Of a stretch of 64,000 nt of DNA, positions 1 to 64,000 are shown piece by piece (within the stretch, counting starts at the first letter, position 1; every line of letters starts with the position of its first letter). The notes under the pieces were generated by a model that worked only from the letters and a program-made list of their open reading frames with translations, was not told the origin of the DNA and ran no database searches. Where the stretch lies: NCBI RefSeq assembly GCF_900167525.1, contig NZ_FUZQ01000005.1, positions 310,001-374,000 on the forward strand. Direction: 5' to 3'. Source of the stretch: Krasilnikoviella flava. Its GTDB lineage: Bacteria > Actinomycetota > Actinomycetes > Actinomycetales > Cellulomonadaceae. A program made the translations under genes and the position numbers.

Positions 1-1
1 C

Positions 2-106
2 TTCAGCCTGCGGTGGATCCTGGTGCACATGATCGAGGAGTACGCGCGGCACAACGGGCAGGTCGACCTGATCCGCGAGGCCATCGACGGCGCGACCGGC
101 GAGTGA
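2..106 (+). CDS. DinB/DUF664 family protein, C-terminal end only
   Basis: The reading frame enters from before the window and gives 34 residues ending in a TGA at 104-106. The visible tail contains [12 protein letters not shown] followed by DLIREAIDG, which is the characteristic C-terminus of the DinB/DUF664 superfamily of four-helix metal-binding proteins found widely in actinobacteria. The conserved His residues of this tail normally help bind the metal. The upstream part is missing, so the specific role (thiol transferase-like or unknown) cannot be judged. Confidence 0.75.
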
Positions 107-117
107 CCGCCGTCCGG

Positions 118-1440
118 TCAACCGGCCGGCACGTGGTCGGCGTCCCGCCGGGGAGCCAGCACGTAGTGCTCCACGACGTAGCCGACCGAGGCAGCCAGCA
201 GCACGATCGGCGCCATCGCGGGCGCTGACGGCCCGATCAGGAGCACCACGAGCACGGCCGCGGAGATCGGGAACGGCAGGGTGGCCGCGGTCGCGGCGGC
301 CATGCCCGCCGCGAGCGCCGGCACCGCCCCGAACCCCGGGAGCCCCCCGACGAGGACCCCGGCCGCCGCCCCGAGGAGCACCGCCGGGAAGATCGGGCCA
401 CCGCGCAGGGAACCGAGCGAGATCCCGTAGCCCAGCCCCTTGAGGAGCAGCAGGGCGGCGAGCGCGCCGAGGCCCCAGGCCTCGGGGTCGGCGGCCAACG
501 TGCCGAGGAGCGCCTGCCCGGAGAGCGCGACGTCCTCCGGGGAGCGCCCGGTCAGGAGGGCGTACGCCGACGCGCAGACCCCCACGGCGAGCGCGCCGAC
601 CACGGCCGTCCAGAAGGGCCGGGTCGCCGCCTGACGGGCCACGGCGAAGCCCAGCCCGTGCACGAGCCGCATGCCGACCGCGACCAGCACCGCCAGCGGG
701 ACCGTCCACACGATGTCGAGCACGTCGAGACGAGCGGGGACGTCGAGGTCGGGAAGGGTCAGGGAGGAGATCTCCAACCCGGTCCAGCTGCCGACCCCGG
801 TGAAGACGAGCGCACCGATGCCCGACGACAGCACGCTCGGCAGCACGGCGCGTACGAGCGCCTGTCCTGCGACGCCGGACACGGCGGTCGCCTCGACGAC
901 GAACACCGCACCCACGACGGGGCTGCCGAAGATCGCGGAGACCGCGGCCGCCGCACCGGCCAGGGCGAGCACGTGGCGGGCCGGGTCGCCGAGCGAGGCG
1001 CCCCATGGCCGCACCAGGATCAGCGCGACGGCCGAACCGAGCATGAGCAGCGGCCCCTCCGGGCCCAGGACCACGCCGAGCGGCAGGCCGGCCAGCGCCG
1101 CGAGCAGGACGCCGGGCACGTACGACGCCGGGACGGGGCCCATGCTCAACCCCTTGACGGGGACGTGCCCGCCGTGGCCCGGCAGCGACCGGACCGCGAG
1201 CCCGACCACCACGCCGGCGACGGCGAGCCACGGGAGCGGCCACCACCACGGCACGTCCGAGAACCCCCACGCCTGCGGCAGCTCCTCCCACACCGCGTGC
1301 GTGAGCCCGTGCAGGAGCGCGAGGAAGGCGAACGCCACCACCGAGACGACGACGCCGAGGACCGCCGACGTACCGAGGAGCGCGACGTACGGACGCCACG
1401 TCGGGGTCTGCGCTACCTCCTGCGGTGCTGCTCCTGCCAC
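118..1440 (-). CDS. ClC-type chloride channel/transporter family protein
   Basis: This 440-residue protein is made mostly of hydrophobic helices and carries ClC landmarks: a GPEGP motif at about residues 126-130, whose Glu128 matches the external gating glutamate; a GSPVVGAVFVVEA segment at about 180; and a GGPIFPAVLLGAAAG segment near 350. ClC proteins move chloride across the cytoplasmic membrane as channels or as Cl-/H+ antiporters. The site matching the internal proton-transfer glutamate of the E. coli antiporter (second E of VEE) reads VEA here, so proton coupling may be lost. There is no CBS domain. It appears monocistronic. Confidence 0.85.
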   Translation of the reverse strand: MAGAAPQEVAQTPTWRPYVALLGTSAVLGVVVSVVAFAFLALLHGLTHAVWEELPQAWGFSDVPWWWPLPWLAVAGVVVGLAVRSLPGHGGHVPVKGLSMGPVPASYVPGVLLAALAGLPLGVVLGPEGPLLMLGSAVALILVRPWGASLGDPARHVLALAGAAAAVSAIFGSPVVGAVFVVEATAVSGVAGQALVRAVLPSVLSSGIGALVFTGVGSWTGLEISSLTLPDLDVPARLDVLDIVWTVPLAVLVAVGMRLVHGLGFAVARQAATRPFWTAVVGALAVGVCASAYALLTGRSPEDVALSGQALLGTLAADPEAWGLGALAALLLLKGLGYGISLGSLRGGPIFPAVLLGAAAGVLVGGLPGFGAVPALAAGMAAATAATLPFPISAAVLVVLLIGPSAPAMAPIVLLAASVGYVVEHYVLAPRRDADHVPAG

Positions 1441-1543
1441 GGCATCTCCTCGTCGCGCGCTCGATGGGTGCGTACGCCCGCTCGCGCCGCGGGGCGGGCC
1501 CGGACATCCGTGTGTGCCCGCACCCGCCCCGCGCGCGGAATGC

Positions 1544-1906
1544 TCAGCCGAGCAGCTTGGCCTTGGCGGCCGCGAACTCGGCGTCGGACAGGACGCCGGC
1601 CGCCTTCAGGTCACCGAGCTGCTTGAGCTGCGAGATGAGGTCGTCCTCGGCGGGAGCTGCCGTCACCTGCGCCTGCTGCTGGGCCTGCAGCTGCGCCTGC
1701 TGCTGGGCGTACGCCTGCTGCTGCGCCAGCTGGGCCTGCTGCTCCTGCTGGGCGTTGTACTGGTCGGCGGCGTAGCGCTGCTCGTCGCGGGACGTGGCAC
1801 GGCGGTTCATCGCCCGGCTCGTCGCGTTCGCGGTGCCGGTGATCACGGCCGTGCGTGCCATCGTGCCGATCAGGCCGGGTCGGCCCATCCGTCGCATGGG
1901 GGGCAT
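1544..1906 (-). CDS. SHOCT domain protein with Gln-rich middle
   Basis: A 120-residue protein in three parts: a basic N-terminus (residues 1-40), a Gln/Ala-rich stretch at about 47-82 that looks like a coiled coil, and a C-terminal SHOCT domain (about 88-120, ISQLKQLGDLKAAGVLSDAE followed by FAAAKAKLLG). SHOCT domains are short C-terminal helical modules of poorly known, probably oligomerising, function. It starts one base after the stop of the DUF6325 gene, so the two are almost certainly co-transcribed. I recognise this pair as recurrent in actinobacteria, but no biochemical role is known to me. Confidence 0.85.
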   Translation of the reverse strand: MPPMRRMGRPGLIGTMARTAVITGTANATSRAMNRRATSRDEQRYAADQYNAQQEQQAQLAQQQAYAQQQAQLQAQQQAQVTAAPAEDDLISQLKQLGDLKAAGVLSDAEFAAAKAKLLG

Positions 1907-1907
1907 C

Positions 1908-2330
1908 TCAGTTCTCCTCCTCGATCTCGGCCGCGAGGGCCTCGAGCGCTGCCGGCGGCACCTGGGTCCAGTCGAGCACCTGTCCGCCGGCGCCGCGCAC
2001 CGCGCCGGTGAGGCCGCGCGCCCACACGTGCTCGAACACGATCATGCCGACGGCCGCGCCCGGCGCGAGCTCCGCCGAGATGTCGTCGACGTCCTCCGTC
2101 GCGAGCAGGCCCGCGGGCTCCCCGACGATGCGTGCCAGCTCGGCGTCGCCGCCCTCCGTGGCCTCGAGCCACTCGACGGAGCCGTCGTCGGCCTTGCGGA
2201 TGAGCAGAGCGTCGAGCACGTCGATCGTGCCGGCATCGACGAGACGCCCGAGCTCGGCGACGATCTCGCCCTTGAAGTCGCTCCGGGGGAACTCGATGAG
2301 CACGAGCTCCACGGGTCCGGTGGGTCGCAT
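1908..2330 (-). CDS. DUF6325 family protein
   Basis: A 140-residue protein beginning MRPTGPVELVLIEFP, typical of DUF6325: the N-terminal GPVELxxIEFP motif is followed by alternating strands and helices and a late IVFEHVWA motif at about residues 97-104. The chosen ATG at 2330 has a GAGAGG ribosome-binding site upstream; the frame stays open far beyond it only because of the high GC content. Proteins of this family often resemble bacterial membrane-associated DUF1269 proteins and sit next to SHOCT proteins, as here. Function unknown. Confidence 0.85.
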   Translation of the reverse strand: MRPTGPVELVLIEFPRSDFKGEIVAELGRLVDAGTIDVLDALLIRKADDGSVEWLEATEGGDAELARIVGEPAGLLATEDVDDISAELAPGAAVGMIVFEHVWARGLTGAVRGAGGQVLDWTQVPPAALEALAAEIEEEN

Positions 2331-2543
2331 GTCCTGCCTCTCAGTCGGCTTCCGGCGGGGTGCGGACGGTGCGCAGCTGCCGTCCTGAGCCCGTCCTGCG
2401 GCACACTCTGGCATCGCTCGGAGCGGTCCGCATGCGGGACGGCACATGTCGTCCTCCGGCCCCGCTCGGCAGGCGAAGTCGCAGGTCATCGGACACGATG
2501 TGCGGTGACCGGCACAGGCGTCCGGGCACGGGAGGGTGGCGCG

Positions 2544-3257
2544 ATGACGCGAAGCGGCAGACGGGACGAGATCGGGCCGGCCACGGGAACGGTGAGCCGT
2601 CGGGTCGAGTTCGTGGCCACCGTGCTGCTCGCCCTCGCGACCGTCGTGACGGCGTGGTCGGCGTTCCAGAGCACCAAGTGGTCGGGCGTGCAGGCGAACA
2701 GCTACGCCGCCGCGGGCGCGGCCCGCGCCGAGTCGACGCGGGCCTCGACGGAGGCCGGCCAGCTGACGATCATGGACGTCACGGCGTTCGCGTCCTGGAT
2801 CGACGCCGTGGCCGCCGAGACCCGGGCGGGCAAGGACTCGGGACTCGGCGACGACGGGTCGTACGAACCCGTGGACGGTACCGGGTCGGAGTTCCTGTAC
2901 ACACGGTTCCGGCCGGAGATGGTCCCCGCGTTCGACGCCTGGCTCGCGGCGGACCCGCTGCACGACGACTCGGCACCACGCACGCCGTTCCTCATGCCGC
3001 AGTACCGGCTCGAGGCGCAGGAGCGGGCCGACGCCGGCCTGGAACGCGCCGAGGACCTCTCGGCCACGGCACGGCAGGCCAACCAGACGGGCGACAACTA
3101 CGTGCTGACGTCGATCCTGTTCGCGTCCGTCGCGCTGTTCGCGGCGCTGAGCACCAAGCTCGTGCATCGCACCGCCCGGCGCGGGCTGCTGGGCGTCGCC
3201 GTCGTGCTGTTCGTCGTCTCGACCGTGGTCGTGCTGACCTTCCCCAAGGAGCTGTAG
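2544..3257 (+). CDS. membrane protein of unknown function, two-TM ends with extracytoplasmic middle
   Basis: A 237-residue protein starting at an ATG preceded by GGGAGG (2530-2535). A hydrophobic segment at about residues 24-42 (VATVLLALATVVTAWSAF) is followed by a polar, Ala/Glu-rich middle region and two closely spaced C-terminal membrane segments (about 190-207 and 215-232). The arrangement resembles DUF4337-type actinobacterial membrane proteins, but I cannot name a family with confidence. It is transcribed divergently from DUF6325 across about 210 bases with no other gene. Confidence 0.75.
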   Translation: MTRSGRRDEIGPATGTVSRRVEFVATVLLALATVVTAWSAFQSTKWSGVQANSYAAAGAARAESTRASTEAGQLTIMDVTAFASWIDAVAAETRAGKDSGLGDDGSYEPVDGTGSEFLYTRFRPEMVPAFDAWLAADPLHDDSAPRTPFLMPQYRLEAQERADAGLERAEDLSATARQANQTGDNYVLTSILFASVALFAALSTKLVHRTARRGLLGVAVVLFVVSTVVVLTFPKEL

Positions 3258-3283
3258 CGCGCGGCGCCGGGCACGCCGCCGGG

Positions 3284-4360
3284 TCAGGCCGCCCCGCACG
3301 AGCGGCGGACGGTGAGACGGGGCAGCAGGGCCACGTGCCGCGGCGCGCCCAGCACCCCGGGCACCTCGCCGCCCTCGTCCCCGACGATCCGGCCCACGAG
3401 CATCCGCAGCGCCTCGCGGCCCAGCTCCCGGCGCGGCGGCGTCACCGTCGTCAGGGGCACGACGGCGAGCTCGGCGTTCTCGTCGTCGTACGCGACGACC
3501 GCGAGGTCCTCGGGCACCCGCAGACCCCGGTCGAGGGCGGCCTCGACGAGACGGGCGGCATGGTCGTCGGTGTGCACCAGCACGGCCCGCGTGCCCGTCT
3601 CGCGGCACCGGTCGAGGAACGCGGCGAGCTCTCGCCCCAGACCGGTCGGGTCGCCCTCACCCTTCGGCAGCGAGACGTCCGGTCCGGCCGCGACGCCCAG
3701 CCGGGCGACCGCCGTCGCGAACCCCTCCCGCACGTGCGGGGCGGTCGGGGTCCGGTCGTAGACCGCCAGCCCGACCCGCCGGTGCCCGAGGCCTGCGAGG
3801 TGCTCCACCGCGAGCACGGCTCCGTGCGCGTGGTCGGAGCGCACCTGGTCGAGCTCGCTCAGCGCGGTCAGGCCGTGCACGCGGCGCTCCACCACGACGA
3901 CCGGCACGGGCACCGACCGCAGCCACGCCGCCAGCTCCTCGGGCGAGCGGTCCCTGGTCGTGGGCGCGACGACGATCCCCTGCGCGCCCAGCCCCACGAG
4001 GCGGTCCACCTGGGCCGCCTCCACGTCCGGCCGGTAGTGCGAGACCCCCAGCACGAGGCGCACGTGCAGGCTGGGGGCGAGCGCCTCCATGCCCCGCACC
4101 AGCGGCGGGAAGTGCACCGTGGAGCTCGGCACGACGACCCCGACCAGGACCCGGGCGGCCCGCGGCTCGCGGGCCGAGCGCAGCGCCACCGCGCCGCCGT
4201 GCACACGCGCCAGCCGGCCCGCGCGGTCCAGCTCCACGATGTCGCGGCGGATCGTCACCTCCGCCACCCCGAGCATCGCGGCGGCCTCCGCCGAGCGGAC
4301 GCTCCCCCGCAGCTCGAGCTCGCGCAGCAGGTACTCGTGCCGGGCCGTGGGCAGGTGCAT
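3284..4360 (-). CDS. DeoR-type HTH regulator with LacI-type periplasmic-binding sensor
   Basis: A 358-residue regulator. Residues 1-60 form a DeoR winged helix (RHEYLLRELELRGSVRSAEA then VTIRRDIVELDRAGRLARVHGG). The rest is a LacI/GalR-like periplasmic-binding fold (VGVVVPSST at about 71 onwards, GHRRVGLAVYD near 195, VHTDDHAARL near 270). Such hybrids sense a sugar and repress a neighbouring catabolic operon. The ATG at 4360 has GGAGG upstream. It faces the DUF2264 gene across a 117-base gap, so it probably controls that gene set and itself. Confidence 0.85.
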   Translation of the reverse strand: MHLPTARHEYLLRELELRGSVRSAEAAAMLGVAEVTIRRDIVELDRAGRLARVHGGAVALRSAREPRAARVLVGVVVPSSTVHFPPLVRGMEALAPSLHVRLVLGVSHYRPDVEAAQVDRLVGLGAQGIVVAPTTRDRSPEELAAWLRSVPVPVVVVERRVHGLTALSELDQVRSDHAHGAVLAVEHLAGLGHRRVGLAVYDRTPTAPHVREGFATAVARLGVAAGPDVSLPKGEGDPTGLGRELAAFLDRCRETGTRAVLVHTDDHAARLVEAALDRGLRVPEDLAVVAYDDENAELAVVPLTTVTPPRRELGREALRMLVGRIVGDEGGEVPGVLGAPRHVALLPRLTVRRSCGAA

Positions 4361-4422
4361 GCGTCCTCCGTCGTCGTCGACCGCTCGATGAGGCAGCACC
4401 GTAGCGGACGATGTCCGGGGAT

Positions 4423-4440
4423 GATCGGAAATGCTCGGAC
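4423..4440. promoter_or_regulatory. candidate operator, shared motif copy 1
   Basis: The sequence GATCGGAAATGCTCGGAC lies in the divergent gap between the regulator and the DUF2264 gene. A close relative, GATCGGATGCTCGAAC, lies at 7774-7789 ahead of the lyase gene, with two bases fewer in the middle. The match could mark a binding site for the adjacent regulator. This is inferred from two copies only. Confidence 0.3.
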
Positions 4441-4477
4441 CTTCCCCCGCCGCCGGACGCCGGGCGAGGATGCCGGG

Positions 4478-6688
4478 GTGACACCCGCTGCGACGACGCC
4501 ACCCCCCACCTCGAGCACGCACCTCGCCGCGGCGGGAGGCCCCGCGAGCGACCCTCGCCTCGCCCCCGCGCGGCGCTGGACGCGGGATCGCTGGCTCGCC
4601 ACCGCCGACGCCCTGCTCGACGCGGTCCGCCCCTTCGCCTCCCCGGGCGGCTCGCTGATCACGCTGCCGGGCCCGGTCAGCGGCTCCGGGCTCTGGAGCG
4701 ACGGCCTCGAGGGATACGCGCGCACGTTCCTGCTCGCGGCGTTCCGCCTGCGCGGCGAGGACGGTCGTGACCCGCACGGCCTCCTCGAGCGGTACGCGGA
4801 CGGGCTGCGGCACGGCACCGACCCGGCGGGCGACGAGCGCTGGCCGCGCGTCGACGAGCGGCGACAGGCCGTGGTGGAGGCCGCGTCGGTCGCGATCGCG
4901 CTGTCCGAGACGCGGCCCTGGCTGTGGGACCGGCTCGACGACGGCACCCGCCGACGGACGGTCGACTGGCTGGCGGGCGTGGTCGGCACCCGCGGGTACA
5001 CGAACAACTGGCTGTGGTTCCAGAACGTGATCGAGGCGTTCCTCGCCTCCGTCGGCGGCCCGTGGGAGCAGGCCGACCTGGACCACAACGCCGAGACCGC
5101 CGAGGCCCTGTACGTCGGCGACGGCTGGTACTCCGACGGTCGCGGCCGCGGGGGGCGCCGGCAGAACTTCGACCACTACGCGGGCTGGGCCTGGCACGTC
5201 TACCCGCTGCTGCACGCCCGGATCCTGGGGCGTCCGCTCGAGCCCGTGCACGCCGAGCGCCTGCGCGCCTACCTCGACCAGGCCCGGCACCTGGTGGGCT
5301 CGCGCGGCGCGCCGATGCTGCAGGGCCGGTCGGTGACCTACCGGCACGCCGTGCTCGCCCCGTTCTGGGCGGGTGCGATCGCCGACGCCACGCCGCTGTC
5401 CCCCGGTGCCACCCGCGCCCTCGCCGCCGCCGTCGCCGAGCACTTCGACGCCGCAGGCGCCGTCGACGACCGCGGCCTGCTGCCCGTCGGCTGGCACGGC
5501 CCGTACGACCGCGTGCGCCAGCTCTACACGGGCGGGTCGTCGCCGTACTGGGCGAGCAAGGGCTTCCTCGGCCTGCTCCTGGGTGCCGACCATCCCGTCT
5601 GGACGGCGGCACCGGAGCTGCCCGAGGCCTGGCGCGAGCCCCGCTCCCTGGCGCTGCGCGCCCCGGGGTGGCTCGTGAGCGCGACTCCAGCCGACGGGAT
5701 CGTGCGCCTGCTCAACCACGGCTCCGACCGCGCCATCGAGCATGCCCTCGCCCCCCGGGCGGACGACCCGTTCTACCGCCGCCTCGGCTACTCCGGCGCG
5801 ACGTCGCCCCAGCTGGCGCCCGGCGACGTCGCCGCCCCGCTGGACTCGCACACCGCCCTCCTCGACGCCCGAGGCGTGCCCTCGCACCGCGACACCGTCG
5901 AGCGCGTCCACCTCGACGACGCCGTGGCCGTGTCCCGGTCCCGGGTCTGCTGGCTCGACGTCCCCGGCCCAGACGGGAGCACTGGCGGGCGCGGTGACAG
6001 ACACGGGGACGATGCCGGCTGGGCCGGGCTGCGCCGGGGCCCGGTGCTCACCACCGCGTCCGTGGTGCACGGCCCCGACGAGGTCCGCCTCGCCTGGTGG
6101 ACGCCCGTCGCCGGCGCGGTACCCGGCCGGGCACCGCGTCCCGGCACCACGGCGGCCGACCTGGACCAGGACGCCGCCTGGCCCGCCGACACCGGCCCGT
6201 GGACGCTGCACGTGGGCGGGTGGCCGCTCGCGGCGGCGCGGGACGGCGCCCTGCACGTCGAGCGCTCCGACGACCGGGTCCGGGTCGTGCGCGACGACGG
6301 GACGACGTCCCACGTGCGCGCCCTGCCGGTCCGCACCGACGCCGACGCACGGCCGGACGCGCAGGCCGACGTGCCGCTCGACGTGCCGCTCGACAGGGCG
6401 GGGGCGGGGCGCCGGCGGGGTGCGGACCCGTTCGGCCCGGCGTCCGCCGTCCCCTGGCTGCGCACGTCCGCCCCCGTCGGCCCGGCCGAGGTGGTCGCGG
6501 CGCTCGTCGTCCTCACGGCGGAGGAGGGCGCGCACCGTCGCCCGGCACCCGCGGTCCACCTGCGCCGCACCGCGGACGGTGGGCTCGGCGGCGTCGAGGT
6601 GCGGTGGCCCGACGGCCGCGTCGACATCGTGCCGACAGATGCAGCGACAGACGCGCCGACCGGCGCACCGACCGGGACCGCGGAGTGA
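4478..6688 (+). CDS. DUF2264 domain protein, putative glycoside hydrolase
   Basis: A 736-residue protein, starting at GTG 4478 with a GAGG eight bases upstream. The N-terminal two-thirds (about residues 25-380) is the DUF2264 domain, with diagnostic stretches GSGLWSDGLEGYARTFLLA, TNNWLWFQNVIEAFL, GWYSDG and FDHYAGWAWHVYPLLHARI; it should fold as an (alpha/alpha)6 toroid. The C-terminal third is beta-rich. I recall relatives linked to plant-glycan breakdown and to a beta-glucuronidase family, but that link is from memory. No signal peptide, so it probably acts in the cytoplasm on imported oligosaccharides. The next gene overlaps its stop (GTGA). Confidence 0.85.
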   Translation: MTPAATTPPPTSSTHLAAAGGPASDPRLAPARRWTRDRWLATADALLDAVRPFASPGGSLITLPGPVSGSGLWSDGLEGYARTFLLAAFRLRGEDGRDPHGLLERYADGLRHGTDPAGDERWPRVDERRQAVVEAASVAIALSETRPWLWDRLDDGTRRRTVDWLAGVVGTRGYTNNWLWFQNVIEAFLASVGGPWEQADLDHNAETAEALYVGDGWYSDGRGRGGRRQNFDHYAGWAWHVYPLLHARILGRPLEPVHAERLRAYLDQARHLVGSRGAPMLQGRSVTYRHAVLAPFWAGAIADATPLSPGATRALAAAVAEHFDAAGAVDDRGLLPVGWHGPYDRVRQLYTGGSSPYWASKGFLGLLLGADHPVWTAAPELPEAWREPRSLALRAPGWLVSATPADGIVRLLNHGSDRAIEHALAPRADDPFYRRLGYSGATSPQLAPGDVAAPLDSHTALLDARGVPSHRDTVERVHLDDAVAVSRSRVCWLDVPGPDGSTGGRGDRHGDDAGWAGLRRGPVLTTASVVHGPDEVRLAWWTPVAGAVPGRAPRPGTTAADLDQDAAWPADTGPWTLHVGGWPLAAARDGALHVERSDDRVRVVRDDGTTSHVRALPVRTDADARPDAQADVPLDVPLDRAGAGRRRGADPFGPASAVPWLRTSAPVGPAEVVAALVVLTAEEGAHRRPAPAVHLRRTADGGLGGVEVRWPDGRVDIVPTDAATDAPTGAPTGTAE

Positions 6689-7740
6689 GCCGGCTGCGCG
6701 CAGCGTTCGTCATGCGCGACGCCGCCCTGCGGCCCGACCTGTTCGACGACGCGGCGCTGACGCGCCTGCGGGCGGTCGCCGACGTCACGGACCACGTGCT
6801 CACCCCGGCGGAGCTCAACTCGGCCGAGCCCCACCTGGCCGAGCCCCACCGTGGCGACGCGACGTCTCACGCGACGCTCGACCCCCTGGCCGACGTGGAC
6901 GTGCTCCTCACCGGATGGGGTGCGCCCCGGCTCGACGACGCGCTGCTGGCACGTGCGCCGCGGCTGCGCGCCGTCGTGCACGCCGCCGGCTCGGTCAAGC
7001 CCCTCGTCACGCCCGCGCTCTGGGAGCGGGGCGTGAAGGTCTCCAGCGCCGCCGGCGCGAACGCCCGGCCGGTGGCGGAGTACACGCTGGCCATGGTGCT
7101 GCTGGCGGGCAAGCGGGTGCTCGAGGCCGCCGACGCCTTCGCGGCGCACCGCGCGTTCGGCGGCTGGGCGCTGCCGGAGCCGCGCGGCAACCACGGCCTG
7201 ACGGTCGGCGTCGTCGGGGCCTCGCGGATCGGCCGGCAGGTGATGCGCCTGCTGCAGCCGTTCGACGTCGAGATCCTGCTGCACGACCCGTGGGTGGACG
7301 ACGACGAGGCGCGGTCCCTCGGCGCCGCGGCCGTGACGCTCGACGACCTCGCGCGCGCAAGCGACGTCGTCACCGTGCACGCGCCCGACCTGCCGGAGAC
7401 GTACCGGATGATCGGGCCGCGCCAGCTCGCCCTCATGCGTGACGCCACCACGCTGGTGAACACGGCGCGCGGGAGGCTCGTCGACACCCCGGCGCTCACC
7501 CGCGAGGTGGTCTCGGGCCGGCTGCGGGCCGTCCTCGACGTCACCGACCCTGAGCCGCTGCCCGCCGACCATCCCCTGTGGGACGCCCCCGGGGTCCTGC
7601 TGACGCCGCACGTCGCCGGCTCCCTCGGCAACGAGCTGCGCCGGCTGGGCGACCTCGCCGTGCGCGAGGTCGAGCTGCTCGCGGCGGGGGCCCCGCTCGA
7701 GCACGAGGTCCGGGCCGAGGATCTGCGCACCACCGCCTGA
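6685..7740 (+). CDS. D-isomer-specific 2-hydroxyacid dehydrogenase family protein
   Basis: A 351-residue NAD(P)-dependent dehydrogenase whose GTG start overlaps the DUF2264 stop. The Rossmann nucleotide-binding region is at about residues 170-230 (LTVGVVGASRIGRQVMRLLQ, with the usual first G-x-G changed to G-A-S-R-I-G). Catalytic-type residues are an Arg in LVNTARGRLVDTPAL (about 255-270), an acidic DVTDPEPLP stretch and a His in TPHVAGS (about 310). The family interconverts 2-hydroxy and 2-keto acids. In this locus it may act on a galacturonate- or rhamnose-derived acid; the substrate is unknown. Confidence 0.85.
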   Translation: MSRLRAAFVMRDAALRPDLFDDAALTRLRAVADVTDHVLTPAELNSAEPHLAEPHRGDATSHATLDPLADVDVLLTGWGAPRLDDALLARAPRLRAVVHAAGSVKPLVTPALWERGVKVSSAAGANARPVAEYTLAMVLLAGKRVLEAADAFAAHRAFGGWALPEPRGNHGLTVGVVGASRIGRQVMRLLQPFDVEILLHDPWVDDDEARSLGAAAVTLDDLARASDVVTVHAPDLPETYRMIGPRQLALMRDATTLVNTARGRLVDTPALTREVVSGRLRAVLDVTDPEPLPADHPLWDAPGVLLTPHVAGSLGNELRRLGDLAVREVELLAAGAPLEHEVRAEDLRTTA

Positions 7741-7773
7741 GCCGCGCCGAGGGTCCGGTTTTGCACGTTTCAC

Positions 7774-7789
7774 GATCGGATGCTCGAAC
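7774..7789. promoter_or_regulatory. candidate operator, shared motif copy 2
   Basis: GATCGGATGCTCGAAC occurs in the 114-base gap before the lyase gene and resembles the motif at 4423-4440. It covers an ATG at 7780 that would otherwise extend the lyase reading frame, consistent with this being untranslated promoter DNA. The gap implies the lyase and esterase have their own promoter. Confidence 0.3.
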
Positions 7790-7854
7790 TCCTCGCACGA
7801 TGGGGCCGTCCACCGACGGACAACGCACCCCACCGTCACGAAGGAGTGGCCATC

Positions 7855-10581
7855 GTGGTCGACGTCAGCCGCCGTACCGTCCTCACTTCCGCCCTCGCCG
7901 CCGGAGCTGCCGCCGCGCTCAGCGCACGCACCGCGAGCGCCGCCGCACCGTCGGCGGTCCCCCTCGCCCTCACCGGGCACGACCCGGTCGACGTGCGCTG
8001 GCTGGAGGGTGGCACCCCTGCCGCCCTGGCCGGCGGCACGACCTGGGGCGTGCCCTGGCCGCGCGGGGCGCTGCCTGGCGACCAGCGGTTCGCCCTCGCC
8101 ACCGCGGCCGGCGAGGCCGTGCCCGTGCAGACGTGGCCCACCGCGTGGTGGCCCGACGGCTCGCTGAAGTGGACTGCGCACGCCGTCAGCGAGTCCGCCC
8201 CACGGGACGAGTCGTACCGGCTCACGCCGGGTGCCCCGGCGCGCGGCGCGCACGAGATCAGCGTGCAGGAGAACCCGGGACGCGTCCTCGTGGACACCGG
8301 CGTCGTGCAGGTCGAGTTCGGCCGGCAGGGCGACAAGGTGGTCCGCGCGATCCGGCGCGGGGGCCAGGTGATCGCCAAGGACGGCCGCCTCGTCGCGCAC
8401 CGGCAGGACTCCGCCGACACGGACCGCGGCGCGACGGTCGGCGTCGAGTCCTTCTCGGGGACCGTCGGGAAGGTGACGGTCGAGCAGTCCGGGCCGGTGC
8501 GCGCGGTGATCAAGGTCGAGGGCACGCACCGCAAGGGGCGCCGCGCATGGCTGCCGTTCGTGCTGCGGTTCGCGCTGTTCGCGGGCTCGGACGGCATCCG
8601 GCTCGTGCACACGTTCTTCGTCGACGGCGACGAGGACAGCGACTTCGTCACCGGCCTGGGCGTGCGGTTCACCGTGCCGATGCGCGGCGAGCTGTACGAC
8701 CGGCACGTGCGCTTCGCCGGCCCGGACGGCGGCGTCCTCGCGGAGGCGGTGCGCGGCGTGACGGGCCTGCGCCGCGACCCCGGTGCCGCGGTCCGCACCG
8801 CCCAGGTCGAGGGTCGGGCGCTGCCCGACCCGGCCACCTGGGACCAGCGCGTCACCACGCGCCTGAAGTGGATCCCGGCCTGGGGCGACCACAGCCTGGC
8901 CCAGCTCAACGCGCACGGCTTCGAGATCCGCAAGCGCACGGGCGCGGGGCACTCGTGGATCCGGTCGGACGCCGGCACGCGGGCCCCCGGGCTCGGCTAC
9001 GTCGGTTCGCCGTCGGGCGGGCTGGCGTTCGGGATGCGCAACTTCTGGCAGCTGCACCCCACGGAGCTGGAGATCACCGGCGCCGCGACCGACGAGGCGG
9101 ACGCCACGGTGTGGATGTGGTCGCCGCGCGCCGAGGCGATGGACCTGCGCTTCTACCACGACGGCATGGACCAGGACACCTACCCGGAGCAGCTCGACGC
9201 GCTCGAGATCACCTACGAGGACTACGAGCCCGGGTTCGGCACCCCGTACGGGGTCGCGCGCACCACGGAGCTGACGTTCTGGGCGCTGGCCGCCACGCCC
9301 ACGGCCGCCCGGTTCGCCGAGCTCGCCGAGGCGAACGCCACCCCGCCGCTGCCGGCCGGCAGCCCCGGGCACCACCACGCCGCCGGCGTCTTCGGCTCCT
9401 GGTCGCCGGTCGACCGCTCCACCGCCGCGCGGGCCACGATCGAGGACCGGCTCGACGCCATCCACCGCTACCACGTCGAGCAGGTGGACCAGCGGTCCTG
9501 GTACGGGTTCTGGGACTACGGCGACGTCATGCACTCCTACGACCGGGACCGGCACCAGTGGTCCTACGACGTCGGCGGCTACGCGTGGGACAACTCCGAG
9601 CTGTCCACGGACCTGTGGCTCTGGTACCACTACCTGCGCACGGGCGACGCCGCCGCGTTCCGGTTCGCGGAGGCGATGAGCCGGCACACCGGCGAGGTCG
9701 ACCAGTACCACCTCGGGGAGTGGAAGGGCCTGGGCACCCGGCACGGCGTCCTGCACTGGGGCGACAGCGCCAAGCAGGTACGCATCAGCAACGCGAACTA
9801 CCGGCGCTTCGTCTACTACCTCACCGGGGACGAGCGCTCCGGCGACCTGCTGCGCGAGCTCGTCGACTCGGACCGCACCTACCTGGTGCTCAACGCCGGC
9901 CGCAAGGTGGACGGCTCCACCGGGGAGTACGACCCCGACCCGACGGCCCTCCCGCTGAGCAAGACCACCGACTGGGGCGCCGTCGCCGGGGCGTGGCTCA
10001 CGGAGTGGGAGCGGGGCGGCGACCCCCGGGCCCGCGAGCGCCTGCTGGCGAGCGCACGGTCGATCGCGGCGCTGCCGAACGCGTGGGTGCAGGCCGGCTC
10101 CACCTACGACCTGGAGACGGCGACCTTCAGCTCGGGGCCCCAGAAGGCGGTCGAGGTCGGCAGCCTCAGCTCCGTGTTCGGCCTGATCGAGGTGATGACC
10201 GAGCTGCTCGACCTCGTCGACGAGCCCGAGGTCGAGGCGCGGTGGGTCGAGTTCTGCCGCCTGTACAACAGCTCCAAGGCCGAGCAGAAGGAGGCGACCG
10301 GCTCGGACTGGGGCAGCCTCAACCTCAAGCAGTCGTACTCCCGCGCCACCGCGTACGCCGCCGTCCGGCTGGACGACGACGCACTGGCCGCCCGCGCCTG
10401 GAAGGAGCTGGCGACCGGTCACGCCGGCTACCCCGACGGCATGGACTGGAGCACGCGGCGCATCGAGCCGCCCGCGGTGCTGCACGCCGTCGACGAGGCG
10501 GGCTTCTCCTCCAACGCCTCCGCGCAGTACGGCCTGGCCGCCATCCAGTGCCTCGCCCTAATCGGGGAGAAGCTGTCGTGA
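7855..10581 (+). CDS. Tat-exported exo-rhamnogalacturonan lyase-like protein (PL26-type)
   Basis: A 908-residue secreted protein. GTG 7855 is chosen because AAGGAG lies eight bases upstream at 7841-7846. Residues 5-10 (SRRTVL) form a twin-arginine motif followed by an Ala-rich hydrophobic stretch and a likely cut after TASAAA. The mature protein resembles the PcRGLX/PL26 exo-rhamnogalacturonan lyases: an N-terminal beta-sandwich half, then an alpha/alpha barrel with the conserved SWYGFWDYGDVMHSYD and YAWDNSELSTDLWLWYHYL motifs near residues 550-600. It would cut rhamnogalacturonan-I oligosaccharides outside the cell. The family assignment is from motif memory. Confidence 0.8.
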   Translation: MVDVSRRTVLTSALAAGAAAALSARTASAAAPSAVPLALTGHDPVDVRWLEGGTPAALAGGTTWGVPWPRGALPGDQRFALATAAGEAVPVQTWPTAWWPDGSLKWTAHAVSESAPRDESYRLTPGAPARGAHEISVQENPGRVLVDTGVVQVEFGRQGDKVVRAIRRGGQVIAKDGRLVAHRQDSADTDRGATVGVESFSGTVGKVTVEQSGPVRAVIKVEGTHRKGRRAWLPFVLRFALFAGSDGIRLVHTFFVDGDEDSDFVTGLGVRFTVPMRGELYDRHVRFAGPDGGVLAEAVRGVTGLRRDPGAAVRTAQVEGRALPDPATWDQRVTTRLKWIPAWGDHSLAQLNAHGFEIRKRTGAGHSWIRSDAGTRAPGLGYVGSPSGGLAFGMRNFWQLHPTELEITGAATDEADATVWMWSPRAEAMDLRFYHDGMDQDTYPEQLDALEITYEDYEPGFGTPYGVARTTELTFWALAATPTAARFAELAEANATPPLPAGSPGHHHAAGVFGSWSPVDRSTAARATIEDRLDAIHRYHVEQVDQRSWYGFWDYGDVMHSYDRDRHQWSYDVGGYAWDNSELSTDLWLWYHYLRTGDAAAFRFAEAMSRHTGEVDQYHLGEWKGLGTRHGVLHWGDSAKQVRISNANYRRFVYYLTGDERSGDLLRELVDSDRTYLVLNAGRKVDGSTGEYDPDPTALPLSKTTDWGAVAGAWLTEWERGGDPRARERLLASARSIAALPNAWVQAGSTYDLETATFSSGPQKAVEVGSLSSVFGLIEVMTELLDLVDEPEVEARWVEFCRLYNSSKAEQKEATGSDWGSLNLKQSYSRATAYAAVRLDDDALAARAWKELATGHAGYPDGMDWSTRRIEPPAVLHAVDEAGFSSNASAQYGLAAIQCLALIGEKLS

Positions 10582-11681
10582 GCGCCGCACGCCGCCCGCG
10601 GCGGGCGCTCGTCGTCGGCGCGACGGCGGCGGCCGCCGTCATCGGCGTCGTCGGCGTCGTCGCCCCTGCCGCGCACGGCGCCGTCGCGAGCCCCGGGCTC
10701 GACGGCCCCCGCCCGGACGCGGCACTGCTCGAGCGGTGCACCGGCACCGCGCCCGTGGTGTGCACGTACCCCGACCTGCCGCCCGGCCCCTACGACGTGA
10801 CCGTCGTGCTGGGCGACCGCCACGGACCCGCCGGCACCGAGGTGCAGGCCGAGGCCCGCCGCCTCATGGTCGCCGCCGTCGACACCGCCGAGGGCGAGCT
10901 CGCACGGCGCACGTTCACCGTCGACGTGCGCGACCCCGAGAGCCAGTAGAACCAGCCCGCCGGCGAGGGCACCCCCGGCCTCACCCTGACGTTCACCGGC
11001 GACGCGCCGCACGTGGCCGGGATCGGGATCCGGCCCGCCGACGCGCGCACCCCGCGCCTCGCGCTGCTCGGTGACTCCACCGTCACCGACCAGGGCGGGG
11101 CGCCCTACACCGGCTGGGGCCAGCGACTGCCTGCCCACTTCCGGCTCGGGGTGAGCGTCGTCAACCACTCCGGCTCCGGCGAGAGCACCGTGTCAGTGCT
11201 GGCCAAACCCGAGATGTTCGACGCCCTGGTGCCCCAGCTGCGCCCCGGCGACCTCGCCCTCGTGCAGCTCGCGCACAACGACAAGGAGACGACCGCCGAG
11301 CAGTACCGCGCCAACCTCACCGAGATCGTCGACCGGGTGCGGGCCACGGGAGCCACGCCCGTGCTGGTGACCCCGATCGTCCGGCTCCGGTTCGACGGCG
11401 ACCAGCTGAACTCGACAGGCATGATCGAGACCGCCGCCGGCAGCCTCCCGCGGCACATGCGCGACGTCGCCACCGACCTCGGCGTCCACCTGATCGACCT
11501 CACCGCCCTGAGCGAGGAGCTGGTCGAAGGACTCGGACCCGTGGATGCCCAGCCGATCTACCTGATCCGGGAGAACGGCGACCGCACCCACACGTCCGAG
11601 CACGGCGCAACGGTGTACGCCGACCTCGTGGCTGGCGAGCTGCGCCGGCTGGGGCTGGTGCCGGAGCGGTACTGGCGCTGA
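10578..11681 (+). pseudogene. rhamnogalacturonan acetylesterase (CE12/GDSL), interrupted by an in-frame TAG
   Basis: The frame opens at a GTG that overlaps the lyase stop (GTGA) and encodes an N-terminal export signal and beta-domain up to VDVRDPESQ, then meets TAG at 10947-10949 and continues in the same frame (NQPAGEGTPGLTLTF) to 11681. The second part (from about 11013) has the whole SGNH hydrolase core: LLGDST with the nucleophile Ser, AHND with the oxyanion Asn, and DRTH supplying the catalytic Asp/His. Enzymes of this type remove acetyl groups from rhamnogalacturonan-I, matching the adjacent lyase. One base change (for example CAG to TAG) explains the break; it could be a recent mutation, a sequencing error or a readthrough site. 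Confidence 0.8.
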
Positions 11682-11700
11682 GCCCTCGTGCCCACCCGGC

Positions 11701-12783
11701 TCAGATCCGCCCGCGCACCGGCGTGGTCTCGGCGTCCGAGCCGCCCTCGGGCATGACCATCTCGGCGCGGACGCCGAGCAGCCGCACCTCGCGGCCGGGC
11801 TCCATCCCGGCCGCGAGGTCGAGCACCGCCGCGGTCACCTCCTCGAGGGAGCGCGTCGGCGCGGGCAGCTTCCGCGAGAGCGTCCGCGTGAAGAACGGCG
11901 CGTAGCGCACCTTGAGCCCCACCCGGAACACCGGCCGGCCCTCCGCCTCGGTGTCCGCGTGCGCCTGCGCGGCCAGCTCCCGCAGCGCCGCCGTGACCTG
12001 CTCGGCTGTCGTGAGGTTGCGCTGGTACGTCGTCTCGCGGCTGTGCCCGCGGGCCACCCACGGGGTGTCGTCGACGACGGCGGACCCGTGCCCGCGGCCC
12101 AGCTCCCCGTACCAGGCGCCCATCCGCGGCCCGAACTCGCCGACCAGGACGGCGCCGTCGGCGGCGGCGAGCTGCGCGACCGTGTCGATGCCGTGCGCCG
12201 CCAGCCGCCGGGACACCTTGGCGCCCACGCCCCACAGGTCGAGCGTCGGCCGCTCCCCCATCACCTGGGACCAGGTGTCCGCGGTGAGCCGGTACACGCC
12301 CGCGGGCTTGCCGAACCCGGTCGCGATCTTGGCGCGGATCTTGTTGTCGCCGATGCCGACCGAGCAGTGCAGTGCGGTCGCGTCGAGCACCGCCTGCTGG
12401 ACGCGGCGGGCGAACGCCTCCGGGTCCTGCGCGTCGCTCCCCAGGAACGCCTCGTCCCAGCCGAGGACCTCCACCACGGTGCCGAGCCCGCGGAGCGTGT
12501 CCATCACGTGCGCGGACGCCGCGTCGTACACCTGGTGGTCCACCGGCAGGATGACCGCGTCCGGGACCTTGCGGGCCGCGACCCGCAGCGGCGTCCCCGA
12601 CCCGACGCCGTACGCCCGCGCCTCGTACGACGCGGTGGACACCACGGCCCGCTCGTTCGGGTCGCCCCGACCGCCCACGATCACCGGGCGTCCGGCGAGC
12701 TCCGGGCGCCGCAGGATCTCGACCGCGGCCAGGAACTGGTCGAGGTCGACATGCAACACCCAGCGGAAGGAGCGCGGGCCCAT
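11701..12783 (-). CDS. dinB: DNA polymerase IV, DinB2-like Y-family polymerase
   Basis: A 360-residue Y-family translesion DNA polymerase. The palm carries the two metal-binding sites: HVDLDQF (Asp13) and GWDEAFLG (Asp110-Glu111). HhH motifs at about residues 175-195 (LWGVGAKVSRRLAAHGIDTV) and a little-finger domain follow. GWDEA, in place of the usual SIDEA, resembles mycobacterial DinB2. The residue matching the steric gate (Phe13 in E. coli Pol IV) is Leu18 here. DinB2 with a Leu gate is known to accept ribonucleotides, so this enzyme may too. It stands alone and is not visibly under a LexA box. Confidence 0.9.
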   Translation of the reverse strand: MGPRSFRWVLHVDLDQFLAAVEILRRPELAGRPVIVGGRGDPNERAVVSTASYEARAYGVGSGTPLRVAARKVPDAVILPVDHQVYDAASAHVMDTLRGLGTVVEVLGWDEAFLGSDAQDPEAFARRVQQAVLDATALHCSVGIGDNKIRAKIATGFGKPAGVYRLTADTWSQVMGERPTLDLWGVGAKVSRRLAAHGIDTVAQLAAADGAVLVGEFGPRMGAWYGELGRGHGSAVVDDTPWVARGHSRETTYQRNLTTAEQVTAALRELAAQAHADTEAEGRPVFRVGLKVRYAPFFTRTLSRKLPAPTRSLEEVTAAVLDLAAGMEPGREVRLLGVRAEMVMPEGGSDAETTPVRGRI

Positions 12784-12837
12784 GCCCCGAGTCTGCGCTA
12801 CGGCACCCCGGCCACGCTCACCGGCGGCTCGGGCGCC

Positions 12838-13725
12838 TCACGGCTCCCGGAGGGACGCCGTACGCTCCGCGAGCGCCAGCGTCCACCGGGCACGCTCGAC
12901 CATCGCGACGTCGAGGAACGTGCCGTCGGGCAGCACCACGGTGCCGGTCCCGGCGTCGGCGGCGTCGGCCACGACGCGCACGACCTCGCGTGCGCGGGCC
13001 ACCTCGTCCGGGCGTGGCGCGAACGCCTCGCGGATGGTCGCGAGCTGCGCGGGGTGGATCGCCGTGCGACCGCAGAAGCCGAGCGCGCGGCCGGCGCGGC
13101 AGGACGCGGCCAGGCCTTCCAGGTCGCGCACGTGCGTGTACGCGGACATCGCGGGCGCGGGCAGCCCCGCGGCCCGCGCCGCCACGACGACCCGGGCCCG
13201 CGCCCACGTCAGCCCCGCGTCGTCGTCGACCCGCAGGTCGGACCGCAGGTCGGCCTCCCCGAGCCCGACCGACGCGACCCGCGGCGACGCCGTCGCGAGC
13301 TCGAACGCCCGCTCGACGCCCAGCGCGGACTCCAGCAGCAGGTGCAGTCGCCGGCCGGGCAGCGCGTCGGCGAGGGCACGCACCTCGGCGACCGACTCGA
13401 CCTTCGGCACCCGGGCGCCGACGCCGCGCGGCAGCGCGGCGAGGGCGGCCACGTCCTCCGCGTGCCACGGCGTGGACGCGTGGTTGACCCGCACCTGCAC
13501 GGCCGGTCCGTCGCCCTCGCCGCCGAGGAGCCGTACCAGGTGTCCGCGGGCGGCGTCCTTCGCCGCCGGGGCGACGGCGTCCTCCAGGTCCACCAGCACC
13601 GCGTCCGCCCCCGAGGACAGCGCCTTGGCCACGCGGTCCGGCCGGTCCGCGGGCACGTACAGCAGCGTGAGCGGCGGCGCGCCCGGCGCGTCGCCCGGCA
13701 TGTCGGGGCCCGCGGGCGCCGTCAC
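12838..13725 (-). CDS. HpcH/HpaI-type CoA-ester lyase (citrate lyase beta-like)
   Basis: A 295-residue TIM-barrel protein of the CitE/malyl-CoA lyase group. Visible motifs include LYVPADRPDRVAKAL near the start, DAVLVDLEDAV (about residues 41-51), PKVESVAEV, LLLESALGV (metal-ligand Glu) and GLGEADLRSDL (metal-ligand Asp). These enzymes cleave 3-hydroxyacyl-CoA esters into acetyl-CoA or propionyl-CoA plus a keto acid, or do the reverse. It is the last gene of the long operon and its GTG overlaps the CoA-transferase stop, which suggests it cleaves the CoA ester made by that enzyme. Confidence 0.88.
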   Translation of the reverse strand: MTAPAGPDMPGDAPGAPPLTLLYVPADRPDRVAKALSSGADAVLVDLEDAVAPAAKDAARGHLVRLLGGEGDGPAVQVRVNHASTPWHAEDVAALAALPRGVGARVPKVESVAEVRALADALPGRRLHLLLESALGVERAFELATASPRVASVGLGEADLRSDLRVDDDAGLTWARARVVVAARAAGLPAPAMSAYTHVRDLEGLAASCRAGRALGFCGRTAIHPAQLATIREAFAPRPDEVARAREVVRVVADAADAGTGTVVLPDGTFLDVAMVERARWTLALAERTASLREP

Positions 13726-14930
13726 ACCGCCCCCTCGGCCCGCAGGGCGGCGACCCGCTCGGGCGAGAAGCCCAGCTCGCCCAGCACCGCGTCGGTGTCG
13801 GCTCCGTGGGCGCGGCCGGTGTGCCGGATGACGCCGTCGTTCCCGGACAGCCGGAACAGCGGCCCCTGCATGAGCAGCGGCCCGAGCTCCGGGTCGTCGA
13901 TCTCGTGGATCGTCCCGAGCGCCCGGAACTGGGGGTCGTCCACGATGTCGTGGGCGTCGTAGATCGGTGCCACCGCGGCCTGCGCCTCCTCGAACGCCGC
14001 GACCACCTCGTCCCTGGTGCGCCGGGCGATCCAGCCGCCCACCGCCTCGTCGAGCTCGTCGGCGTGCTGCGCCCGGTCGACACCGCGGGCGAACCACGGC
14101 TCGTCGATCAGCTCGGGGCGGCCCACGAGGCGCATCACCCGCTCGGCGATCGACTGCGCCGAGGTGGACACGGCGACCCACTGCCCGTCGCTGGTGCGAT
14201 AGGTGTTGCGCGGCGCGTTGTTGGCCGAACGGTTGCCGGTGCGCGGCTGCACCGTGCCCAGCTGGTCCCAGCGGGTGATCTGCGGACCGAGCATCGCGAG
14301 GATCGGCTCCACGATGGCGGTGTCGACCACCTGCCCCTTGCCCGTGGCCTCCCGCGTGGACAGGGCGACCATGACCGCGAAGGCCGTCGCGAGGGACGCG
14401 ACCCCGTCGGCCAGGCCGAAGGGCGGGAGCGTGGGCGCGCCGTCGGGCTCGCCGGTCATCGCGGCGAACCCGCTCATCGCCTCCGCGAGGGTGCCGAAGC
14501 CGGGGCGCGTGCGGTACGGGCCGACCTGGCCGAAGCCGCTGACCCGTGCCAGCACGAGCCGCGGGTTGCGGGCCGACAGCTCGTCGTAGCCGAGCCCCCA
14601 CCGCTCGAGCGTGCCCGGCCGGAAGTTCTCGATGACCACGTCCGAGCGCTCGGCCAGCGCGAGGAAGACCTCCCGGCCGCCGTCGCTCCCGAGGTTCGCC
14701 GTGATCGTGCGCTTGTTGCGCCCTAGCGTCTTCCACCAGAGGTTGACGCCGTCCTTCGCCGCGCCGTGCGTGCGCGACGGGTCGGGCTTCTCCGGGTGCT
14801 CCACCTTGACGACGTCCGCGCCCATGTCGCCGAGGTGCATGGCCGCCATCGGGCCGGCGAACAGGGTGGACGCGTCCACGACGCGCAGCCCGGAGAGCGC
14901 GCCGGCGCCCGGATCGCGGGAGACGGTCAT
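13722..14930 (-). CDS. CaiB/BaiF family (class III) CoA-transferase
   Basis: A 402-residue class III CoA-transferase. It opens with LSGLRVVDASTLFAGPMAA and DMGADVVKVEHPEKPDP, then GRNKRTITANL and VVIENFRPGTLERWGLGY, all family signatures; the interior has the FGTLAEAMSGFAAMTGEPDG stretch around the catalytic Asp region. It moves CoA between carboxylic acids. ATG 14930 has GGAGGTGA upstream and overlaps the previous stop (ATGA). The pairing with a CitE-like lyase resembles itaconate/citramalate-type degradation, but the hydratase of that pathway is absent here. Confidence 0.9.
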   Translation of the reverse strand: MTVSRDPGAGALSGLRVVDASTLFAGPMAAMHLGDMGADVVKVEHPEKPDPSRTHGAAKDGVNLWWKTLGRNKRTITANLGSDGGREVFLALAERSDVVIENFRPGTLERWGLGYDELSARNPRLVLARVSGFGQVGPYRTRPGFGTLAEAMSGFAAMTGEPDGAPTLPPFGLADGVASLATAFAVMVALSTREATGKGQVVDTAIVEPILAMLGPQITRWDQLGTVQPRTGNRSANNAPRNTYRTSDGQWVAVSTSAQSIAERVMRLVGRPELIDEPWFARGVDRAQHADELDEAVGGWIARRTRDEVVAAFEEAQAAVAPIYDAHDIVDDPQFRALGTIHEIDDPELGPLLMQGPLFRLSGNDGVIRHTGRAHGADTDAVLGELGFSPERVAALRAEGAV

Positions 14931-16942
14931 CGAGTCACCTCCGTCGAGTCCACGGTGCCCAGCGCGTCGGGCAGGTCCCAGGCGCACCGGAACCCGAGCG
15001 TCGCCCCGCGGGCGAGGCCCAGGCCGGGCAGCAGCAGCTTCACCGCGTAGTCGGGCGCGTGCCGTCCGCCCTCGACATACCAGTCCGAGCCCTCGGCACG
15101 GTAGTCGCTGCCTCCCTTGATCATGACGTACCGGGTGCGGCCGTCGCTGTGCTCGCTGTCGGTCCAGGCCCAGACGGCGGGCGTGCCGCGGCGGAAGCCG
15201 GGCGACTCCCCCGCGAGCTGCCACTCGTCCTCGGTGGGCAGCCGCCCCCCGCGCCAGGCGCAGTACGCCCGCGCGTCGTCCAGGTCGACGAACGTCACCG
15301 GCTCGTCCTCGGTACCCGGCGCCGGGCGGCCGTCCGCCCAGTGCGCCAGGAAGCGGTGGTGCACGGCCGGCGCGTAGCCGGTGGCGTCGAGGAACGCGGC
15401 GAACTGCGCGTTGGTCACCTCGGTCGCGCCGACGGCGACGGGAGCGGCGAGCTCGCCGTCACGCTGCAGCGTGCGGGCGTCGTGCAGGCGCGGGGGCAGC
15501 GGCTTCCACTCGTCGACGTACGGCGCGCCCTGGTACATGCCGGTCTCGCGCGCACGGTGCCGCACCGTGAGCACGTACGCCCCGGGGGGCACGACGACGG
15601 CGCCGCGGTCGGGCCCCGCGTCGGGCGCGAGATCCGCGGGGACGTCCGGCCTGAGCCGGCGGGCGATGCGGTGCGGGAAGCGGGCGTCCGGGTCGTGGCG
15701 GTCGGCGCCCTCGTCCAGGCCGTCCACGACCGCGCGCAGCCCGGCCGCCCACGACGGCTCGTCCGCGCCGGTGCGCAGCAGCGCCGCGACGCCCCGGGCG
15801 GGGACGGTGACCCGCTCGTCGCCGTCGGCGAGCACCGGCCCGGCGTAGTCCTCCTCGCCGCGGTTGACGAGGGTCCACAGCGTGACGCCGTCGGCCTCCC
15901 ACCGGGACGCGTACACCCCTGCGGCCTCGGCCTCGGGGGCCAGCTCCGCGAGCGGCGTCCAGTCGCCGCCGAGGAGCAGCTCGCGCGCCGCACGCTGCAC
16001 GGTCACCATGCGCCGCACGGTCGCGGCGTCGCGGGCGGACCACCCGACCCACACCCCGAAGACGACCTCCCACACCATGACGCCCACGCCGTTGAGCCAC
16101 GCGGACTGCAGCTCCTCGCTGTGGTCGCGGTGCCAGCGCCGCACGTGGTGCTGCATGTGCCGCCGCTCGTACCAGTGCGCGCGCAGCACGCCCGGCACCG
16201 GCGAGTCGGCGAAGAACTGGGCCCACGACGACGAGTGGTCCTCGATGCGCTCGACGGGCAGCTTCGACTCGCCCTCGAGCACGATGCCGGGACGGGCGGC
16301 CTCCAGCCGGGCCACGAGCTCGGGCTCCGCCTTCTTCAGGGTGTCGAGGAAGACGCCGTCCGCGCCGAGGTCGCGCACCAGCGCGGCCAGCTCCGTGGGG
16401 TCGTCGTCGCCGCGGCGGGTGCCCGTGTCCCAGGGGTTGTAGTCGACGAAGACGTGCAGGCCGGCGTCGTGGAACGCCTGCACGAGGTCGACGATGCCGG
16501 GGACGTCGCGGTAGAAGTCCCACTGGTTGCGGTCGTCGATCCCGATCACCGGGTAGGCGTGCCACAGCACGACGGCGTCCAGCCCCGCGAACCGCTCGCG
16601 CGCGTCGGCGAGGAAGCGCTCGGGGGTGAATCGGCGCTCGTCGAACGAGTACAGCAGCTCGTCCCACAGCCACACCTGTGCCACGGTCCGGCAGCCCGCC
16701 GCCCACGCCGCCTCGGGCCGGTCGTAGGCGGTGCCCGTGTAGCCGTGGCGCTCCCGGGCGTCCGACCGCCAGGCCGTCAGGCGCTCGCGCCACTCCGGGC
16801 GGGCGGCCGGGTCAGCAGGGCCGACGAAGATCTTCGCCTCGTCGAGCGCGACGCTCTGCTCGGGGGTGAGCGGGCCGTCGAGCGGCACGTCGGTGGGCCG
16901 GTCGATGGGCCGCGGGACGAGGGGGTCGAACGTGTACGTCAT
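14927..16942 (-). CDS. TIM-barrel (glycoside hydrolase-like) domain fused to SUMF1/EgtB/PvdO domain
   Basis: A 671-residue protein with two parts. Residues about 80-330 look like a glycosidase-type TIM barrel: VAQVWLWDELLYSFD, LDAVVLWHAYP, GLHVFVDYNPWDTGT, LGADGVFLDTL (Asp200) and IVLEGESK (Glu223) fall where nucleophile and acid/base carboxylates usually sit; a beta-rich region follows to about 390. Residues about 445-656 form a SUMF1/formylglycine-generating-enzyme-like domain (GATEVTNAQFAAFL, CAWRGGRLPTEDEW, TLGFRCAWD). No signal peptide. The cysteine pair of true sulfatase-modifying enzymes is not evident, so the second domain may bind ligand or do other chemistry. Function unknown. Confidence 0.75.
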   Translation of the reverse strand: MTYTFDPLVPRPIDRPTDVPLDGPLTPEQSVALDEAKIFVGPADPAARPEWRERLTAWRSDARERHGYTGTAYDRPEAAWAAGCRTVAQVWLWDELLYSFDERRFTPERFLADARERFAGLDAVVLWHAYPVIGIDDRNQWDFYRDVPGIVDLVQAFHDAGLHVFVDYNPWDTGTRRGDDDPTELAALVRDLGADGVFLDTLKKAEPELVARLEAARPGIVLEGESKLPVERIEDHSSSWAQFFADSPVPGVLRAHWYERRHMQHHVRRWHRDHSEELQSAWLNGVGVMVWEVVFGVWVGWSARDAATVRRMVTVQRAARELLLGGDWTPLAELAPEAEAAGVYASRWEADGVTLWTLVNRGEEDYAGPVLADGDERVTVPARGVAALLRTGADEPSWAAGLRAVVDGLDEGADRHDPDARFPHRIARRLRPDVPADLAPDAGPDRGAVVVPPGAYVLTVRHRARETGMYQGAPYVDEWKPLPPRLHDARTLQRDGELAAPVAVGATEVTNAQFAAFLDATGYAPAVHHRFLAHWADGRPAPGTEDEPVTFVDLDDARAYCAWRGGRLPTEDEWQLAGESPGFRRGTPAVWAWTDSEHSDGRTRYVMIKGGSDYRAEGSDWYVEGGRHAPDYAVKLLLPGLGLARGATLGFRCAWDLPDALGTVDSTEVTR

Positions 16943-16988
16943 GGCTGCTCTCTGCGGACGGGGTCGCGCGGGTCTGTCGGATGGGGGT

Positions 16989-17900
16989 TCAGGCGGTGCC
17001 GGCGAGCGCGGCGACCTCGGACGCGGCGGGGACGGCGTCCTGCGCCCCCGGCCGGGTCACCGCGAGCGCGCCGGCGGCCGCGGCGAGCCGCGCCGCCTCG
17101 GGCAGGGCCTCCCCGCGGGCGAGGGCCGCGGCCAGCACGCCGCAGTAGGTGTCGCCTGCGCCGGTGGTGTCGACGGCCACGACCCGGTGCGCGGGCACGC
17201 GTACCGGAGGCTCGCCGCGGCGGGCCACCAGGCTGCCCTGACCGCCCAGCGTGACGACGGCCGCGGGCACGCGCTCCAGCAGAGCGTCCGCGAGCGCCTC
17301 GGTGTCGACGCCGACAGACGGCCCGGCCAGGTCCGCGGCCTCGTGCTCGTTCACCACGAGCACGTCGACCGCCTCCCACACCTCCTCGGGCAGCGGGCGT
17401 GACGGCGCCGCGTTGAGCACGAAGAGCGCGCCGGGCCGGCGGGCGGCCGCCGCGGCGCGCACCACGTCGAGCGGGATCTCCAGCTGGGCGAGGACGACGT
17501 CGGCGGCGGCGATCCGCTCGGCCTGCGGCGCCTCGACCGCGAGGTGGGAGTTCGCCCCCGGAGCGACGACGATCGCGTTCTCGCCGTCCGGGGAGACGGT
17601 GATGAGGGCGGTGCCGGTGGGCACGTCGAGGCGCCAGACCAGGTCGGTCTTCACCCCGGCGCGCCGGAGCGAGGCGAGGAGCAGGTCGGCGGAGTCGTCG
17701 CGACCGACGGCGCCCACGAACGACGTCTCCGCCGCTCCCGCGCGCGCCGCCCCCGCGGCCTGGTTGGCCCCCTTGCCGCCGGGGCTGCGACGCAGGTCGC
17801 CGCCCAGGATGGTCTCGCCGCCCGCCGGATGACGGGGCACGTCGACGACCAGGTCCACGTTGGCGGACCCGACCACGACCACGCGCCCGTCCGTGCTCAC
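16989..17900 (-). CDS. ribokinase-like PfkB family carbohydrate kinase
   Basis: A 303-residue PfkB-fold kinase starting at GTG 17900, with GGGAGGA upstream and a GTGA overlap with the preceding gene. N-terminal VVVVGSANVDLVVDVPRHPAGGETILGG and SPGGKGANQAAGAARAG form the ribokinase sugar-binding signature; DTTGAGDTYCGVLAAALARG near residue 245 is the PfkB signature 2 with the catalytic Asp. It should phosphorylate ribose or a related sugar or nucleoside at the 5' position with ATP. Its place between two ADP-ribosylglycohydrolase genes and the fusion gene suggests it traps a ribose freed from an N-glycoside. Confidence 0.9.
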   Translation of the reverse strand: MSTDGRVVVVGSANVDLVVDVPRHPAGGETILGGDLRRSPGGKGANQAAGAARAGAAETSFVGAVGRDDSADLLLASLRRAGVKTDLVWRLDVPTGTALITVSPDGENAIVVAPGANSHLAVEAPQAERIAAADVVLAQLEIPLDVVRAAAAARRPGALFVLNAAPSRPLPEEVWEAVDVLVVNEHEAADLAGPSVGVDTEALADALLERVPAAVVTLGGQGSLVARRGEPPVRVPAHRVVAVDTTGAGDTYCGVLAAALARGEALPEAARLAAAAGALAVTRPGAQDAVPAASEVAALAGTA

Positions 17901-19300
17901 GCCCGTCCTCCCTCGTCGGTCATGTCGCCAGCCTGCGGTGCGGGGGCGCGGCGCGCGAGCGCCGTCGTCCGCGCGGCGAGGTCGGCGATGCTCCGCTCGC
18001 CGCCGGGCAGCGACGTCGCGATCCGCCCGTCGAGCGGCGCCGCCCACCGCTCGCCGATCCCGTCCGCGCCGCGCAGGGCGCCGGCCACGCCGCCGACCGT
18101 GGCGGCCGCGGAGTCGGTGTCCCAGCCGGCCGTCACGGCGATCGACACGCTCGCGCCGAACTCGCCGCGCCCCGCCGCGAGCGCGTAGGCGATCACGGCG
18201 GCGTTGTGCAGCACGTGCACCCAGTGCAGGTCGCCGTAGGCGGTGTGCAGCCGGTCGAGGTCGGCGCGGACCGCCGGCTCCGAGCCGTCGGAGGCCACGC
18301 CCAGCTCGCGGCCCAGGCGGACGGCCGCGGCGAGGCGGCTGCCCGGCGGCACGACGCCGTCGGCTGCGTCGAGCACCTCCTCGACGTCGTCCACCACGAC
18401 GGCCGCCGCCGCGAGGGCCGCGGCCCACATGGCCCCGTACACCCCGTTGCGGGTGTGGCTGAGGCGGGCGTCGGTCCACGCCAGGCGCGCGGCCCCGCGC
18501 ACGTCGCCCGGGCTGACCCAGCCGAGCAGGTCGGTCCTGATGAGCGCGCCGATCCACTCGCGGAACGGGTTGTGGTGCGTCGCCGTCTCCGGCACCGGTC
18601 GTGCGTCGAGGATGTTGCGGTACGCCGCGCGCTCGGCCGTGAACGACCGGCCGGCGGGCATGAGGTCGAGCCAGAGCTGCGCGACGTCGTCGGTGGTGAA
18701 CCCGCGGCCGCGGGCCTCGAGGAGCTCGAGCGCCAGGATCGGGTAGTTGAGGTCGTCGTCCTCCGGCATCCCGTCGATGTTCTCCTCGAGCGAGGTCGGC
18801 GCGGAGCGGCGGTTCCACGGCCAGCGGGCCGCGACGTCGTCGGGCAGGCCGACCGCGGTGAACCAGCGATCCAGCGGCCACCGGTCCGTGGCGCGCAGGA
18901 TCTCCTCGATGCCCTCGCGCGGGATCTTCTCGACGGGCTTACCGAGCAGGCAGCCGGCGGCGCGGCCCGTCCAGGCGCCGAGGACGCGGGCGTCGAGGTC
19001 CGCGCCGGGGCGGGGCAGCCGCGGCGCGGGCGGCAGCAGGGCGACGATCGCGTCCCAGCCGTCCGGCTCCTGCGGCGCCGCGGCAGCGGGTCGGGCGTCG
19101 AGCTCGTCCAGCAGCTCGCGGGCCAGCGCGCGCAGCTCGGGCGTCGCGGGCACCGGGCCGGCGCCGCTCACCGCGGGCACCGGGTCTCCCCCGGCGGCCG
19201 TCCAGCGCTCGCGGACGTCGGCCGTCTCCTTGCCCTCGGCGGCGGACTGCACGAGCTCGTGGGCGAGCAGGTCCTCCGGCTGGGCCCAGGTCAGCCTCAC
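17897..19300 (-). CDS. ADP-ribosylglycohydrolase family protein 1
   Basis: A 467-residue protein starting at GTG 19300, with GGGGGAG upstream and a GTGA overlap. A roughly 110-residue N-terminal extension precedes the ARH domain, which begins RVLGAWTGRAAGCLLGKPVEKI. Acidic metal-binding stretches are visible: PEDDDLNYPILALELLE (about 200) and AVTAGWDTDSAAATVGGVAGAL near 395. ARH proteins are all-alpha dimagnesium hydrolases that cut N- or O-ribosidic bonds. This copy differs from its neighbour in length and motif spelling, so the two are probably not redundant. Confidence 0.88.
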   Translation of the reverse strand: MRLTWAQPEDLLAHELVQSAAEGKETADVRERWTAAGGDPVPAVSGAGPVPATPELRALARELLDELDARPAAAAPQEPDGWDAIVALLPPAPRLPRPGADLDARVLGAWTGRAAGCLLGKPVEKIPREGIEEILRATDRWPLDRWFTAVGLPDDVAARWPWNRRSAPTSLEENIDGMPEDDDLNYPILALELLEARGRGFTTDDVAQLWLDLMPAGRSFTAERAAYRNILDARPVPETATHHNPFREWIGALIRTDLLGWVSPGDVRGAARLAWTDARLSHTRNGVYGAMWAAALAAAAVVVDDVEEVLDAADGVVPPGSRLAAAVRLGRELGVASDGSEPAVRADLDRLHTAYGDLHWVHVLHNAAVIAYALAAGRGEFGASVSIAVTAGWDTDSAAATVGGVAGALRGADGIGERWAAPLDGRIATSLPGGERSIADLAARTTALARRAPAPQAGDMTDEGGRA

Positions 19301-20508
19301 GCCGGCTCCCCCACGGCGCCGCGTCCGGCCGCGTCGTACCCGGCCGGCTCCGCGGCGTCGAGCGCGTCCATCCCGGCGAGGCGGGCGCGCGCCCGCTCGG
19401 CGTCCGCGCGCACGATGTCCGCCGCCGCGGAGGCCATGAGGCGCCCCGTCTCGCGGACGTCGGTGCGGCTCGCCTCCTCGATCTCGTCCAGCCACTCGGC
19501 GGGGACCACGCCGGTGCCGCCGAGGCCGGCCGCGACCGCGCCGGCCATGACGGCGATCGAGTCGGCGTCCCGCCCGTAGTTCACGGCGGCGAGCACGGCG
19601 CCGCGGAAGTCCCCCCGGTGCCCGAGCAGCATGCCGAGCGCCGCCGGCAGCTCCTCGATCGACTTGGTCCGCGAGGGGCGGCGCGCGTCCATCGACATCT
19701 GCCGGTAGGCGGGCCCGACCGAGTCGAACGGGGCGACGGTGTCGCGCACCAGGCGGCCGAGCTCGCGCTCCTCCTCGTCCGTCGTGGGCGCCGTCGTCCA
19801 CCCGTCGAACGCGTCGACCATCGCGTGCAGGGCGTCGGCCGTGCCGTCGTGCGCGACGTCCAGCGCCGCGTGCACGACGTCGTCGAGCGTGGCTCCGGGC
19901 GCCACCGACGCCGCGACCATGGCGGCGAACACGCCCGCGGCCTCGCGCCCGTAGCTCGACTGGTGGGCGCCCGTGAAGTCGATCGCCTCGGCGTACGCGC
20001 CGCGGGGGTCGCCCGGGTTGGCGAGGCCGACGGGCGCGACGTACATCGCGGCCCCGCAGTTGACGACGTTGCCGACGCCCGCCTCGCGCGGGTCCACGTG
20101 CCCGTAGTGCAGGCGCGCGACCATCCACTTCTCGGCGAGGAACACCCGCTGCAGCAGCAGCGCCGTCGACTCGAGCTCGGGGATCCAGCGCGGCTCGCCG
20201 ATCATCAGGGGCACCAGGTCCTCCGCGACGGCGTACGCGTCGAGGTGGTCGCGGCGCTTGGCGTAGACCTCCACGACGGCCCGGGTCATGAGGGTGTCGT
20301 CGGTGATGTGCCCGTCGCCCTTGTGGTACGGCGCGATGGGGCGGGCGTCGCGCCAGTTCGGGTACCAGGGGCCCACGATCCCGGTCACCCGGCCGCCGTG
20401 GCGCTCCTCGATCTGCTCGGGGGTCCACCCCTCGACGGCACCGCCGAGCGCGTCGCCCACGGCCGCGCCGGTGATCACGGCCATCGATCGGTCGTCCAGC
20501 CAGGTCAC
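19297..20508 (-). CDS. ADP-ribosylglycohydrolase family protein 2
   Basis: A 403-residue ARH-fold protein. GTG 20508 is preferred because GAGGGAG sits about five bases upstream; GTG 20514 is an in-frame alternative too close to that site. The domain starts almost at once (MAVITGAAVGDALGGAVEGWTPEQI), has the classic first metal-binding motif GHITDDTLMTRAVVEV (about 80-95), and the second motif NYGRDADSIAVMAGAVAAGLGG (about 330). This is the canonical dinuclear-magnesium ribosyl-hydrolase site. It follows the ABC-transporter genes after about 100 bases and its stop overlaps ARH protein 1. Confidence 0.9.
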   Translation of the reverse strand: MTWLDDRSMAVITGAAVGDALGGAVEGWTPEQIEERHGGRVTGIVGPWYPNWRDARPIAPYHKGDGHITDDTLMTRAVVEVYAKRRDHLDAYAVAEDLVPLMIGEPRWIPELESTALLLQRVFLAEKWMVARLHYGHVDPREAGVGNVVNCGAAMYVAPVGLANPGDPRGAYAEAIDFTGAHQSSYGREAAGVFAAMVAASVAPGATLDDVVHAALDVAHDGTADALHAMVDAFDGWTTAPTTDEEERELGRLVRDTVAPFDSVGPAYRQMSMDARRPSRTKSIEELPAALGMLLGHRGDFRGAVLAAVNYGRDADSIAVMAGAVAAGLGGTGVVPAEWLDEIEEASRTDVRETGRLMASAAADIVRADAERARARLAGMDALDAAEPAGYDAAGRGAVGEPA

Positions 20509-20606
20509 GGTCACTCCCTCGTCGTCCTGCGGGGCACGTGTCTCGCGCCCCGGTTTGCCCGCGAGCGGGCGGTCGTGCGGGCGGCGGCGTGCCGCCCGCA
20601 CGACGG

Positions 20607-21890
20607 TCACTGCGTGATCTCGTCCCACCCGTCGGTGAGCTGCGTCTGCAGCCCGGCGGCGTCGGTCTCCTGCGCCAGGAACCGCTGGTAGGCCGGCGTG
20701 GCCACGGTGTCCTTCCACTGCGCGTACGCGTCGGCGAACAGGTACGGCGCGGAGACGAAGTGCTGGCCCGAGGCGAGGATGGTGCTCCACCCGTTCTCGT
20801 CGCCGAGCTTGTCGGCCATGACCTTCTGGGCCGACGTCGTCGCCGGGATCAGGGCGTCCGCCTCGTTGAGCGCGGCCAGGTTGTCCGCCTCCGTGAAGAA
20901 CTCGATGAACTCGGCCGACTCCTCGACGTGCTCGGAGTCGATGTTCACCGACAGGGTCTGCGGGTTGGCGGCCTGGCCGGCGCCCTCGGGCCCGGCGAGC
21001 GGCGGCAGCACCACCCACTCGAGGTCCTTCGGCGCGTCCTTGGCGATGTTCGCCGCCTGGTAGGAGCCCTGTACCGTCATCGCCGTCTGGCCCGCGTAGA
21101 ACGACGCGATCGCCTCCGACCCGGACTGAGTGAGCGTGACCGGCAGGATCGACTTGTCCTGGTAGGCCATGGCGTCCACGAGCTCCGGCAGGGCCATCTC
21201 GCCGTCGCCGACGGTGATCTGCGCGTCCTGGCCGGTGCCCGAGAAGTACTCGCCGCCGAAGCCCGGCGCCAGCGTCATGAACGCGGCGGTCGGGCTCGAA
21301 AGGCCCCAGCCGAGGCCGTAGGTCTTGCCCTTCGTGGTGGCCTTCGCGATCTCCCGGAGCTGGTCCCACGTCATGGTGTCGCCCGTGGGGATCTCGACGC
21401 CCGCGTCGGTGAGGAGCTTCTTGTTCGCGAAGACCATGTAGGACTGCAGCTCGGTCGGGTAGGCGACGATCTGGTCGTCGACCGTCACCGAGTCCAGGAC
21501 GCCCTCGGGGATGTCCTGCTTGCGCTCGTCGGACATGTACTCGGACAGGTCCGCGAGGTAGCCGTCGCGGGCGAACGGCACGATGCTCGCGGCCTCGTAG
21601 TGGATGACGTCCGGCGCGGCGCCGCCGTTGAACTGGGTGATGAGCTTGTCGTAGACGCCGTCCCACCCGGTCGGGACGATCTCGACCTGCACGTCGGGGT
21701 GCGCGTCGTTCCACTCGCCGACGATCTTCTCCGTGGCCTCGATGGCCGCGGGCTGGTCGGACAGCGACTGGAACTTCAGCGTGACCGGGCCGCCGTCCCC
21801 GCCCTCGTCGCCGCCCCCGCCGCTGCAGGAGGCGACGAGCAGGGCGGTGACCGTGAGGCATGCGGCGGTGGACACTCCACGAGTCTTCAT
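20607..21890 (-). CDS. carbohydrate ABC transporter substrate-binding lipoprotein
   Basis: A 427-residue extracellular binding protein (family 1 type). The N-terminus is a lipoprotein signal peptide with lipobox LVASC (Cys at about residue 22) and a Gly-rich linker. The mature part has the usual landmarks: VTLKFQSLSDQPAAIEATEK, VVGEWNDAHPDVQVEIVPTGWDG and AYQDKSILPVTLTQSGSEAI. It captures the substrate of the importer formed with the two permeases downstream in coordinates. No ATPase gene lies in the operon, so a shared MsiK-type ATPase is presumably used, as is common in actinobacteria. Confidence 0.92.
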   Translation of the reverse strand: MKTRGVSTAACLTVTALLVASCSGGGGDEGGDGGPVTLKFQSLSDQPAAIEATEKIVGEWNDAHPDVQVEIVPTGWDGVYDKLITQFNGGAAPDVIHYEAASIVPFARDGYLADLSEYMSDERKQDIPEGVLDSVTVDDQIVAYPTELQSYMVFANKKLLTDAGVEIPTGDTMTWDQLREIAKATTKGKTYGLGWGLSSPTAAFMTLAPGFGGEYFSGTGQDAQITVGDGEMALPELVDAMAYQDKSILPVTLTQSGSEAIASFYAGQTAMTVQGSYQAANIAKDAPKDLEWVVLPPLAGPEGAGQAANPQTLSVNIDSEHVEESAEFIEFFTEADNLAALNEADALIPATTSAQKVMADKLGDENGWSTILASGQHFVSAPYLFADAYAQWKDTVATPAYQRFLAQETDAAGLQTQLTDGWDEITQ

Positions 21891-21948
21891 GGGTCTGCCT
21901 TTCGTGAGTCGGTGGGCGATGTGTCAGATGCGGTGGAGCGAGGTCGGG

Positions 21949-22776
21949 TCAGCCCTTGACCGCCCCCGCCATGAGGCCCCCGGTGAGCTTCTTCTGCATG
22001 ATCGAGAAGAAGACGATGCTGGGGATCGCGGCGAGGAACGACCCCGCCGCGAGCGGTCCCAGCGCGACCTTGCCCTCGCCGCCGATGAACGACGTGAGCG
22101 TGATCGGCAGGGTGTAGTTCTCGGGCGACTGGAGCAGCACCAGGGCGAAGAAGAACTCGTTCCACGACGAGACGAAGCTGAACATCGCGGTGGCGACGAT
22201 GCCCGGCGCGAGCAGCGGGAACACGATGCGGCGCAGCACGGTGAGCCGCGTCGCGCCGTCCATCGACCCGGCCTCCTCGAGCTCGGTCGGGATGCCGACG
22301 ACGTACCCCTGCAGCATCCACAGCGCGAACGGCAGCGTGTACGTGGTGTGCACCAGCGTCAGCCCCACCAGGCTGTCGGTGAGGTTCATGGTCCGCAGGA
22401 TGAGGAACAGCGGCAGGATGATGAGGATCACCGGGAACACCTGGCTCACGAGGATCCATCCGACGCCGGCCACCCGGATCGCCCCCTTGAGCCGGGCGAG
22501 CACGTAGGCCGCGGGCATCGCGATGAGGATGACCAGCACGGTGGAGGCGAGCGCCACCACGAGGCTGTTCGCCGCCGAGCTCATCAGGCCCTGCCGCGCG
22601 AGCGCCTGGGCGTAGTTGTCCCAGTGCCACTGCGACGGGAGGAGGCTGACCGTGAGGGAGTTGAGCTCGGCGGAGGACTTCACCGACGCGGAGATCAGCC
22701 ACAGCAGCGGGAAGCCCAGGAAGACGATGTAGCCGGCCAGCGCCACGTACTGGGCGGGGCGGACGAGGACGCGCAT
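21949..22776 (-). CDS. carbohydrate ABC transporter permease (MalG type)
   Basis: A 275-residue inner-membrane permease with six predicted helices: the first at about 13-32 and the last near 240-260. The cytoplasmic EAA loop is ELEEAGSMDGATRLTVLRRIVFPLL at about residues 180-204 (EAGSMDGAT core), which docks on the ATPase. The N-terminal YIVFLGFPLLWLISASVKS is typical of the MalG branch. It follows the MalF-type permease after four bases. Confidence 0.92.
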   Translation of the reverse strand: MRVLVRPAQYVALAGYIVFLGFPLLWLISASVKSSAELNSLTVSLLPSQWHWDNYAQALARQGLMSSAANSLVVALASTVLVILIAMPAAYVLARLKGAIRVAGVGWILVSQVFPVILIILPLFLILRTMNLTDSLVGLTLVHTTYTLPFALWMLQGYVVGIPTELEEAGSMDGATRLTVLRRIVFPLLAPGIVATAMFSFVSSWNEFFFALVLLQSPENYTLPITLTSFIGGEGKVALGPLAAGSFLAAIPSIVFFSIMQKKLTGGLMAGAVKG

Positions 22777-22780
22777 CGGC

Positions 22781-23752
22781 TCAGCCCTTCTTCACGGCGC
22801 GGTCGTCGCGGAACTGCGACCGCAGATAGACGGCGAGGAGCAGGACCACGACCACGACGAGGACGACGCCCATCGCCGCGGCGTACCCGATGTTGCGGTT
22901 CTTGAACGCCTCGAGGTAGGTGAACAGCATCGGCAGCATGGTGCGGCCGCCCGGCCCGCCCTCGGTAAGGACGTAGACCAGCGAGAACGAGTTGAAGTTC
23001 CAGATGAAGTTCAGCGACGTGATCGACGCGACGATGGGGCGCAGGCTCGGCCAGGTCACCGCGGTGAACCGGCGCCACGCGTTCGCCCCGTCCATGGATG
23101 CGGCCTCGTGCAGCTCTCCCGGGATCTGCTGCAGGCCCGCGAGCAGCGTCACGGTGGTCTGCGGCATGCCGACCCAGACTCCGACGACGATGACCGCCGG
23201 CAGCGCGGTGGAGAAGTCGGCGAGCCAGTTGATGTCGTCCGGCAGGCCCAGTGCCCCGAGGAACGCGTTGAGCGGCCCCGCGTTGGGCGAGTAGATCATC
23301 TTCCACATGATCGCCACGACGACGGGAGGCATCGCCCAGGGGATCAGCGCCAGCACACGGGTGAGCCCCTGCAGCCGGAGCCCGGAGTTCAGCAGCTGCG
23401 CGAGCCCGAGCGCCAGCACGAGCTGCAGCACCGTCACCGAGACGGCCCAGATCATGCCGATGCGGAACGAGTCCCAGAAGAACGAGTTGTCGGCGAGCCG
23501 CACGAAGTTGTCGACGCCCACGAACTGGTAGTCCGGGTGCCGCACGAGGCGGGCGTCGGTGAACGCCAGGGCGATGCCCATGACGAGCGGCGCCACGGAG
23601 AGCACCAGGATCGGCAGCAGCGACGGCATCACCAGGGCGGCGGCCTCGCGGCGACGCCCTCGCTCGAGGCCGCCGCGGTGGCGCAGCGGACGCGCCGGAC
23701 GACCGGCGGTGGACGTCGTGGGCCCGGCCGCGGGCGCGGTGGGGGCGCTCAT
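22781..23752 (-). CDS. carbohydrate ABC transporter permease (MalF type)
   Basis: A 323-residue permease. After a 40-residue polar N-terminus, the first helix (LPILVLSVAPLVMGIALAF) leads into the MalF-type layout; the EAA loop is HEAASMDGANAWRRF at about residue 215, followed by TWPSLRPIV. The ATG overlaps the stop of the LacI-type regulator gene (ATGA), which places regulator and transporter on one transcript. Partner of the MalG-type permease. Confidence 0.92.
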   Translation of the reverse strand: MSAPTAPAAGPTTSTAGRPARPLRHRGGLERGRRREAAALVMPSLLPILVLSVAPLVMGIALAFTDARLVRHPDYQFVGVDNFVRLADNSFFWDSFRIGMIWAVSVTVLQLVLALGLAQLLNSGLRLQGLTRVLALIPWAMPPVVVAIMWKMIYSPNAGPLNAFLGALGLPDDINWLADFSTALPAVIVVGVWVGMPQTTVTLLAGLQQIPGELHEAASMDGANAWRRFTAVTWPSLRPIVASITSLNFIWNFNSFSLVYVLTEGGPGGRTMLPMLFTYLEAFKNRNIGYAAAMGVVLVVVVVLLLAVYLRSQFRDDRAVKKG

Positions 23753-24780
23753 CGCGAGCTCCCCTCGGCGGCGGTGGACTCACGCACGAGCAGGCGCGGG
23801 CCGATGACGACGTGCTGGGCGGGCGCCTCGCCGTCCTCCAGGCGGGCGAGCACGGCACGCGCCGCGGCGGCCCCACGCTCGGAGGAGCCGAGCGACACGC
23901 TCGTGAGGCTCGGCTCGTAGACGCGACCGAGCTCGGTGTCGTCCATCCCCGTGACGGCGACGTCGCCCGGGACGGTCAGGCCTGCCTCGCGTGCGGCGCG
24001 GACGGCGCCGATGGCGAGCAGGTCGTTGGCGGCGACGACCGCGTCGAGCCGCGAGCCGTCCGCAGCGGGCGCCAAGAGGGCCCGCGCGGCGCGCAGCCCG
24101 GCCGCCACGGTGAAGTCGTCGGCGACCTCGACGGTGGTGCGCTCGGCCGGGAACCCGTTCGCCCGGGCCGCGGCGTCGAAGCCCCGCTGCCGTGCCCGGC
24201 CCGGGGTCGTGTCGAGCGGACCGTTGAGGAACCCGATGCGCCGCCGGCCAGACCGCACCAGGTGGTCGACGGCCTGGCCGATGCCGTCCGCGGAGTCCGT
24301 GGAGACCGAGTCGATCGCCCCGTCGTCGAGCGAACGGCCGACGACGACCACCGGCACCGGGGCGCGGCGGATCTCGTCCGCCAGCGCGTCGTCGGCGCGC
24401 AGCGGGCTGATCACGAGGGCGTCCACGAAGCCGCTGCCGAGGCTGCGCACGAGGTCGGTGGCCGCGCCGGCGGTGTCGCCGGTGGTCATGACGACGACCC
24501 GGTACCCGTGGGGCGAGAGGACCTCGTGGATGGCGGTGAGCATCTCGACGTAGACCGGGTTGCCGATGTCCGCGACGGCGAAGGCGACCTGGAAGGTCTT
24601 CTTCATCCGCAGGGACCGGCCGGTCACGTCGGGGCTGTACCCGAGCTCCTCGGCGGCGGCGCGCACGCGCTCCACCATGGCCGGGCTGGCCCCGGTGCCG
24701 TGCAGGGCCCGCGACGTCGATGCGAGGGAGACCCCGGCGTGCCGGGCCACCTCGATCAACGTGGCGCGTGATGACGTCAC
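23749..24780 (-). CDS. LacI family transcriptional regulator
   Basis: A 343-residue LacI/GalR repressor: N-terminal HTH (TLIEVARHAGVSLASTSRAL) with hinge helix, then the periplasmic-binding effector domain (FQVAFAVADIGNPVYVEMLT onwards, VAANDLLAIGAVRAAREAGL near 250, GMDDTELGRVYEPSLTSV near 285). It is the first gene of the long operon and sits 30 bases from two perfect GGAAACGTTTCC sites, so it very likely represses its own operon until a sugar-like inducer binds. Confidence 0.93.
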   Translation of the reverse strand: MTSSRATLIEVARHAGVSLASTSRALHGTGASPAMVERVRAAAEELGYSPDVTGRSLRMKKTFQVAFAVADIGNPVYVEMLTAIHEVLSPHGYRVVVMTTGDTAGAATDLVRSLGSGFVDALVISPLRADDALADEIRRAPVPVVVVGRSLDDGAIDSVSTDSADGIGQAVDHLVRSGRRRIGFLNGPLDTTPGRARQRGFDAAARANGFPAERTTVEVADDFTVAAGLRAARALLAPAADGSRLDAVVAANDLLAIGAVRAAREAGLTVPGDVAVTGMDDTELGRVYEPSLTSVSLGSSERGAAAARAVLARLEDGEAPAQHVVIGPRLLVRESTAAEGSSR

Positions 24781-24810
24781 TGTCGCTCCACCTTCATCGT
24801 CGACGGCGTT

Positions 24811-24822
24811 GGAAACGTTTCC
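24811..24822. promoter_or_regulatory. LacI-type operator 1 (GGAAACGTTTCC)
   Basis: A perfect 12-bp palindrome, GGAAACGTTTCC, with a central CG as LacI-family operators require. It lies 31 bases before the regulator start, in the likely 5' leader or core promoter. With the second copy 34 bases away, it fits cooperative repression of the operon. Confidence 0.85.
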
Positions 24823-24844
24823 AGCCCGGTCTCGGCGACCCGCT

Positions 24845-24856
24845 GGAAACGTTTCC
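24845..24856. promoter_or_regulatory. LacI-type operator 2 (GGAAACGTTTCC)
   Basis: An identical copy of the palindrome at 24811-24822. The centre-to-centre distance is 34 bp, a little over three helical turns. It probably flanks or overlaps the minus-strand promoter of the operon led by the LacI gene. Confidence 0.85.
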
Positions 24857-24986
24857 GGATGGCGTCACTCTGGCACCGGCCCCCGCCCGTGTCAAGGCGT
24901 CGCGGATGCTCGCGACCCCGCGGGCCCCGACGTAGCCCGACGACCCGCGGGGGCGGCGCGCCCGCCGGGTCCGCACGGCCGCGTGC

Positions 24987-25406
24987 CTAGGCGGTGGCGG
25001 AGGGCGGCACGACGAGGTCGTCCAGGTCCGGCGGCCGGTACCCCCGCCCCTTGAGCACCTTGCCGTCGGCACGTCGGAGCACCCGGCCGTCGGCGTCCAC
25101 CTTGCTCATGTTCGACCGGTGGACCTCGACGAAGACCGCCGGCAGGTCGATCCCCAGCGCGTCCGCGGCCCCGTAGGTGACGTAGAGGACGTCGGCGAGC
25201 TCCTTCGCCGACGCCCGGTAGGCGGCGGCCGTGTCACCGCCCTCGGCCAGCGCCGTCGCCAGGTCCGTGAGGGCCTCCGCCGCCTCCCCCGCCTCCTCGG
25301 TCAGCAACGCCCGGCGGTGCTCCGCCAGCCCGGGGCGGGTGGGGTCGGCCTCGAGGTCGAACGCCTCGCGGAACTCGGCGACCCGGCGCATCGGCTCATG
25401 ATCCAT
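24987..25406 (-). CDS. MazG-like nucleotide pyrophosphohydrolase
   Basis: A 139-residue all-alpha NTP pyrophosphohydrolase-like protein. The metal site is formed by LLTEEAGEAAEAL (EExxE, about residues 35-47) and KELADVLYVTYG (ExxD, about 68-79). The C-terminal SKVDADGRVLRRADGKVLKG then YRPPDL region is typical of a small HisE/MazG-like group. Such enzymes hydrolyse nucleoside triphosphates to monophosphates and may clean up non-canonical nucleotides. Monocistronic. Confidence 0.85.
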   Translation of the reverse strand: MDHEPMRRVAEFREAFDLEADPTRPGLAEHRRALLTEEAGEAAEALTDLATALAEGGDTAAAYRASAKELADVLYVTYGAADALGIDLPAVFVEVHRSNMSKVDADGRVLRRADGKVLKGRGYRPPDLDDLVVPPSATA

Positions 25407-25554
25407 GCCCGCACGCTAGGCGGTCGGCAGTGCGGGGTCGAGCGGGTGAGGACCGGGCGAAAACGCGCCGAGCCCGCATCGGAGAGCGCCGGAGGGCCTC
25501 TCTCCCAGGGCGACCACCCCCGGGTCGCACCTCCCCCTGGAAGAGAGCACCACC

Positions 25555-26109
25555 ATGTCCGTCTCCGCCCCGACCCACCGCACGACTGCCGGCACCCGCG
25601 CCCCGGACGTCCCCGCCACCCGTCGCCTCCCGAACGCGCTCGCCGAGCAGGTCGCGCCGCGGCTCGACGTCGCCGTCACCGCACTCGCCCAGCTCCTCAC
25701 CCGGTGGTCCGTGCCCGCGCTGCGCGTCGCGCTCGGCCTCGTGTTCCTCGGCTTCGGCGTCCTGAAGTTCTTCCCCGGCGCCAGCCCCGCCGAGGAGATC
25801 GCCGGCCGCACCGTGGAGACGCTCACGCTCGGCCTCGTCCCGAGCACGACGGCCGTGATCCTGGTGGCGGTCATGGAGACCTTCATCGGCCTCACCCTCA
25901 TCTCCGGCCGCCTGCTGCGGGTCGGGCTGGTCGTCCTCGCCGTCGCGATGGTCGGGATCCTGTCCCCCGTCGCCCTCTTCGGCGACGAGCTGTTCGGGCA
26001 CGGCATGAGCCTGCTCGGGCAGTACGTGCTCAAGGACGTCGTCCTGGTCGCGGGCGCCTCGGTCGTCGCCGCCGTCGCCCTGGGCGCCCGGCTCCGCCTC
26101 GAAGCCTGA
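25555..26109 (+). CDS. DoxX family membrane protein
   Basis: A 184-residue membrane protein of the DoxX superfamily. After a polar, Thr/Pro-rich N-terminus (1-45), four helices follow: VPALRVALGLVFLGFGVLKF with the family GFGxLKFF signature, TAVILVAVMETFIGLTLI, VGLVVLAVAMVGILSPVAL and LKDVVLVAGASVVAAVAL. DoxX proteins are linked to redox or thiol/sulfur metabolism in some bacteria. A strong hairpin terminator follows at 26144. Confidence 0.88.
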   Translation: MSVSAPTHRTTAGTRAPDVPATRRLPNALAEQVAPRLDVAVTALAQLLTRWSVPALRVALGLVFLGFGVLKFFPGASPAEEIAGRTVETLTLGLVPSTTAVILVAVMETFIGLTLISGRLLRVGLVVLAVAMVGILSPVALFGDELFGHGMSLLGQYVLKDVVLVAGASVVAAVALGARLRLEA

Positions 26110-26143
26110 CGCCGCGCCTCACCCGTACCCGCACCACCACCAC

Positions 26144-26176
26144 GGAGCCTCCGGCCGTCCCCCGGCCGGAGGCTCC
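26144..26176 (+). terminator. 13-bp GC hairpin after doxX-like gene
   Basis: Bases 26144-26156 and 26164-26176 are perfect reverse complements (13-bp stem, 7-base loop GTCCCCC). It lies 35 bases past the DoxX stop and before the riboswitch. There is no clear T tract, as is usual in high-GC actinobacteria. Confidence 0.7.
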
Positions 26177-26257
26177 CGTGCGTCCGGACCGGCGTCCGGA
26201 TCGTGAGAAGTCTCCGGAGCGGCCTGGCGTTCCGACGATCCGCTGCTATACCTCCGC

Positions 26258-26342
26258 CCAGGTCACGAGCCCCAGTGCGAAGCCCCGGCTGGCTGGGCAG
26301 CAACCCCCACGTCACGGCGGGGTGCTCCGGGAGATGACCTGG
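26258..26342 (+). ncRNA. SAM-IV-type riboswitch 1
   Basis: The aptamer begins GGTCACGAGC and contains the conserved core AAGCCCCGGCTGGCTGG, CAGCAACCC and GGGGTGCTCCGGG, ending in ATGACC. The outer helix P1 pairs CCAGGTCA (26258-26265) with TGACCTGG (26335-26342). This core is the one shared by SAM-I and SAM-IV aptamers; the short form in an actinobacterium favours SAM-IV. It binds S-adenosylmethionine and should turn off the flavin reductase/monooxygenase operon when SAM is plentiful. A hairpin follows eight bases later. Confidence 0.87.
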
Positions 26343-26350
26343 CCGCCGGC

Positions 26351-26370
26351 CGGCCCGCGCACGCGGGCCG
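26351..26370 (+). terminator. hairpin just after SAM riboswitch 1 (expression platform)
   Basis: Perfect 8-bp stem CGGCCCGC/GCGGGCCG with a four-base loop, starting eight bases after the aptamer and 46 bases before the start codon of the first gene. Its position suits an intrinsic-terminator-like or anti-antiterminator element. No T tract is visible. Confidence 0.55.
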
Positions 26371-26416
26371 AGACGCCGCGCGGCAAGCGTGATCGACGGA
26401 CTGCGAGGTACGACCC

Positions 26417-27004
26417 ATGACCGCACCCACCCGCCCCGCCACCCCCTCCGTGGTGGTGGTCTCCGGCAACCCCCGCGAGGGTTCCCGGACGCTCGCGGCG
26501 GCCGAGGCCGCCGGACGCCGCATCGCCGAGCTGCTCGGCGCACCCGGACCGGACATCGGCACGATCGAGCTGGCGGCCTTCGCCGGCGAGCTCCTCACCG
26601 CGACGCACCCCGAGGCCGACGAGGCCAAGGAGCGCCTGGCCCGTGCCACGGTCGCCGTCGTCGCGACCCCCGTCTACAAGGCCTCGTACACCGGCCTGCT
26701 CAAGGCGTTCCTCGACCTGTACGGGCCGGACGGCCTGGCCGGCGTCGTGGTCGTGCCGCTCGTCGTGTCCGGCAACCCGGCGCACGCCCTCGCCGGCGAG
26801 GTCCACCTCCGTCCGGTCCTGGTGGAGCTCGGCGCCGTCGTCCCCACCCGCACGCTCGCCCTCACCGAGGCGCAGCTGCCGGAGCTCGGCGCGGCCCTCG
26901 ACCCCTGGTTCGCCCGCTGGGCGACGCCGTTGCGGCGAGCCGCCGGAGCGGCGACGACCGCCACGCCCACCGAGACCCCCGAGCTGACGGGAGCCGTCCT
27001 GTGA
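26417..27004 (+). CDS. NADPH-dependent FMN reductase (SsuE/MsuE-like)
   Basis: A 195-residue flavodoxin-fold reductase. The FMN-phosphate loop is SVVVVSGNPREGSRTLAAA (about residues 11-29), and the second signature VAVVATPVYKASYTGLLKAFLDL (about 78-100) is typical of SsuE-type enzymes. It supplies reduced FMN to two-component monooxygenases. First gene after the SAM riboswitch; its TGA overlaps the GTG of the next gene. Two LLM monooxygenases follow, the natural users of its product. Confidence 0.9.
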   Translation: MTAPTRPATPSVVVVSGNPREGSRTLAAAEAAGRRIAELLGAPGPDIGTIELAAFAGELLTATHPEADEAKERLARATVAVVATPVYKASYTGLLKAFLDLYGPDGLAGVVVVPLVVSGNPAHALAGEVHLRPVLVELGAVVPTRTLALTEAQLPELGAALDPWFARWATPLRRAAGAATTATPTETPELTGAVL

Positions 27005-27576
27005 CCACGGAGCACACCGACCTGCACACCGACCTGTCCGCGCTCTCCGGGATCGAGGAGCTGCTGTCCCAGCAGGACGAGCCCCAGCTGTCGCCCGACG
27101 CCTTCAAGACGGTGTTCCGCCAGCACCCCGCGGGCGTCGCCGTCGTCGCGCTCGCGCACGAGGGCCGCCCCGTCGGTTTTACCGCCACGTCGGTGATCTC
27201 CGTGTCCGCCGCCCCGCCGCTCCTGGCGTTCTCGCTCGCGTCCACCTCGTCGTCGTGGCCTGCGGTCTCCCGGGCGAGCACCCTCGCGGTGAGCTTCCTC
27301 GCCGACCACCAGGACGACCTCTCCGCCCGGTTCGCCACCAGCGGCATCGACCGCTTCGCGGCCGGCGGGTGGACCGCCCTGCCCTCGGGCGAACCCGTGA
27401 TCGACGGCGCCGTCTCCTGGGTGCGGGCCCGCGTGCTGCAGCGCACGCCCGTGGGCGACAGCTACCTGGTGTCCCTGCGCGCCCTGCAGTCCGGGTCGGA
27501 CGACGCCTCTCCCCTGGTCTACCTCGACCGGGAGTACCACCGACTCGCGCCCCTTCCGCCCGAGTCCGCGATCTGA
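27001..27576 (+). CDS. flavin reductase (DIM6/NTAB-type) family protein
   Basis: A 191-residue split-barrel flavin reductase starting at GTG 27001 inside the previous stop (GTGA). Recognisable parts: FRQHPAGVAVVALAHEGRPVGFTATSV (about 38-64), SAAPPLLAFSLASTSSSWPAV, and a C-terminal VYLDREYHRL. It reduces FMN/FAD with NAD(P)H and hands free reduced flavin to partner oxygenases. Having both an SsuE-type and a DIM6-type reductase in one operon suggests the two LLM enzymes use different donors. Confidence 0.9.
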   Translation: MTTEHTDLHTDLSALSGIEELLSQQDEPQLSPDAFKTVFRQHPAGVAVVALAHEGRPVGFTATSVISVSAAPPLLAFSLASTSSSWPAVSRASTLAVSFLADHQDDLSARFATSGIDRFAAGGWTALPSGEPVIDGAVSWVRARVLQRTPVGDSYLVSLRALQSGSDDASPLVYLDREYHRLAPLPPESAI

Positions 27577-27590
27577 CGGGACCACGACAC

Positions 27591-28799
27591 ATGACCGACC
27601 TCACCACCCCCTTCCTCGTCGGGCTCGACGTCGACGGCGCGGGCGCCCACCCCGCGGCGGCCGCCGCGACGGGCCTCACGCCGGCCGAGCTCGTCGGCGC
27701 CGCTCGCCTCGCCCGCAGCGTCCGGTGGGCCGAGAACGCCGGCGTCACGTTCGCGACCTTCACCGACGCCCTGCTGCCCGCCGTCCCCGGATCGCCCGAC
27801 TCGGCGCGGCTCGACGCCGTCACCCGTGCGGCGTTCGTGTCGCGCACCACCACCGCGATCGGGCTGGTGCCGCAGGTGGCCACCACCTACCCCGAGCCGT
27901 TCCACGTCGCGACGCAGCTCGCGTCCTTCGACATCGCGGCGTCCGGTCGTGGCGGGTGGCTCGCCACGACCACCCTCACCGCGGAGACGGCCGACGCCTA
28001 CGGCCGCGACCCGGTGACGGACCTCGCCCGCGAGGCCCGCGACGTCGTCCAGGCCGTGCGCGACCTGTGGGACTCGTGGGAGGACGACGCCGTGATCCGC
28101 GACGTCGCCACCGGCCGCTACGTGGACCGCGACCGGCTCCACCACGTCGACTTCGTCGGCGAGACCTTCTCCGTCAAGGGGCCGCTCATCACCCCGCGCC
28201 CGCCGCAGGGGCAGCTCGTCGTCCTGGCCGCGGCCGGAGCCGTCGCACCGTCGGTGCGCGAGCCACTGGTCGACGTCACGCTCGTCGGCGGGTCCGACGT
28301 CGCGACGGCCCGCGCGGCCGCACGCGCCGCGACCGGCCCTGCGACCGAACCTGCGACCGACACCGCGACCGGCGGCGCGGCCCTGGCCGTCCTCGACCTG
28401 GAGGTCGTGCTCGACACCGACGGCCGCACGGCGAGCACCCGGCTCGCCGAGCTCGAGGCGGCGACCCCTGCCGGGGCCCGCACCGACTGGGGAGGGGCCG
28501 CGCTGCGCTACACCGGCGACGCCGCGGGCCTGGCCGGCCTCCTCGCCGAGCTCGCCGCCTCGGGCGACGTCGCGGGCGTGCGGCTGCTGCCCGCCGTCCT
28601 CGACCTCGACCTGCCGGTGCTGGCCCGCGACGTGCTGCCCGTGCTGCGCGCGGCCCGGCTCACCGCCGCGCCCCGTGCGGGAGCCACCCTGCGCGAGACG
28701 CTCGGGCTGCCGCGCCCAGCCAACCGCTACGACGCCCGCCAGCGTTCCGGCACCAGCCGCACCCGGCCCGCCGCCCTGCCTGCCACCGCCAACGCCTGA
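27591..28799 (+). CDS. LLM class flavin-dependent oxidoreductase 1
   Basis: A 402-residue luciferase-like monooxygenase. After FLVGLDVDGAG, the barrel carries RSVRWAENAGVTFATFTD (about 45-62), TAIGLVPQVATTYPEPFHVATQLASFD (about 88-114) and SGRGGWLATTT. A low-complexity Thr/Ala stretch sits near 245-260, and the C-terminus ends LRETLGLPRPANRYD, a tail also seen in the LLM protein at 59783. It probably oxygenates an organosulfur or related compound with reduced FMN. Substrate unknown. Confidence 0.85.
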   Translation: MTDLTTPFLVGLDVDGAGAHPAAAAATGLTPAELVGAARLARSVRWAENAGVTFATFTDALLPAVPGSPDSARLDAVTRAAFVSRTTTAIGLVPQVATTYPEPFHVATQLASFDIAASGRGGWLATTTLTAETADAYGRDPVTDLAREARDVVQAVRDLWDSWEDDAVIRDVATGRYVDRDRLHHVDFVGETFSVKGPLITPRPPQGQLVVLAAAGAVAPSVREPLVDVTLVGGSDVATARAAARAATGPATEPATDTATGGAALAVLDLEVVLDTDGRTASTRLAELEAATPAGARTDWGGAALRYTGDAAGLAGLLAELAASGDVAGVRLLPAVLDLDLPVLARDVLPVLRAARLTAAPRAGATLRETLGLPRPANRYDARQRSGTSRTRPAALPATANA

Positions 28800-28808
28800 G
28801 GACCCGAC

Positions 28809-30248
28809 ATGACCACACCGCCCCCGCCGCACGGCCCGGCCCCGCACGCCCCTGCCGCCCCGGTCACCCGCCCGCACGCCCAGGTCCACTTCGGCGTCTT
28901 CTTCCAGGGCGTCAACCACACCACCATCTGGTCCGACCCGGAGTCCGGCTCGCAGACGGACTTCGCGTCCTTCGAGCAAGTGGTCCGCACCGCCGAGCGC
29001 GGGCTCTTCGACGCGTTCTTCCTCGGCGAGGGCCTGCGCCTGCGCGAGACCCGCGGCCGGGTCCACGACCTCGACGTCGTCGGCCGCCCCGACGCGATCA
29101 CCCAGCTCGCGGCGCTCGCCGCGGTCACCGAGCGCATCGGCCTCGTCGCGACGCAGAACACCACCTATCACGACCCGGCCGACCTGGCCCGCCGCCTCGC
29201 GAGCCTCGACGTGCTGTCCGGCGGGCGGGCCGCGTGGAACGTCGTGACCACCGACAACGCCTGGACCGGGGAGAACTTCCGCCGGGGCGGCTACCTCGAC
29301 CACGCCGACCGCTACGAGCGGGCGGCGGCCGTGCTCGCCGTCGCCCGCGGGGTGTGGGACGCGTTCCCCGACGGCCCGGGCGGAGACGTGGCGCGCGTGT
29401 CCGTGCCGGGCGCCGACCTGCGCACGCCGCGTGACCTGGTCCTCGACGTCACCACCCCGCGCAGCCCGCAGGGCCACCCGGTGATCTTCCAGGCGGGCGA
29501 CTCGCCCCAGGGCCGGGACTTCGCCGCCGCGCACGCCGACGTGATCTTCTCCCGGCACGGCTCGGTGCTCGCCGACGCGCTCGAGTTCGCGGCCGACGTG
29601 CGCCGGCGGGTCGTCGCGGCCGGCCGGCCCGAGGACGACGTGAAGATCTTCCCCGGCACGGCGATCGTCGTCGGGGACACGGCCGCCGAGGCGGAGGAGA
29701 AGGAGCGCTGGGTGCGCCGCGCGCAGGTCACCCCCGCCACCGCGCTGTCGATCGTCGGCAACGTCTGGGGCGAGGACCTCTCGTCCTACGACCCGGACGG
29801 CCCTCTGCCCGCGCACGACCCGGTCGTCGCCGAGCTGGGCGGCGAGCGCGGCTCCGCCACCACGGGGGCACGCACGCACGAGATCGCGCGGCAGTGGCGC
29901 GCGGTCGCCGAGGCCGAGGGCCTCTCGATCCGCGAGCTGGTGATCCGCAACGCGGGAGAGCGCGGCTTCACCGGGACGCCCGGCGCCGTGGCCGACGCGC
30001 TCACCCGGTGGGTGCGCACCGGCGCCGTCGACGGCTTCAACCTCAGCCCGTGGATCGTCCCGGCGGGCCTGGACGACGTCGTGGAGAAGGTCGTGCCCGC
30101 GCTGCAGGAGCGCGGCGCCTACCCGACCGCCTACACCGGCACCACGCTGCGCGAGCACCTGGGGCTGCGGGAGCCGCTCACCCGCCGCGGGGCACGTGAG
30201 CGAGCGCACGACGCCGAGAGCGAACCGGCGCTGACTCCGGTGCCCTGA
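28809..30248 (+). CDS. LLM monooxygenase, NtaA/SnaA/DszA type
   Basis: A 479-residue FMNH2-dependent monooxygenase of the NtaA/SnaA/SoxA(DszA) group: HFGVFFQGVNHTTIWSDPESG, ERGLFDAFFLGEGLRLRE, GLVATQNTTYHDPADLARRLASLD and SGGRAAWNVVTTDN (about 130-145) are the expected signatures. The family includes nitrilotriacetate and dibenzothiophene-sulfone monooxygenases, which cut C-N or C-S bonds. The ATG is preceded by TGAGGA. SAM-riboswitch control argues for a sulfur-containing substrate. Confidence 0.9.
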   Translation: MTTPPPPHGPAPHAPAAPVTRPHAQVHFGVFFQGVNHTTIWSDPESGSQTDFASFEQVVRTAERGLFDAFFLGEGLRLRETRGRVHDLDVVGRPDAITQLAALAAVTERIGLVATQNTTYHDPADLARRLASLDVLSGGRAAWNVVTTDNAWTGENFRRGGYLDHADRYERAAAVLAVARGVWDAFPDGPGGDVARVSVPGADLRTPRDLVLDVTTPRSPQGHPVIFQAGDSPQGRDFAAAHADVIFSRHGSVLADALEFAADVRRRVVAAGRPEDDVKIFPGTAIVVGDTAAEAEEKERWVRRAQVTPATALSIVGNVWGEDLSSYDPDGPLPAHDPVVAELGGERGSATTGARTHEIARQWRAVAEAEGLSIRELVIRNAGERGFTGTPGAVADALTRWVRTGAVDGFNLSPWIVPAGLDDVVEKVVPALQERGAYPTAYTGTTLREHLGLREPLTRRGARERAHDAESEPALTPVP

Positions 30249-30282
30249 GCACCTAGGCTGCGACTGCTGACCAGGAGGGCCC

Positions 30283-31029
30283 ATGACCACCATCACCACC
30301 ACGACCACCCCGTCCGACGCGCCCGCCGGCGCCCCCACGGACGCGTCCGAGCTCGTCCTCGACAACCCCCGCTGGTCGTCCCTCACGGGTGCCCACGCGC
30401 ACCTCGCCGAGGGCAACGAGCTGGTGCTGCGCTATCCCGTCGATGTGTCCCCGTTCGCCGCCGTCCGGTCGTGGGACGACCCCGGCGTGTGGGACGCGAT
30501 CGTCGACGTCGCCGGCTACGGCGCCGAGTTCCCCGGCCCACCGGCCGACCTCGCGCTCCCCGCGGGCTGGGAGCGGGTCGCGCTCCTCGACGGCGTGCAG
30601 CTCGTCGAGACGGACCGGCTGCGCACCCGGGCCGACGACGAGGCCGAGGTGCTCGGCGCCCAGGACGTGCCCGACATGCTGGCGCTCGTCGAGCGCTCCC
30701 GGCCGGGTCCGTTCCTGCCCCGCACCTACCTCATGGGCCGGTACGTCGGCATCCGCCGGGAGGGGCGCCTCGTCGCGATGGCCGGGGAACGCCTGCAGCC
30801 GGAGGGCTGGACGGAGATCAGCGCCGTGACGACCGACCCCGACCACCGCGGCCAGGGCCTCGCCACCCGCCTCGTGCTCGACGTCGCGCACCACGTCCGC
30901 GAGCGCGGCGCCCGCCCCATGCTGCACGCGGCGGGGAACAACGCGAACGCGATCCGGCTGTACGAGAACCTCGGTTTCCGGCTGCGCACCCGCACCACGT
31001 TCGGCGCGGTGCGGACGCCGCGGGCCTGA
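30283..31029 (+). CDS. GNAT family N-acetyltransferase (FR47-like)
   Basis: A 248-residue protein with its GNAT domain in the C-terminal half: ISAVTTDPDHRGQGLATRLVLDVAHH is the acetyl-CoA motif A (RGQGLA, about residues 184-189), followed by LHAAGNNANAIRLYENLGFRL. The N-terminal half matches FR47-like acetyltransferases. Thirty-four bases after the LLM gene, so probably the last gene of the SAM-controlled operon. It could detoxify an amine or amino acid; substrate unknown. Confidence 0.87.
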   Translation: MTTITTTTTPSDAPAGAPTDASELVLDNPRWSSLTGAHAHLAEGNELVLRYPVDVSPFAAVRSWDDPGVWDAIVDVAGYGAEFPGPPADLALPAGWERVALLDGVQLVETDRLRTRADDEAEVLGAQDVPDMLALVERSRPGPFLPRTYLMGRYVGIRREGRLVAMAGERLQPEGWTEISAVTTDPDHRGQGLATRLVLDVAHHVRERGARPMLHAAGNNANAIRLYENLGFRLRTRTTFGAVRTPRA

Positions 31030-31042
31030 CGACGACCGCTGC

Positions 31043-31081
31043 GACGGCCCGGGACCCCGCCGAGCGGGGACCCGGGCCGTC
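31043..31081. terminator. bidirectional hairpin terminator between converging genes
   Basis: A long hairpin: GACGGCCCGGG (31043-31053) pairs with CCCGGGCCGTC (31071-31081), and inside it CCCCGC pairs with GCGGGG around a CGA loop, with one A-A mismatch between the two stems. It sits between the GNAT gene (plus strand) and the aldo/keto reductase gene (minus strand) and can serve both. Confidence 0.85.
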
Positions 31082-31102
31082 GCCGTGCGCCGGGCTCCCC
31101 GC

Positions 31103-32119
<1,017 letters not shown>

Positions 32120-32203
32120 GGGCGCAGCCGACCACCGCGGCGCAGGGTCCGCAAGATCGGGGGCGCGGCTCTCGGATGCTGGACGTGCGACCGGCCGGGT
32201 CGC

Positions 32204-32722
32204 TCAGCCGATCGAGCGGCGGTGCCTCGCGGCCAGCTCCTGGTATTCGATCGCGTTGCGGCGCACGCGCTCGGCACCCTCGGCGTCGAGCGGGCCGCGG
32301 TCCTTGGCCGGGACGCCGACAGCGAGGTGCCCGGCGGGGATCTCCTGCCCCTCGCGCACCAGCGCGCCGGCCGCCACGAAGGCGCCCTCGCCCACGACCG
32401 CGTGGTTGAGCAGCGTGGCGCCCATGCCGATCAGGCTGCCGTCGCCCACGGCGGCACCGTGGACGATCGCCCCGTGCCCCACGCCCACCCCGGCGCCGAT
32501 GGTCGCGGGCACGCCGGTGTCCGTGTGGACCACGCAGTTGTCCTGGATGTTCGAGCCCTCGCCGAGCACGATCGCGTCCATGTCGCCGCGCAGCACCGCG
32601 CCGTAGAAGACGCTGGCCCGCGCGCCGACCCGCACGTTCCCCACGATCGTGGCCGTCGGGGCGATCCACGCCGTGGGGTCGATCTCGGGGGTGTGACCGT
32701 CGAAGGGGAGCACCGTCGCCAT
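32204..32722 (-). CDS. gamma-carbonic anhydrase family protein
   Basis: A 172-residue left-handed beta-helix protein of the gamma-carbonic anhydrase/hexapeptide family. Imperfect hexapeptide repeats run from about residue 20 to 130 (IAPTATIVGNVRVGARASVFYG, IGAGVGVGHGAIVHGAAVGDG). Metal-ligand His residues are in VVHTDTG, VGHG and IVHG. The C-terminal helix is IEYQELAARHRRSIG. True activity is often unproven in this family. ATG at 32722 is preferred; its ribosome-binding site is weak. Confidence 0.9.
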   Translation of the reverse strand: MATVLPFDGHTPEIDPTAWIAPTATIVGNVRVGARASVFYGAVLRGDMDAIVLGEGSNIQDNCVVHTDTGVPATIGAGVGVGHGAIVHGAAVGDGSLIGMGATLLNHAVVGEGAFVAAGALVREGQEIPAGHLAVGVPAKDRGPLDAEGAERVRRNAIEYQELAARHRRSIG

Positions 32723-32826
32723 GCCCCGGACCCTACCGGTCGCACCTCGGCGGTACTCCCCAGCGGGCGCCCGGGGACATGGGTGTCCTGAAACGATGCA
32801 CCGGGGTGTCGATGCGGGGACGGCGC

Positions 32827-33399
32827 CTAATCGAGTCCCCACCCGGTGCGCAGGTTGGCGAAGATCGTCGCGAGCGCGTCCGCCGGTGCGTCGGCGCGCG
32901 CGGCGATGTCGGGGCTCTCGAGGACGAAGCGCGACAGCGCCCGGAGGCCCGCGCTCTCGGCCTCGTGCCATTCGTCGGCGAGCAGGGCGGTCAGGGCGTC
33001 CTCGCAGTCGGTCCACTTCGTGCGGACGTACGCGCGCAACGGCGGCGTCGAGAAGATCAGGTCGAGGACCCGGGTGGACTCCGGGTCTCCGGACTCGAAC
33101 GGCAGACGACTCCCCATGAAGGCCTCGACGGCGCTCAGCGGATCCGTCTCCGGCGACCGGTCGCGCACGGCCCGGGTCAGCGCCTCGGCGCGATCCTCGT
33201 CCTGCTCGAAGACCAGGGCGGCCTTCCCTTCCGGGAAATAGGTGAACAGCGTCGTCAGGGCGACGTTCGCCTCGTCGGCGATCTCGGCAACCGTGACGTC
33301 GTCGAAGCCACGCTCCAGGAACAGGCGGACGGCCACCTGGTTCAGGGTGCGGCGGGTCTGGATCCGCTTGCGCTCACGAAGCCCGGTTCCTGCTGCCAT
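32827..33399 (-). CDS. TetR family transcriptional regulator
   Basis: A 190-residue TetR regulator. The HTH is at about residues 12-58 (TRRTLNQVAVRLFLERGFDDV then VAEIADEANVALTTLFTYFPEGKAAL). The C-terminal ligand domain is unremarkable. It faces the amidohydrolase gene across a 112-base gap that holds a perfect palindrome at 33453-33471, so it very likely represses that gene and itself, with the amidohydrolase's substrate or a relative as inducer. Confidence 0.9.
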   Translation of the reverse strand: MAAGTGLRERKRIQTRRTLNQVAVRLFLERGFDDVTVAEIADEANVALTTLFTYFPEGKAALVFEQDEDRAEALTRAVRDRSPETDPLSAVEAFMGSRLPFESGDPESTRVLDLIFSTPPLRAYVRTKWTDCEDALTALLADEWHEAESAGLRALSRFVLESPDIAARADAPADALATIFANLRTGWGLD

Positions 33400-33452
33400 G
33401 CGACGAGTATAGGGCCCTCGTCGTACCGACACCGGACTCCGAGTCACACCAG

Positions 33453-33471
33453 TTCTGTAGTCACTACAGAA
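33453..33471. promoter_or_regulatory. TetR-type operator palindrome
   Basis: TTCTGTAGTCACTACAGAA is a perfect inverted repeat with 9-bp arms around a central C, halfway between the divergent TetR and amidohydrolase genes. The sequence AAGTGCTAGCGTC just after it could hold the -10 element of the amidohydrolase promoter. Size and symmetry suit a TetR dimer. Confidence 0.8.
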
Positions 33472-33511
33472 AGTGCTAGCGTCGGCGGTGTCACGACGAC
33501 GAAGGAGAACC

Positions 33512-34816
33512 ATGAACGCGACAGCGATCGTCAACGCACGAGTCTTCGACGGCGAGCAGGTCGTCGACGCCACCACCGTGGTGGTCGACGGACCCCGCAT
33601 CGCCTCGGTCGGCGGTCCCGCCCCCGACGGCGCCCGCGTCGTCGACGCGAGCGGGGCGACGCTGCTCCCCGGGCTCATCGACTCCCACGTGCACACCTCG
33701 GTCGGGGCCCTCGAGCTGGCGCTCACGTTCGGGGTGACGACCGAGCTCGAGATGCAGGGCATGTTCACCCGCGACAGGCGCGGCCACGTCACGGGGAACG
33801 ACCGCCTGGCCGACGTGCGGTCGGCGGGCTTCGGGATCACGCCTCCGGGCGGCCACCCGAGCGAGCTGATGGGTGACGACGGCGACGACGAGGCGCCGTG
33901 GGAGGACGGCGACGCGGCCGAGGGCACCGCATCCTGGTCCGACGTGGTCATGCCGTTCTCGGCCACACCCGCCGAGGCGGCCGCGTTCGTCCCTCGGCTG
34001 GAGGCGTCGGGCTCCGACTACATCAAGTTCATGATCGACGACGGCACGGTCGAGGGCGCGCCCGGGCTGCCCGTGCTCGACGACGCGACGATCGCCGCCG
34101 GCGTCGCGGAGGCCCACCGCCGCCACCTGACGACCGTGGCCCACACCCTCACCGTCGACGCGACCATGTCGGCCGTCAGCGCCGGCATCGACGGGCTCGT
34201 CCACCTGTTCATGGACCGGCCGCACACCGCCCCCGTCATCGAGGCGGTCGCCGCGTCCGGCGCATTCGTCGTGCCCTGCGTCGTGCTGAACGCGTCGATG
34301 ATGGGTCTCCCCGCGACGGCCCTCGCCGCCGACCCGCGCGTCGCCGCCAAGCTCGACGACGCGTGGCTGGCGACGCTCCGGAGCAGCTACGACAGGTACC
34401 CGCAGGGCAGGCTCGACGACGTCCTCGCCTCGGTCAAGGCACTCCACGACGCCGGGGTCGACCTCCTCGTCGGCACCGACGTGTCCTTCCCGCTGCCCGT
34501 CCTGGGCGGGATGGCGCACGGCGCGAGCGTGCACCACGAGCTCCAGCTCCTGGTGACGGCGGGCCTCACGCCCGTCGATGCGCTCCGCGCCGCCACCTCC
34601 GTCCCCGCGCGCCGGTTCGCGCTCGCCGATCGCGGGATGATCCGCGAGGGCCTGCGCGCCGATCTTCTCCTCGTCGACGGCGACCCGACGGAGCGGATCT
34701 CCGACACGCTCAACGTCCGCCAGGTCTGGAGGCGCGGAGCACCGCTCTTCGCCGGGGCTGCGCCCGCGGCCTCGCAGGCGTCCCACGCCGGCACCGACGC
34801 CTCGACCTCGAGGTAG
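33512..34816 (+). CDS. amidohydrolase family protein
   Basis: A 434-residue metal-dependent amidohydrolase starting at ATG 33512 after GAAGGAGA. Metal-site residues are visible: GLIDSHVHTS (HxH, about residues 57-60), a possible carbamylated Lys in DYIKFMIDDG, His in TVAHTLTV and LVHLFMD, and Asp in LVGTDVSFP. The C-terminal RFALADRGMIREGLRADLLLVDGDP is typical of the imidazolonepropionase/prolidase-like branch. It hydrolyses a C-N bond in an unknown compound, probably in a TetR-controlled degradation or detoxification step. Confidence 0.9.
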   Translation: MNATAIVNARVFDGEQVVDATTVVVDGPRIASVGGPAPDGARVVDASGATLLPGLIDSHVHTSVGALELALTFGVTTELEMQGMFTRDRRGHVTGNDRLADVRSAGFGITPPGGHPSELMGDDGDDEAPWEDGDAAEGTASWSDVVMPFSATPAEAAAFVPRLEASGSDYIKFMIDDGTVEGAPGLPVLDDATIAAGVAEAHRRHLTTVAHTLTVDATMSAVSAGIDGLVHLFMDRPHTAPVIEAVAASGAFVVPCVVLNASMMGLPATALAADPRVAAKLDDAWLATLRSSYDRYPQGRLDDVLASVKALHDAGVDLLVGTDVSFPLPVLGGMAHGASVHHELQLLVTAGLTPVDALRAATSVPARRFALADRGMIREGLRADLLLVDGDPTERISDTLNVRQVWRRGAPLFAGAAPAASQASHAGTDASTSR

Positions 34817-34921
34817 AGAGGACCTGCCCGGGCCTGGACGGTCGGGGCGCGTCCAGGCACGCTGAGACCTCGAGCCGGCCGGAACGGGCGGCCACCGCGG
34901 TACACGTCAGCGAGGACGACG

Positions 34922-35125
34922 ATGACCATCCACGACGACCATCGCGACGTGGTGGCACGTATCGCCCAGGGGCGGCTCGACACCGAGTCCGAGGCCGCCC
35001 TCCAGGTGGGCCTCCGCGTCGTGCCCCCGATGACCGTCGCGGTCGGGGTGCAGGCCCGTCCCGCACGCACCGTCACCGACGCCGACCTCGACGAGCGGCG
35101 GACCCGACCCCGCGGGGAAGCATGA
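34922..35125 (+). CDS. small hypothetical protein
   Basis: A 67-residue reading frame beginning MTIHDDHRDVVARIAQGRLD. Support: GAGGA upstream of the ATG, and third codon positions that are almost all G or C, as in neighbouring genes. The acidic first half and Arg-rich tail match no family I recognise. It follows the amidohydrolase by about 105 bases and converges on the M20 peptidase gene 27 bases later. It may be a real small protein or a chance frame. Confidence 0.45.
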   Translation: MTIHDDHRDVVARIAQGRLDTESEAALQVGLRVVPPMTVAVGVQARPARTVTDADLDERRTRPRGEA

Positions 35126-35152
35126 GCCAGGACGGCCGTCCACCCTCAGCCC

Positions 35153-36532
35153 TCAGCGCAGGAACGTGGTGACGACGTCGTGCAGGGCGGCGGTGGTGAG
35201 CTCCAGGGACGCGACGTCGACCCGTTCGTCGTTGCCGTGGAACAGGCCGCGCCAGGTACCGGGGTCCCAGCCCGCGCTGAGCAGGCCGAACCCGTAGGCC
35301 GGCACCCCGCGGCGCCGGTAGAAGCGCCCGTCCGTGCCGCCCGTGCCGAGGGTCGGCACGACCGGGGCGCCGCCGGTGCGAGCCGTCACGGTCCGCTCGA
35401 TGACCCGGTAGAGGTCGGTGTCCGTCGGGGACAGCGACGGCTCCCCGAACCGGTCACCCACGATGTCGACGTGCTCGGTGAGGTCGCCCAGCGTCTCGGT
35501 CAGGAGCGCCTCGACGTCGCCGGGCCGGGTGCCCGGCAGGACGCGGATGTCGAGGGTGATCTCGGCCAGGCCCGGGATGACGTTGGGCTTGGACCCGGCG
35601 CCGATGACGGTCGGGGCCAGCGTCGTGTGGGTCGTCGCGTGCGCGACGGCGCCCAGGGCGCCGAGCCGCGGCAGGGCGTCGTCGAGCCGCTCCGGGTCGA
35701 GCAGGGCCGCGCGCAGGTCGGGCTCCGGCGCCAGCGCGTCCACGTACCGGCGCCAGAGGTCGCCGACGACGACCGGGCCGCGGGCGGCGGCGATGCGGCG
35801 CACGACCTCCGCGGCGATGACGATGGCGTTCCGGCCGCCCCACGGGCCGGAGCCGTGGCCGGGCCGGCCGTGCACGCGCAGGAGCCGGCCGGCGCCGCCC
35901 TTCTCGCCCACGGCCAGGGTCCGGGCGCCGAGCGGCCCGACGGGCACCCCGCCGGACTCGGTGAGCACGTGGTCGGCCTGCACGAGGTCCCAGCGGTGGG
36001 TCGTGAGCCAGTCGACCCCCCACACGCTGCCGTGCTCCTCGTCCGCGACGGCGGCGAGCAGCAGGTCGCCGCGCGGCGGGCGGCCGGACGTCGCGAGCGC
36101 CCGGGTCACGACGGCGTAGGCCGCCGTGAGCCCGAGCATGTCGATCGCGCCGCGGCCCCAGACCCAGCCGTCGACGAGCTCGGCCCCGAACGGGTCGCGG
36201 CTCCAGCCGTCCGGCTCGACGGGGACGACGTCGGTGTGCCCGACGAGGCCGAGGCTCGGGGCGTCGGGGGCGGTGCCGTGCACGCGCGTCACGAGGGACG
36301 TGCGCCCGGGCTGCGGCTCCACCCGCTCGAGGTCGAGGCCGGCACCGTCCAGGAAGTCCGCGATGGTCTCCGCGTTGCGGACCTCCTGCCCGGAGCCCAC
36401 CGTGCCGTCGTTGACGCAGGCGTTGCGGATGAGCGCCTGCAGCAGCTCGACGGTCTGTCCCGCGAGCTCCTCCTCGGTGGTCGGCGTCCGCCCGGCGGTG
36501 GTCGTCGTGGCCGTGGTGGTCGTCGTCGTCAT
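35153..36532 (-). CDS. M20/M25/M40 family zinc metallopeptidase
   Basis: A 459-residue M20-type peptidase. After a Thr-rich N-terminus of low complexity (residues 2-15), the catalytic domain shows the dizinc site: LGLVGHTDVVPVE (His), GRGAIDMLG (bridging Asp), AVADEEHGS (catalytic Glu pair), TESGG (Glu) and FHGNDERVDV (His). No signal peptide, so it is cytoplasmic. Its ATG overlaps the ABC ATPase stop (ATGA): it probably hydrolyses the peptide or N-acyl amino acid brought in by that transporter, under SAM-riboswitch control. Confidence 0.92.
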   Translation of the reverse strand: MTTTTTTATTTTAGRTPTTEEELAGQTVELLQALIRNACVNDGTVGSGQEVRNAETIADFLDGAGLDLERVEPQPGRTSLVTRVHGTAPDAPSLGLVGHTDVVPVEPDGWSRDPFGAELVDGWVWGRGAIDMLGLTAAYAVVTRALATSGRPPRGDLLLAAVADEEHGSVWGVDWLTTHRWDLVQADHVLTESGGVPVGPLGARTLAVGEKGGAGRLLRVHGRPGHGSGPWGGRNAIVIAAEVVRRIAAARGPVVVGDLWRRYVDALAPEPDLRAALLDPERLDDALPRLGALGAVAHATTHTTLAPTVIGAGSKPNVIPGLAEITLDIRVLPGTRPGDVEALLTETLGDLTEHVDIVGDRFGEPSLSPTDTDLYRVIERTVTARTGGAPVVPTLGTGGTDGRFYRRRGVPAYGFGLLSAGWDPGTWRGLFHGNDERVDVASLELTTAALHDVVTTFLR

Positions 36533-38256
36533 GCCGTCTCCAACCTCTGCACGGCCCGGCGGCCGGGGATGGCCGCGACGAGCTCGCGCGTGTAGTCCTC
36601 CTGCGGGTCCAGCAGGATCTGCTCCGCCGCGCCCGACTCCACGAGCCGGCCGCGGCTCATCACGCCGACCTGGTCGGCGACCTGCCGCACGACGGCAAGG
36701 TCGTGCGAGATGAACAGGTACGCGAGCCCGTGCTCCGCCTGCAGCCGCACCAGCAGCTCCAGGATCTGTGCCTGCACCGAGACGTCGAGCGCGGAGACGG
36801 GCTCGTCCAGCACCACGAGGTCCGGCTGGAGGGCGAGCGCCCGTGCGATCGCGACCCGCTGCCGCTGCCCGCCCGACAGCTCGCGGGGGCCGCGGCGCAG
36901 CACGTCGGCCGGCAGCGCCACGTCTTCGATCAGGGCCCGCGCCCGGTCGGCGCGCTCCGCGCGGTCGCCGACGCCGTAGGCGCGCAGCGGCTCCGCGACG
37001 ATCTGCTCCACGGTGAACCGCGGGTCCAGCGACGCGTACGGGCTCTGGTACACCACCTGGAACCCGCGTCGCAGCGCGCGCAGCTCCCGTCCTCGCGCGG
37101 CGGTGATGTCCTGGCCGCGGAACACGACCCGCCCCGCCGTGGGGTGTTCGAGCCGCAGCGCCAGGCGCGCCGTCGTGCTCTTGCCCGAGCCGGACTCCCC
37201 GACCAGGGCGTACGTGCGCCCCCGCCCCACCGCGAGGCTCACGTCGTCGACCGCCACGAGGGTGCGGCGCTCCGCCCCGCGCGGCAGGGCGAACTCCTTG
37301 CGGACCCGGTCGAGCGCGAGGACCGGCGACGCCGTCCCCTCCGCGGCGGACGGCGCCTCGGGGCGCTCGACGTCCGTGGTGGGGCCGCGGTCGTCGCCGA
37401 TGACGAGGCGCGAGCTCGCCAGGCTCGGGGCGGCCGCGATGAGGCGGCGGGTGTACGGGTGCTGCGGGTCGGCCAGCACGCGTGTCGCCGCGCCCTCCTC
37501 GACGATCACGCCGTCCTGGAGCACCAGGATGCGGTCCGCCCGGTCGGCGGCCACCCCGAGGTCGTGGGTGATGAGCAGCACCGCGGTGCCGGTCTCCCGC
37601 ACGAGCGAGTCCAGGTGGTCCAGGATGCGCCGCTGCACGGTGACGTCCAGCGCGCTGGTGGGTTCGTCCGCGACGACCAGCCGCGGCCGGGCCGCGATGG
37701 CGATCGCGATGAGCACCCGCTGCCGCAGCCCGCCCGAGAGCTGGTGCGGGTACTGGCGGGCACGGCCCGCGGGGTCGTCCACGCCGGCCTGGCGCAGCAG
37801 CTCGACGGCGCGCACCCGGGCGTCCGCACGGCGCGCCAGCCCGTGGATCACGAGCACCTCGGCGACCTGGTCGCCCACGCGGACCACCGGGTTCAGCGAG
37901 ACCGTCGGGTCCTGGGGCACGAGGCCCACGTGGCGGCCGCGCACGGCCTGCCACTCCTTCGCCGTGAGGTCGGACAGGTCGCGGCCGTCCAGCCGCAGGC
38001 GGCCGGCGGTGACCGTGCCGCCGCGCGGCAGCAGGTGCAGCGCGGCGTGCGCCGTCGTGCTCTTGCCCGAGCCGGACTCGCCGACCAGCGCCACCACCTC
38101 GCCGGCCCCGACCCGCAGGTCGACGCCGCGCACGGCGGGGCGCGTGCTGCCGTCGGCGGCGCGGTAGGCGACCTCGAGCCCGCTGATCTCGAGCACCGGC
38201 GCCTCGGGCGCGGGGCTATCGGTGGCCTGGGCATCGGTGACCGGGGTTCCCGTCAC
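36529..38256 (-). CDS. fused dual ATPase of a dipeptide-type ABC transporter (DppD-DppF fusion)
   Basis: A 575-residue protein with two complete ABC ATPase domains. Domain 1 (about 20-270): Walker A GESGSGKST, signature QLSGGLRQRV, Walker [13 protein letters not shown]. Domain 2 (about 305-560): Walker A GESGSGKST, signature LSGGQRQRV, Walker B LVVLDEPVSALD. Each is followed by the oligopeptide-transporter C-terminal extension (HPYTRRLIAA; EDYTRELVAA). It powers the peptide importer. GTG 38256 overlaps the permease stop. Confidence 0.93.
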   Translation of the reverse strand: MTGTPVTDAQATDSPAPEAPVLEISGLEVAYRAADGSTRPAVRGVDLRVGAGEVVALVGESGSGKSTTAHAALHLLPRGGTVTAGRLRLDGRDLSDLTAKEWQAVRGRHVGLVPQDPTVSLNPVVRVGDQVAEVLVIHGLARRADARVRAVELLRQAGVDDPAGRARQYPHQLSGGLRQRVLIAIAIAARPRLVVADEPTSALDVTVQRRILDHLDSLVRETGTAVLLITHDLGVAADRADRILVLQDGVIVEEGAATRVLADPQHPYTRRLIAAAPSLASSRLVIGDDRGPTTDVERPEAPSAAEGTASPVLALDRVRKEFALPRGAERRTLVAVDDVSLAVGRGRTYALVGESGSGKSTTARLALRLEHPTAGRVVFRGQDITAARGRELRALRRGFQVVYQSPYASLDPRFTVEQIVAEPLRAYGVGDRAERADRARALIEDVALPADVLRRGPRELSGGQRQRVAIARALALQPDLVVLDEPVSALDVSVQAQILELLVRLQAEHGLAYLFISHDLAVVRQVADQVGVMSRGRLVESGAAEQILLDPQEDYTRELVAAIPGRRAVQRLETA

Positions 38257-39167
38257 TGGTCCTCTCCCGTCTTCTCCAGGGCCCGCGACACGCGGTTGGC
38301 GGCGAGCACGACGGCCACGATGACGAGGCCGGGCAGTGTGGTGAGCCACCACGCGGTGGCGAGGTAGTCGCGCCCGCCGGAGACGAGCGCGCCCCACTCG
38401 GGCGCGGGCGGCGGGGTGCCGTAGCCGAGGAAGCTCAGCGCGGACACCGCCAGCACCGCGGTGCCGAAGTCGAGAGCGACGAGCGCGAGCACCGGGCCCG
38501 AGGAGTTCGGCAGCACGTGGCGCCCGAGCACGGCGGGCCACCGCAGGCCGGACGCCCGCGCCGCCTCGACGTACACGGAGGTCGACACGCGCAGCACCTC
38601 GGCCCGCATCACCCGGGCGAACGTCGCCACCGAGCCGATGCCGACGGCGACCGCCACCTTGACCGGCCCGAAGCCGAGCGCCGTGATGATCGCCAGGGAC
38701 AGCAGGATGCTCGGGATCGCGAGGAGCACGTCGACCAGCCGGCCGATCACGTCGTCCACCCAGCCGCGCAGGAAGCCCGCGAGCAGGCCGAGCAGCGAGC
38801 CGAGGACGAGCCCCACGGCCACCGCGAGCGCCGTCGTGCGCAGTGTGAGCGAGGCACCGTGCACCACCCGGGCGTACACGTCGCGCCCCAGGTGGTCGGT
38901 GCCGAACCAGTGCGCGCCCGACGGCGCCTGGAGGCGGTCGGCGGGCACGCCGCCCAGCGGGTCCTGCGCGGTGAACGCCTGCGGCGCCACCGCCCACGCG
39001 GCGACGAGGAGCAGCACGGCGACCGCGACGAGCAGGCCTGGCCGGCGCAGCACGTGCCGCGCGCCGCGCAGGGTGCGCCCGGCGCCGTCGGCCCGGGCGG
39101 GCGTCGCCGCGGGGCCCGGCGCCGACGCGTCGGCCGCGGCGGGGCGGGTGAGGGTCTGGAGCGTCAT
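38253..39167 (-). CDS. peptide ABC transporter permease (DppC type)
   Basis: A 304-residue permease. After a 38-residue polar, Ala-rich N-terminus comes the first helix (LLVAVAVLLLVAAWAVAP), then the DppC/OppC signature HWFGTDHLGRDVYARVVHGASLTL at about 85-110. The EAA-type loop is YVEAARASGLRWPAVLGRHVLPN near 195-217. The start overlaps the DppB stop (ATGA). Confidence 0.93.
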   Translation of the reverse strand: MTLQTLTRPAAADASAPGPAATPARADGAGRTLRGARHVLRRPGLLVAVAVLLLVAAWAVAPQAFTAQDPLGGVPADRLQAPSGAHWFGTDHLGRDVYARVVHGASLTLRTTALAVAVGLVLGSLLGLLAGFLRGWVDDVIGRLVDVLLAIPSILLSLAIITALGFGPVKVAVAVGIGSVATFARVMRAEVLRVSTSVYVEAARASGLRWPAVLGRHVLPNSSGPVLALVALDFGTAVLAVSALSFLGYGTPPPAPEWGALVSGGRDYLATAWWLTTLPGLVIVAVVLAANRVSRALEKTGEDQ

Positions 39168-40156
39168 GCGTTCACCGCCGTGGCTCGCTGGGGCGCGGCC
39201 CGGCGGGAGGCGCCCCGCGGGGTCCGGAGCTCGATCCGGGGGTCGAGCAGGGGGTACACGAGGTCGACCACGAGGGTCACGACGACGAACACGAGCGCGG
39301 AGAACGCCACGATCGCCAGGACCACGGGCGCGTCCTGCTGGTTGACCGACTGCACGGTGAGCCGGCCGAGCCCCACCCGGGAGAACACGGTCTCGGTGAC
39401 GACGGCGCCCCCGAGCAGGCCGCCCACCATCACCCCGAGCACGGTGAACGCCGGGATGGCGGCGTTGCGCAGGGCGTGCGCGAGGTGCACACGGGTGCGG
39501 CTCGCGCCCTTGGCCCACGCCGTCTCGACGTAGGGCTCGCCGAGCGTGCCGCGCAGGGAACGGGACAGGACCTGCGCGAGCTGCGCCCCCGCCGGGACGG
39601 CGAGGGTGATCGTGGGCAGCACCAGGCTGATCGCCCCCTCGTTGCCGATCGCGGGGAACACCGGCACCCGGAACGAGAACCACTGCAGCAGCACCAGGCC
39701 CACGAAGAACGTGGGCAGCGCGACGCCGAGCGGGGGCAGCACGGCCAGCGCCTGGCGCAGGAACCGGGCCCGCGGGAAGACGCTCGCCACGGCGACCGCC
39801 GTGCCCCCGGCGACGGCGACCGCCAGCGCCGCCCCGGTGAGCTTGAGCGTCTCGGGCAGGGCCTGCGCCACGAGGGTCGTCGCGGGGGCGCCGCTCACGT
39901 AGGAGTCGCCGAAGTCGCCGGTCAGCACGCCGAGCAGGGCGTCGCCGTACTGCACGAGGATCGGGCGGTCGAGGCCGTACTCGGCGCGCAGCGCGGCGAG
40001 CTGGGCCGGGTCGACCTGGCTCACCTCGCCGCCGCCGGACGCGACCAGCGCGGCCGGGTCGCTCGGCAGGAGGTAGAGGACGAAGAACGCGACGGTGAAC
40101 GCCGCCCACAGGACGAACAGCCCCTGCCCGGCGCGTCGCAGGACGTAGCGCGTCAT
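39164..40156 (-). CDS. peptide ABC transporter permease (DppB type)
   Basis: A 330-residue permease with the DppB N-terminus RYVLRRAGQGLFVLWAAFTVAFF, a periplasmic loop with LRAEYGLDRPILVQYG, and the cytoplasmic coupling loop YVETAWAKGASRTRVHLAHALRNA near residue 200. Forms the membrane channel with the DppC-type permease. It starts one base after the stop of the binding-protein gene. Confidence 0.93.
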   Translation of the reverse strand: MTRYVLRRAGQGLFVLWAAFTVAFFVLYLLPSDPAALVASGGGEVSQVDPAQLAALRAEYGLDRPILVQYGDALLGVLTGDFGDSYVSGAPATTLVAQALPETLKLTGAALAVAVAGGTAVAVASVFPRARFLRQALAVLPPLGVALPTFFVGLVLLQWFSFRVPVFPAIGNEGAISLVLPTITLAVPAGAQLAQVLSRSLRGTLGEPYVETAWAKGASRTRVHLAHALRNAAIPAFTVLGVMVGGLLGGAVVTETVFSRVGLGRLTVQSVNQQDAPVVLAIVAFSALVFVVVTLVVDLVYPLLDPRIELRTPRGASRRAAPQRATAVNA

Positions 40157-40157
40157 C

Positions 40158-41801
40158 TCACTCCCCCGCGCCGTCGGTCACCCAGGCGTCGTAGAAGTCC
40201 AGGCGCGAGGAGGCCTCGAAGGTCAGTCCCTGGACGCGGTCGGACGCGGCGATCGTCGTGGACAGCTCGTAGACCGGGATGGCGTGCCCGCGCTCGATCA
40301 GGAGCTGCGAGGCCTCGGTGACGAGCCGCTCGCGCTCGTCGGGGTCGGTGGCGGCGGCGGAGTCGTCCAGCAGCTGGTCGACCTCCTCCGGGGAGCGCTG
40401 GTTGATGTTGCGGGCGGTCGCCGAGAAGATCGTGCGCAGCACGTCGGCGTCCGACCGGGTGAGGTTGTAGTAGTCGAAGTCGAAGTCGCCCGACTCCTTG
40501 GCGGCCTCCGACTCCGCGACCGTGACGTGCTTGAGCTGGAGGTCCACGCCGATCTGGCGCAGCTGCTGCTGCACCAGCTCGAGCGGCTCCGGCACCTGCC
40601 AGAAGGTGACCGTCGTGGTGAGCTTCTGCCCGTCCTTCTCCCGGATGCCGTCGGCGCCCTCGGTCCAGCCGGCGTCGTCGAGGATCTTCTTCGCGCCCTC
40701 GGGGTCGTAGGCGAGCAGGTCGTCGGCGCCCTCGAACAACGGCGTGGAGTGGGAGAGCACGCCGGTGGCCGGCTGGTCCTGCGGGGTCAGCACGGTGTCC
40801 ACGATCTGCTGGCGGTCGATGCCCTTGACGAGCGCGGTGCGCACGGCCTCGTCGGCGGCCAGCGGGCTGGACTCGTTCGGGAACAGGTTGAACACGACGC
40901 CGGGGTTGGCGCGGTACTGCAGCCAGAAGCCGTTGCCGTCGAACTGCGGCAGGTCGACGGCGTTGAGCGCGGCGGTGGCGTCGATCTGGCCGGACTGCAG
41001 GGAGCCGGTGCGCACGCTCGCCTCGGGGATGACCTTGAAGGTCACGGTGTCCAGGTAGGCCTCGCCGGTGTGGTCATTGGCCTCGGAGGCCCAGTCGTAG
41101 CCCGTGACCTTCTCCAGCACGATCTCCTGGTCCTGGGTGTAGGACTTCACGGCGAACGGCCCGGAGCCGACGTACTTGCCCGCGCACCGGTCCTCGGCCG
41201 AGAGCGCCGCCGAGTCTGGCGACAGCAGGCCCAGGGAGAACGTCGACGTCGCCTGGAGGAACTGCGCGCTGGGCTCGTCGAAGTCGACGGTCACGGTGCG
41301 CTCGTCCACCACGGTGGTGCCCGCGTAGCCGACCAGGTACTGCGACCCGAGGGACGCGACCGCGCCCAGGTCGACGATCGCGTCGAAGTTCGTCTTCACC
41401 GCGGCCGCGTCGATCGGCGTGCCGTCGGCGAAAGCGGCGTCGTCGCGCAGGTGGAACGTGTAGCTGGAGGCGTCGTCGTTCACCTCCCAGCTCTCCGCGA
41501 GCCAGGGCAGGATCTCGCCGGACTCCGGGTCCTGAGCGGTGAGCGACGCGACGGTCTGGCGGGCGGCGGCGATCGCGTCGTTGTTGCCGACCTGCTGCGG
41601 GTCGATGCAGTGCGAGTCCACCGTGATGGCGAACGACAGGTCGCCGCCCGCGACGGGCTCGGCGTCGGCCGACGCGCCGGTCCCTGGGGCGTCGGCGCCC
41701 GTCGAGCAGGCGCTCAGCAGGAGGCCGGCGGCCGAGACGGTCGCGGCGAGCCCGACGGCGGGGCGGCGCGGGATGCGCGAGGTGCGCGGGGTGGTGGTCA
41801 T
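40158..41801 (-). CDS. peptide/nickel-type ABC transporter substrate-binding lipoprotein (SBP_bac_5)
   Basis: A 547-residue extracellular binding protein. Lipoprotein signal peptide with lipobox LLSAC (about residues 28-32). Family 5 features: NDDASSYTFHLRDDAAFADG near 110-130, then DAAAVKTNFDAIV and AVRTALVKGIDRQQIVDTVL. First gene of the operon, about 110 bases after a SAM-IV riboswitch. Family 5 proteins bind peptides, nickel complexes, opines or other small compounds; riboswitch control suggests a sulfur- or methionine-containing ligand. Confidence 0.92.
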   Translation of the reverse strand: MTTTPRTSRIPRRPAVGLAATVSAAGLLLSACSTGADAPGTGASADAEPVAGGDLSFAITVDSHCIDPQQVGNNDAIAAARQTVASLTAQDPESGEILPWLAESWEVNDDASSYTFHLRDDAAFADGTPIDAAAVKTNFDAIVDLGAVASLGSQYLVGYAGTTVVDERTVTVDFDEPSAQFLQATSTFSLGLLSPDSAALSAEDRCAGKYVGSGPFAVKSYTQDQEIVLEKVTGYDWASEANDHTGEAYLDTVTFKVIPEASVRTGSLQSGQIDATAALNAVDLPQFDGNGFWLQYRANPGVVFNLFPNESSPLAADEAVRTALVKGIDRQQIVDTVLTPQDQPATGVLSHSTPLFEGADDLLAYDPEGAKKILDDAGWTEGADGIREKDGQKLTTTVTFWQVPEPLELVQQQLRQIGVDLQLKHVTVAESEAAKESGDFDFDYYNLTRSDADVLRTIFSATARNINQRSPEEVDQLLDDSAAATDPDERERLVTEASQLLIERGHAIPVYELSTTIAASDRVQGLTFEASSRLDFYDAWVTDGAGE

Positions 41802-41890
41802 CGCGTGGCAGTCCTCGTGGTCGTGCGGCGGGTCGTCCCCCGCGCCGGCGCGCGGCCGGGGCGCGGTCGTGGACGACCGGAGCCGTGCTT

Positions 41891-41914
41891 ACCCCGCCGC
41901 GGGCGCGGCGGGGT
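41891..41914 (-). terminator. hairpin just after SAM riboswitch 2 (expression platform)
   Basis: ACCCCGCCGC (41891-41900) and GCGGCGGGGT (41905-41914) form a perfect 10-bp stem with a four-base loop. On the minus strand it begins at the base right after the aptamer's P1 helix. No T tract follows. It is the likely switch element for the peptide transporter operon. Confidence 0.6.
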
Positions 41915-41996
41915 CAGGTCGTTCCCGGAGCACCCCGTCACGTCGAAGGGTTGCTGGCCAGCGAGCCGGGCCTTGGGTGCTGGCGCTCGTCACCTG
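41915..41996 (-). ncRNA. SAM-IV-type riboswitch 2
   Basis: On the minus strand the leader reads AGGTGACGAGCGCCAGC, then AAGGCCCGGCTCGCTGG, CCAGCAACCC, GGGGTGCTCCGGGAA and CGACCTG, which matches the conserved SAM-I/SAM-IV core in order and spacing. The P1 ends pair CAGGT with ACCTG. It lies upstream of the peptide-type ABC transporter and M20 peptidase operon and should lower its expression when S-adenosylmethionine is abundant. Confidence 0.87.
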
Positions 41997-42175
41997 CGGC
42001 GCAGGGAACCGGCCAGGAGGCCGTGAGTCAAGGAAAGGGAAGGACGTCTCACATCACGGACGGGCCGCGTCGAGCCAGGCGGGCCGGCCCGCGGACGGGT
42101 GGCTGCACTAGTGCACAGGGGCCGAATCTCCCCATATCCGCACAGGTCAGCGGCGCGCGTCCATACGGTCATCGC

Positions 42176-43450
42176 ATGCGATACCTGGAAGGGCCGTTCG
42201 AGCCCGTCACCGAAGAGATCACCGCCTACGGCCTGCCGGTCACCGGTCGGATCCCCGCCGAGCTGAACGGCCGCTACCTGCGCAACGGGCCCAACGCCCT
42301 GGGCGTGGAGGACCCCGCCGTGCACATCTGGGGCATGGGCCAGGGCATGGTGCACGGGGTGCGGCTGCGCGAGGGCCGGGCCGAGTGGTACCGCAACCGC
42401 TTCGTCCGGACGTCGGGGTTCGCGCCCATGGTGCACGTGATCGAGCACGCGCAGCGCACCTTCGCGCTGGCGGAGGGCGGCCTCCCGCCCGCGGAGCTGG
42501 ACGACGAGCTGAACACCCTGGGGTCGTGCGACCTCGGCGCCACCCCGGAGGGCTTCATGGCGGGGGCGCACTCCAAGCACGACCCGCGCACCGGGGAGCT
42601 GCACTCCCTGTCGTACATGCCGGGCCGCGACGTCGTGCAGCACATCGTGACCGACGCCGGTGGCACGGTCACCGGCACCACCACGATCCCGATGACCCGC
42701 ACGCCGTTCATGCACGACTTCGCGCTCACCGAGAACCACGTCGTGCTCTGGGACACCCCGCTCGGCTTCGACGGCTTCGAGTGCCGCTGGCTGCCGGACC
42801 ACCCGACGCGGGTGGGCGTCATGCCCCGGGCCGGCGGTGAGGTGCGCTGGCACGACGTCGACCCGGTGCACGTCAGCCACACGCTGAACGCCTACGACGA
42901 CGGCGACTCGGTCGTGGTCGACGTGATCACCACCGACGGCCCGTTCGACCCCGCCGCGCCCGGTGCGATCCGCCCGGCGCTGGACCGCTGGACGATCGGG
43001 GCGGGCTCGATCCACCAGCAGCGCGTGGACGACCGGCCGCAGGACTTCCCGCGCGTGAACGAGTCGCGTCTGACCCTCCCCTACCGTTTCGGCTACTCGG
43101 CGGCGACCGCCCTCTACGGGGTGCCGTTCGAGCCCGCGGGGGCACCGGGCGACGACACGTTCAGCAACGCCCTCGTCAAGCACGACCTCCAGCGCGGGAC
43201 GGCCGAGGTGCACCGGTTCGGCCGGGACGAGGCGGTCGGTGAGGCCGTGTTCGCCGCGGCCGGGGCCGGCGAGGACGGTGTGGATGAGGACCACGGCTAC
43301 CTGCTGACCTACGTCCACAACCCGTCGCGGAACGCCAGCGACCTGGTGATCCTCGCCGCCCAGGACTTCACCGGCGCGCCCGTCGCCCGTGTCCACCTGC
43401 CGGCCCGGGTCCCGCTCGGCCTGCACGGCAGCTGGCTCCCGGACCGCTGA
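42176..43450 (+). CDS. carotenoid oxygenase family protein
   Basis: A 424-residue seven-bladed beta-propeller non-haem iron dioxygenase. Family motifs: IPAELNGRYLRNGPNAL near the start and the four Fe(II)-binding His positions in GAHSKHDPRTGELH, PFMHDFALTENHVV, VHVSHTLNAYDDG and GLHGSWLPD at the C-terminus. It should cleave a carotenoid, apocarotenoid or stilbene-like double bond. The ATG has no ribosome-binding site nearby, so the transcript may be leaderless. No carotenoid biosynthesis gene is present in the window. Confidence 0.9.
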   Translation: MRYLEGPFEPVTEEITAYGLPVTGRIPAELNGRYLRNGPNALGVEDPAVHIWGMGQGMVHGVRLREGRAEWYRNRFVRTSGFAPMVHVIEHAQRTFALAEGGLPPAELDDELNTLGSCDLGATPEGFMAGAHSKHDPRTGELHSLSYMPGRDVVQHIVTDAGGTVTGTTTIPMTRTPFMHDFALTENHVVLWDTPLGFDGFECRWLPDHPTRVGVMPRAGGEVRWHDVDPVHVSHTLNAYDDGDSVVVDVITTDGPFDPAAPGAIRPALDRWTIGAGSIHQQRVDDRPQDFPRVNESRLTLPYRFGYSAATALYGVPFEPAGAPGDDTFSNALVKHDLQRGTAEVHRFGRDEAVGEAVFAAAGAGEDGVDEDHGYLLTYVHNPSRNASDLVILAAQDFTGAPVARVHLPARVPLGLHGSWLPDR

Positions 43451-43453
43451 GGC

Positions 43454-43501
43454 GTGGCAGCACGGTGCCGTGGCAGCACGGTGCCGTGGCAGCATGACGC
43501 C
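43454..43501. repeat. three 16-bp tandem repeats abutting a regulator start
   Basis: Two perfect copies of GTGGCAGCACGGTGCC (43454-43469 and 43470-43485) and a third variant copy, GTGGCAGCATGACGCC (43486-43501). The third unit ends at the base before the GTG start of the GntR-TetR hybrid regulator. Each unit has an internal partial dyad (GGCA...TGCC). They may be binding sites for autoregulation. Confidence 0.8.
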
Positions 43502-44392
43502 GTGAGCGAGGCGCCGCGATACCTCCGGATCGTCGCCGCCGTCGAGCGGCGCATCGCCGAGGGAGACCTCCGGCCCGGCGACCGCGTCCCCACGACCCGG
43601 GCGATCATGCACGAGTGGGGCGTCGCGATGTCGACCGCCACCAAGGCCCTCACCACGCTCCGACAGTCGGGCGTGATCGAGGCGGTCCCCCGGGTCGGCG
43701 CGGTGGTCGCCGCCCGGCGGCTGCCGTCACGCTCGGCGGGAGGGCTCGAGCGCGACGAGATCGTCCGGGCGGCGATGAAGATCGCCGACGCCGCCGGCCT
43801 GCCCGCGCTCTCCATGCGGGCGGTCGCGGCCGAGCTCGGCGTCGCGACGATGACCCTCTACCGGCATCTCGATGCCAAGGCGGAGCTCACCCAGCTCGTC
43901 GCGGACGCCGCGTTCGCCGAGATCACCTACCCCGACCCCCCACCGGGCTGGCGTTCCCACCTGCGGGTGGCCGCCAACCTCCAGTGGGAGACGTATCAGC
44001 GCCACCCCTGGTTGCCGCGCCTGGTCTCCATCGTGCGGCCCGCGACCCTGCCCGGGTTACTGGAGTACGGCGTGTGGACCCTGCGTGCGCTCGACGGCCT
44101 CGACCTGGACCCGACCACCCGGCTGCACGTGTACGGGACGCTGGTCAACTACGTGCGCGGCACGGCGGTGAACATCGAGTCCGAGGCGGTCGCCGAGCTG
44201 GACACCGGGATGACCAGCCGCCAGTGGACCGTCGCGCGGACCGCGGTCGACGGCCCGCTGGTCGCCCGGGTGACGCCGCCCGGCACGGACCTCGATCTCG
44301 AGTCCCTGTACGCCTTCGGGCTCGAGCGCCTGCTCGACGGCCTGACCCTGCTGCTCACGCCCCGTGAGGCGTCGAGACGCGACCTGGGCTGA
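43502..44392 (+). CDS. hybrid transcriptional regulator: GntR winged helix fused to TetR domain
   Basis: A 296-residue regulator with two DNA-binding domains. Residues 1-70 are a GntR winged helix (YLRIVAAVERRIAEGDLRPGDRVPTTRAI then VAMSTATKALTTLRQSGVIEAV). Residues about 80-130 are a TetR HTH (ERDEIVRAAMKIADAAGLPAL, MRAVAAELGVATMTLYRHLDAKAEL), followed by a TetR_C-type ligand domain. GTG 43502 directly follows three tandem repeats and lacks a ribosome-binding site, suggesting a leaderless message. It may control the carotenoid oxygenase gene 50 bases upstream. Confidence 0.85.
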   Translation: MSEAPRYLRIVAAVERRIAEGDLRPGDRVPTTRAIMHEWGVAMSTATKALTTLRQSGVIEAVPRVGAVVAARRLPSRSAGGLERDEIVRAAMKIADAAGLPALSMRAVAAELGVATMTLYRHLDAKAELTQLVADAAFAEITYPDPPPGWRSHLRVAANLQWETYQRHPWLPRLVSIVRPATLPGLLEYGVWTLRALDGLDLDPTTRLHVYGTLVNYVRGTAVNIESEAVAELDTGMTSRQWTVARTAVDGPLVARVTPPGTDLDLESLYAFGLERLLDGLTLLLTPREASRRDLG

Positions 44393-44500
44393 GCGATCTC
44401 CGGCTGGTCAACCTGAGCGGCCCTCGACCGATGGAGGGCTGGGCCGGGTGGGCCCGTCCGTGCACGTGGCTGCTCTAGAACCGACAGGTTCCGGCACGCG

Positions 44501-44517
44501 CCAGAATCGGGTTCTGG
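44501..44517. repeat. interspersed palindromic repeat, copy 1
   Basis: CCAGAATCGGGTTCTGG, with arms CCAGAA and TTCTGG, sits in the 190-base gap between the converging regulator and methyltransferase genes. The flanks also match copy 2 (CACGCG or CGCCACG before it, GATGTT after it). Together with copies at 45519 and 47541 it defines a small repeat family of about 45-50 bases. Confidence 0.75.
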
Positions 44518-44581
44518 ATGTTTCGAGAGAGGCCGGCCGTGCACACGGCGAGAAGTGGTTCGTGAGCCGCCGTGCGCGGTC

Positions 44582-45334
44582 TCACGTTGCAGGCTTGACG
44601 GCTGAGACTGCCAGCATGGTTGGAATCGTGGCGAACCACCGCTCATAGTCACTCCACTGCTCTTCGGGTCGTTCGTGGTTCGGGAGCGTGGACGGCTCGA
44701 CGAGTCGCCGGACGAGCAACCCATGACGGAAGAGCGCGTCCACGTACTGCTCGAGCGGGCGGTGATAGTGACGGTGACCACCGAACGTCTCGATCCACCA
44801 CTCCGCCGGTTCGAGGTAACCGGCGACGCTGCGTGACCACGGTGGTGGACTGCCGCTGGGCGAAGGCTCCTGATGGAAGAAGGCAGGGTGCAGGACGGTG
44901 AAGATGAACCGACCGCCCGGCCGGAGGCCCCGCGCTACCGCTGCCACCACTGGATCCAGGGCAGGAAGATCCATCAAGACCATGTGGCAGACCACTGCGT
45001 CGTAGGCGTCCGGCTCGACTGGAACTTCGGTGGCGAGGTCACGGACGTCGAACTCGACGTCGGGGTAGGTGCGTCGCGCGGCATCGATCAGTTCAACACT
45101 GCCGTCGACACCGGTGACACGAGCCCCGGCGTCGGCAAGAATCCCGGCCAGCCAGCCGTGCCCACACCCGAGGTCCCAGACATCCATGCCAGCGGGGTCG
45201 CCAAGCTCCTCGTCGAGAACCGGAGCAAGGCGTCGAAAGAACGAGTCTGCTTCGCCTCCTACGAGTGCGACGTACGAACCGGCGACCGCGTCCCAACGGT
45301 CACGGTCGGTGCGCGATCGATCGTCGCTGCTCAT
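44582..45334 (-). CDS. class I SAM-dependent methyltransferase
   Basis: A 250-residue Rossmann-fold methyltransferase (Methyltransf_11/25-like). Motif I is VWDLGCGHGWLAGILADAGA (about residues 51-70), the acidic ribose-binding end of strand 2 is VTGVDGS, and motif IV is AYDAVVCHMVLMDLPAL; GLRPGGRFIFTVLHPAFF follows. The late aromatic-rich region (PPWSRSVAGYLEPAEWW) may form the acceptor site. Acceptor unknown. It starts the lower-GC segment and is bracketed by repeat copies 1 and 2. Confidence 0.9.
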   Translation of the reverse strand: MSSDDRSRTDRDRWDAVAGSYVALVGGEADSFFRRLAPVLDEELGDPAGMDVWDLGCGHGWLAGILADAGARVTGVDGSVELIDAARRTYPDVEFDVRDLATEVPVEPDAYDAVVCHMVLMDLPALDPVVAAVARGLRPGGRFIFTVLHPAFFHQEPSPSGSPPPWSRSVAGYLEPAEWWIETFGGHRHYHRPLEQYVDALFRHGLLVRRLVEPSTLPNHERPEEQWSDYERWFATIPTMLAVSAVKPAT

Positions 45335-45632
45335 CCGCTGAACCTACTGGACCACTCCGGAACACTCTCAACCGCCGTGCGCTTCTCCGTCCGATGGCAG
45401 CGACAGGTGGTCAATGCCACCAACAGCGACCGAACCTTGGACTCCACGATCAAGACAGGTGCTCTGAACTGCCACGGCCTGGAACGCCTGCGCAAGACCC
45501 ACCGATTTCGGCGCCACGCCAGAACCGGGTTCTGGATGTTCAAGACCCTCGGCCGCGGGTACGCGCCGGTCCGTAGACTTGTCGTGCCCGCGTCAGGCGG
45601 GCGCATCCGTCTCCGCCATGAAGGGTATTCGT
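45335..45632. other. 298-base gap with promoter region of argS and repeat copy 2
   Basis: No convincing gene on either strand. It separates the divergent methyltransferase and arginyl-tRNA synthetase genes and should hold both promoters. It contains repeat copy 2 (45519-45535) about 100 bases before the argS start, plus a matching CACCGATTTCGG half-hairpin at about 45510-45521. I saw no T-box or other riboswitch core. Confidence 0.6.
45519..45535. repeat. interspersed palindromic repeat, copy 2
   Basis: CCAGAACCGGGTTCTGG has perfect 7-bp arms (CCAGAAC/GTTCTGG) around CGG. It is preceded by CACCGATTTCGGCGCCACG and followed by ATGTTCAAGACC, both echoed in the other copies. It lies in the leader/promoter region of argS rather than between converging genes. 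Confidence 0.75.
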
Positions 45633-47387
45633 GTGACCAGCGTCGCGATCAAGGACCAGGTAGAGGTGGCCGTCCGCGCCGCCCTGACCCAGGTGCTGCC
45701 GGCCGAGTTGGCCGACGCCGACCCGGTGGTCCGACGATCCGACCACGCCGATTTCCAGGCCAACGGTGCACTCGCGGTCGCCAAGGACGTCGGTAGATCC
45801 CCCCGCAGCATCGCTCAAGACCTGATCGTGGGGCTGCCTCGGTACGGAGCGGAGGTCTCAGGGCCGGGCTTTGTCAACCTGACTGTGGCTGACGATGTCG
45901 TATGGCGCGCCGTAGCGTGCCGGGCCACGGACGATCGGCTCGGTGTCAGCTCGCCGCGATCGGGTGAGCGTGTCGTCGTGGACTACTCCGCGCCGAATGT
46001 GGCCAAGCAGATGCACGTCGGGCATCTGCGAAGCTCCGTGATCGGTGACGCGTTGGTTCGCGTGTTCGACCATCTTGGTTCTGACGTAACTCGCCAGAAT
46101 CACATCGGCGACTGGGGCACGCAGTTCGGGATGCTGATCCGGTACCTCGACGAGCACCCCGAGGTGGACTGGCAGGGCCAGGGAGTCGAGACGATGTCGG
46201 CTCTGGACTCGCTCTACAAGGTCGCCCGCACGGAGTTCGAGGCCGATGCGGCGTTCGCGGATCGGTCGCGTGCCCGTGTCATCGCCCTGCAGGCGGGCGA
46301 CGACCGGACGGTCGCGACCTGGCGTGACCTGGTCGCCGAGTCAGAGAAGGCGTTCGAGGCGGTCTACGCCCGCCTCGGGATCCTGCTCGACGATGGCGAC
46401 TTCGACGGCGAGTCTCGCTACAACCGCTCCCTGCCAGGGGTCGTCGATGAACTGCTCGCTGCCGGGATCGCCAGCGAGTCCGACGGCGCCGTTGTCGCCT
46501 TCACCGACGACGTCAACGGACCGGACGGGGCACCGACACCCCTGATCATCCGGAAGAAGGACGGGGGCTACGGCTATGCCGCCACCGACCTCGCCACGAT
46601 CCGCCTCCGTGTCGACGAGTACCGAGCCGATCGCATCCTCTATGTCGTCGATACTCGACAGGCGCTGCATTTCCGCATGGTGTTCAACGTCGCTCGCCGA
46701 GCCGGTTGGCTACCCGTGAAAGTGCACGCCGAGCATGTCCAGTTCGGTACCGTTCTCGGCACCGACGGGCGCCCGTTCAAGACTCGTGCCGGGAAGACGG
46801 TCCGCCTCGCCGACCTTCTCGACGACGCCGAGACGGCCGTGCGAGGCATCCTCCAAGAACGTGAGCACGGCTTCACTCAGTCCGAGGTCGACTCGGTCGT
46901 GCGCGCCGCTGGGGTCGCAGCGGTCAAGTACGCCGACCTCAACAACACCCGAACGAAGGACTACGTGTTCGACGTCGACCAGATGGTCGCCACGACGGGG
47001 AACACAGGCGTCTACCTGCAGTACGCGCACGCTCGGGTGTGCTCGATCTTGCGAAGGGCGACCGGCGACTCTGCGGTGGCGGGATCTGACGCGGAGATCC
47101 GCGTCGACGAGACCCTCCCGCTGCACCCCGCGGAACGGGCGCTCGGACTGATCCTCGACGGCTTCGAGCAGGCCCTGCGCGACGTGACAGACACCCTCGA
47201 GCCGCACCGCCTGTGTGGCTACCTCTACGACCTGGCAACCGCGTTCACCCGGTTCTACGACGCCTGCCCAGTGGTGAAGGCCGAGGGCGCGACGCGCTCC
47301 AACCGGTTGGCGTTGTGTGCCCTCACCGAGCGCACGCTCGCCGTTGGTCTTGATCTGCTGGGGATCCCGGCGCCTGAGCGAATGTAG
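45633..47387 (+). CDS. argS: arginyl-tRNA synthetase, E. coli-like subtype (probably a second copy)
   Basis: A 584-residue class I synthetase that charges tRNA-Arg. GTG 45633 is preferred because AAGGG lies seven bases upstream; ATG 45618 is an alternative with no such site. The N-terminal Arg-S additional domain leads into the HIGH-like APNVAKQMHVGHLRSSVIGD, then NHIGDWGTQFGMLIRYL; GYGYAATDLATIRLRVDEYR and KTRAGKTVRLADLLDDA (KMSK-less loop) follow. The DALR anticodon-binding domain is at the C-terminus. The DWGTQFG form is the E. coli-like subtype, whereas I recall actinobacterial housekeeping ArgS as the other form. The DNA is visibly lower in GC than its surroundings. Confidence 0.92.
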   Translation: MTSVAIKDQVEVAVRAALTQVLPAELADADPVVRRSDHADFQANGALAVAKDVGRSPRSIAQDLIVGLPRYGAEVSGPGFVNLTVADDVVWRAVACRATDDRLGVSSPRSGERVVVDYSAPNVAKQMHVGHLRSSVIGDALVRVFDHLGSDVTRQNHIGDWGTQFGMLIRYLDEHPEVDWQGQGVETMSALDSLYKVARTEFEADAAFADRSRARVIALQAGDDRTVATWRDLVAESEKAFEAVYARLGILLDDGDFDGESRYNRSLPGVVDELLAAGIASESDGAVVAFTDDVNGPDGAPTPLIIRKKDGGYGYAATDLATIRLRVDEYRADRILYVVDTRQALHFRMVFNVARRAGWLPVKVHAEHVQFGTVLGTDGRPFKTRAGKTVRLADLLDDAETAVRGILQEREHGFTQSEVDSVVRAAGVAAVKYADLNNTRTKDYVFDVDQMVATTGNTGVYLQYAHARVCSILRRATGDSAVAGSDAEIRVDETLPLHPAERALGLILDGFEQALRDVTDTLEPHRLCGYLYDLATAFTRFYDACPVVKAEGATRSNRLALCALTERTLAVGLDLLGIPAPERM

Positions 47388-47523
47388 CTGGCAGACCGCC
47401 GGCGTCGTCGCAGTCCGTTGGCGCCGGCGGTCAGCGCTCGACGCCTGCCGGTGTCGGCCAGATCCGTCGTGCCCCAACTCCCAAGATCGGCGCGTCAGAT
47501 CCGATGGTGGTTTGAGACCGCCA

Positions 47524-47549
47524 CCGATTCTGAAGCGCGTCAGAATCGG
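47524..47549. terminator. 10-bp hairpin between converging argS and response-regulator genes
   Basis: CCGATTCTGA (47524-47533) and TCAGAATCGG (47540-47549) are perfect reverse complements around an AGCGCG loop. It overlaps repeat copy 3 and lies between genes that converge, so it can end transcription from both sides. It shows that the repeat family doubles as a terminator-like structure. Confidence 0.7.
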
Positions 47550-47555
47550 TTCTGG
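47540..47555. repeat. interspersed palindromic repeat, copy 3
   Basis: TCAGAATCGGTTCTGG, followed by AGGTTCGAAAC, is a diverged copy of the element at 44501 and 45519. Here the upstream half, CACCGATTCTGAAGCGCG, pairs perfectly with the first arm, giving the hairpin at 47524-47549. The unit including flanks is about 50 bases. Confidence 0.7.
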
Positions 47556-47594
47556 AGGTTCGAAACCCAAGTTGGTAGCGGTCCCGGTGCCAGC

Positions 47595-48254
47595 TCACCG
47601 GTTCGTGGCTCGTCCCACGAGGCCAGATTCGTAGGCTGTGATCACGAGCTGGACGCGGTCGCGGCACGCCAACTTCCGAAGGATCTCGGAAACATGCGAC
47701 TTCACGGTCTGCTCGCCAATGAACAGTGCGTCCGCGATCTCGATGTTGGAGAGCCCGCGCGCGACAGCGAGCAGGACGTCACTCTCTCGGGGCGTGAGCG
47801 TGCCGAGGCGTGGAATGGGCCGATTCGTCGTGTGCCGTGATGCGAAGTCGTCGACGAGTCGTCGCGTGACCTTGGGGCCCAGGAGCATCGACCCGTCGGC
47901 AACCATGCGCACACCCTCGATGAGGCGCTCTCCGGTCACGTCTTTGAGGAGGAAGCCGCCGGCGCCGGCGTGGAGCGCGTCGTACACGTACTCGTCAAGG
48001 TCGAAGGTCGTGAGGATCAGGACTCGTGTGGCCGGGTGTTCGGTCGCGATCCGTGCGGTCGCCGCGATGCCGTCGAGCACCGGCATGCGGATGTCGACCA
48101 CGGCGACGTCTGGTGCGGCTTGGCCGACAATGCGGAGCAGGTCGGAACCGTCGCGAGCCGTTCCGACGACCTCGAGGTCCGGCGCCGAGCCGATGATCGA
48201 GGTAAAGCCGTGGAGGACCACGGGCTGGTCGTCGGCGACGACGACGCGAATCAC
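47595..48254 (-). CDS. NarL/LuxR-type response regulator
   Basis: A 219-residue response regulator. Receiver domain (1-120): acidic pocket VVADDQ, phospho-acceptor Asp in VAVVDIRMPVLDG (about residue 54), conserved Thr in ILTTFDLDEYVY and Lys in FLLKDV. LuxR-type HTH at about 150-210 (LTPRESDVLLAVARGLSNIE, IADALFIGEQTVKSHVSEIL). Its GTG overlaps the histidine kinase stop (GTGA), so the two are a cognate pair. Target genes are unknown. Confidence 0.94.
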   Translation of the reverse strand: MIRVVVADDQPVVLHGFTSIIGSAPDLEVVGTARDGSDLLRIVGQAAPDVAVVDIRMPVLDGIAATARIATEHPATRVLILTTFDLDEYVYDALHAGAGGFLLKDVTGERLIEGVRMVADGSMLLGPKVTRRLVDDFASRHTTNRPIPRLGTLTPRESDVLLAVARGLSNIEIADALFIGEQTVKSHVSEILRKLACRDRVQLVITAYESGLVGRATNR

Positions 48255-49567
48255 GCCTCGCCCTCCGCGTCCGGCCCCGGCGTCGACGCCCTGAGCCGGC
48301 CATCGTCGGCGACCGGGAGGGTGACGACGAGGACGAACGTCGAGTCCTCCACCTCCACGGTCACCGCTCCACCGAGCGCCTCCACCCGCTCTCGCATTCC
48401 GTGGAGCCCACGTCCCGGCTCGATCACGCGGGCGTGGCTTGTCGGGTTCGTGACGCGCAGACCGGCGACGTCGGCGACGTTCGCGATGACCATGCGTGTG
48501 GGGACACCGGGAGCGTGCCGGCGGGAATTGGTCAGGGCTTCCTGGGCTGCGCGGTAGAGGACGTACCCCTGAGCGTCGGGGATGCCCTCGCACTCGCCGG
48601 ACAACGTGACGTCCTGGCCCGCGGCCTGTGCCTGCGCGACCAGGTCCGCGATGTCGCAAGCCGTCGGCTGTGGAGCTCGAGCGCTTCCGTCGGTTCGCTG
48701 CAGGACCGTGAGGACCTGGCGCAACTCGCTGAGTGCGGCGCGAGCGTCGTCGGCGATCTCGCCGAGCACCCCGCGCGCGTCGTCGTTCATGCCGGGGTAG
48801 GTGTAGGGAGCGGACTCGGCACGGACAGCCACCAGGGAAACGTGGTGCGCGACGACGTCATGCAGGTCGCGCGCCAGACGCGCACGCTCGACCGCGACCG
48901 ACTCCACCTCGATCGCGCGCCGTTCTGCGGCGGCGGCAGCCCGATCGCGTCGTCGAGAAGCGAGGGCCAGCCGGACGACGAGGGCCGCCGTGACCACGAG
49001 TGCGATGGCCACCGTGTAGATGAGCCCTGCCTGGAGGGCTTCTCCTCCGCCGTAGGCTCCGGCGTAGACGGGGCCGATCGGCAGCGACGCAGGCACACCG
49101 CTGAGCGCGTAGAGCCAGGCGGTGGCCGTCGTAGCCACGAGCGGCACGGCAGCTCGTCGCCACGAATCCTGGAGCACGAGGCATGTGACCATGAGCAGGC
49201 CAAGCCACCAGCCCCAGACGAAGGTCCCCACAAGAGGGATGGTCACGAACGGCCACACCGCAAGAACGGTCGCGAGGACGGGCCGGCGGCGGCCGACAAG
49301 TACGGCAGCCACACAGCTCAGGCCGGCCGCCCACGCGAGGAACCACTGCAGGTCCCCGCTTTCCCACCAGCTGGTGTCGAGCAGGTACGGCGTGATGTTG
49401 CTGCTCGCCTCGGCCTCGTAGTCCGCGTACGACGGGGTCGGCAGCCACATGGGGGAGGCGAGAAGGAAGAGCCCGAGCAAGCCAGCGAGTATCGCGGAGG
49501 GGACGCCGCTCTTCGGGAGACTCAGCGGCCGGACGGGAGTGATCGTCGTGCTCATGGGGAGGATCAT
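48251..49567 (-). CDS. NarL-family sensor histidine kinase
   Basis: A 438-residue membrane kinase. Six or so helices occupy about residues 22-205, with a short polar extracytoplasmic loop near 45-65. The HisKA_3 phospho-acceptor box is RARLARDLHDVVAHHVSLVAV (first His of LHD, about residue 242), and the HATPase region has VLYRAAQEALTNSRRHAPG (N box) and GRGLHGMRERVEALGG (G box). ATG 49567 is used; ATG 49555 is equally possible and neither has a good ribosome-binding site. No sensor domain identifies the signal. Confidence 0.92.
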   Translation of the reverse strand: MILPMSTTITPVRPLSLPKSGVPSAILAGLLGLFLLASPMWLPTPSYADYEAEASSNITPYLLDTSWWESGDLQWFLAWAAGLSCVAAVLVGRRRPVLATVLAVWPFVTIPLVGTFVWGWWLGLLMVTCLVLQDSWRRAAVPLVATTATAWLYALSGVPASLPIGPVYAGAYGGGEALQAGLIYTVAIALVVTAALVVRLALASRRRDRAAAAAERRAIEVESVAVERARLARDLHDVVAHHVSLVAVRAESAPYTYPGMNDDARGVLGEIADDARAALSELRQVLTVLQRTDGSARAPQPTACDIADLVAQAQAAGQDVTLSGECEGIPDAQGYVLYRAAQEALTNSRRHAPGVPTRMVIANVADVAGLRVTNPTSHARVIEPGRGLHGMRERVEALGGAVTVEVEDSTFVLVVTLPVADDGRLRASTPGPDAEGEA

Positions 49568-49826
49568 GGCCGGTCGCTACCACCCGTCACCACCGCCCTG
49601 AGAGGGACATCGCATCCCTCGCCCGAGGGGGAAGTCATATACGACTCGTTCCGCCGCGCGGACTCGTCGCGTGGTCGTAGCGTGTCGTCGCTCGGCCCAG
49701 AACGGGGTTGCGGGAGTCTGAGCGCCGAGTACATCTAGAGCTCCGACATCCCGTAATCGACCTGCAGACTGACGGCGACCACACCCCGCCAACGCACCAC
49801 CTTCGTGTGGGTAGCGCCGGGCCACG

Positions 49827-50765
49827 GTGTATTGCGTGGTCACGAAGCGGCGCATGTACTTCCATGGTCAAGTGCGCCAGGAACCAGAACGCTCCACCAC
49901 CGTCGTCGTCACCGGTCATCGCGGCATGATCGGTCAGGAGGTCGTCCGCACACTCGAAGCCGGAGGCATGGAGGTGCGCGGCCTCGATCTGGCCGACGGC
50001 CAGGACGTCAGGGACTCGGGCACCGTACGGGAGGCGGTCAGCGGCGCTCACTTCGTCGTGCACCTCGCAGCTCTCGACGATGCTGTCGACAACCCCGGTG
50101 CCATCGACCCCCGCTCGACCGGTGGGCCGGCCGCGGTGACGGAGACCAACGTCCGGGGCACCGCCGTGCTCCTCAGAGAAGCCGAGCGCTCACGCATCGA
50201 TCGATTCGTGCTCCTCAGCAGCATCGACGTCCTTGGATGCTTCACGGGCCAAGGTCTCCCCGCCTACCTGCCGCTCGACGACGACCACCCGGTCGATCCC
50301 CGCGGAGCGTACGCACACTCGAAGCTGGCGGCTGAGGAGCTCTGCGCGGCGTTCACCGCGACGACCGGCACACCGACTCTCTGCCTGCGCCCGCCCGGTG
50401 TCGTCGACGCCGACATCGCCGCGCACATCCGAGCCGTCCGCAACGAGCACCCGGAGTCCGAGTACCTCCCGTTCTGGGAGTACGGAGCCTTCATCGACGT
50501 CCGCGACCTCGCCACGTGTATCTATCGTGCTCTCGTCGCACCCCGAGTGCGCGGGCATCACAGGTTCCTCGTCAACGGCCCCGACATCAGCTCGTCGAGG
50601 TTCACGACCCGGGAGCTTCTCGGCATGGTGGTTCCGGACGTACCGCTACTCGCCGAGGCCGTTCGAGAAGGAGGCTCGTACGCCCCTCTGCTCGACACCG
50701 GTCCCGTGCAGCACCTGCTCGACTGGAGCCCTCGGCACTACTGGCACCGGCAACCGGAGCACTGA
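49827..50765 (+). CDS. NAD-dependent epimerase/dehydratase family protein
   Basis: A short-chain-dehydrogenase-like (extended SDR) protein of up to 312 residues. NAD-binding VVVTGHRGMIGQEVVRTLEAGG (GxxGxxG, about residues 27-38 in this numbering), Ser in VLLSSIDVLG, and catalytic YAHSK (YxxxK, about 157-161) are present. The first 20-25 residues look unlike the family and the true start may be later (ATG 49854), though no clear ribosome-binding site helps. It may act on a nucleotide sugar or other keto/hydroxy compound. Divergent from the histidine kinase gene. Confidence 0.87.
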   Translation: MYCVVTKRRMYFHGQVRQEPERSTTVVVTGHRGMIGQEVVRTLEAGGMEVRGLDLADGQDVRDSGTVREAVSGAHFVVHLAALDDAVDNPGAIDPRSTGGPAAVTETNVRGTAVLLREAERSRIDRFVLLSSIDVLGCFTGQGLPAYLPLDDDHPVDPRGAYAHSKLAAEELCAAFTATTGTPTLCLRPPGVVDADIAAHIRAVRNEHPESEYLPFWEYGAFIDVRDLATCIYRALVAPRVRGHHRFLVNGPDISSSRFTTRELLGMVVPDVPLLAEAVREGGSYAPLLDTGPVQHLLDWSPRHYWHRQPEH

Positions 50766-50817
50766 GCCGCGGCGGCGTGTCCGCGCGACCTGCGCTCCCC
50801 GTCGGCACGAGGAGAGC

Positions 50818-51288
50818 TCACCCTCGGCGCAAGCGCAGGCCCAGCAGGTACAGCTCGCAACCGAGGCAGAGGCCGACGACGGCGTTGAGGCCGGCGGCCA
50901 CGAAGGCGATCCCCGCGGCCCACGGCACGGCGGAGAGGACCCCCGCGAGGCCGAGGAAGACGCCGGCGCCGGTCACGACCAGACCGACGACCTGGGCGAA
51001 CCGCGGCGGGCGCGGGTCCTCGAGCTCGACGGGCGGCGAGAGCCGGGGGCGCACCAGCGTCCGGAACAGCCAGCCCTGCACGGTGCCCTGTGCCCCGCGC
51101 ACGGCGCCCAGCAGGAACCCGGCGGCCACGACGGCCAGCAGCACGAGCCCGGCCGGTGACGCGCCGAGCAGCACGACGACGGCGAGCAGCAGGGCCGTGA
51201 TGCCCGCTCCCACCCGCGGGCCGCGCGGGTCGATGCCGGCCGGCGCCTGCGTGGCGGGGGCCTGCGTGGCGGGGCGCTCGGAGGTCAT
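50818..51288 (-). CDS. DUF4395 membrane protein
   Basis: A 156-residue membrane protein. IDPRGPRVGAGITALLLAVVVLL opens the DUF4395 domain, followed by QGWLFRTLVRPRLSPPVELEDPRPPRFAQ and two more helices, with a Cys pair in VVGLCLGCELYLL at the end. DUF4395 proteins commonly pair with a thioredoxin-like protein in actinobacteria, as here (31 bases apart). A role in membrane thiol redox or sulfur transfer is plausible but unproven. Confidence 0.88.
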   Translation of the reverse strand: MTSERPATQAPATQAPAGIDPRGPRVGAGITALLLAVVVLLGASPAGLVLLAVVAAGFLLGAVRGAQGTVQGWLFRTLVRPRLSPPVELEDPRPPRFAQVVGLVVTGAGVFLGLAGVLSAVPWAAGIAFVAAGLNAVVGLCLGCELYLLGLRLRRG

Positions 51289-51306
51289 CAGTTCTCCTCA
51301 GGGACG

Positions 51307-51325
51307 GGTTTCGACAGGCTCAACC
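51307..51325. repeat. REP-like element GGTTTCGACAGGCTCAACC overlapping a stop codon
   Basis: The 19-base imperfect palindrome GGTTTCGACAGGCTCAACC (minus strand GGTTGAGCCTGTCGAAACC) matches a short repeat I recall from many Micrococcales genomes. The TGA stop of the thioredoxin-like gene (51320-51322) lies inside it, so insertion of the element may have reset the end of that protein. Only one copy is in this window. Confidence 0.6.
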
Positions 51326-51754
51326 AGCAGGGACGGTGGCGTCCAGGGCCTGGCGCGCCTGCGCGGGCGACATGCCCCCGCTGCTGCGGGCGGCCTGCGC
51401 CCCCGCGGCATCGAGCACGAGCACGGTCGGGGTCTTGAGCACGCCGAGCTCGCGGACGAGGTCCAGGTGCTCCTCGACGTCGAGCTCGTGGTGCACCACG
51501 CCGGATTCGCGCTCGGCGAGCCCGCGCAGCACGCGGGCCGTGGCGCGGCACGGGGCGCACACCTCGGCGGAGAGCTGCACGAAGGTGGCGCGATCCCCCA
51601 GGCCGATGCCTCGCGCCGCCCAGTCCACGGCCAGGTCGCGCCGGGCCGGCGCCACGCGGACGCGGCCCTGACGGGCCCGCCAGAGCGCCCCGAGCACCAC
51701 GGTGACGAGGACGAGCGCGCCCAGGACGACGAGCCGGGTCGACTGGTCGGTCAT
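51320..51754 (-). CDS. membrane-anchored thioredoxin family protein
   Basis: A 144-residue protein: an N-terminal membrane helix (LVVLGALVLVTVVLGALW, residues 7-24) and a thioredoxin fold with active site VCAPCRA (CAPC, about residues 67-70) and cis-Pro loop LKTPTVLVLD. The CxPC site and outside-facing domain suggest disulfide reduction at the cell surface. It pairs with DUF4395. Its stop lies within a REP-like palindrome at 51307-51325. Confidence 0.88.
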   Translation of the reverse strand: MTDQSTRLVVLGALVLVTVVLGALWRARQGRVRVAPARRDLAVDWAARGIGLGDRATFVQLSAEVCAPCRATARVLRGLAERESGVVHHELDVEEHLDLVRELGVLKTPTVLVLDAAGAQAARSSGGMSPAQARQALDATVPAG

Positions 51755-51854
51755 GGCTCCCCCTGTCGCGGTCGGGCGTCGGTCCGCCGCCATTCTCCTC
51801 GCCGCCCACCATCCGGTCGACGGGGTGCCCGCATGCCGGACATCGCCGCCGGGC

Positions 51855-52982
51855 TCAAGCCACCAAAGCCGCCGCGCCGTGCTCGACGGCGGTGAACCCT
51901 GCCGCCCGGCGCGCGTCGCGAGGGCCCCACAGGTCGGTCGTGACCTCGGCGCGCACCACGGGCGCCACCTCGGCGGCGAACCGCCGCAGCACGTCCTCCT
52001 GGTGCGTCGGGGCGAGCAGGTGGTTCACCGAGACCGACTGCAGCACGTGCCCGAAGGACCCGTGGTAGTCGAGGATCTTCTCGGCGACCCGCTCGGGCGA
52101 GCCGACGAGCGCCGGGCCGCGCTCGACGGCGTCCTCGATCGTCTCGAACGCCAGGGCCTTGCCGACGTGCGTGGCCGGGTCGTAGCCCCGGGACCGCAGC
52201 CGCGCGACCTGCCCCTCGTACAGCGGGCGGTACTGCTCGATCGCCTGCTCGGTGGTGTCGGCGAGGAACAGCCCGCCGGAGCCCGCACCGACGAACCCGT
52301 ACGCCGGGTCGTGCCCGCCGGCCGCGTGGCGCTCGCGGTACCGGTCGATCAGTCGGCCGTAGTTCTCCCGCGGCTGCAGCGCGTTGGCGCTCACGATCGG
52401 GTCGCCCCAGCGGGCGGCCAGGTCGACGGCGAACTCGCTGGTCGCCGACCCGTGCCAGATGCGGAACGCTCCCGCGTACGGGCGCGGCAGGGTGGTGGCG
52501 TGCTCGAGCCCGTGCCGGTGGCGCCCGCTCCACGTGACGTCCTCGGTGGAGAGCAGCAGGCGCAACAGCTCGTAGTTCTCCTCGAGGTACTCGTACTGCT
52601 GGGTGATGTCGAGCCCGAGCAGCGGGTACTGCAGCTCCTCGTTGCCCTTGCCGATGACGATCTCCAGCCGCCCTCGGGAGAGCTGGTCGACGGTCGCCAG
52701 GTCCTCGGCCACCCGGATCGGGTCGAGCAGGGACAGCACGGTCACGCCCGTGGACAGCAGGATGCGGTGCGTCCGGGCCGCGACCGCCCCGAGGATGACG
52801 GTCGGCGCGGACGACAGCACGTCGCCGGCGTGCCGCTCCCCCACCGCGAACGAGTCGAACCCGAGCTCCTCGGCCAGCACCGCGTGCTCGACGACGCGCT
52901 CGAGGCGGTCCGCCGGGGGCACCGCCGCCCCGGTGACGGGGTGCGGCGGGTTGAAGACGATGTCGAGCAGCTGGAAGCGCAT
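51855..52982 (-). CDS. LLM class flavin-dependent oxidoreductase 3
   Basis: A 375-residue luciferase-like monooxygenase: AEELGFDSFAVGERHAGDVL, RILLSTGVTVLSLLDPIRVAEDLATVDQLSRGR and EIVIGKGNEELQYPLL define the barrel and flavin site. ATG 52982 overlaps the preceding stop as TGATG, so it is translationally coupled to the SsuD-like gene. It probably uses reduced FMN to oxygenate an organosulfur compound. End of the minus-strand sulfur set. Confidence 0.88.
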   Translation of the reverse strand: MRFQLLDIVFNPPHPVTGAAVPPADRLERVVEHAVLAEELGFDSFAVGERHAGDVLSSAPTVILGAVAARTHRILLSTGVTVLSLLDPIRVAEDLATVDQLSRGRLEIVIGKGNEELQYPLLGLDITQQYEYLEENYELLRLLLSTEDVTWSGRHRHGLEHATTLPRPYAGAFRIWHGSATSEFAVDLAARWGDPIVSANALQPRENYGRLIDRYRERHAAGGHDPAYGFVGAGSGGLFLADTTEQAIEQYRPLYEGQVARLRSRGYDPATHVGKALAFETIEDAVERGPALVGSPERVAEKILDYHGSFGHVLQSVSVNHLLAPTHQEDVLRRFAAEVAPVVRAEVTTDLWGPRDARRAAGFTAVEHGAAALVA

Positions 52983-54124
52983 CAGGCCACGCGCTCCTCG
53001 GTCCCGGCGCCCGACGTCGCGGCCTCGGCAGCAGCGCGGTCGCGCGCGGCCACGCCCTCGCGCACCAGCGGGATGACGTAACGGCCGAAGTCGACCGCGT
53101 CGTCGAGCAGGTCGTAGCCGCGCGCGGAGATGACCCGCACGCCGAGGTCGTAGTAAGCCAGCAGCGCCTCGGCGACCTGCTCGGGCGTGCCGACGAGCGC
53201 GTTCGAGTTGCCGGCCCCGCCGGTGGCCTTCGCCGTCGCGGTCCACAGCGCGGTGTCGTACCGGTCGCCGGCCGCGGCGATCTCGAGAAGCCGCTGCGAG
53301 CCGGCGTTCTCGGGCTTGTCGATGGGATGCCGGCGCGAGAGCTGCCCACCGAGCGCCGCCTTGCGGGCCTCGATGCGGTCGAGCACCCGGTGCGCCTTCT
53401 CCCAGGCCAGCTCCTGCGTGGGCGCGACGATCGGGCGGAACGCGGCGTGGATGCGCGGCGGCGTCGCGCGGCCGGCGGCCGCGGCCTCGGCGTGCACGCG
53501 GTCGATCTGCTCCCGGGTGCGGTCCAGCGGCTCTCCCCAGACGGCGTAGATGTCGGCCTCCGCCGCGCCGACCCGGAACGCCGCGTCCGAGGACCCGCCG
53601 AACGAGACCGTGGGCACGTGCCCCTCGAACGGCTTCGCGTCGAGCACGAAGTCGTCGAAGTCGTAGAACTGCCCGTGGTGGTCGAACGCCTCCGGGCTGG
53701 TCCACGCCTGCTTGACGATCCGGATGTACTCGTGGGTGCGGGCGTACCGCCCGTCCTTGGTGAGGGTGTCTCCCTCCCGCCCCTGCTCGTGGTCGTTGCC
53801 GCCGGTGATGAAGTGCACCGAGAGGCGTCCGCCCGAGAGCTGGTCGAGCGTCGCGAACGTCTTGGCCGCGTAGGTCGGGTACGAGACGTTGGGCCGGTGC
53901 GCCAGCAGCAGCTCGATGCTCTGCAGCCGGGCCGCGGTGTACGCGGCGAGCGCGGCCGGCTCGGGACCGGACGACCCGTAGGCGAACAGGACGCGCGTCC
54001 AGCCGTTGTCCTCGTGGGCGCGCACGATGCGCTCCAGGTAGGCGGGATCGAACGCGGCGGTGCTGCGGGCCGACGTCTCGGAGGCGTCGTTCGTGGTGGC
54101 GATACCGAGGAACTCGACGGGCAT
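52982..54124 (-). CDS. LLM monooxygenase, alkanesulfonate monooxygenase (SsuD)-like
   Basis: A 380-residue FMNH2-dependent monooxygenase close to SsuD in layout. PVEFLGIATTNDASET, VSYPTYAAKTFATLDQLSGGRLSVHFITGGND and YARTHEYIRIVKQAW are hallmarks of the SsuD/DMS-sulfone group; ITGGNDHEQGREGD near 105 matches the flavin-site stretch. It would release sulfite from alkanesulfonates or sulfones for assimilation. The nearby ABC importer and SAM riboswitch fit that role. Confidence 0.88.
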   Translation of the reverse strand: MPVEFLGIATTNDASETSARSTAAFDPAYLERIVRAHEDNGWTRVLFAYGSSGPEPAALAAYTAARLQSIELLLAHRPNVSYPTYAAKTFATLDQLSGGRLSVHFITGGNDHEQGREGDTLTKDGRYARTHEYIRIVKQAWTSPEAFDHHGQFYDFDDFVLDAKPFEGHVPTVSFGGSSDAAFRVGAAEADIYAVWGEPLDRTREQIDRVHAEAAAAGRATPPRIHAAFRPIVAPTQELAWEKAHRVLDRIEARKAALGGQLSRRHPIDKPENAGSQRLLEIAAAGDRYDTALWTATAKATGGAGNSNALVGTPEQVAEALLAYYDLGVRVISARGYDLLDDAVDFGRYVIPLVREGVAARDRAAAEAATSGAGTEERVA

Positions 54125-54169
54125 GGGGTCTCCTTCGTCGTGGTGAGGCTGAGGGCGGTGCCGGGCAGG

Positions 54170-54553
54170 TCAGGCTCCGGCGGCGGGCCCGTCCGTCGGG
54201 GCGGTCGCCGGCAGCCCGGCGTCGCGCCAGGCGGGGAACCCGCCGTCGACGTGCGTGACGTCGGTGTAGCCGCGGGCGGCGAGCTCGGCGGCGACCGGCC
54301 CCGAACCGTTCACCGACCCGCACACCACGACGACCGGGGTGTCGAGGGAGATGGCGGGCGCACCGGCCGGACCGAAGAGGGCGTCCAGGTCGTCCCGGTC
54401 GGCGAGCGTCGCCCCCGGGATCTCGCCGGTGGCCGCGCGGCCCCCGGCCGAGCGCACGTCGATCAGCAGGGCGCCGCCCTCGACCCGCGCGCCGGCCGCG
54501 CGCGCGTCCTGCGGCGGCGTCGTTCCGGGCGTGGCGGTCTCTGATGTGGTCAT
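54170..54553 (-). CDS. rhodanese-like domain protein
   Basis: A 127-residue single rhodanese domain: ALLIDVRSAGGRAATGEIPGA, active-site loop VVVVCGSVNGSG with the persulfide-forming Cys (about residue 78), and YTDVTHVDGGFPAWRDAGLP at the end. The loop CGSVNGS lacks the Arg seen in classical rhodaneses. It handles sulfane sulfur or sulfite/thiosulfate, which suits its place between sulfur monooxygenase genes. ATG 54553 chosen by family length. Confidence 0.88.
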   Translation of the reverse strand: MTTSETATPGTTPPQDARAAGARVEGGALLIDVRSAGGRAATGEIPGATLADRDDLDALFGPAGAPAISLDTPVVVVCGSVNGSGPVAAELAARGYTDVTHVDGGFPAWRDAGLPATAPTDGPAAGA

Positions 54554-54581
54554 GGGGTTCTCCTCTGATGTCGGTGCGGGA

Positions 54582-55763
54582 TCAGCGCGACGTGGCCAGG
54601 GCGGGCACGCGCGGCGCCGCACCCTCGGTCGCGCCCCACGCCTGGGCGAGCAGCGCGAACGACCGCTGCCGGTCGGCGGGGTCATGGGTGGCGGTGGTGA
54701 CGAGCAGCTCGTCGGCACCGGTGACGCGCGACAGGGTCTCCAGGCGCTCCACGACGGTCGCCGGGTCGCCGACGACGCGCGTGTCGACCCGGTCGGCGAC
54801 CACGGCACGCTCGGCCTCGGGGCGCTCCGCCCAGGGCGTGGCGTCCGCAGGGCGCGGGTAGGCGATCGCGCCGTCCACCCCGCGGCGGATGGACAGCACC
54901 CAGTCGGCGAACGGCGCCGCGAGCTCGCGGGCGCGCTCGGTCGTGTCGGCCACGAGCACGTCGGCGGACACCACCACGTACGGCTCCGCGAGCACCCCCG
55001 GACGGAACGCCGCCCGGTACGCGGCCACCGTGTCGAGGGTGTTCGACGGGCTCACGTGGTAGTTCGCCGCCAGGGGCAGGCCGAGCTCCCCGGCCACGCG
55101 GGCGCTCTCGCCGCCGGAGGACGCGAGCACCCACAGGTCGAACGCCGCGTCCTGGACGGGCGGGGACACGTACCGGCGACCGCCGTCGTCGGCGTACGTC
55201 CCCGCCCGCAGGCCGAGCACGAGCTCGACCTCGGCGCGGAAGCTCGCGGGGGTGCGCGAGGCGCCCACCACCGCGGCCTGGGCCAGCGCCCGCTCCCGCA
55301 GCGCCGAGTCCCCCGCGGTCGGCGGGGCCGGCGGCACGTACAGCCCGTCGACGACGCGCGGCCCGCTCGCCGCCGGCCCGGCCGGGCCCGGGCGCGTCCC
55401 GCCGCCCTTCGGCGGCGAGAAGGCGCGACCCAGGCCGAGGTCCACCCGCCCCGGGTGCAGGGCGGCGACGGTGCCGAACTGCTCGGCCGCGACGAGCGGG
55501 CTGGTCGTGCTCAGCAGCACGGCGCCCGACCCCACGCGGATCCGCTCCGTGCGGGCGGCGACGGCGGCCGCGAGCACCGCGGGCGAGGCCGACGAGACGC
55601 CGGGTGACAGGTGGTGCTCGGCGTACCAGACCCGGCGGTAGCCGAGCCGGTCGAGGTCCACGGCGAGGTCGACGGCGTCACGCACCGCCTGCGCACCCGT
55701 GCGTCCCTCGGGCACGAGCGCGAGGTCGAGGACGGACAGGGGCACCCGGGTGGGGTCGGTCAT
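54582..55763 (-). CDS. LLM class flavin-dependent oxidoreductase, MsnO8-like
   Basis: A 393-residue luciferase-like protein of the MsnO8 type: PLSVLDLALVPEGRTG at the start, RLGYRRVWYAEHHLSPGVSSASPAV (about 33-57), IRVGSGAVLLSTTSPLVAAEQFGTVAALHPGRVDLGLGRA, and WVLASSGGESARVAGELGLPLAANYH near 210. The substrate is unknown. It lies 28 bases before the rhodanese gene on the same strand. Confidence 0.88.
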   Translation of the reverse strand: MTDPTRVPLSVLDLALVPEGRTGAQAVRDAVDLAVDLDRLGYRRVWYAEHHLSPGVSSASPAVLAAAVAARTERIRVGSGAVLLSTTSPLVAAEQFGTVAALHPGRVDLGLGRAFSPPKGGGTRPGPAGPAASGPRVVDGLYVPPAPPTAGDSALRERALAQAAVVGASRTPASFRAEVELVLGLRAGTYADDGGRRYVSPPVQDAAFDLWVLASSGGESARVAGELGLPLAANYHVSPSNTLDTVAAYRAAFRPGVLAEPYVVVSADVLVADTTERARELAAPFADWVLSIRRGVDGAIAYPRPADATPWAERPEAERAVVADRVDTRVVGDPATVVERLETLSRVTGADELLVTTATHDPADRQRSFALLAQAWGATEGAAPRVPALATSR

Positions 55764-55829
55764 GGTGGTCTCCTGGTCGCGGGCGGCGCGGGGTCGTGCG
55801 TGGTGGGGTCGCGGACGGGCTCGATGCCG

Positions 55830-56864
55830 TCACTCGGTCTTGGGCAGGCCCGGCGGGTTCGTCTCGGGCTTCTCGACCGCCTCGGTCTCCAGGCCCCAGC
55901 GCTCGAGGACCTGGGCGTAGGTGCCGTCGTCGAACGCCTGCTGCAGCGCGGCGGTGACGGCGGGGGCGAGGTCGTCGCCCTTCTTGGTCGCGACGGCGAT
56001 CTGCGCGGTGTCGGGCCAGCCCCCGTTGAGGGTGCCGACGACGGCGAGCTCGTCCGGCGCGATCTTGGCCTGGTACGCGAGGGAGGCGTTGGGGCCGACG
56101 TAGACGTCGAGCCGTCCGGACTTCAGGGCGAGCAGCACGTCGGAGAGCTGCTCGTAGTACTCCGGCTGCCCGCCCGCGATGGGCTCCAGCCCTTCGGCGA
56201 CGTTCTGGTCGTTCCACTCGAGCAGGATCTTCTCCTGGTTGGTGCCCGAGCCGACGCCGACCCGCAGGCCCGCGACGTCCTTCCGCTCGGCGATCTCCGG
56301 CACGTCGGAGCCGGCCTTGGTCAGCCAGCCCAGCTCGTCGTTGCGATAGGAGGAGAAGTCGATGGTCTCCTTGCGCTCCTCGGTCACGGTGACGTTGGAG
56401 ATGACGGCGTCGACGTCGCCGGACTGCAGGGCCAGGGGCCAGTCGGCCCAGGCCTTGACCTCGAGGCGGAGGTCCTTGCCCAGGCCGTCGGCGACGAGCT
56501 GCGCGATGTCGGTCTCGTTGCCGATGGGCGTCTTGTCGTCGTCGGCGAAGAAGCCGAGGGGCGGCGCCGCGCCGGCGCTGACGGCGACGACGAAGTCGTC
56601 CTTGTCCGCGAAGGCCTCGGGCAGCAGGCCGACGGCCTCGGCCGACTCGGTGGACCGGACCCGGTCCTGGTCCGGGCTGGTGCTGACCTCCAGCCCGGCG
56701 GCGGCCGCGCCCTCGGAGCTGGTGCCGGCCGGGGCTTCGGCGCCGTCGGCAGTGCCGGCGGCCTCGGGGGCCGACGTGCTCACGCCGGCGCAGGCCGTGA
56801 GGGCGAGCAGCGGGAGGGTGGCGAGCAGGGCGAGCGCGCGGGCTCGACGGGTCGGTGCGGTCAC
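55830..56864 (-). CDS. amino-acid-type ABC transporter substrate-binding lipoprotein (SBP_bac_3)
   Basis: A 344-residue binding protein. Lipoprotein signal with lipobox LALTAC (Cys about residue 26) and a Ser/Glu/Ala-rich linker. The family 3 fold follows: FVVAVSAGAAPPLGFFADDDKTPIGNETDIAQLV, LALQSGDVDAVISNVTVTEERKETIDFS and GLRVGVGSGTNQEKILLEW. With the ATPase and permease it forms an importer like those for cystine, methionine or taurine-like amino acids. SAM control points to a sulfur amino acid or amide. Confidence 0.9.
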   Translation of the reverse strand: MTAPTRRARALALLATLPLLALTACAGVSTSAPEAAGTADGAEAPAGTSSEGAAAAGLEVSTSPDQDRVRSTESAEAVGLLPEAFADKDDFVVAVSAGAAPPLGFFADDDKTPIGNETDIAQLVADGLGKDLRLEVKAWADWPLALQSGDVDAVISNVTVTEERKETIDFSSYRNDELGWLTKAGSDVPEIAERKDVAGLRVGVGSGTNQEKILLEWNDQNVAEGLEPIAGGQPEYYEQLSDVLLALKSGRLDVYVGPNASLAYQAKIAPDELAVVGTLNGGWPDTAQIAVATKKGDDLAPAVTAALQQAFDDGTYAQVLERWGLETEAVEKPETNPPGLPKTE

Positions 56865-56924
56865 GGGTGTCTCCTGGGTGGGTGCGGCCGGGGCGGCGGG
56901 GCGAGGGGCGGGGAACGTCGAGGG

Positions 56925-57718
<794 letters not shown>

Positions 57719-57722
<4 letters not shown>

Positions 57723-58783
57723 GCGGGGCCTCCCGAGGTGCGTGCGGTGCGGGTGAGGACGCCGACCCGGGCGCGGGCGGCGAACGCCGGCGGCACGTGC
57801 GGGGGCACGGGTCGGCCGGTGAGGCGTGCGCGGGTCACGGCGGACGACCAGCGCAGCCGCTGCAGCGGCGTGGGCGGCAGGGTGCGCACGGCACCCTTCG
57901 CGTAGTGCCGCTCGACGTAGTACTGGACGATCGTGATCAGCGTGGTGAGGACCAGGTACCAGATCGCCGCGACGATCAGCAGGGGCACCACCTTGCCGTT
58001 GCGGCCGTAGATGACGGACGCGATGTAGAACAGCTCGCCGTACGCCAGCACGTACACGATCGAGGTGCCCTTGAGCAGGCCGATCACCTCGTTGACCGCC
58101 GTCGGCACGATCGAGCGCATCGCCTGCGGCAGCACGATGCGGGTCACCTGGCGGCGGCGCGGGATGCCGAGCGACGCGGCCGCCTCCTGCTGCCCCTGGT
58201 CGACGCTGAGGATGCCGGCGCGCACGATCTCGGCGGAGTACGCGGCCTGCGAGAGCCCCAGGCCCAGGATGGCGGCGCCGAACTTGTCGATGACACCGAG
58301 GGTGTCGAACCAGAGGAACTCGGGGCCGAAGGGGACGCCGAGGCTCAGGTGCGGGTACAGGTAGGCGAGGTTGTACCAGAGCAGCAGCTGCAGCAGCAGG
58401 GGCACGGAGCGGAACACCCACGTGTACGCCCACGACACCCCGACCAGCAGCGGCGAGCGCGACAACCGCATGAGTGCCAGCACGGTGCCCAGCGCGAAGC
58501 CCACGACCGAGGCCGCGGCGGTGAGGCGGATCGTCGCCCACGCCCCGGAGAGGATCGAGGGCCAGGTGAGGTACTGCGCGACGACGTCCCACTCCCACCG
58601 GTCGTTGGTGAGCAGCGAGCTGACGACCATGGCCACGAGCACGGCGACGCAGGCGGTCGCGACCCATCGGCCGGGGTGGCGCGCGGGGACGATGCGCAGG
58701 TGCGAGTACGGGGTGGGCGAGGCGTCCGGCGGCGGCGTCGCTGCCGCCTCGCCCCGGGTCCCCGGGGTGGTGACGGCGGTCAT
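57719..58783 (-). CDS. amino-acid ABC transporter permease
   Basis: A 354-residue HisM/GlnP-type permease with long polar ends. Helices run from about residue 42 to 305; the family loop is [39 protein letters not shown] (about 165-205), followed by [25 protein letters not shown]. The C-terminal 50 residues are Pro/Arg-rich. Only one permease gene is present, so the channel is probably a homodimer. ATG overlaps the DUF1684 stop. Confidence 0.92.
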
Positions 58784-59715
58784 CGGGGCGACCTCTCGCC
58801 CGCCGCGACGGCGACCGGCACGTGGTTGCCCGGCGGCGGGGCTGGGCAGGTGCCGTGGTCGCTGAACGCGTACGGCAGGTTGACGGCGTCGTTGAGGTCG
58901 AGCCGCGCGACGCCCGCGGCGCCGGGGGCGAGCCCGTCCGGGAGCCCGGGTCGCACCACCCGCCAGGGCGCGACGCCGCCGGCCTCGTCGCTGAACAGCA
59001 GCGTCGGGGCGCCGCCCGGGCCGCCGGTCAGGACGAGGGTCACGGTCCGGTCGCCCCTGGTCAGGTCGAGCTCGCCGACCGCCTGCAGCCGGTGGACCAG
59101 GCCCGGGCGGGCGGCGCCGACCACGACGTCCTGCGGCGCGGCGTACAGCCGGACGGGCACCTGGAGCTCCCACGACGGGTCGTGGTCGAAGACCGGCACG
59201 CCGGCGAAGTCGAGGCGGGCGCGGGCGTGCGGGTCGCGCAGCCGGATCGCCAGGCGGCCCGTGCGCCGCACCAGCTCGATCGCCACCGCGGCCGTCTCGC
59301 CGGCCGTGCCCCCGGCCGCCACACCGGGCTGGCCGGCCTCGTGGTCGACGGGCTCGCGCCCGGCCGGCAGGAAGGTGCCCAGCACGACGCTTCCGCCCTC
59401 GGGGACGTCGCCGTCGTACGCGCCGTCGACGACGGCCGGCCCTTGCACCAGCGGGCCCTTCGTCTCCCCCGGCCGCAGGTGGGCTCCGGCGTCGTCGGCC
59501 AGCCACAGCCCGGGGACGCCAGGGAGGGGCTCCGGGCGCGACGGGAGCCAGTGGAAGCCGGCGAGGCTGAGCCAGCCGTGCGGCAGGGCGAGCTCCTGCT
59601 CGCGGTCGGCGTGTCGGCGCGCGCGCCGGTCGGCGGCGGGGTCGGGGCGGCGGTCGTGGTGCCGGCCCGCCGCGGGATCGGCGGCGCGTGCTTTCGGTGC
59701 GTCGGTGACGGTCAT
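58780..59715 (-). CDS. DUF1684 domain protein
   Basis: A 311-residue protein with GGAGG before its ATG. Diagnostic DUF1684 stretches: [21 protein letters not shown] near residue 42, a beta-rich core ([29 protein letters not shown]), and the C-terminal [26 protein letters not shown], which carries a conserved Cys in a Pro-rich loop. I recall this domain in actinobacterial sulfur/flavin gene clusters but know no reaction for it. Here it sits between an LLM gene and an importer. It may be a metal- or flavin-associated helper. Confidence 0.85.
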
Positions 59716-59782
59716 CGGGGGCCTCCGGTCACGAGAGGGCGGGCGGGGTGGGGGTACGCGACGTCGGCGCGAGACGGCTGCC

Positions 59783-61039
59783 TCACGCGCGCACGAGCCG
59801 GTCGGCGGCGTGGCCCGCGCGAGCGCGGGACCGGGGGCGAGCGGGGGCGGGTTCGCCGACGACCTCGCTGGCACGCTCGGCGGCTCGGGCCACGGGGCGC
59901 TCGGCGTCCGGCAGCCCGAGCGTCGTGCGGAGCGTGCGCGGCGCGGGGGCGGCCACCGCCCGCACGCCGTCCCGCACGAGCCGCGGGAGCACGCCGTCGA
60001 CAAGGGCGTCGAGGTCCGGACCGAGCGACGAGGGGCGCAGCAGGAAACCGTCCGACGCGCCGGCGTCGCGCCAGTCGACGATCGTCTCCGCGAGGTCGTC
60101 CGGCGTCCCGGCCACCACCAGCAGGCCGCCGGAGGTCTCGGGTCCCTCGAGCGCCTCGACGAGCTCCAGCCGCGCCTGCGCACTGGCGCGGTCCTCGGCC
60201 AGCACGACGTACGCCTCCGTGAGCACCCGCAGCGAGTCGGGGTCGCGGCCCGCCGCCTCGGCAGCGTCGCGCAACCGGGTGCGCCACCGGATCGCACGGG
60301 CCGGCGCGGTGGCGGCCACCCGCGCGACGTCCGCCGTCCGGGCGGCGAGGTCGAGCGCCGCCTCGCTCCGGACGGAGACGACGACGGGCGGGCGGACCTG
60401 CCGCGGACGGGCGCCTCCCGTTCCGTCGGGTGCCTGGCCGTCGGCGGCCGGCCCCTCGGCGGGGCGGTGGCGGCGTACCGCGAACCGGATGCCGTCGTGG
60501 TCCACGCGGAAGCGTCCCTCGCCGTCGACGGCGACGCCCCCGGCCGCCTCCCCCGTCGCACGCCCGTCCCAGTGCCGCACGACCTGAGCGACGACGTCGC
60601 CGGCCTGCGCGGCCCAGGCGTCGTCCTGCACGACGGCGCCGGTGGGGAGGCCGACCTGCCAACCCGCCCGACCCGCGCTCGTCTGGTCGACGCGGACGAT
60701 CGCCTGGGCGACGTGCGCCGGGTCCACGTGCGCGGTGTCGACGGCGGCGACGAGCCCGGCCCGCTTCGTGTGCGGGGCCACGCGGGCGGCGGCGACGGCG
60801 GCGTCGAGCCGGCCCGTCACCTGGCGCCGGCCGGGGTGCAGCAGGAACCCCTCGTCGAGGGTGACGAGGTCGAGGCCGCCGTCGTCGGCCTTGCGGACGA
60901 GCTGGACGAACCGCTCGGCGTCGAAGGACCGCGGCTGCACGATGCCGCGTGCCCGGTGTACTCCGGGCCGGGCACCGGCGGCCGTGAGGTCGACGCCGAG
61001 GACGAGGGGGGACGGGGCGGTGGGCAGGAGGTGCGGCAC
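59783..61039 (-). CDS. LLM class flavin-dependent oxidoreductase 6
   Basis: A 418-residue luciferase-like monooxygenase. LVLGVDLTAAGARPG opens the barrel; RKADDGGLDLVTLDEGFLL, GLVAAVDTAHVDPAHVAQAIVRVDQTSAGRAGWQVG and TLRTTLGLPDAERPVARA near the C-terminus match the LLM protein at 27591, so these two are probably paralogues in different SAM-controlled operons. The C-terminal 40 residues are Arg/Ala-rich. First long gene after riboswitch 3. Confidence 0.87.
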   Translation of the reverse strand: MPHLLPTAPSPLVLGVDLTAAGARPGVHRARGIVQPRSFDAERFVQLVRKADDGGLDLVTLDEGFLLHPGRRQVTGRLDAAVAAARVAPHTKRAGLVAAVDTAHVDPAHVAQAIVRVDQTSAGRAGWQVGLPTGAVVQDDAWAAQAGDVVAQVVRHWDGRATGEAAGGVAVDGEGRFRVDHDGIRFAVRRHRPAEGPAADGQAPDGTGGARPRQVRPPVVVSVRSEAALDLAARTADVARVAATAPARAIRWRTRLRDAAEAAGRDPDSLRVLTEAYVVLAEDRASAQARLELVEALEGPETSGGLLVVAGTPDDLAETIVDWRDAGASDGFLLRPSSLGPDLDALVDGVLPRLVRDGVRAVAAPAPRTLRTTLGLPDAERPVARAAERASEVVGEPAPARPRSRARAGHAADRLVRA

Positions 61040-61133
61040 GTCGACTCCGATCGGGGCACGGCGGACGGGCGCGCTCGGGGCGCGGGTCGAGGACCCGCGG
61101 GCGCGCGCCGCTGCCGGGAGGACAGGGGAGGAA

Positions 61134-61155
61134 GGCCCGCCGAGAAGGGCGGGCG
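61134..61155 (-). terminator. hairpin ahead of the LLM gene
   Basis: GCCCGCC (61135-61141) and GGCGGGC (61148-61154) form a perfect 7-bp stem with a six-base loop, about 95 bases before the LLM start on the minus strand. Part of a leader rich in hairpins; may be a second switch element. Confidence 0.4.
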
Positions 61156-61200
61156 GGGCCGTGTGCGGCCGGGACCCGGTGGGTGCCGGGCCGTCAGGCG

Positions 61201-61226
61201 GTCCGGCCGCCGCGGGGGCGGCGGAC
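61201..61226 (-). terminator. hairpin after the leader ORF (possible attenuator)
   Basis: GTCCG plus CCGCC pair with GGCGG plus CGGAC around a GCGGG loop, with one bulged G, giving a 10-bp stem. On the minus strand it begins 13 bases after the stop of the 42-codon leader reading frame. This spacing is what an attenuator would need. No T tract. Confidence 0.4.
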
Positions 61227-61239
61227 GGTCAGGCCGCGG

Positions 61240-61368
61240 TCAGCGGCGTCGACACCACGTCCGCGCGGTCGGGGTCCGCATGCTCGACGCGCTCGACGTC
61301 CGCGGCAGGCCCGGCACGTGCGGCGCCCGGGACGACAGGGGGCGCATCGTGATCGCGTCGCGGTGCAT
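61240..61368 (-). CDS. small leader ORF between SAM riboswitch 3 and the LLM operon
   Basis: A 42-codon reading frame starting MHRDAITMRPL and ending TWCRRR. Its ATG (61368) has a strong AGGAGAGG site eight bases upstream, better than many genes here. It holds three Met, one Cys, several Ser and many Arg codons. It lies after the riboswitch and before a hairpin, so it may be a regulatory leader peptide; it could also be a small protein or chance frame. It matches no leader family I can name with confidence. Confidence 0.45.
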   Translation of the reverse strand: MHRDAITMRPLSSRAPHVPGLPRTSSASSMRTPTARTWCRRR

Positions 61369-61385
61369 GCTCGTCCTCTCCTGGT

Positions 61386-61401
61386 CCCCGCCGAGGCGGG
61401 G
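61386..61401 (-). promoter_or_regulatory. 7-bp hairpin next to the leader ORF ribosome-binding site
   Basis: CCCCGCC/GGCGGGG pair around GA (in practice a slightly shorter stem with a larger loop). On the minus strand it ends two or three bases before the ribosome-binding site of the leader ORF, so it could affect access to that site. Confidence 0.35.
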
Positions 61402-61415
61402 GTCGCGTGTTGCCG

Positions 61416-61432
61416 CGCCGTCGGCGACGGCG
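61416..61432 (-). terminator. hairpin just after SAM riboswitch 3 (expression platform)
   Basis: CGCCGT and ACGGCG pair around CGGCG; an extended 8-bp pairing is possible on paper. On the minus strand it starts two bases after the aptamer end. Riboswitches 1 and 2 also have a GC hairpin in this place, which strengthens the reading as a shared expression platform. Confidence 0.5.
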
Positions 61433-61434
61433 GG

Positions 61435-61517
61435 CCTGGTCCTCACCCGGGGCACCCACCCGCGCTGGGGGTTGCCGTCCGACGAGCCGGGGCTTCGCGT
61501 CGGAGCTCATGACCGAC
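61435..61517 (-). ncRNA. SAM-IV-type riboswitch 3
   Basis: On the minus strand the leader reads GGTCATGAGCTCCGACG, then GAAGCCCCGGCTCGTCGG, ACGGCAACCCCC, GGGTGGGTGCCCCGGGTGA and GGACC. Order and core bases match the SAM-I/SAM-IV aptamer; P1 pairs GGTC with GACC. It heads the minus-strand set of LLM monooxygenase, DUF1684 and importer genes, which should be switched off by S-adenosylmethionine. Confidence 0.87.
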
Positions 61518-61681
61518 CGGGTCGTGCGGTCGCACCGCCTCGCGGCGCCGCGGCCACCTGACCCGGTGCGCAGGAACGTAGGTGCCGGGACAGGGGGTGT
61601 CAACGGTTCTCCGGCACCGTCTCGAATACCGAACAGATCCGATGGGGTTTATCGGATTTCGAGGTCATGGCGAATCCCGTC

Positions 61682-61687
61682 TACCGT
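61682..61687 (+). promoter_or_regulatory. possible -10 element for a leaderless alarmone-synthetase transcript
   Basis: TACCGT (61682-61687) resembles an actinobacterial -10 hexamer. A start site about seven bases downstream would coincide with GTG 61695, the preferred start codon of the next gene, which has no ribosome-binding site. That fits a leaderless mRNA. Confidence 0.35.
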
Positions 61688-61694
61688 GGACGTC

Positions 61695-62477
61695 GTGAGC
61701 CAGACCGCAGGGCACGGACCCGAGCACCACACCCCCGAGGTCGCCGAGATCCGGGAGCTGGTGGACCAGCTGCGCCGGCTCGTGCTGACGTACAAGTTCG
61801 GGATCGACGAGGTCATGACGAAGATCTCGATCCTGCGCGACGAATTCCGGCTCATGCAGAACTACAACCCGGTGGAGCACGTGGGCTCGCGCCTCAAGTC
61901 GCTCGAGTCGATCGTGGCGAAGTGCCGTCGCAAGGGCATCCCGCTCACGCCCGACGGCGTGCGCCAGCAGATGTTCGACGTCGCGGGCGTCCGCGTCACC
62001 TGCAGCTTCGTCTCGGACCTCTACAAGGTGCGGGACATGCTGACCAACCAGGCCGACCTCACCGTCCTGGAGGAGCGCGACTACATCGCCCACCCCAAGC
62101 CGAACGGGTACAAGTCCCTGCACCTCATCGTCCAGGTGCCCGTGTACCTCTCCGACCGGGTCGAGCACGTCGTCGTCGAGATCCAGCTGCGCACCATCGC
62201 CATGGACTTCTGGGCGAGCCTCGAGCACAAGATCTACTACAAGTACGCGCGCGACGTGCCGCGCCACCTCACGGACTCTCTCAAGCTCGCGGCCGACGTG
62301 GCCGCGTCGCTCGACAGCTCCATGGAACGCATCCATGACGAGGTCAAGGCCATCGCCGGCGAGGCGGAGCCGGCCGAGCAGCGGGACTCGCTGCTCACCC
62401 CCGAGGAGATGCTCCGGAACTTCTGGACGGCCGCCAAGGCCGAGGGGGACGTGCTCCGCACGACGCGCGAGAGCTGA
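61695..62477 (+). CDS. GTP pyrophosphokinase, small alarmone synthetase (RelQ/YjbM-like)
   Basis: A 260-residue stand-alone (p)ppGpp synthetase. The RelA/SpoT synthetase domain spans about residues 30-200: VGSRLKSLESIVAKCRRKGI, FDVAGVRVTCSFVSDLYKV (catalytic Asp region), HPKPNGYKSLHLIVQVPV (NGYKSLH substrate motif), EIQLRTIAMDFWASLEHKIYYK (catalytic Glu and EIQLRT motif). There is no HD hydrolase domain or TGS/ACT regulatory region. It makes the alarmone under stress. GTG 61695 is chosen; GTG 61686 is also in frame. Confidence 0.93.
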   Translation: MSQTAGHGPEHHTPEVAEIRELVDQLRRLVLTYKFGIDEVMTKISILRDEFRLMQNYNPVEHVGSRLKSLESIVAKCRRKGIPLTPDGVRQQMFDVAGVRVTCSFVSDLYKVRDMLTNQADLTVLEERDYIAHPKPNGYKSLHLIVQVPVYLSDRVEHVVVEIQLRTIAMDFWASLEHKIYYKYARDVPRHLTDSLKLAADVAASLDSSMERIHDEVKAIAGEAEPAEQRDSLLTPEEMLRNFWTAAKAEGDVLRTTRES

Positions 62478-62484
62478 CGCGACC

Positions 62485-62919
62485 ATGGGACCCACGGAGC
62501 ACCAGGACCTCGCCGCCGCCGTCGCGCTCGCCCTGCCCGGCACCACCCGCACCTGGCCGTTCGGCCCCGAGCACGACGTGTTCAAGGTCCAGGGCAAGGT
62601 GTTCTGCATGACCACCGACGTCACCGGCACCCCGCTGGTCACCCTCAAGTGCGCGCCCGAGGACGGCGTGGCCCTGCGCCAGGAGCACCAGCACGTCAGC
62701 GTCGGATACCACATGAACAAGCGGCACTGGATCTCGGTGTCCGCGGGCGCCGGCATCACGCCGGAGCTCGTCGAGGAGCTGGTGCTCGACGCGTACGCGC
62801 TCGTGGTCGCCTCGCTCCCCCGGCGCCTGCGCCCGGTCGACCTCGACGACACCGAACGGCTCCGCACCGGCATCCAGGACGTGCTGGCGGGCCGGCCCGC
62901 GGCGCCCCCGGACGCCTAG
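62485..62919 (+). CDS. MmcQ/YjbR family protein
   Basis: A 144-residue CyaY-like-fold protein of the MmcQ/YjbR family: LALPGTTRTWPFGPEHDVFKVQGKVFC near the start, LVTLKCAPEDGVALRQEH in the middle, and GYHMNKRHWISV with the conserved NKRHW motif (about residues 78-82). Members have been called DNA-binding, but their role is uncertain. It starts seven bases after the alarmone synthetase stop, so the two are likely co-transcribed. Confidence 0.9.
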   Translation: MGPTEHQDLAAAVALALPGTTRTWPFGPEHDVFKVQGKVFCMTTDVTGTPLVTLKCAPEDGVALRQEHQHVSVGYHMNKRHWISVSAGAGITPELVEELVLDAYALVVASLPRRLRPVDLDDTERLRTGIQDVLAGRPAAPPDA

Positions 62920-63157
62920 TCGGTGAGGTAGAGCCGCGCGTCGACAGGGCTGAGCTGGACCGAGGTGAACGCGCTGCGGTCGTCGGTGAACACTGTGCTC
63001 ACGTCCGCGGCGTCGAGGTCGATGGCCACGACCTTCGGCCCGCCCGCGGGCGCGGTGACGTCCACGAGGGCACGGTCGGCGCCGACGCGCATCCGGCCAG
63101 GGCGAGGACGGGGACGACGGCGACCCCGGTGAGCAGCCGAGGGACCCCGCGGCTCAC
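62916..63157 (-). pseudogene. decayed lipoprotein gene (signal peptide and C-terminus in different frames)
   Basis: A GTG at 63157 overlaps the stop of the flavin monooxygenase gene (GTGA) and encodes a clean lipoprotein signal, LLTGVAVVPVLALAGC, but the frame then reads unlike protein (TSPRPRAGRRSW) and stops near 62999. The next frame reads smoothly (ALVDVTAPAGGPKVVAIDLD and VFTDDRSAFTSVQLSPVDAR) to a TAG at 62916-62918, which overlaps the MmcQ gene end. The simplest reading is an internal deletion that joined two ends of a former lipoprotein gene out of frame. The C-terminal piece is not one I can name. Confidence 0.55.
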
Positions 63158-64000
63158 GCGGGCACCTCTGCCCCGCCGCCGGACGGCACCAGGACGTCGC
63201 TCATGTCGCCCTCGCGCCACTCGGCGAGGAGGCGGTGGAACGCGACCGGGCCAGGGCTGTACGACGTCGGGGTCGCGCGGCGCGTGCCTTCGCCGTTGTA
63301 GTAGCCGGGGGTGCACTCGGCGAGGAAGGTCGAGTTGTCGACCGCGACCTCGAGGATCGTGTCGCACCAGGCCTGCTCCGCCTCGCGCGTCGGCTCGACG
63401 TACCGGGCGCCCGTCTTGCGTGCCTGCGCGAGGATCGCCGCGATGTGCTCGGCCTGCTCGGTGAGGATGTGCACGAAGTTCACGGAGTTGGCGTTCTGCA
63501 TCGCCCCGAGGTGGAACAGGTTCGGGAAGCCGTGAGAGATGAACCCGTGCAGGGTGCGCGGCCCGCGGCCCCACGCCTCGAGCAGCGCCTGCCCGCCGCG
63601 TCCGTGCACCGGCATCGTGCCCGAGACCACGCCGGAGACCCCGACCTCGAACCCGGTCGCGAAGACGACGCAGTCCACCTCGTACGCCGCCTCCCCCACG
63701 ACGACGGCCGTCTCGGTCATCCGGGTGACGCCGCCGTGGTCGGCGGTGTCCACCAAGGTGACGTCGGGGCGGTTGAAGGCCTGGAGGTACTGGTCGGAGA
63801 ACCCGGGGCGCTTGCACATGTACCGGTACCAGGGCTGGAGCGCGGCGGCCGTGGCCGGATCCGCGACGAGCCGCGCCACGCGGGCACGGATCTCCTCCAT
63901 CTTCGTGAGGTCCGCGAGCTCGTCGAGGTGCTCCCGCTCCGCCGGGTCCAGCGACTCGTCGACGGCGCCGGTGATCATCTGCCGCTGCAGGCGCGCCGTG
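63154..64000 (-). CDS. flavin-containing monooxygenase / Baeyer-Villiger-type oxygenase, C-terminal part
   Basis: At least 282 residues, cut by the window edge (the frame continues through 64000). KRPGFSDQYLQAFNRPDVTLVDT, VDCVVFATGFEVG (the FATG motif of FAD/NADPH monooxygenases), PNLFHLGAMQNANSVNFVHILTEQAEHIAAIL and CTPGYYNGEGT are typical of Baeyer-Villiger monooxygenases such as phenylacetone or cyclohexanone monooxygenase. The FAD-binding GxGxxG and FxGxxxHxxxW motifs would lie outside the window. It inserts oxygen next to a ketone using NADPH; substrate unknown. Confidence 0.87.
   Translation of the reverse strand, partial: TARLQRQMITGAVDESLDPAEREHLDELADLTKMEEIRARVARLVADPATAAALQPWYRYMCKRPGFSDQYLQAFNRPDVTLVDTADHGGVTRMTETAVVVGEAAYEVDCVVFATGFEVGVSGVVSGTMPVHGRGGQALLEAWGRGPRTLHGFISHGFPNLFHLGAMQNANSVNFVHILTEQAEHIAAILAQARKTGARYVEPTREAEQAWCDTILEVAVDNSTFLAECTPGYYNGEGTRRATPTSYSPGPVAFHRLLAEWREGDMSDVLVPSGGGAEVPA

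Follow-up and report, generated by a model that had tools for sequence, protein, structure and literature searches.

An actinobacterial operon that may couple ADP-ribosylglycohydrolase-fold enzymes to CoA-dependent breakdown of a hydroxy acid

Ten minus-strand genes at positions 12838-24780 of the window, the stretch of 64,000 nucleotides of Krasilnikoviella flava DNA analysed here, form a single operon. The genes are one transcription unit and probably encode one pathway. We tentatively read them as an operon under LacI control that serves the breakdown of a small furanosyl conjugate, with a hydroxy-dicarboxylic acid that would be burned via CoA, and give this reading somewhat less than an even chance. 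Among the matches listed, the open-licence literature holds no description of the cluster or of a catabolic role for ADP-ribosylglycohydrolase (ARH) proteins, in agreement with the sequence-only reading, which had proposed an undescribed route. The features, in the order of the gene series, are as follows.

24845..24856, no strand: predicted LacI-type operator 2, GGAAACGTTTCC, 34 bases from operator 1
24811..24822, no strand: predicted LacI-type operator 1, GGAAACGTTTCC, a perfect palindrome
23749..24780, minus: LacI-family regulator, 343 aa (Pfam PF00356, PF13377)
22781..23752, minus: sugar ABC permease 1, UgpA/MalF type (Pfam, NCBIfam)
21949..22776, minus: sugar ABC permease 2, GlcU/MalG type (Pfam, NCBIfam)
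20607..21890, minus: solute-binding protein (SBP), SBP_bac_1, probable lipoprotein (Pfam; lipobox-like LVASC in the sequence)
19297..20514, minus: ARH1, ARH-fold enzyme, 405 aa (PF03747, 163 bits)
17897..19300, minus: ARH2, 467 aa, a divergent enzyme of the ARH fold that carries a helical extension at its N terminus (PF03747, 154 bits)
16989..17900, minus: ribokinase-like PfkB kinase, 303 aa (its best-scoring solved relatives, at 218 bits, are ribokinases)
14927..16942, minus: 671-aa fusion of a GH-like (beta/alpha)8 barrel with a SUMF1-fold domain (Pfam, AlphaFold model, fold match)
13722..14930, minus: class III (CaiB/FRC) CoA-transferase, 402 aa (PF02515, 396 bits)
12838..13725, minus: CitE/RipC-like beta-hydroxyacyl-CoA lyase, 295 aa (PF03328, 107 bits, cut-off 25)

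All ten genes were present with the limits given in the sequence-only reading, and the five overlaps it listed are exact: ATGA at 23749-23752, GTGA at 19297-19300, GTGA at 17897-17900, ATGA at 14927-14930 and GTGA at 13722-13725, each of 4 bases. At the remaining four junctions the genes lie 4, 58, 92 and 46 bases apart, and third-codon-position GC is 0.956-0.993 throughout. Its family names likewise agree with Pfam (LacI, two BPD_transp_1, SBP_bac_1, two ADP_ribosyl_GH, PfkB, FGE-sulfatase, CoA_transf_3 and HpcH_HpaI) and, for the barrel half of the fusion, with the AlphaFold model. A scan of 12400-25200 returned no promoter-like sites (0.1 in shuffles) and two terminator-like sites (1.2 in shuffles). 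That the genes make one transcript, as had been proposed, is borne out by their nearly fixed order in relatives, by the joint inheritance of the CoA-transferase and lyase genes, and by operators that occur at this operon only.

Both putative operators lie upstream of the operon, and they are the sole matches to the 14-mer TGGAAACGTTTCCA in the 4.85 Mb genome, at up to one mismatch. A genome-wide search for co-regulated extracellular enzymes via the operator thus led back to the ten-gene operon only. Among the 44 loci with room for the comparison, the core GAAACGTTTC stands upstream of LacI in 21, and neither operator form was found in 19. The restriction of the operators to one site and the recurrence of the core suggest a self-contained pathway. 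As judged from these motifs, the operon is most likely self-regulated through LacI.

Conservation was assessed in 62 untruncated loci, the window included, which are mutually related and were picked by matches to ARH1 or to the TIM-barrel/SUMF1 protein. The search for the same gene order, suggested earlier, found it nearly fixed across other genera and families of actinobacteria, distant soil members among them. In Actinorhabdospora the ten genes occur in the same order as in the window, nine at 47-70% identity and the SBP at 39%. The recurrence of the ten genes, with their order kept, in other genera indicates that the arrangement is not due to chance. The kinase gene (present in 50/62 loci, missing from 12/62) and the fusion gene (39/62) are optional, and other actinobacteria have up to four ARH genes at the locus. 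Four Hyphomicrobiales plasmids carry a reduced set of LacI, permeases, SBP, ARH and ATPase, with a ribokinase in one of the four. Eight Streptomyces-like genomes have the set beside gltB, without adjoining importer genes or the barrel; in seven of them the ARH genes stay together with the kinase and the CoA pair, and the eighth (L231) lacks the kinase only. With no importer beside them, the substrate of these sets may arise intracellularly or enter by another importer. We infer that the gltB-adjacent set is probably the SCO2028-2033 region of S. coelicolor. The sequence-only reading mentions neither the operators nor the GH-like character of the barrel; a comparison of genomes was needed to bring out which genes are optional, the additional ARH copies, and the relatives in Streptomyces-like and rhizobial genomes.

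The two ARH proteins belong to the ADP_ribosyl_GH family, well above its gathering cut-off of 26.2 bits, and their metal-site residues are intact, in support of the earlier assignment. The ARH metal site has two halves, paired Asp residues towards the N terminus and a DxD[ST] motif towards the C terminus. In ARH1, T71, D72, D73, D316, D318 and S319 are conserved in 66/66 sequences, and the two halves of the ARH2 site in 60/60 and 59/59 of the sequences that cover it. Of the additional paralogues in relatives, ARH3 has both halves in 34/34 sequences, and ARH4 retains a single Asp in the second half. The ARH2 model (pLDDT 82), whose top Foldseek matches are mostly ARH3, DraG and MJ1187, confirms the predicted ARH fold. 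The window ARHs thus have the fold and paired Asp motifs of the ARH/DraG family (PF03747; DraG, ARH3, Tri1), but genes of this kind stand two to four together within an operon for sugar import, ARH2 has a conserved N-terminal extension, and both proteins score below the cut-offs of the DraG and Tri1 equivalog models (TIGR02662 and NF041672): ARH1 reaches 55 bits (cut-off 337) and 43 bits (cut-off 490), ARH2 21 and 19 bits.

For the kinase, the ribokinase model TIGR02152 is the best, yet its score of 270.5 bits is below the cut-off of 299.65. Residues N14, D16, K43, N46, E141 and D250 are conserved in 53/53 sequences; on the pattern of E. coli ribokinase, we presume that they serve ribose binding and catalysis, the Asp base included, and the ribokinase identity proposed earlier is upheld to that extent. 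The operon has a LacI-type regulator, a ribokinase-like kinase and ABC import in common with ribose/nucleoside utilisation operons (RbsR, ribokinase), but its importer is of the MalFG/UgpAE type and not RbsABC, and it has ARH enzymes in place of nucleoside hydrolases, along with CoA enzymes and a GH-like barrel. A plain ribose operon was rejected on the grounds of the other importer type and the extra enzymes.

In the fusion protein the FGE-sulfatase match is confined to residues 493-596, and the N-terminal part matches no Pfam family (E 0.01), hence no Pfam GH family. The AlphaFold model of this part has eight alternating strands and helices and resembles barrel glycosidases, which fits the name TIM-barrel/SUMF1 fusion, although Foldseek TM-scores are low, at about 0.33. 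D200 at the end of strand 4 (43/43) and E225 at the end of strand 5 (44/44) are invariant and may be the catalytic pair of a retaining (beta/alpha)8 glycoside hydrolase. The barrel fold, together with the Asp after strand 4 and the Glu after strand 5, is shared with 3,6-anhydro-D-galactosidase and neopullulanase/amylases, which we take to represent GH129 and GH13, but the fusion differs from these in the missing Pfam GH match, the low TM-scores and the attached SUMF1-fold domain. Formylglycine-generating enzyme, which like EgtB has the SUMF1 fold, is marked by a copper-binding Cys pair; no Cys is conserved at 95% in 44 fusion sequences, so that such a pair is not conserved, and a formylglycine-generating role was rejected. 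Other barrel copies adjoin a GH3 gene (L174) or lie near a GH4 gene (L053), and on a Sphingopyxis plasmid a gene of the furanosidase family GH127 stands between TIM/SUMF1 and CoA-transferase genes whose products are both about 32% identical to those of the window. Among distant TIM/SUMF1 homologues (25-44% identity), ten neighbouring ORFs at four loci (L061, L063, L064, L075) show no coherent pathway by Pfam.

The CoA-transferase residue D175 is conserved in 60/60 sequences and aligns with the region of solved members that holds the catalytic Asp; we take the aligned Asp to be catalytic in class III CoA-transferases. Substrate-specific CoA-transferase equivalogs all score below cut-off (at best 224 bits in the window and 242 in a relative), and for two Streptomyces-like CaiB proteins the best model is succinate--glutarate CoA-transferase. 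In the lyase, E132 and D159 (60/60) are probable Mg ligands. By position and spacing they correspond to Glu112/Asp138 of Rv2498c, described in PMC6689899, which also cautions that PF03328 functions are not reliably assignable from bioinformatics alone. The best NCBIfam model for the lyase is RipC_Ccl (NF038242), at 143 bits in the window, 145 in L212 and 187 in L220, below the cut-off of 375. The pairing of a CoA-transferase with a RipC/Ccl-type lyase is shared with itaconate/citramalate degradation (RipABC, Ict-Ich-Ccl), but the window operon has no hydratase among its ten genes and is set in a glycoside operon. The pair is inherited all or none, with both genes in 55/62 loci and neither in 7/62; the Fisher value of 2e-9 is not usable as a probability, since the loci are related.

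On the pathway that we favour, the SBP and the two permeases, which are of oligosaccharide type, would bring in the conjugate with an ATPase encoded elsewhere, there being no ATPase gene among the ten. ARH1 and ARH2 would act as metal-dependent catabolic glycosidases and cut furanosidic, most likely D-ribosyl, bonds, and the barrel/SUMF1 protein would remove an additional glycosyl unit where the lineage has the gene. The kinase would convert ribose to ribose 5-phosphate, which would feed the pentose phosphate pathway. As the acid we expect a C4-C6 beta-hydroxy dicarboxylic acid of the citramalate, malate or 3-hydroxy-3-methylglutarate class; the transferase would move CoA onto it from succinyl-CoA or a similar donor, and the lyase would split the acyl-CoA into acetyl-CoA and an oxo-acid. 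What is observed is how the operon is built, its operators, the folds, the conservation of catalytic and metal residues and the co-inheritance; the substrate, step order and products we infer. The nearly fixed order, the paired CaiB/CitE genes, the unique operators and their recurrent core, the ARH and ribokinase residues, the ARH2 fold, the Hyphomicrobiales sets, the Sphingopyxis GH127 gene, the GH-like barrel with its copies by GH3 and GH4 genes and the succinate--glutarate match of the Streptomyces-like CaiB proteins count for this pathway. Against it count the loci without kinase or CoA pair, the scores of kinase, CoA-transferase and lyase below the cut-offs of substrate-specific curated models, the importer-less Streptomyces-like loci, the low TM-scores, the 19 loci with neither operator form, the caution about PF03328 and the relatedness and choice of the loci. 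From the earlier interpretation, the single unit, the probably single pathway and the ARH and kinase residues stand, but two of its proposals stay tentative: ribose as the sugar, with the kinase missing at a number of loci and no clear substrate clue from the nearest solved chains of the SBP, and the acid as the aglycone.

The latter point bears on an alternative in which a furanose-containing oligosaccharide is imported that bears the acid as an ester substituent rather than as the aglycone; a CE1 esterase at the cell surface, or a step inside the cell, would free the acid, and CaiB/CitE would burn it. In some relatives (9 loci by flank clustering, 11/62 by similarity count) CitE is followed by a gene for a surface esterase of this kind, with a CE1 domain like feruloyl esterases and a propeller, and so the acid could be such a substituent; the several glycosidase-like enzymes in one operon and the oligosaccharide-type SBP and permeases point the same way. 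However, most loci, the window operon included, have no esterase gene, and the window genome gave one weak partial match (E 5.4e-5, 36% identity over 75 residues). Moreover, solved relatives of the esterase include ferulic acid esterases, and to our knowledge hydroxycinnamates are not expected as CaiB/CitE substrates. We consider this alternative unlikely, though deserving of weight.

It is less probable still that the operon joins two pathways, an importer-ARH(-ribokinase) riboside module and, independent of it, a CoA-transferase/lyase module that handles a different acid from the same habitat. The CoA pair is a detachable module: seven loci (the four Hyphomicrobiales plasmids, Nonomuraea, L223 and L224) keep importer and ARH genes without it, and in L219 it lies upstream of LacI. 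Relatives therefore go part of the way towards the split into unrelated operons named earlier as contrary evidence, but wherever the pair is present in the sample it accompanies ARH genes, at the end of the set in nearly all 55 loci, and it stays with ARH genes and kinase in seven of the eight Streptomyces-like loci that have neither importer nor barrel. That the ARHs are true, DraG-like ADP-ribosylation erasers that regulate operon proteins seems very improbable. Their fold and metal-site residues are those of DraG and ARH3, and two papers list SCO2028-2030 or 2028-2031 as uncharacterised DraG/ARH homologues. Yet two to four ARH genes lie within transporter/kinase operons, the DraG and Tri1 scores are far too low, and Pfam finds no ADP-ribosyltransferase among the ten genes. 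SCO2028 and SCO2030 are also reported as inactive on U-alpha-ADPr, which is one ADP-ribosyl substrate, and their identity with the set is deduced from position.

The literature drawn on here comprises PMC13036486, PMC5087735, PMC9411070, PMC5036795, PMC4052901 and PMC6689899. Seven or eight DraG/ARH homologues, still uncharacterised, are counted in S. coelicolor, and one paper reads them as a hint of a lively ADP-ribosylation metabolism. The 'SCO2028' of PMC5036795 was set aside as an apparent slip for SCO2038.

Returning to the catabolic reading, the operon is a compact, self-regulated system, with its own binding protein and repressor that could be used to fish for a soil metabolite, and should the barrel/SUMF1 protein prove active, it would be the founding member of a new glycosidase family. 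ARH-fold enzymes may have been recruited as catabolic furanosidases that act on ribosyl or similar furanosyl hydroxy-dicarboxylate conjugates, an undescribed substrate class, in a pathway that is widespread among actinobacteria and moves horizontally; the neighbouring Streptomyces ARHs (SCO2028-2031 by position), now classed as ADP-ribosylation erasers, would belong to it. In this breadth the proposal is doubtful. If half of the S. coelicolor ARH homologues were catabolic glycosidases, their number would mislead as a count of ADP-ribosylation enzymes, and the negative U-ADPr assay of SCO2028/SCO2030 would fit.

The ten minus-strand genes lie where the sequence-only reading had placed them, between the GTG start of the LacI-type regulator gene at 24780 and the end of the lyase gene at 12838. 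With family names taken from Pfam, they encode the regulator, two permeases, a substrate-binding protein (SBP), two ADP-ribosylglycohydrolase-fold enzymes (ARH1 and ARH2), a ribokinase-like PfkB kinase (RK), a glycoside hydrolase-like barrel, named from its predicted fold, fused to a SUMF1-fold domain (TIM/SUMF1), a class III CoA-transferase (CaiB) and a CitE/RipC-like lyase (CitE). The claimed overlaps are borne out: at five of the nine junctions, stop and start codons overlap within 4 bases, whereas the other four leave gaps of 4, 58, 92 and 46 bases. Third-position GC is 0.956-0.993 across all ten genes. Pfam detected no ABC ATPase gene among them, which would be expected if a shared ATPase of the MsiK type served many importers. 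The surroundings are as follows.

Features around the operon
24987-25406, PRA-PH/MazG-like gene, upstream border
11701-12783, minus strand, DNA polymerase IV-type gene (PF00817), downstream border
11013-11681, plus strand, SGNH/GDSL-family esterase gene (PF13472), convergent with the polymerase gene
25555-26109, plus strand, DoxX-like gene
26417-27004, plus strand, FMN reductase-like gene
28809-30248, plus strand, luciferase-like monooxygenase gene
44001-48000, GC down to 0.667 (remaining 4 kb bins of the window, 0.705-0.770)

The polymerase gene starts 54 bases past CitE on the same strand, so that transcripts of the operon could read through into it; it is absent from the recurrent flanking clusters listed for relatives. 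The SGNH/GDSL esterase presumably resembles the rhamnogalacturonan acetylesterase type. The genes at 25555-30248, on one strand within 5 kb, are perhaps a flavin monooxygenase group of the organosulfur type, and the stretch at 44001-48000 was possibly acquired, given its lower GC.

Just upstream of LacI are two perfect GGAAACGTTTCC palindromes, at 24811 and 24845, where 0.02 sites would be expected with up to one mismatch. The 14-mer TGGAAACGTTTCCA, searched with the same tolerance, has no further site elsewhere in the 4.85 Mb genome. The confinement of the sites to one operon suggests that the repressor controls this operon only, as it appears from the genome sequence. Among the 44 loci with enough upstream sequence, 21 have a GAAACGTTTC core upstream of LacI, 15 of these with two sites; the remaining 23 have TGGAATCGTTTCCA-type sites (three loci), TGAAAACGTTTCCA (one) or neither form (19). 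In more distant relatives, the LacI site differs or escaped recognition.

The operon is patchy and accessory, since TIM/SUMF1 homologues (E up to 1e-20) occur in 21 of 148 relatives. Among these 21 are 4 of the 18 genomes listed for the genus of the window, whose own genome is counted. All ten genes were found in the named hosts Promicromonospora, Kribbella, Okibacterium and Actinorhabdospora, and all except the kinase in Streptomonospora nanhaiensis, Naasia and Microbacterium resistens. The Naasia genes or assembly may be damaged, because the matches to ARH2, TIM/SUMF1 and CitE are split (L062). For a census of gene content, 69 loci were tabulated: the window, 20 wide loci, 7 from a set of 80 loci, 16 of 18 from another set of stretches (omitting L158, judged to come from the same genome as L055, and L174, where TIM/SUMF1 alone was found), 20 of 61 other ARH1 genomes, and 5 of the 21 ARH1 records from a plasmid collection. 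Seven loci ending at contig ends (L031, L034, L036, L160, L172, L225 and L226) were set aside, which left 62 including the window.

Gene content of the 62 loci, which were chosen through ARH1 or TIM/SUMF1 matches and are not independent
ARH1, 62 (reflects the selection)
ARH2, 57
CaiB, 55
CitE, 55
RK, 50
LacI, 41 (too low, because several stretches end inside LacI, and because copies from the Hyphomicrobiales scored below the threshold)
TIM/SUMF1, 39
ARH3 and ARH4 (extra ARH genes of relatives), 32 each
Esterase after CitE, 11

A search for the same gene order, which the earlier reading had proposed for actinobacteria, found the sequence LacI-perm1-perm2-SBP-(ARH3-ARH4)-ARH1-ARH2-RK-TIM-CaiB-CitE preserved throughout the table, except in L219, with CaiB-CitE at the front and ARH3-ARH4 at the end, and L230, with ARH1 ahead of ARH3-ARH4. 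The earlier interpretation stands in part: the genes form a conserved operon, most likely for one pathway, and the CoA module is detachable, CaiB and CitE being both present (55 loci) or both absent (7), never one alone.

The barrel is optional as well. Of 394 genomes of the class, 62 have ARH1 (E up to 1e-30) and 20 have TIM/SUMF1 (E up to 1e-40). On the ARH1 tree (66 rows), the distribution of TIM/SUMF1 requires 7 events of gain or loss, and well-supported branches force at least 6 of them. Wherever present in the table, it sits between RK (or ARH2) and CaiB. On the same tree, Streptomonospora and Microbacterium resistens nest in a supported clade otherwise made up of the window's family and one Promicromonospora, which points to horizontal transfer.

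The eight loci studied from one family (f37), presumably with Streptomyces hosts, have the form ARH3-ARH4-ARH1-ARH2-(RK)-CaiB-CitE, with neither importer nor barrel; L231 also lacks the kinase. By flank clusters, gltB lies on one side in 8/8 and lgt on the other in 7/8, and Pfam confirmed gltB, lgt and trpA in L212. In the literature, SCO2028-2031 of S. coelicolor are listed as four ARH homologues (PMC9411070), SCO2038 belongs to the trpCXBA locus, and SCO2028 and SCO2030 had no activity on U-alpha-ADPr (PMC13036486). The Streptomyces-like neighbourhood fits that of SCO2028-2031, near trp, as judged from position and gene count.

Other forms are reduced or exchanged. Four Hyphomicrobiales plasmids carry LacI-perm-perm-SBP-ARH-UgpC with their own UgpC gene, three with two ARH genes and that of Pseudochrobactrum with one; an adjoining ribokinase is annotated only in Agrobacterium. 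On the plasmid from Agrobacterium, the operon has genes for acyl-homoserine-lactone synthase and LuxR-type proteins as neighbours (L176, 14961-17307), an arrangement like that on opine-type plasmids. A Mycolicibacterium plasmid has LacI-ARH-SBP-perm-perm-ribokinase-UgpC, and Nonomuraea has the importer, four ARH genes and the kinase, without CaiB, CitE or barrel. On a Sphingopyxis plasmid, the order is TonB receptor-ribokinase-TIM/SUMF1-GH127-CaiB (GH127 by Pfam), so that an enzyme from a furanosidase family is part of a comparable set with no annotated ARH. The Sphingopyxis TIM/SUMF1 and CaiB share only about 32% identity with those of the window. Two actinobacterial TIM/SUMF1 copies have a GH3 gene adjoining (L174) or a GH4 gene nearby, with a divergent LacI gene in between (L053).

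The catalytic residues are well kept. ARH1 retains T71, D72, D73, D316, D318 and S319 in 66/66 sequences, and ARH2 retains E180-D183 in 60/60 and D394, D396 and S397 in 59/59; ARH4 of relatives retains a single C-terminal Asp. The top Foldseek matches of the predicted ARH2 model (pLDDT 82) are mostly ARH3, DraG and MJ1187. In RK, the residues corresponding to the ribose site of ribokinase are kept in 53/53; ribokinases are its closest solved proteins, and it narrowly missed the cut-off of the curated ribokinase model. In Foldseek, the TIM/SUMF1 model (pLDDT 86.6) matches a 3,6-anhydro-D-galactosidase best and then mostly amylase-type enzymes, at low TM-scores (0.33), and D200 and E225, at the ends of strands 4 and 5, are invariant. 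FGE binds copper through Cys; similar binding by TIM/SUMF1 is unlikely, because no Cys reaches 95% conservation in 44 sequences.

CaiB keeps D175 in 60/60, and the formyl-CoA, succinate--glutarate and mesaconate transferase models of NCBIfam score it alike (224, 214 and 211 bits); for the two Streptomyces-like copies scored, the succinate--glutarate model comes first. In CitE, RipC/Ccl is the best NCBIfam match, yet far under the cut-off. E132 and D159 of CitE, kept in 60/60, resemble in position and spacing (27 versus 26 residues) Glu112 and Asp138, which bind Mg in Rv2498c. Rv2498c acts as a lyase on (R)-HMG-CoA and also takes (S)-citramalyl-CoA as well as (S)-malyl-CoA, the latter with hydrolysis of the thioester; its Mg is coordinated via the substrate 3-hydroxyl and terminal carboxylate (PMC6689899). 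By analogy, the lyase family suggests that the acid would be of the hydroxy-dicarboxylic class.

Where this acid sits in the imported molecule can be read in two ways. It could be an ester substituent, as favoured by some loci in which CitE is directly followed by a gene for a surface protein that contains a feruloyl-esterase-like domain of the CE1 type (L032, 14834-17437, and eight further loci, from flank clusters). The long copies of this protein add a beta-propeller resembling the one in CylK, the copy in L050 has a sortase-like LAxTG anchor at its end, and the L038 reading frame holds the esterase domain alone. Alternatively, the acid could be the aglycone, as favoured by the majority of loci that have no esterase and by the Streptomyces-like form without importer. 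The simplest reading to account for all parts is that the importer would bring a conjugate into the cell, the ARH enzymes would hydrolyse a furanoside, the kinase would trap the released sugar, and the hydroxy-dicarboxylic acid would be CoA-activated and then cleaved. We propose this overall mechanism tentatively, as a possibility that falls slightly short of an even chance.
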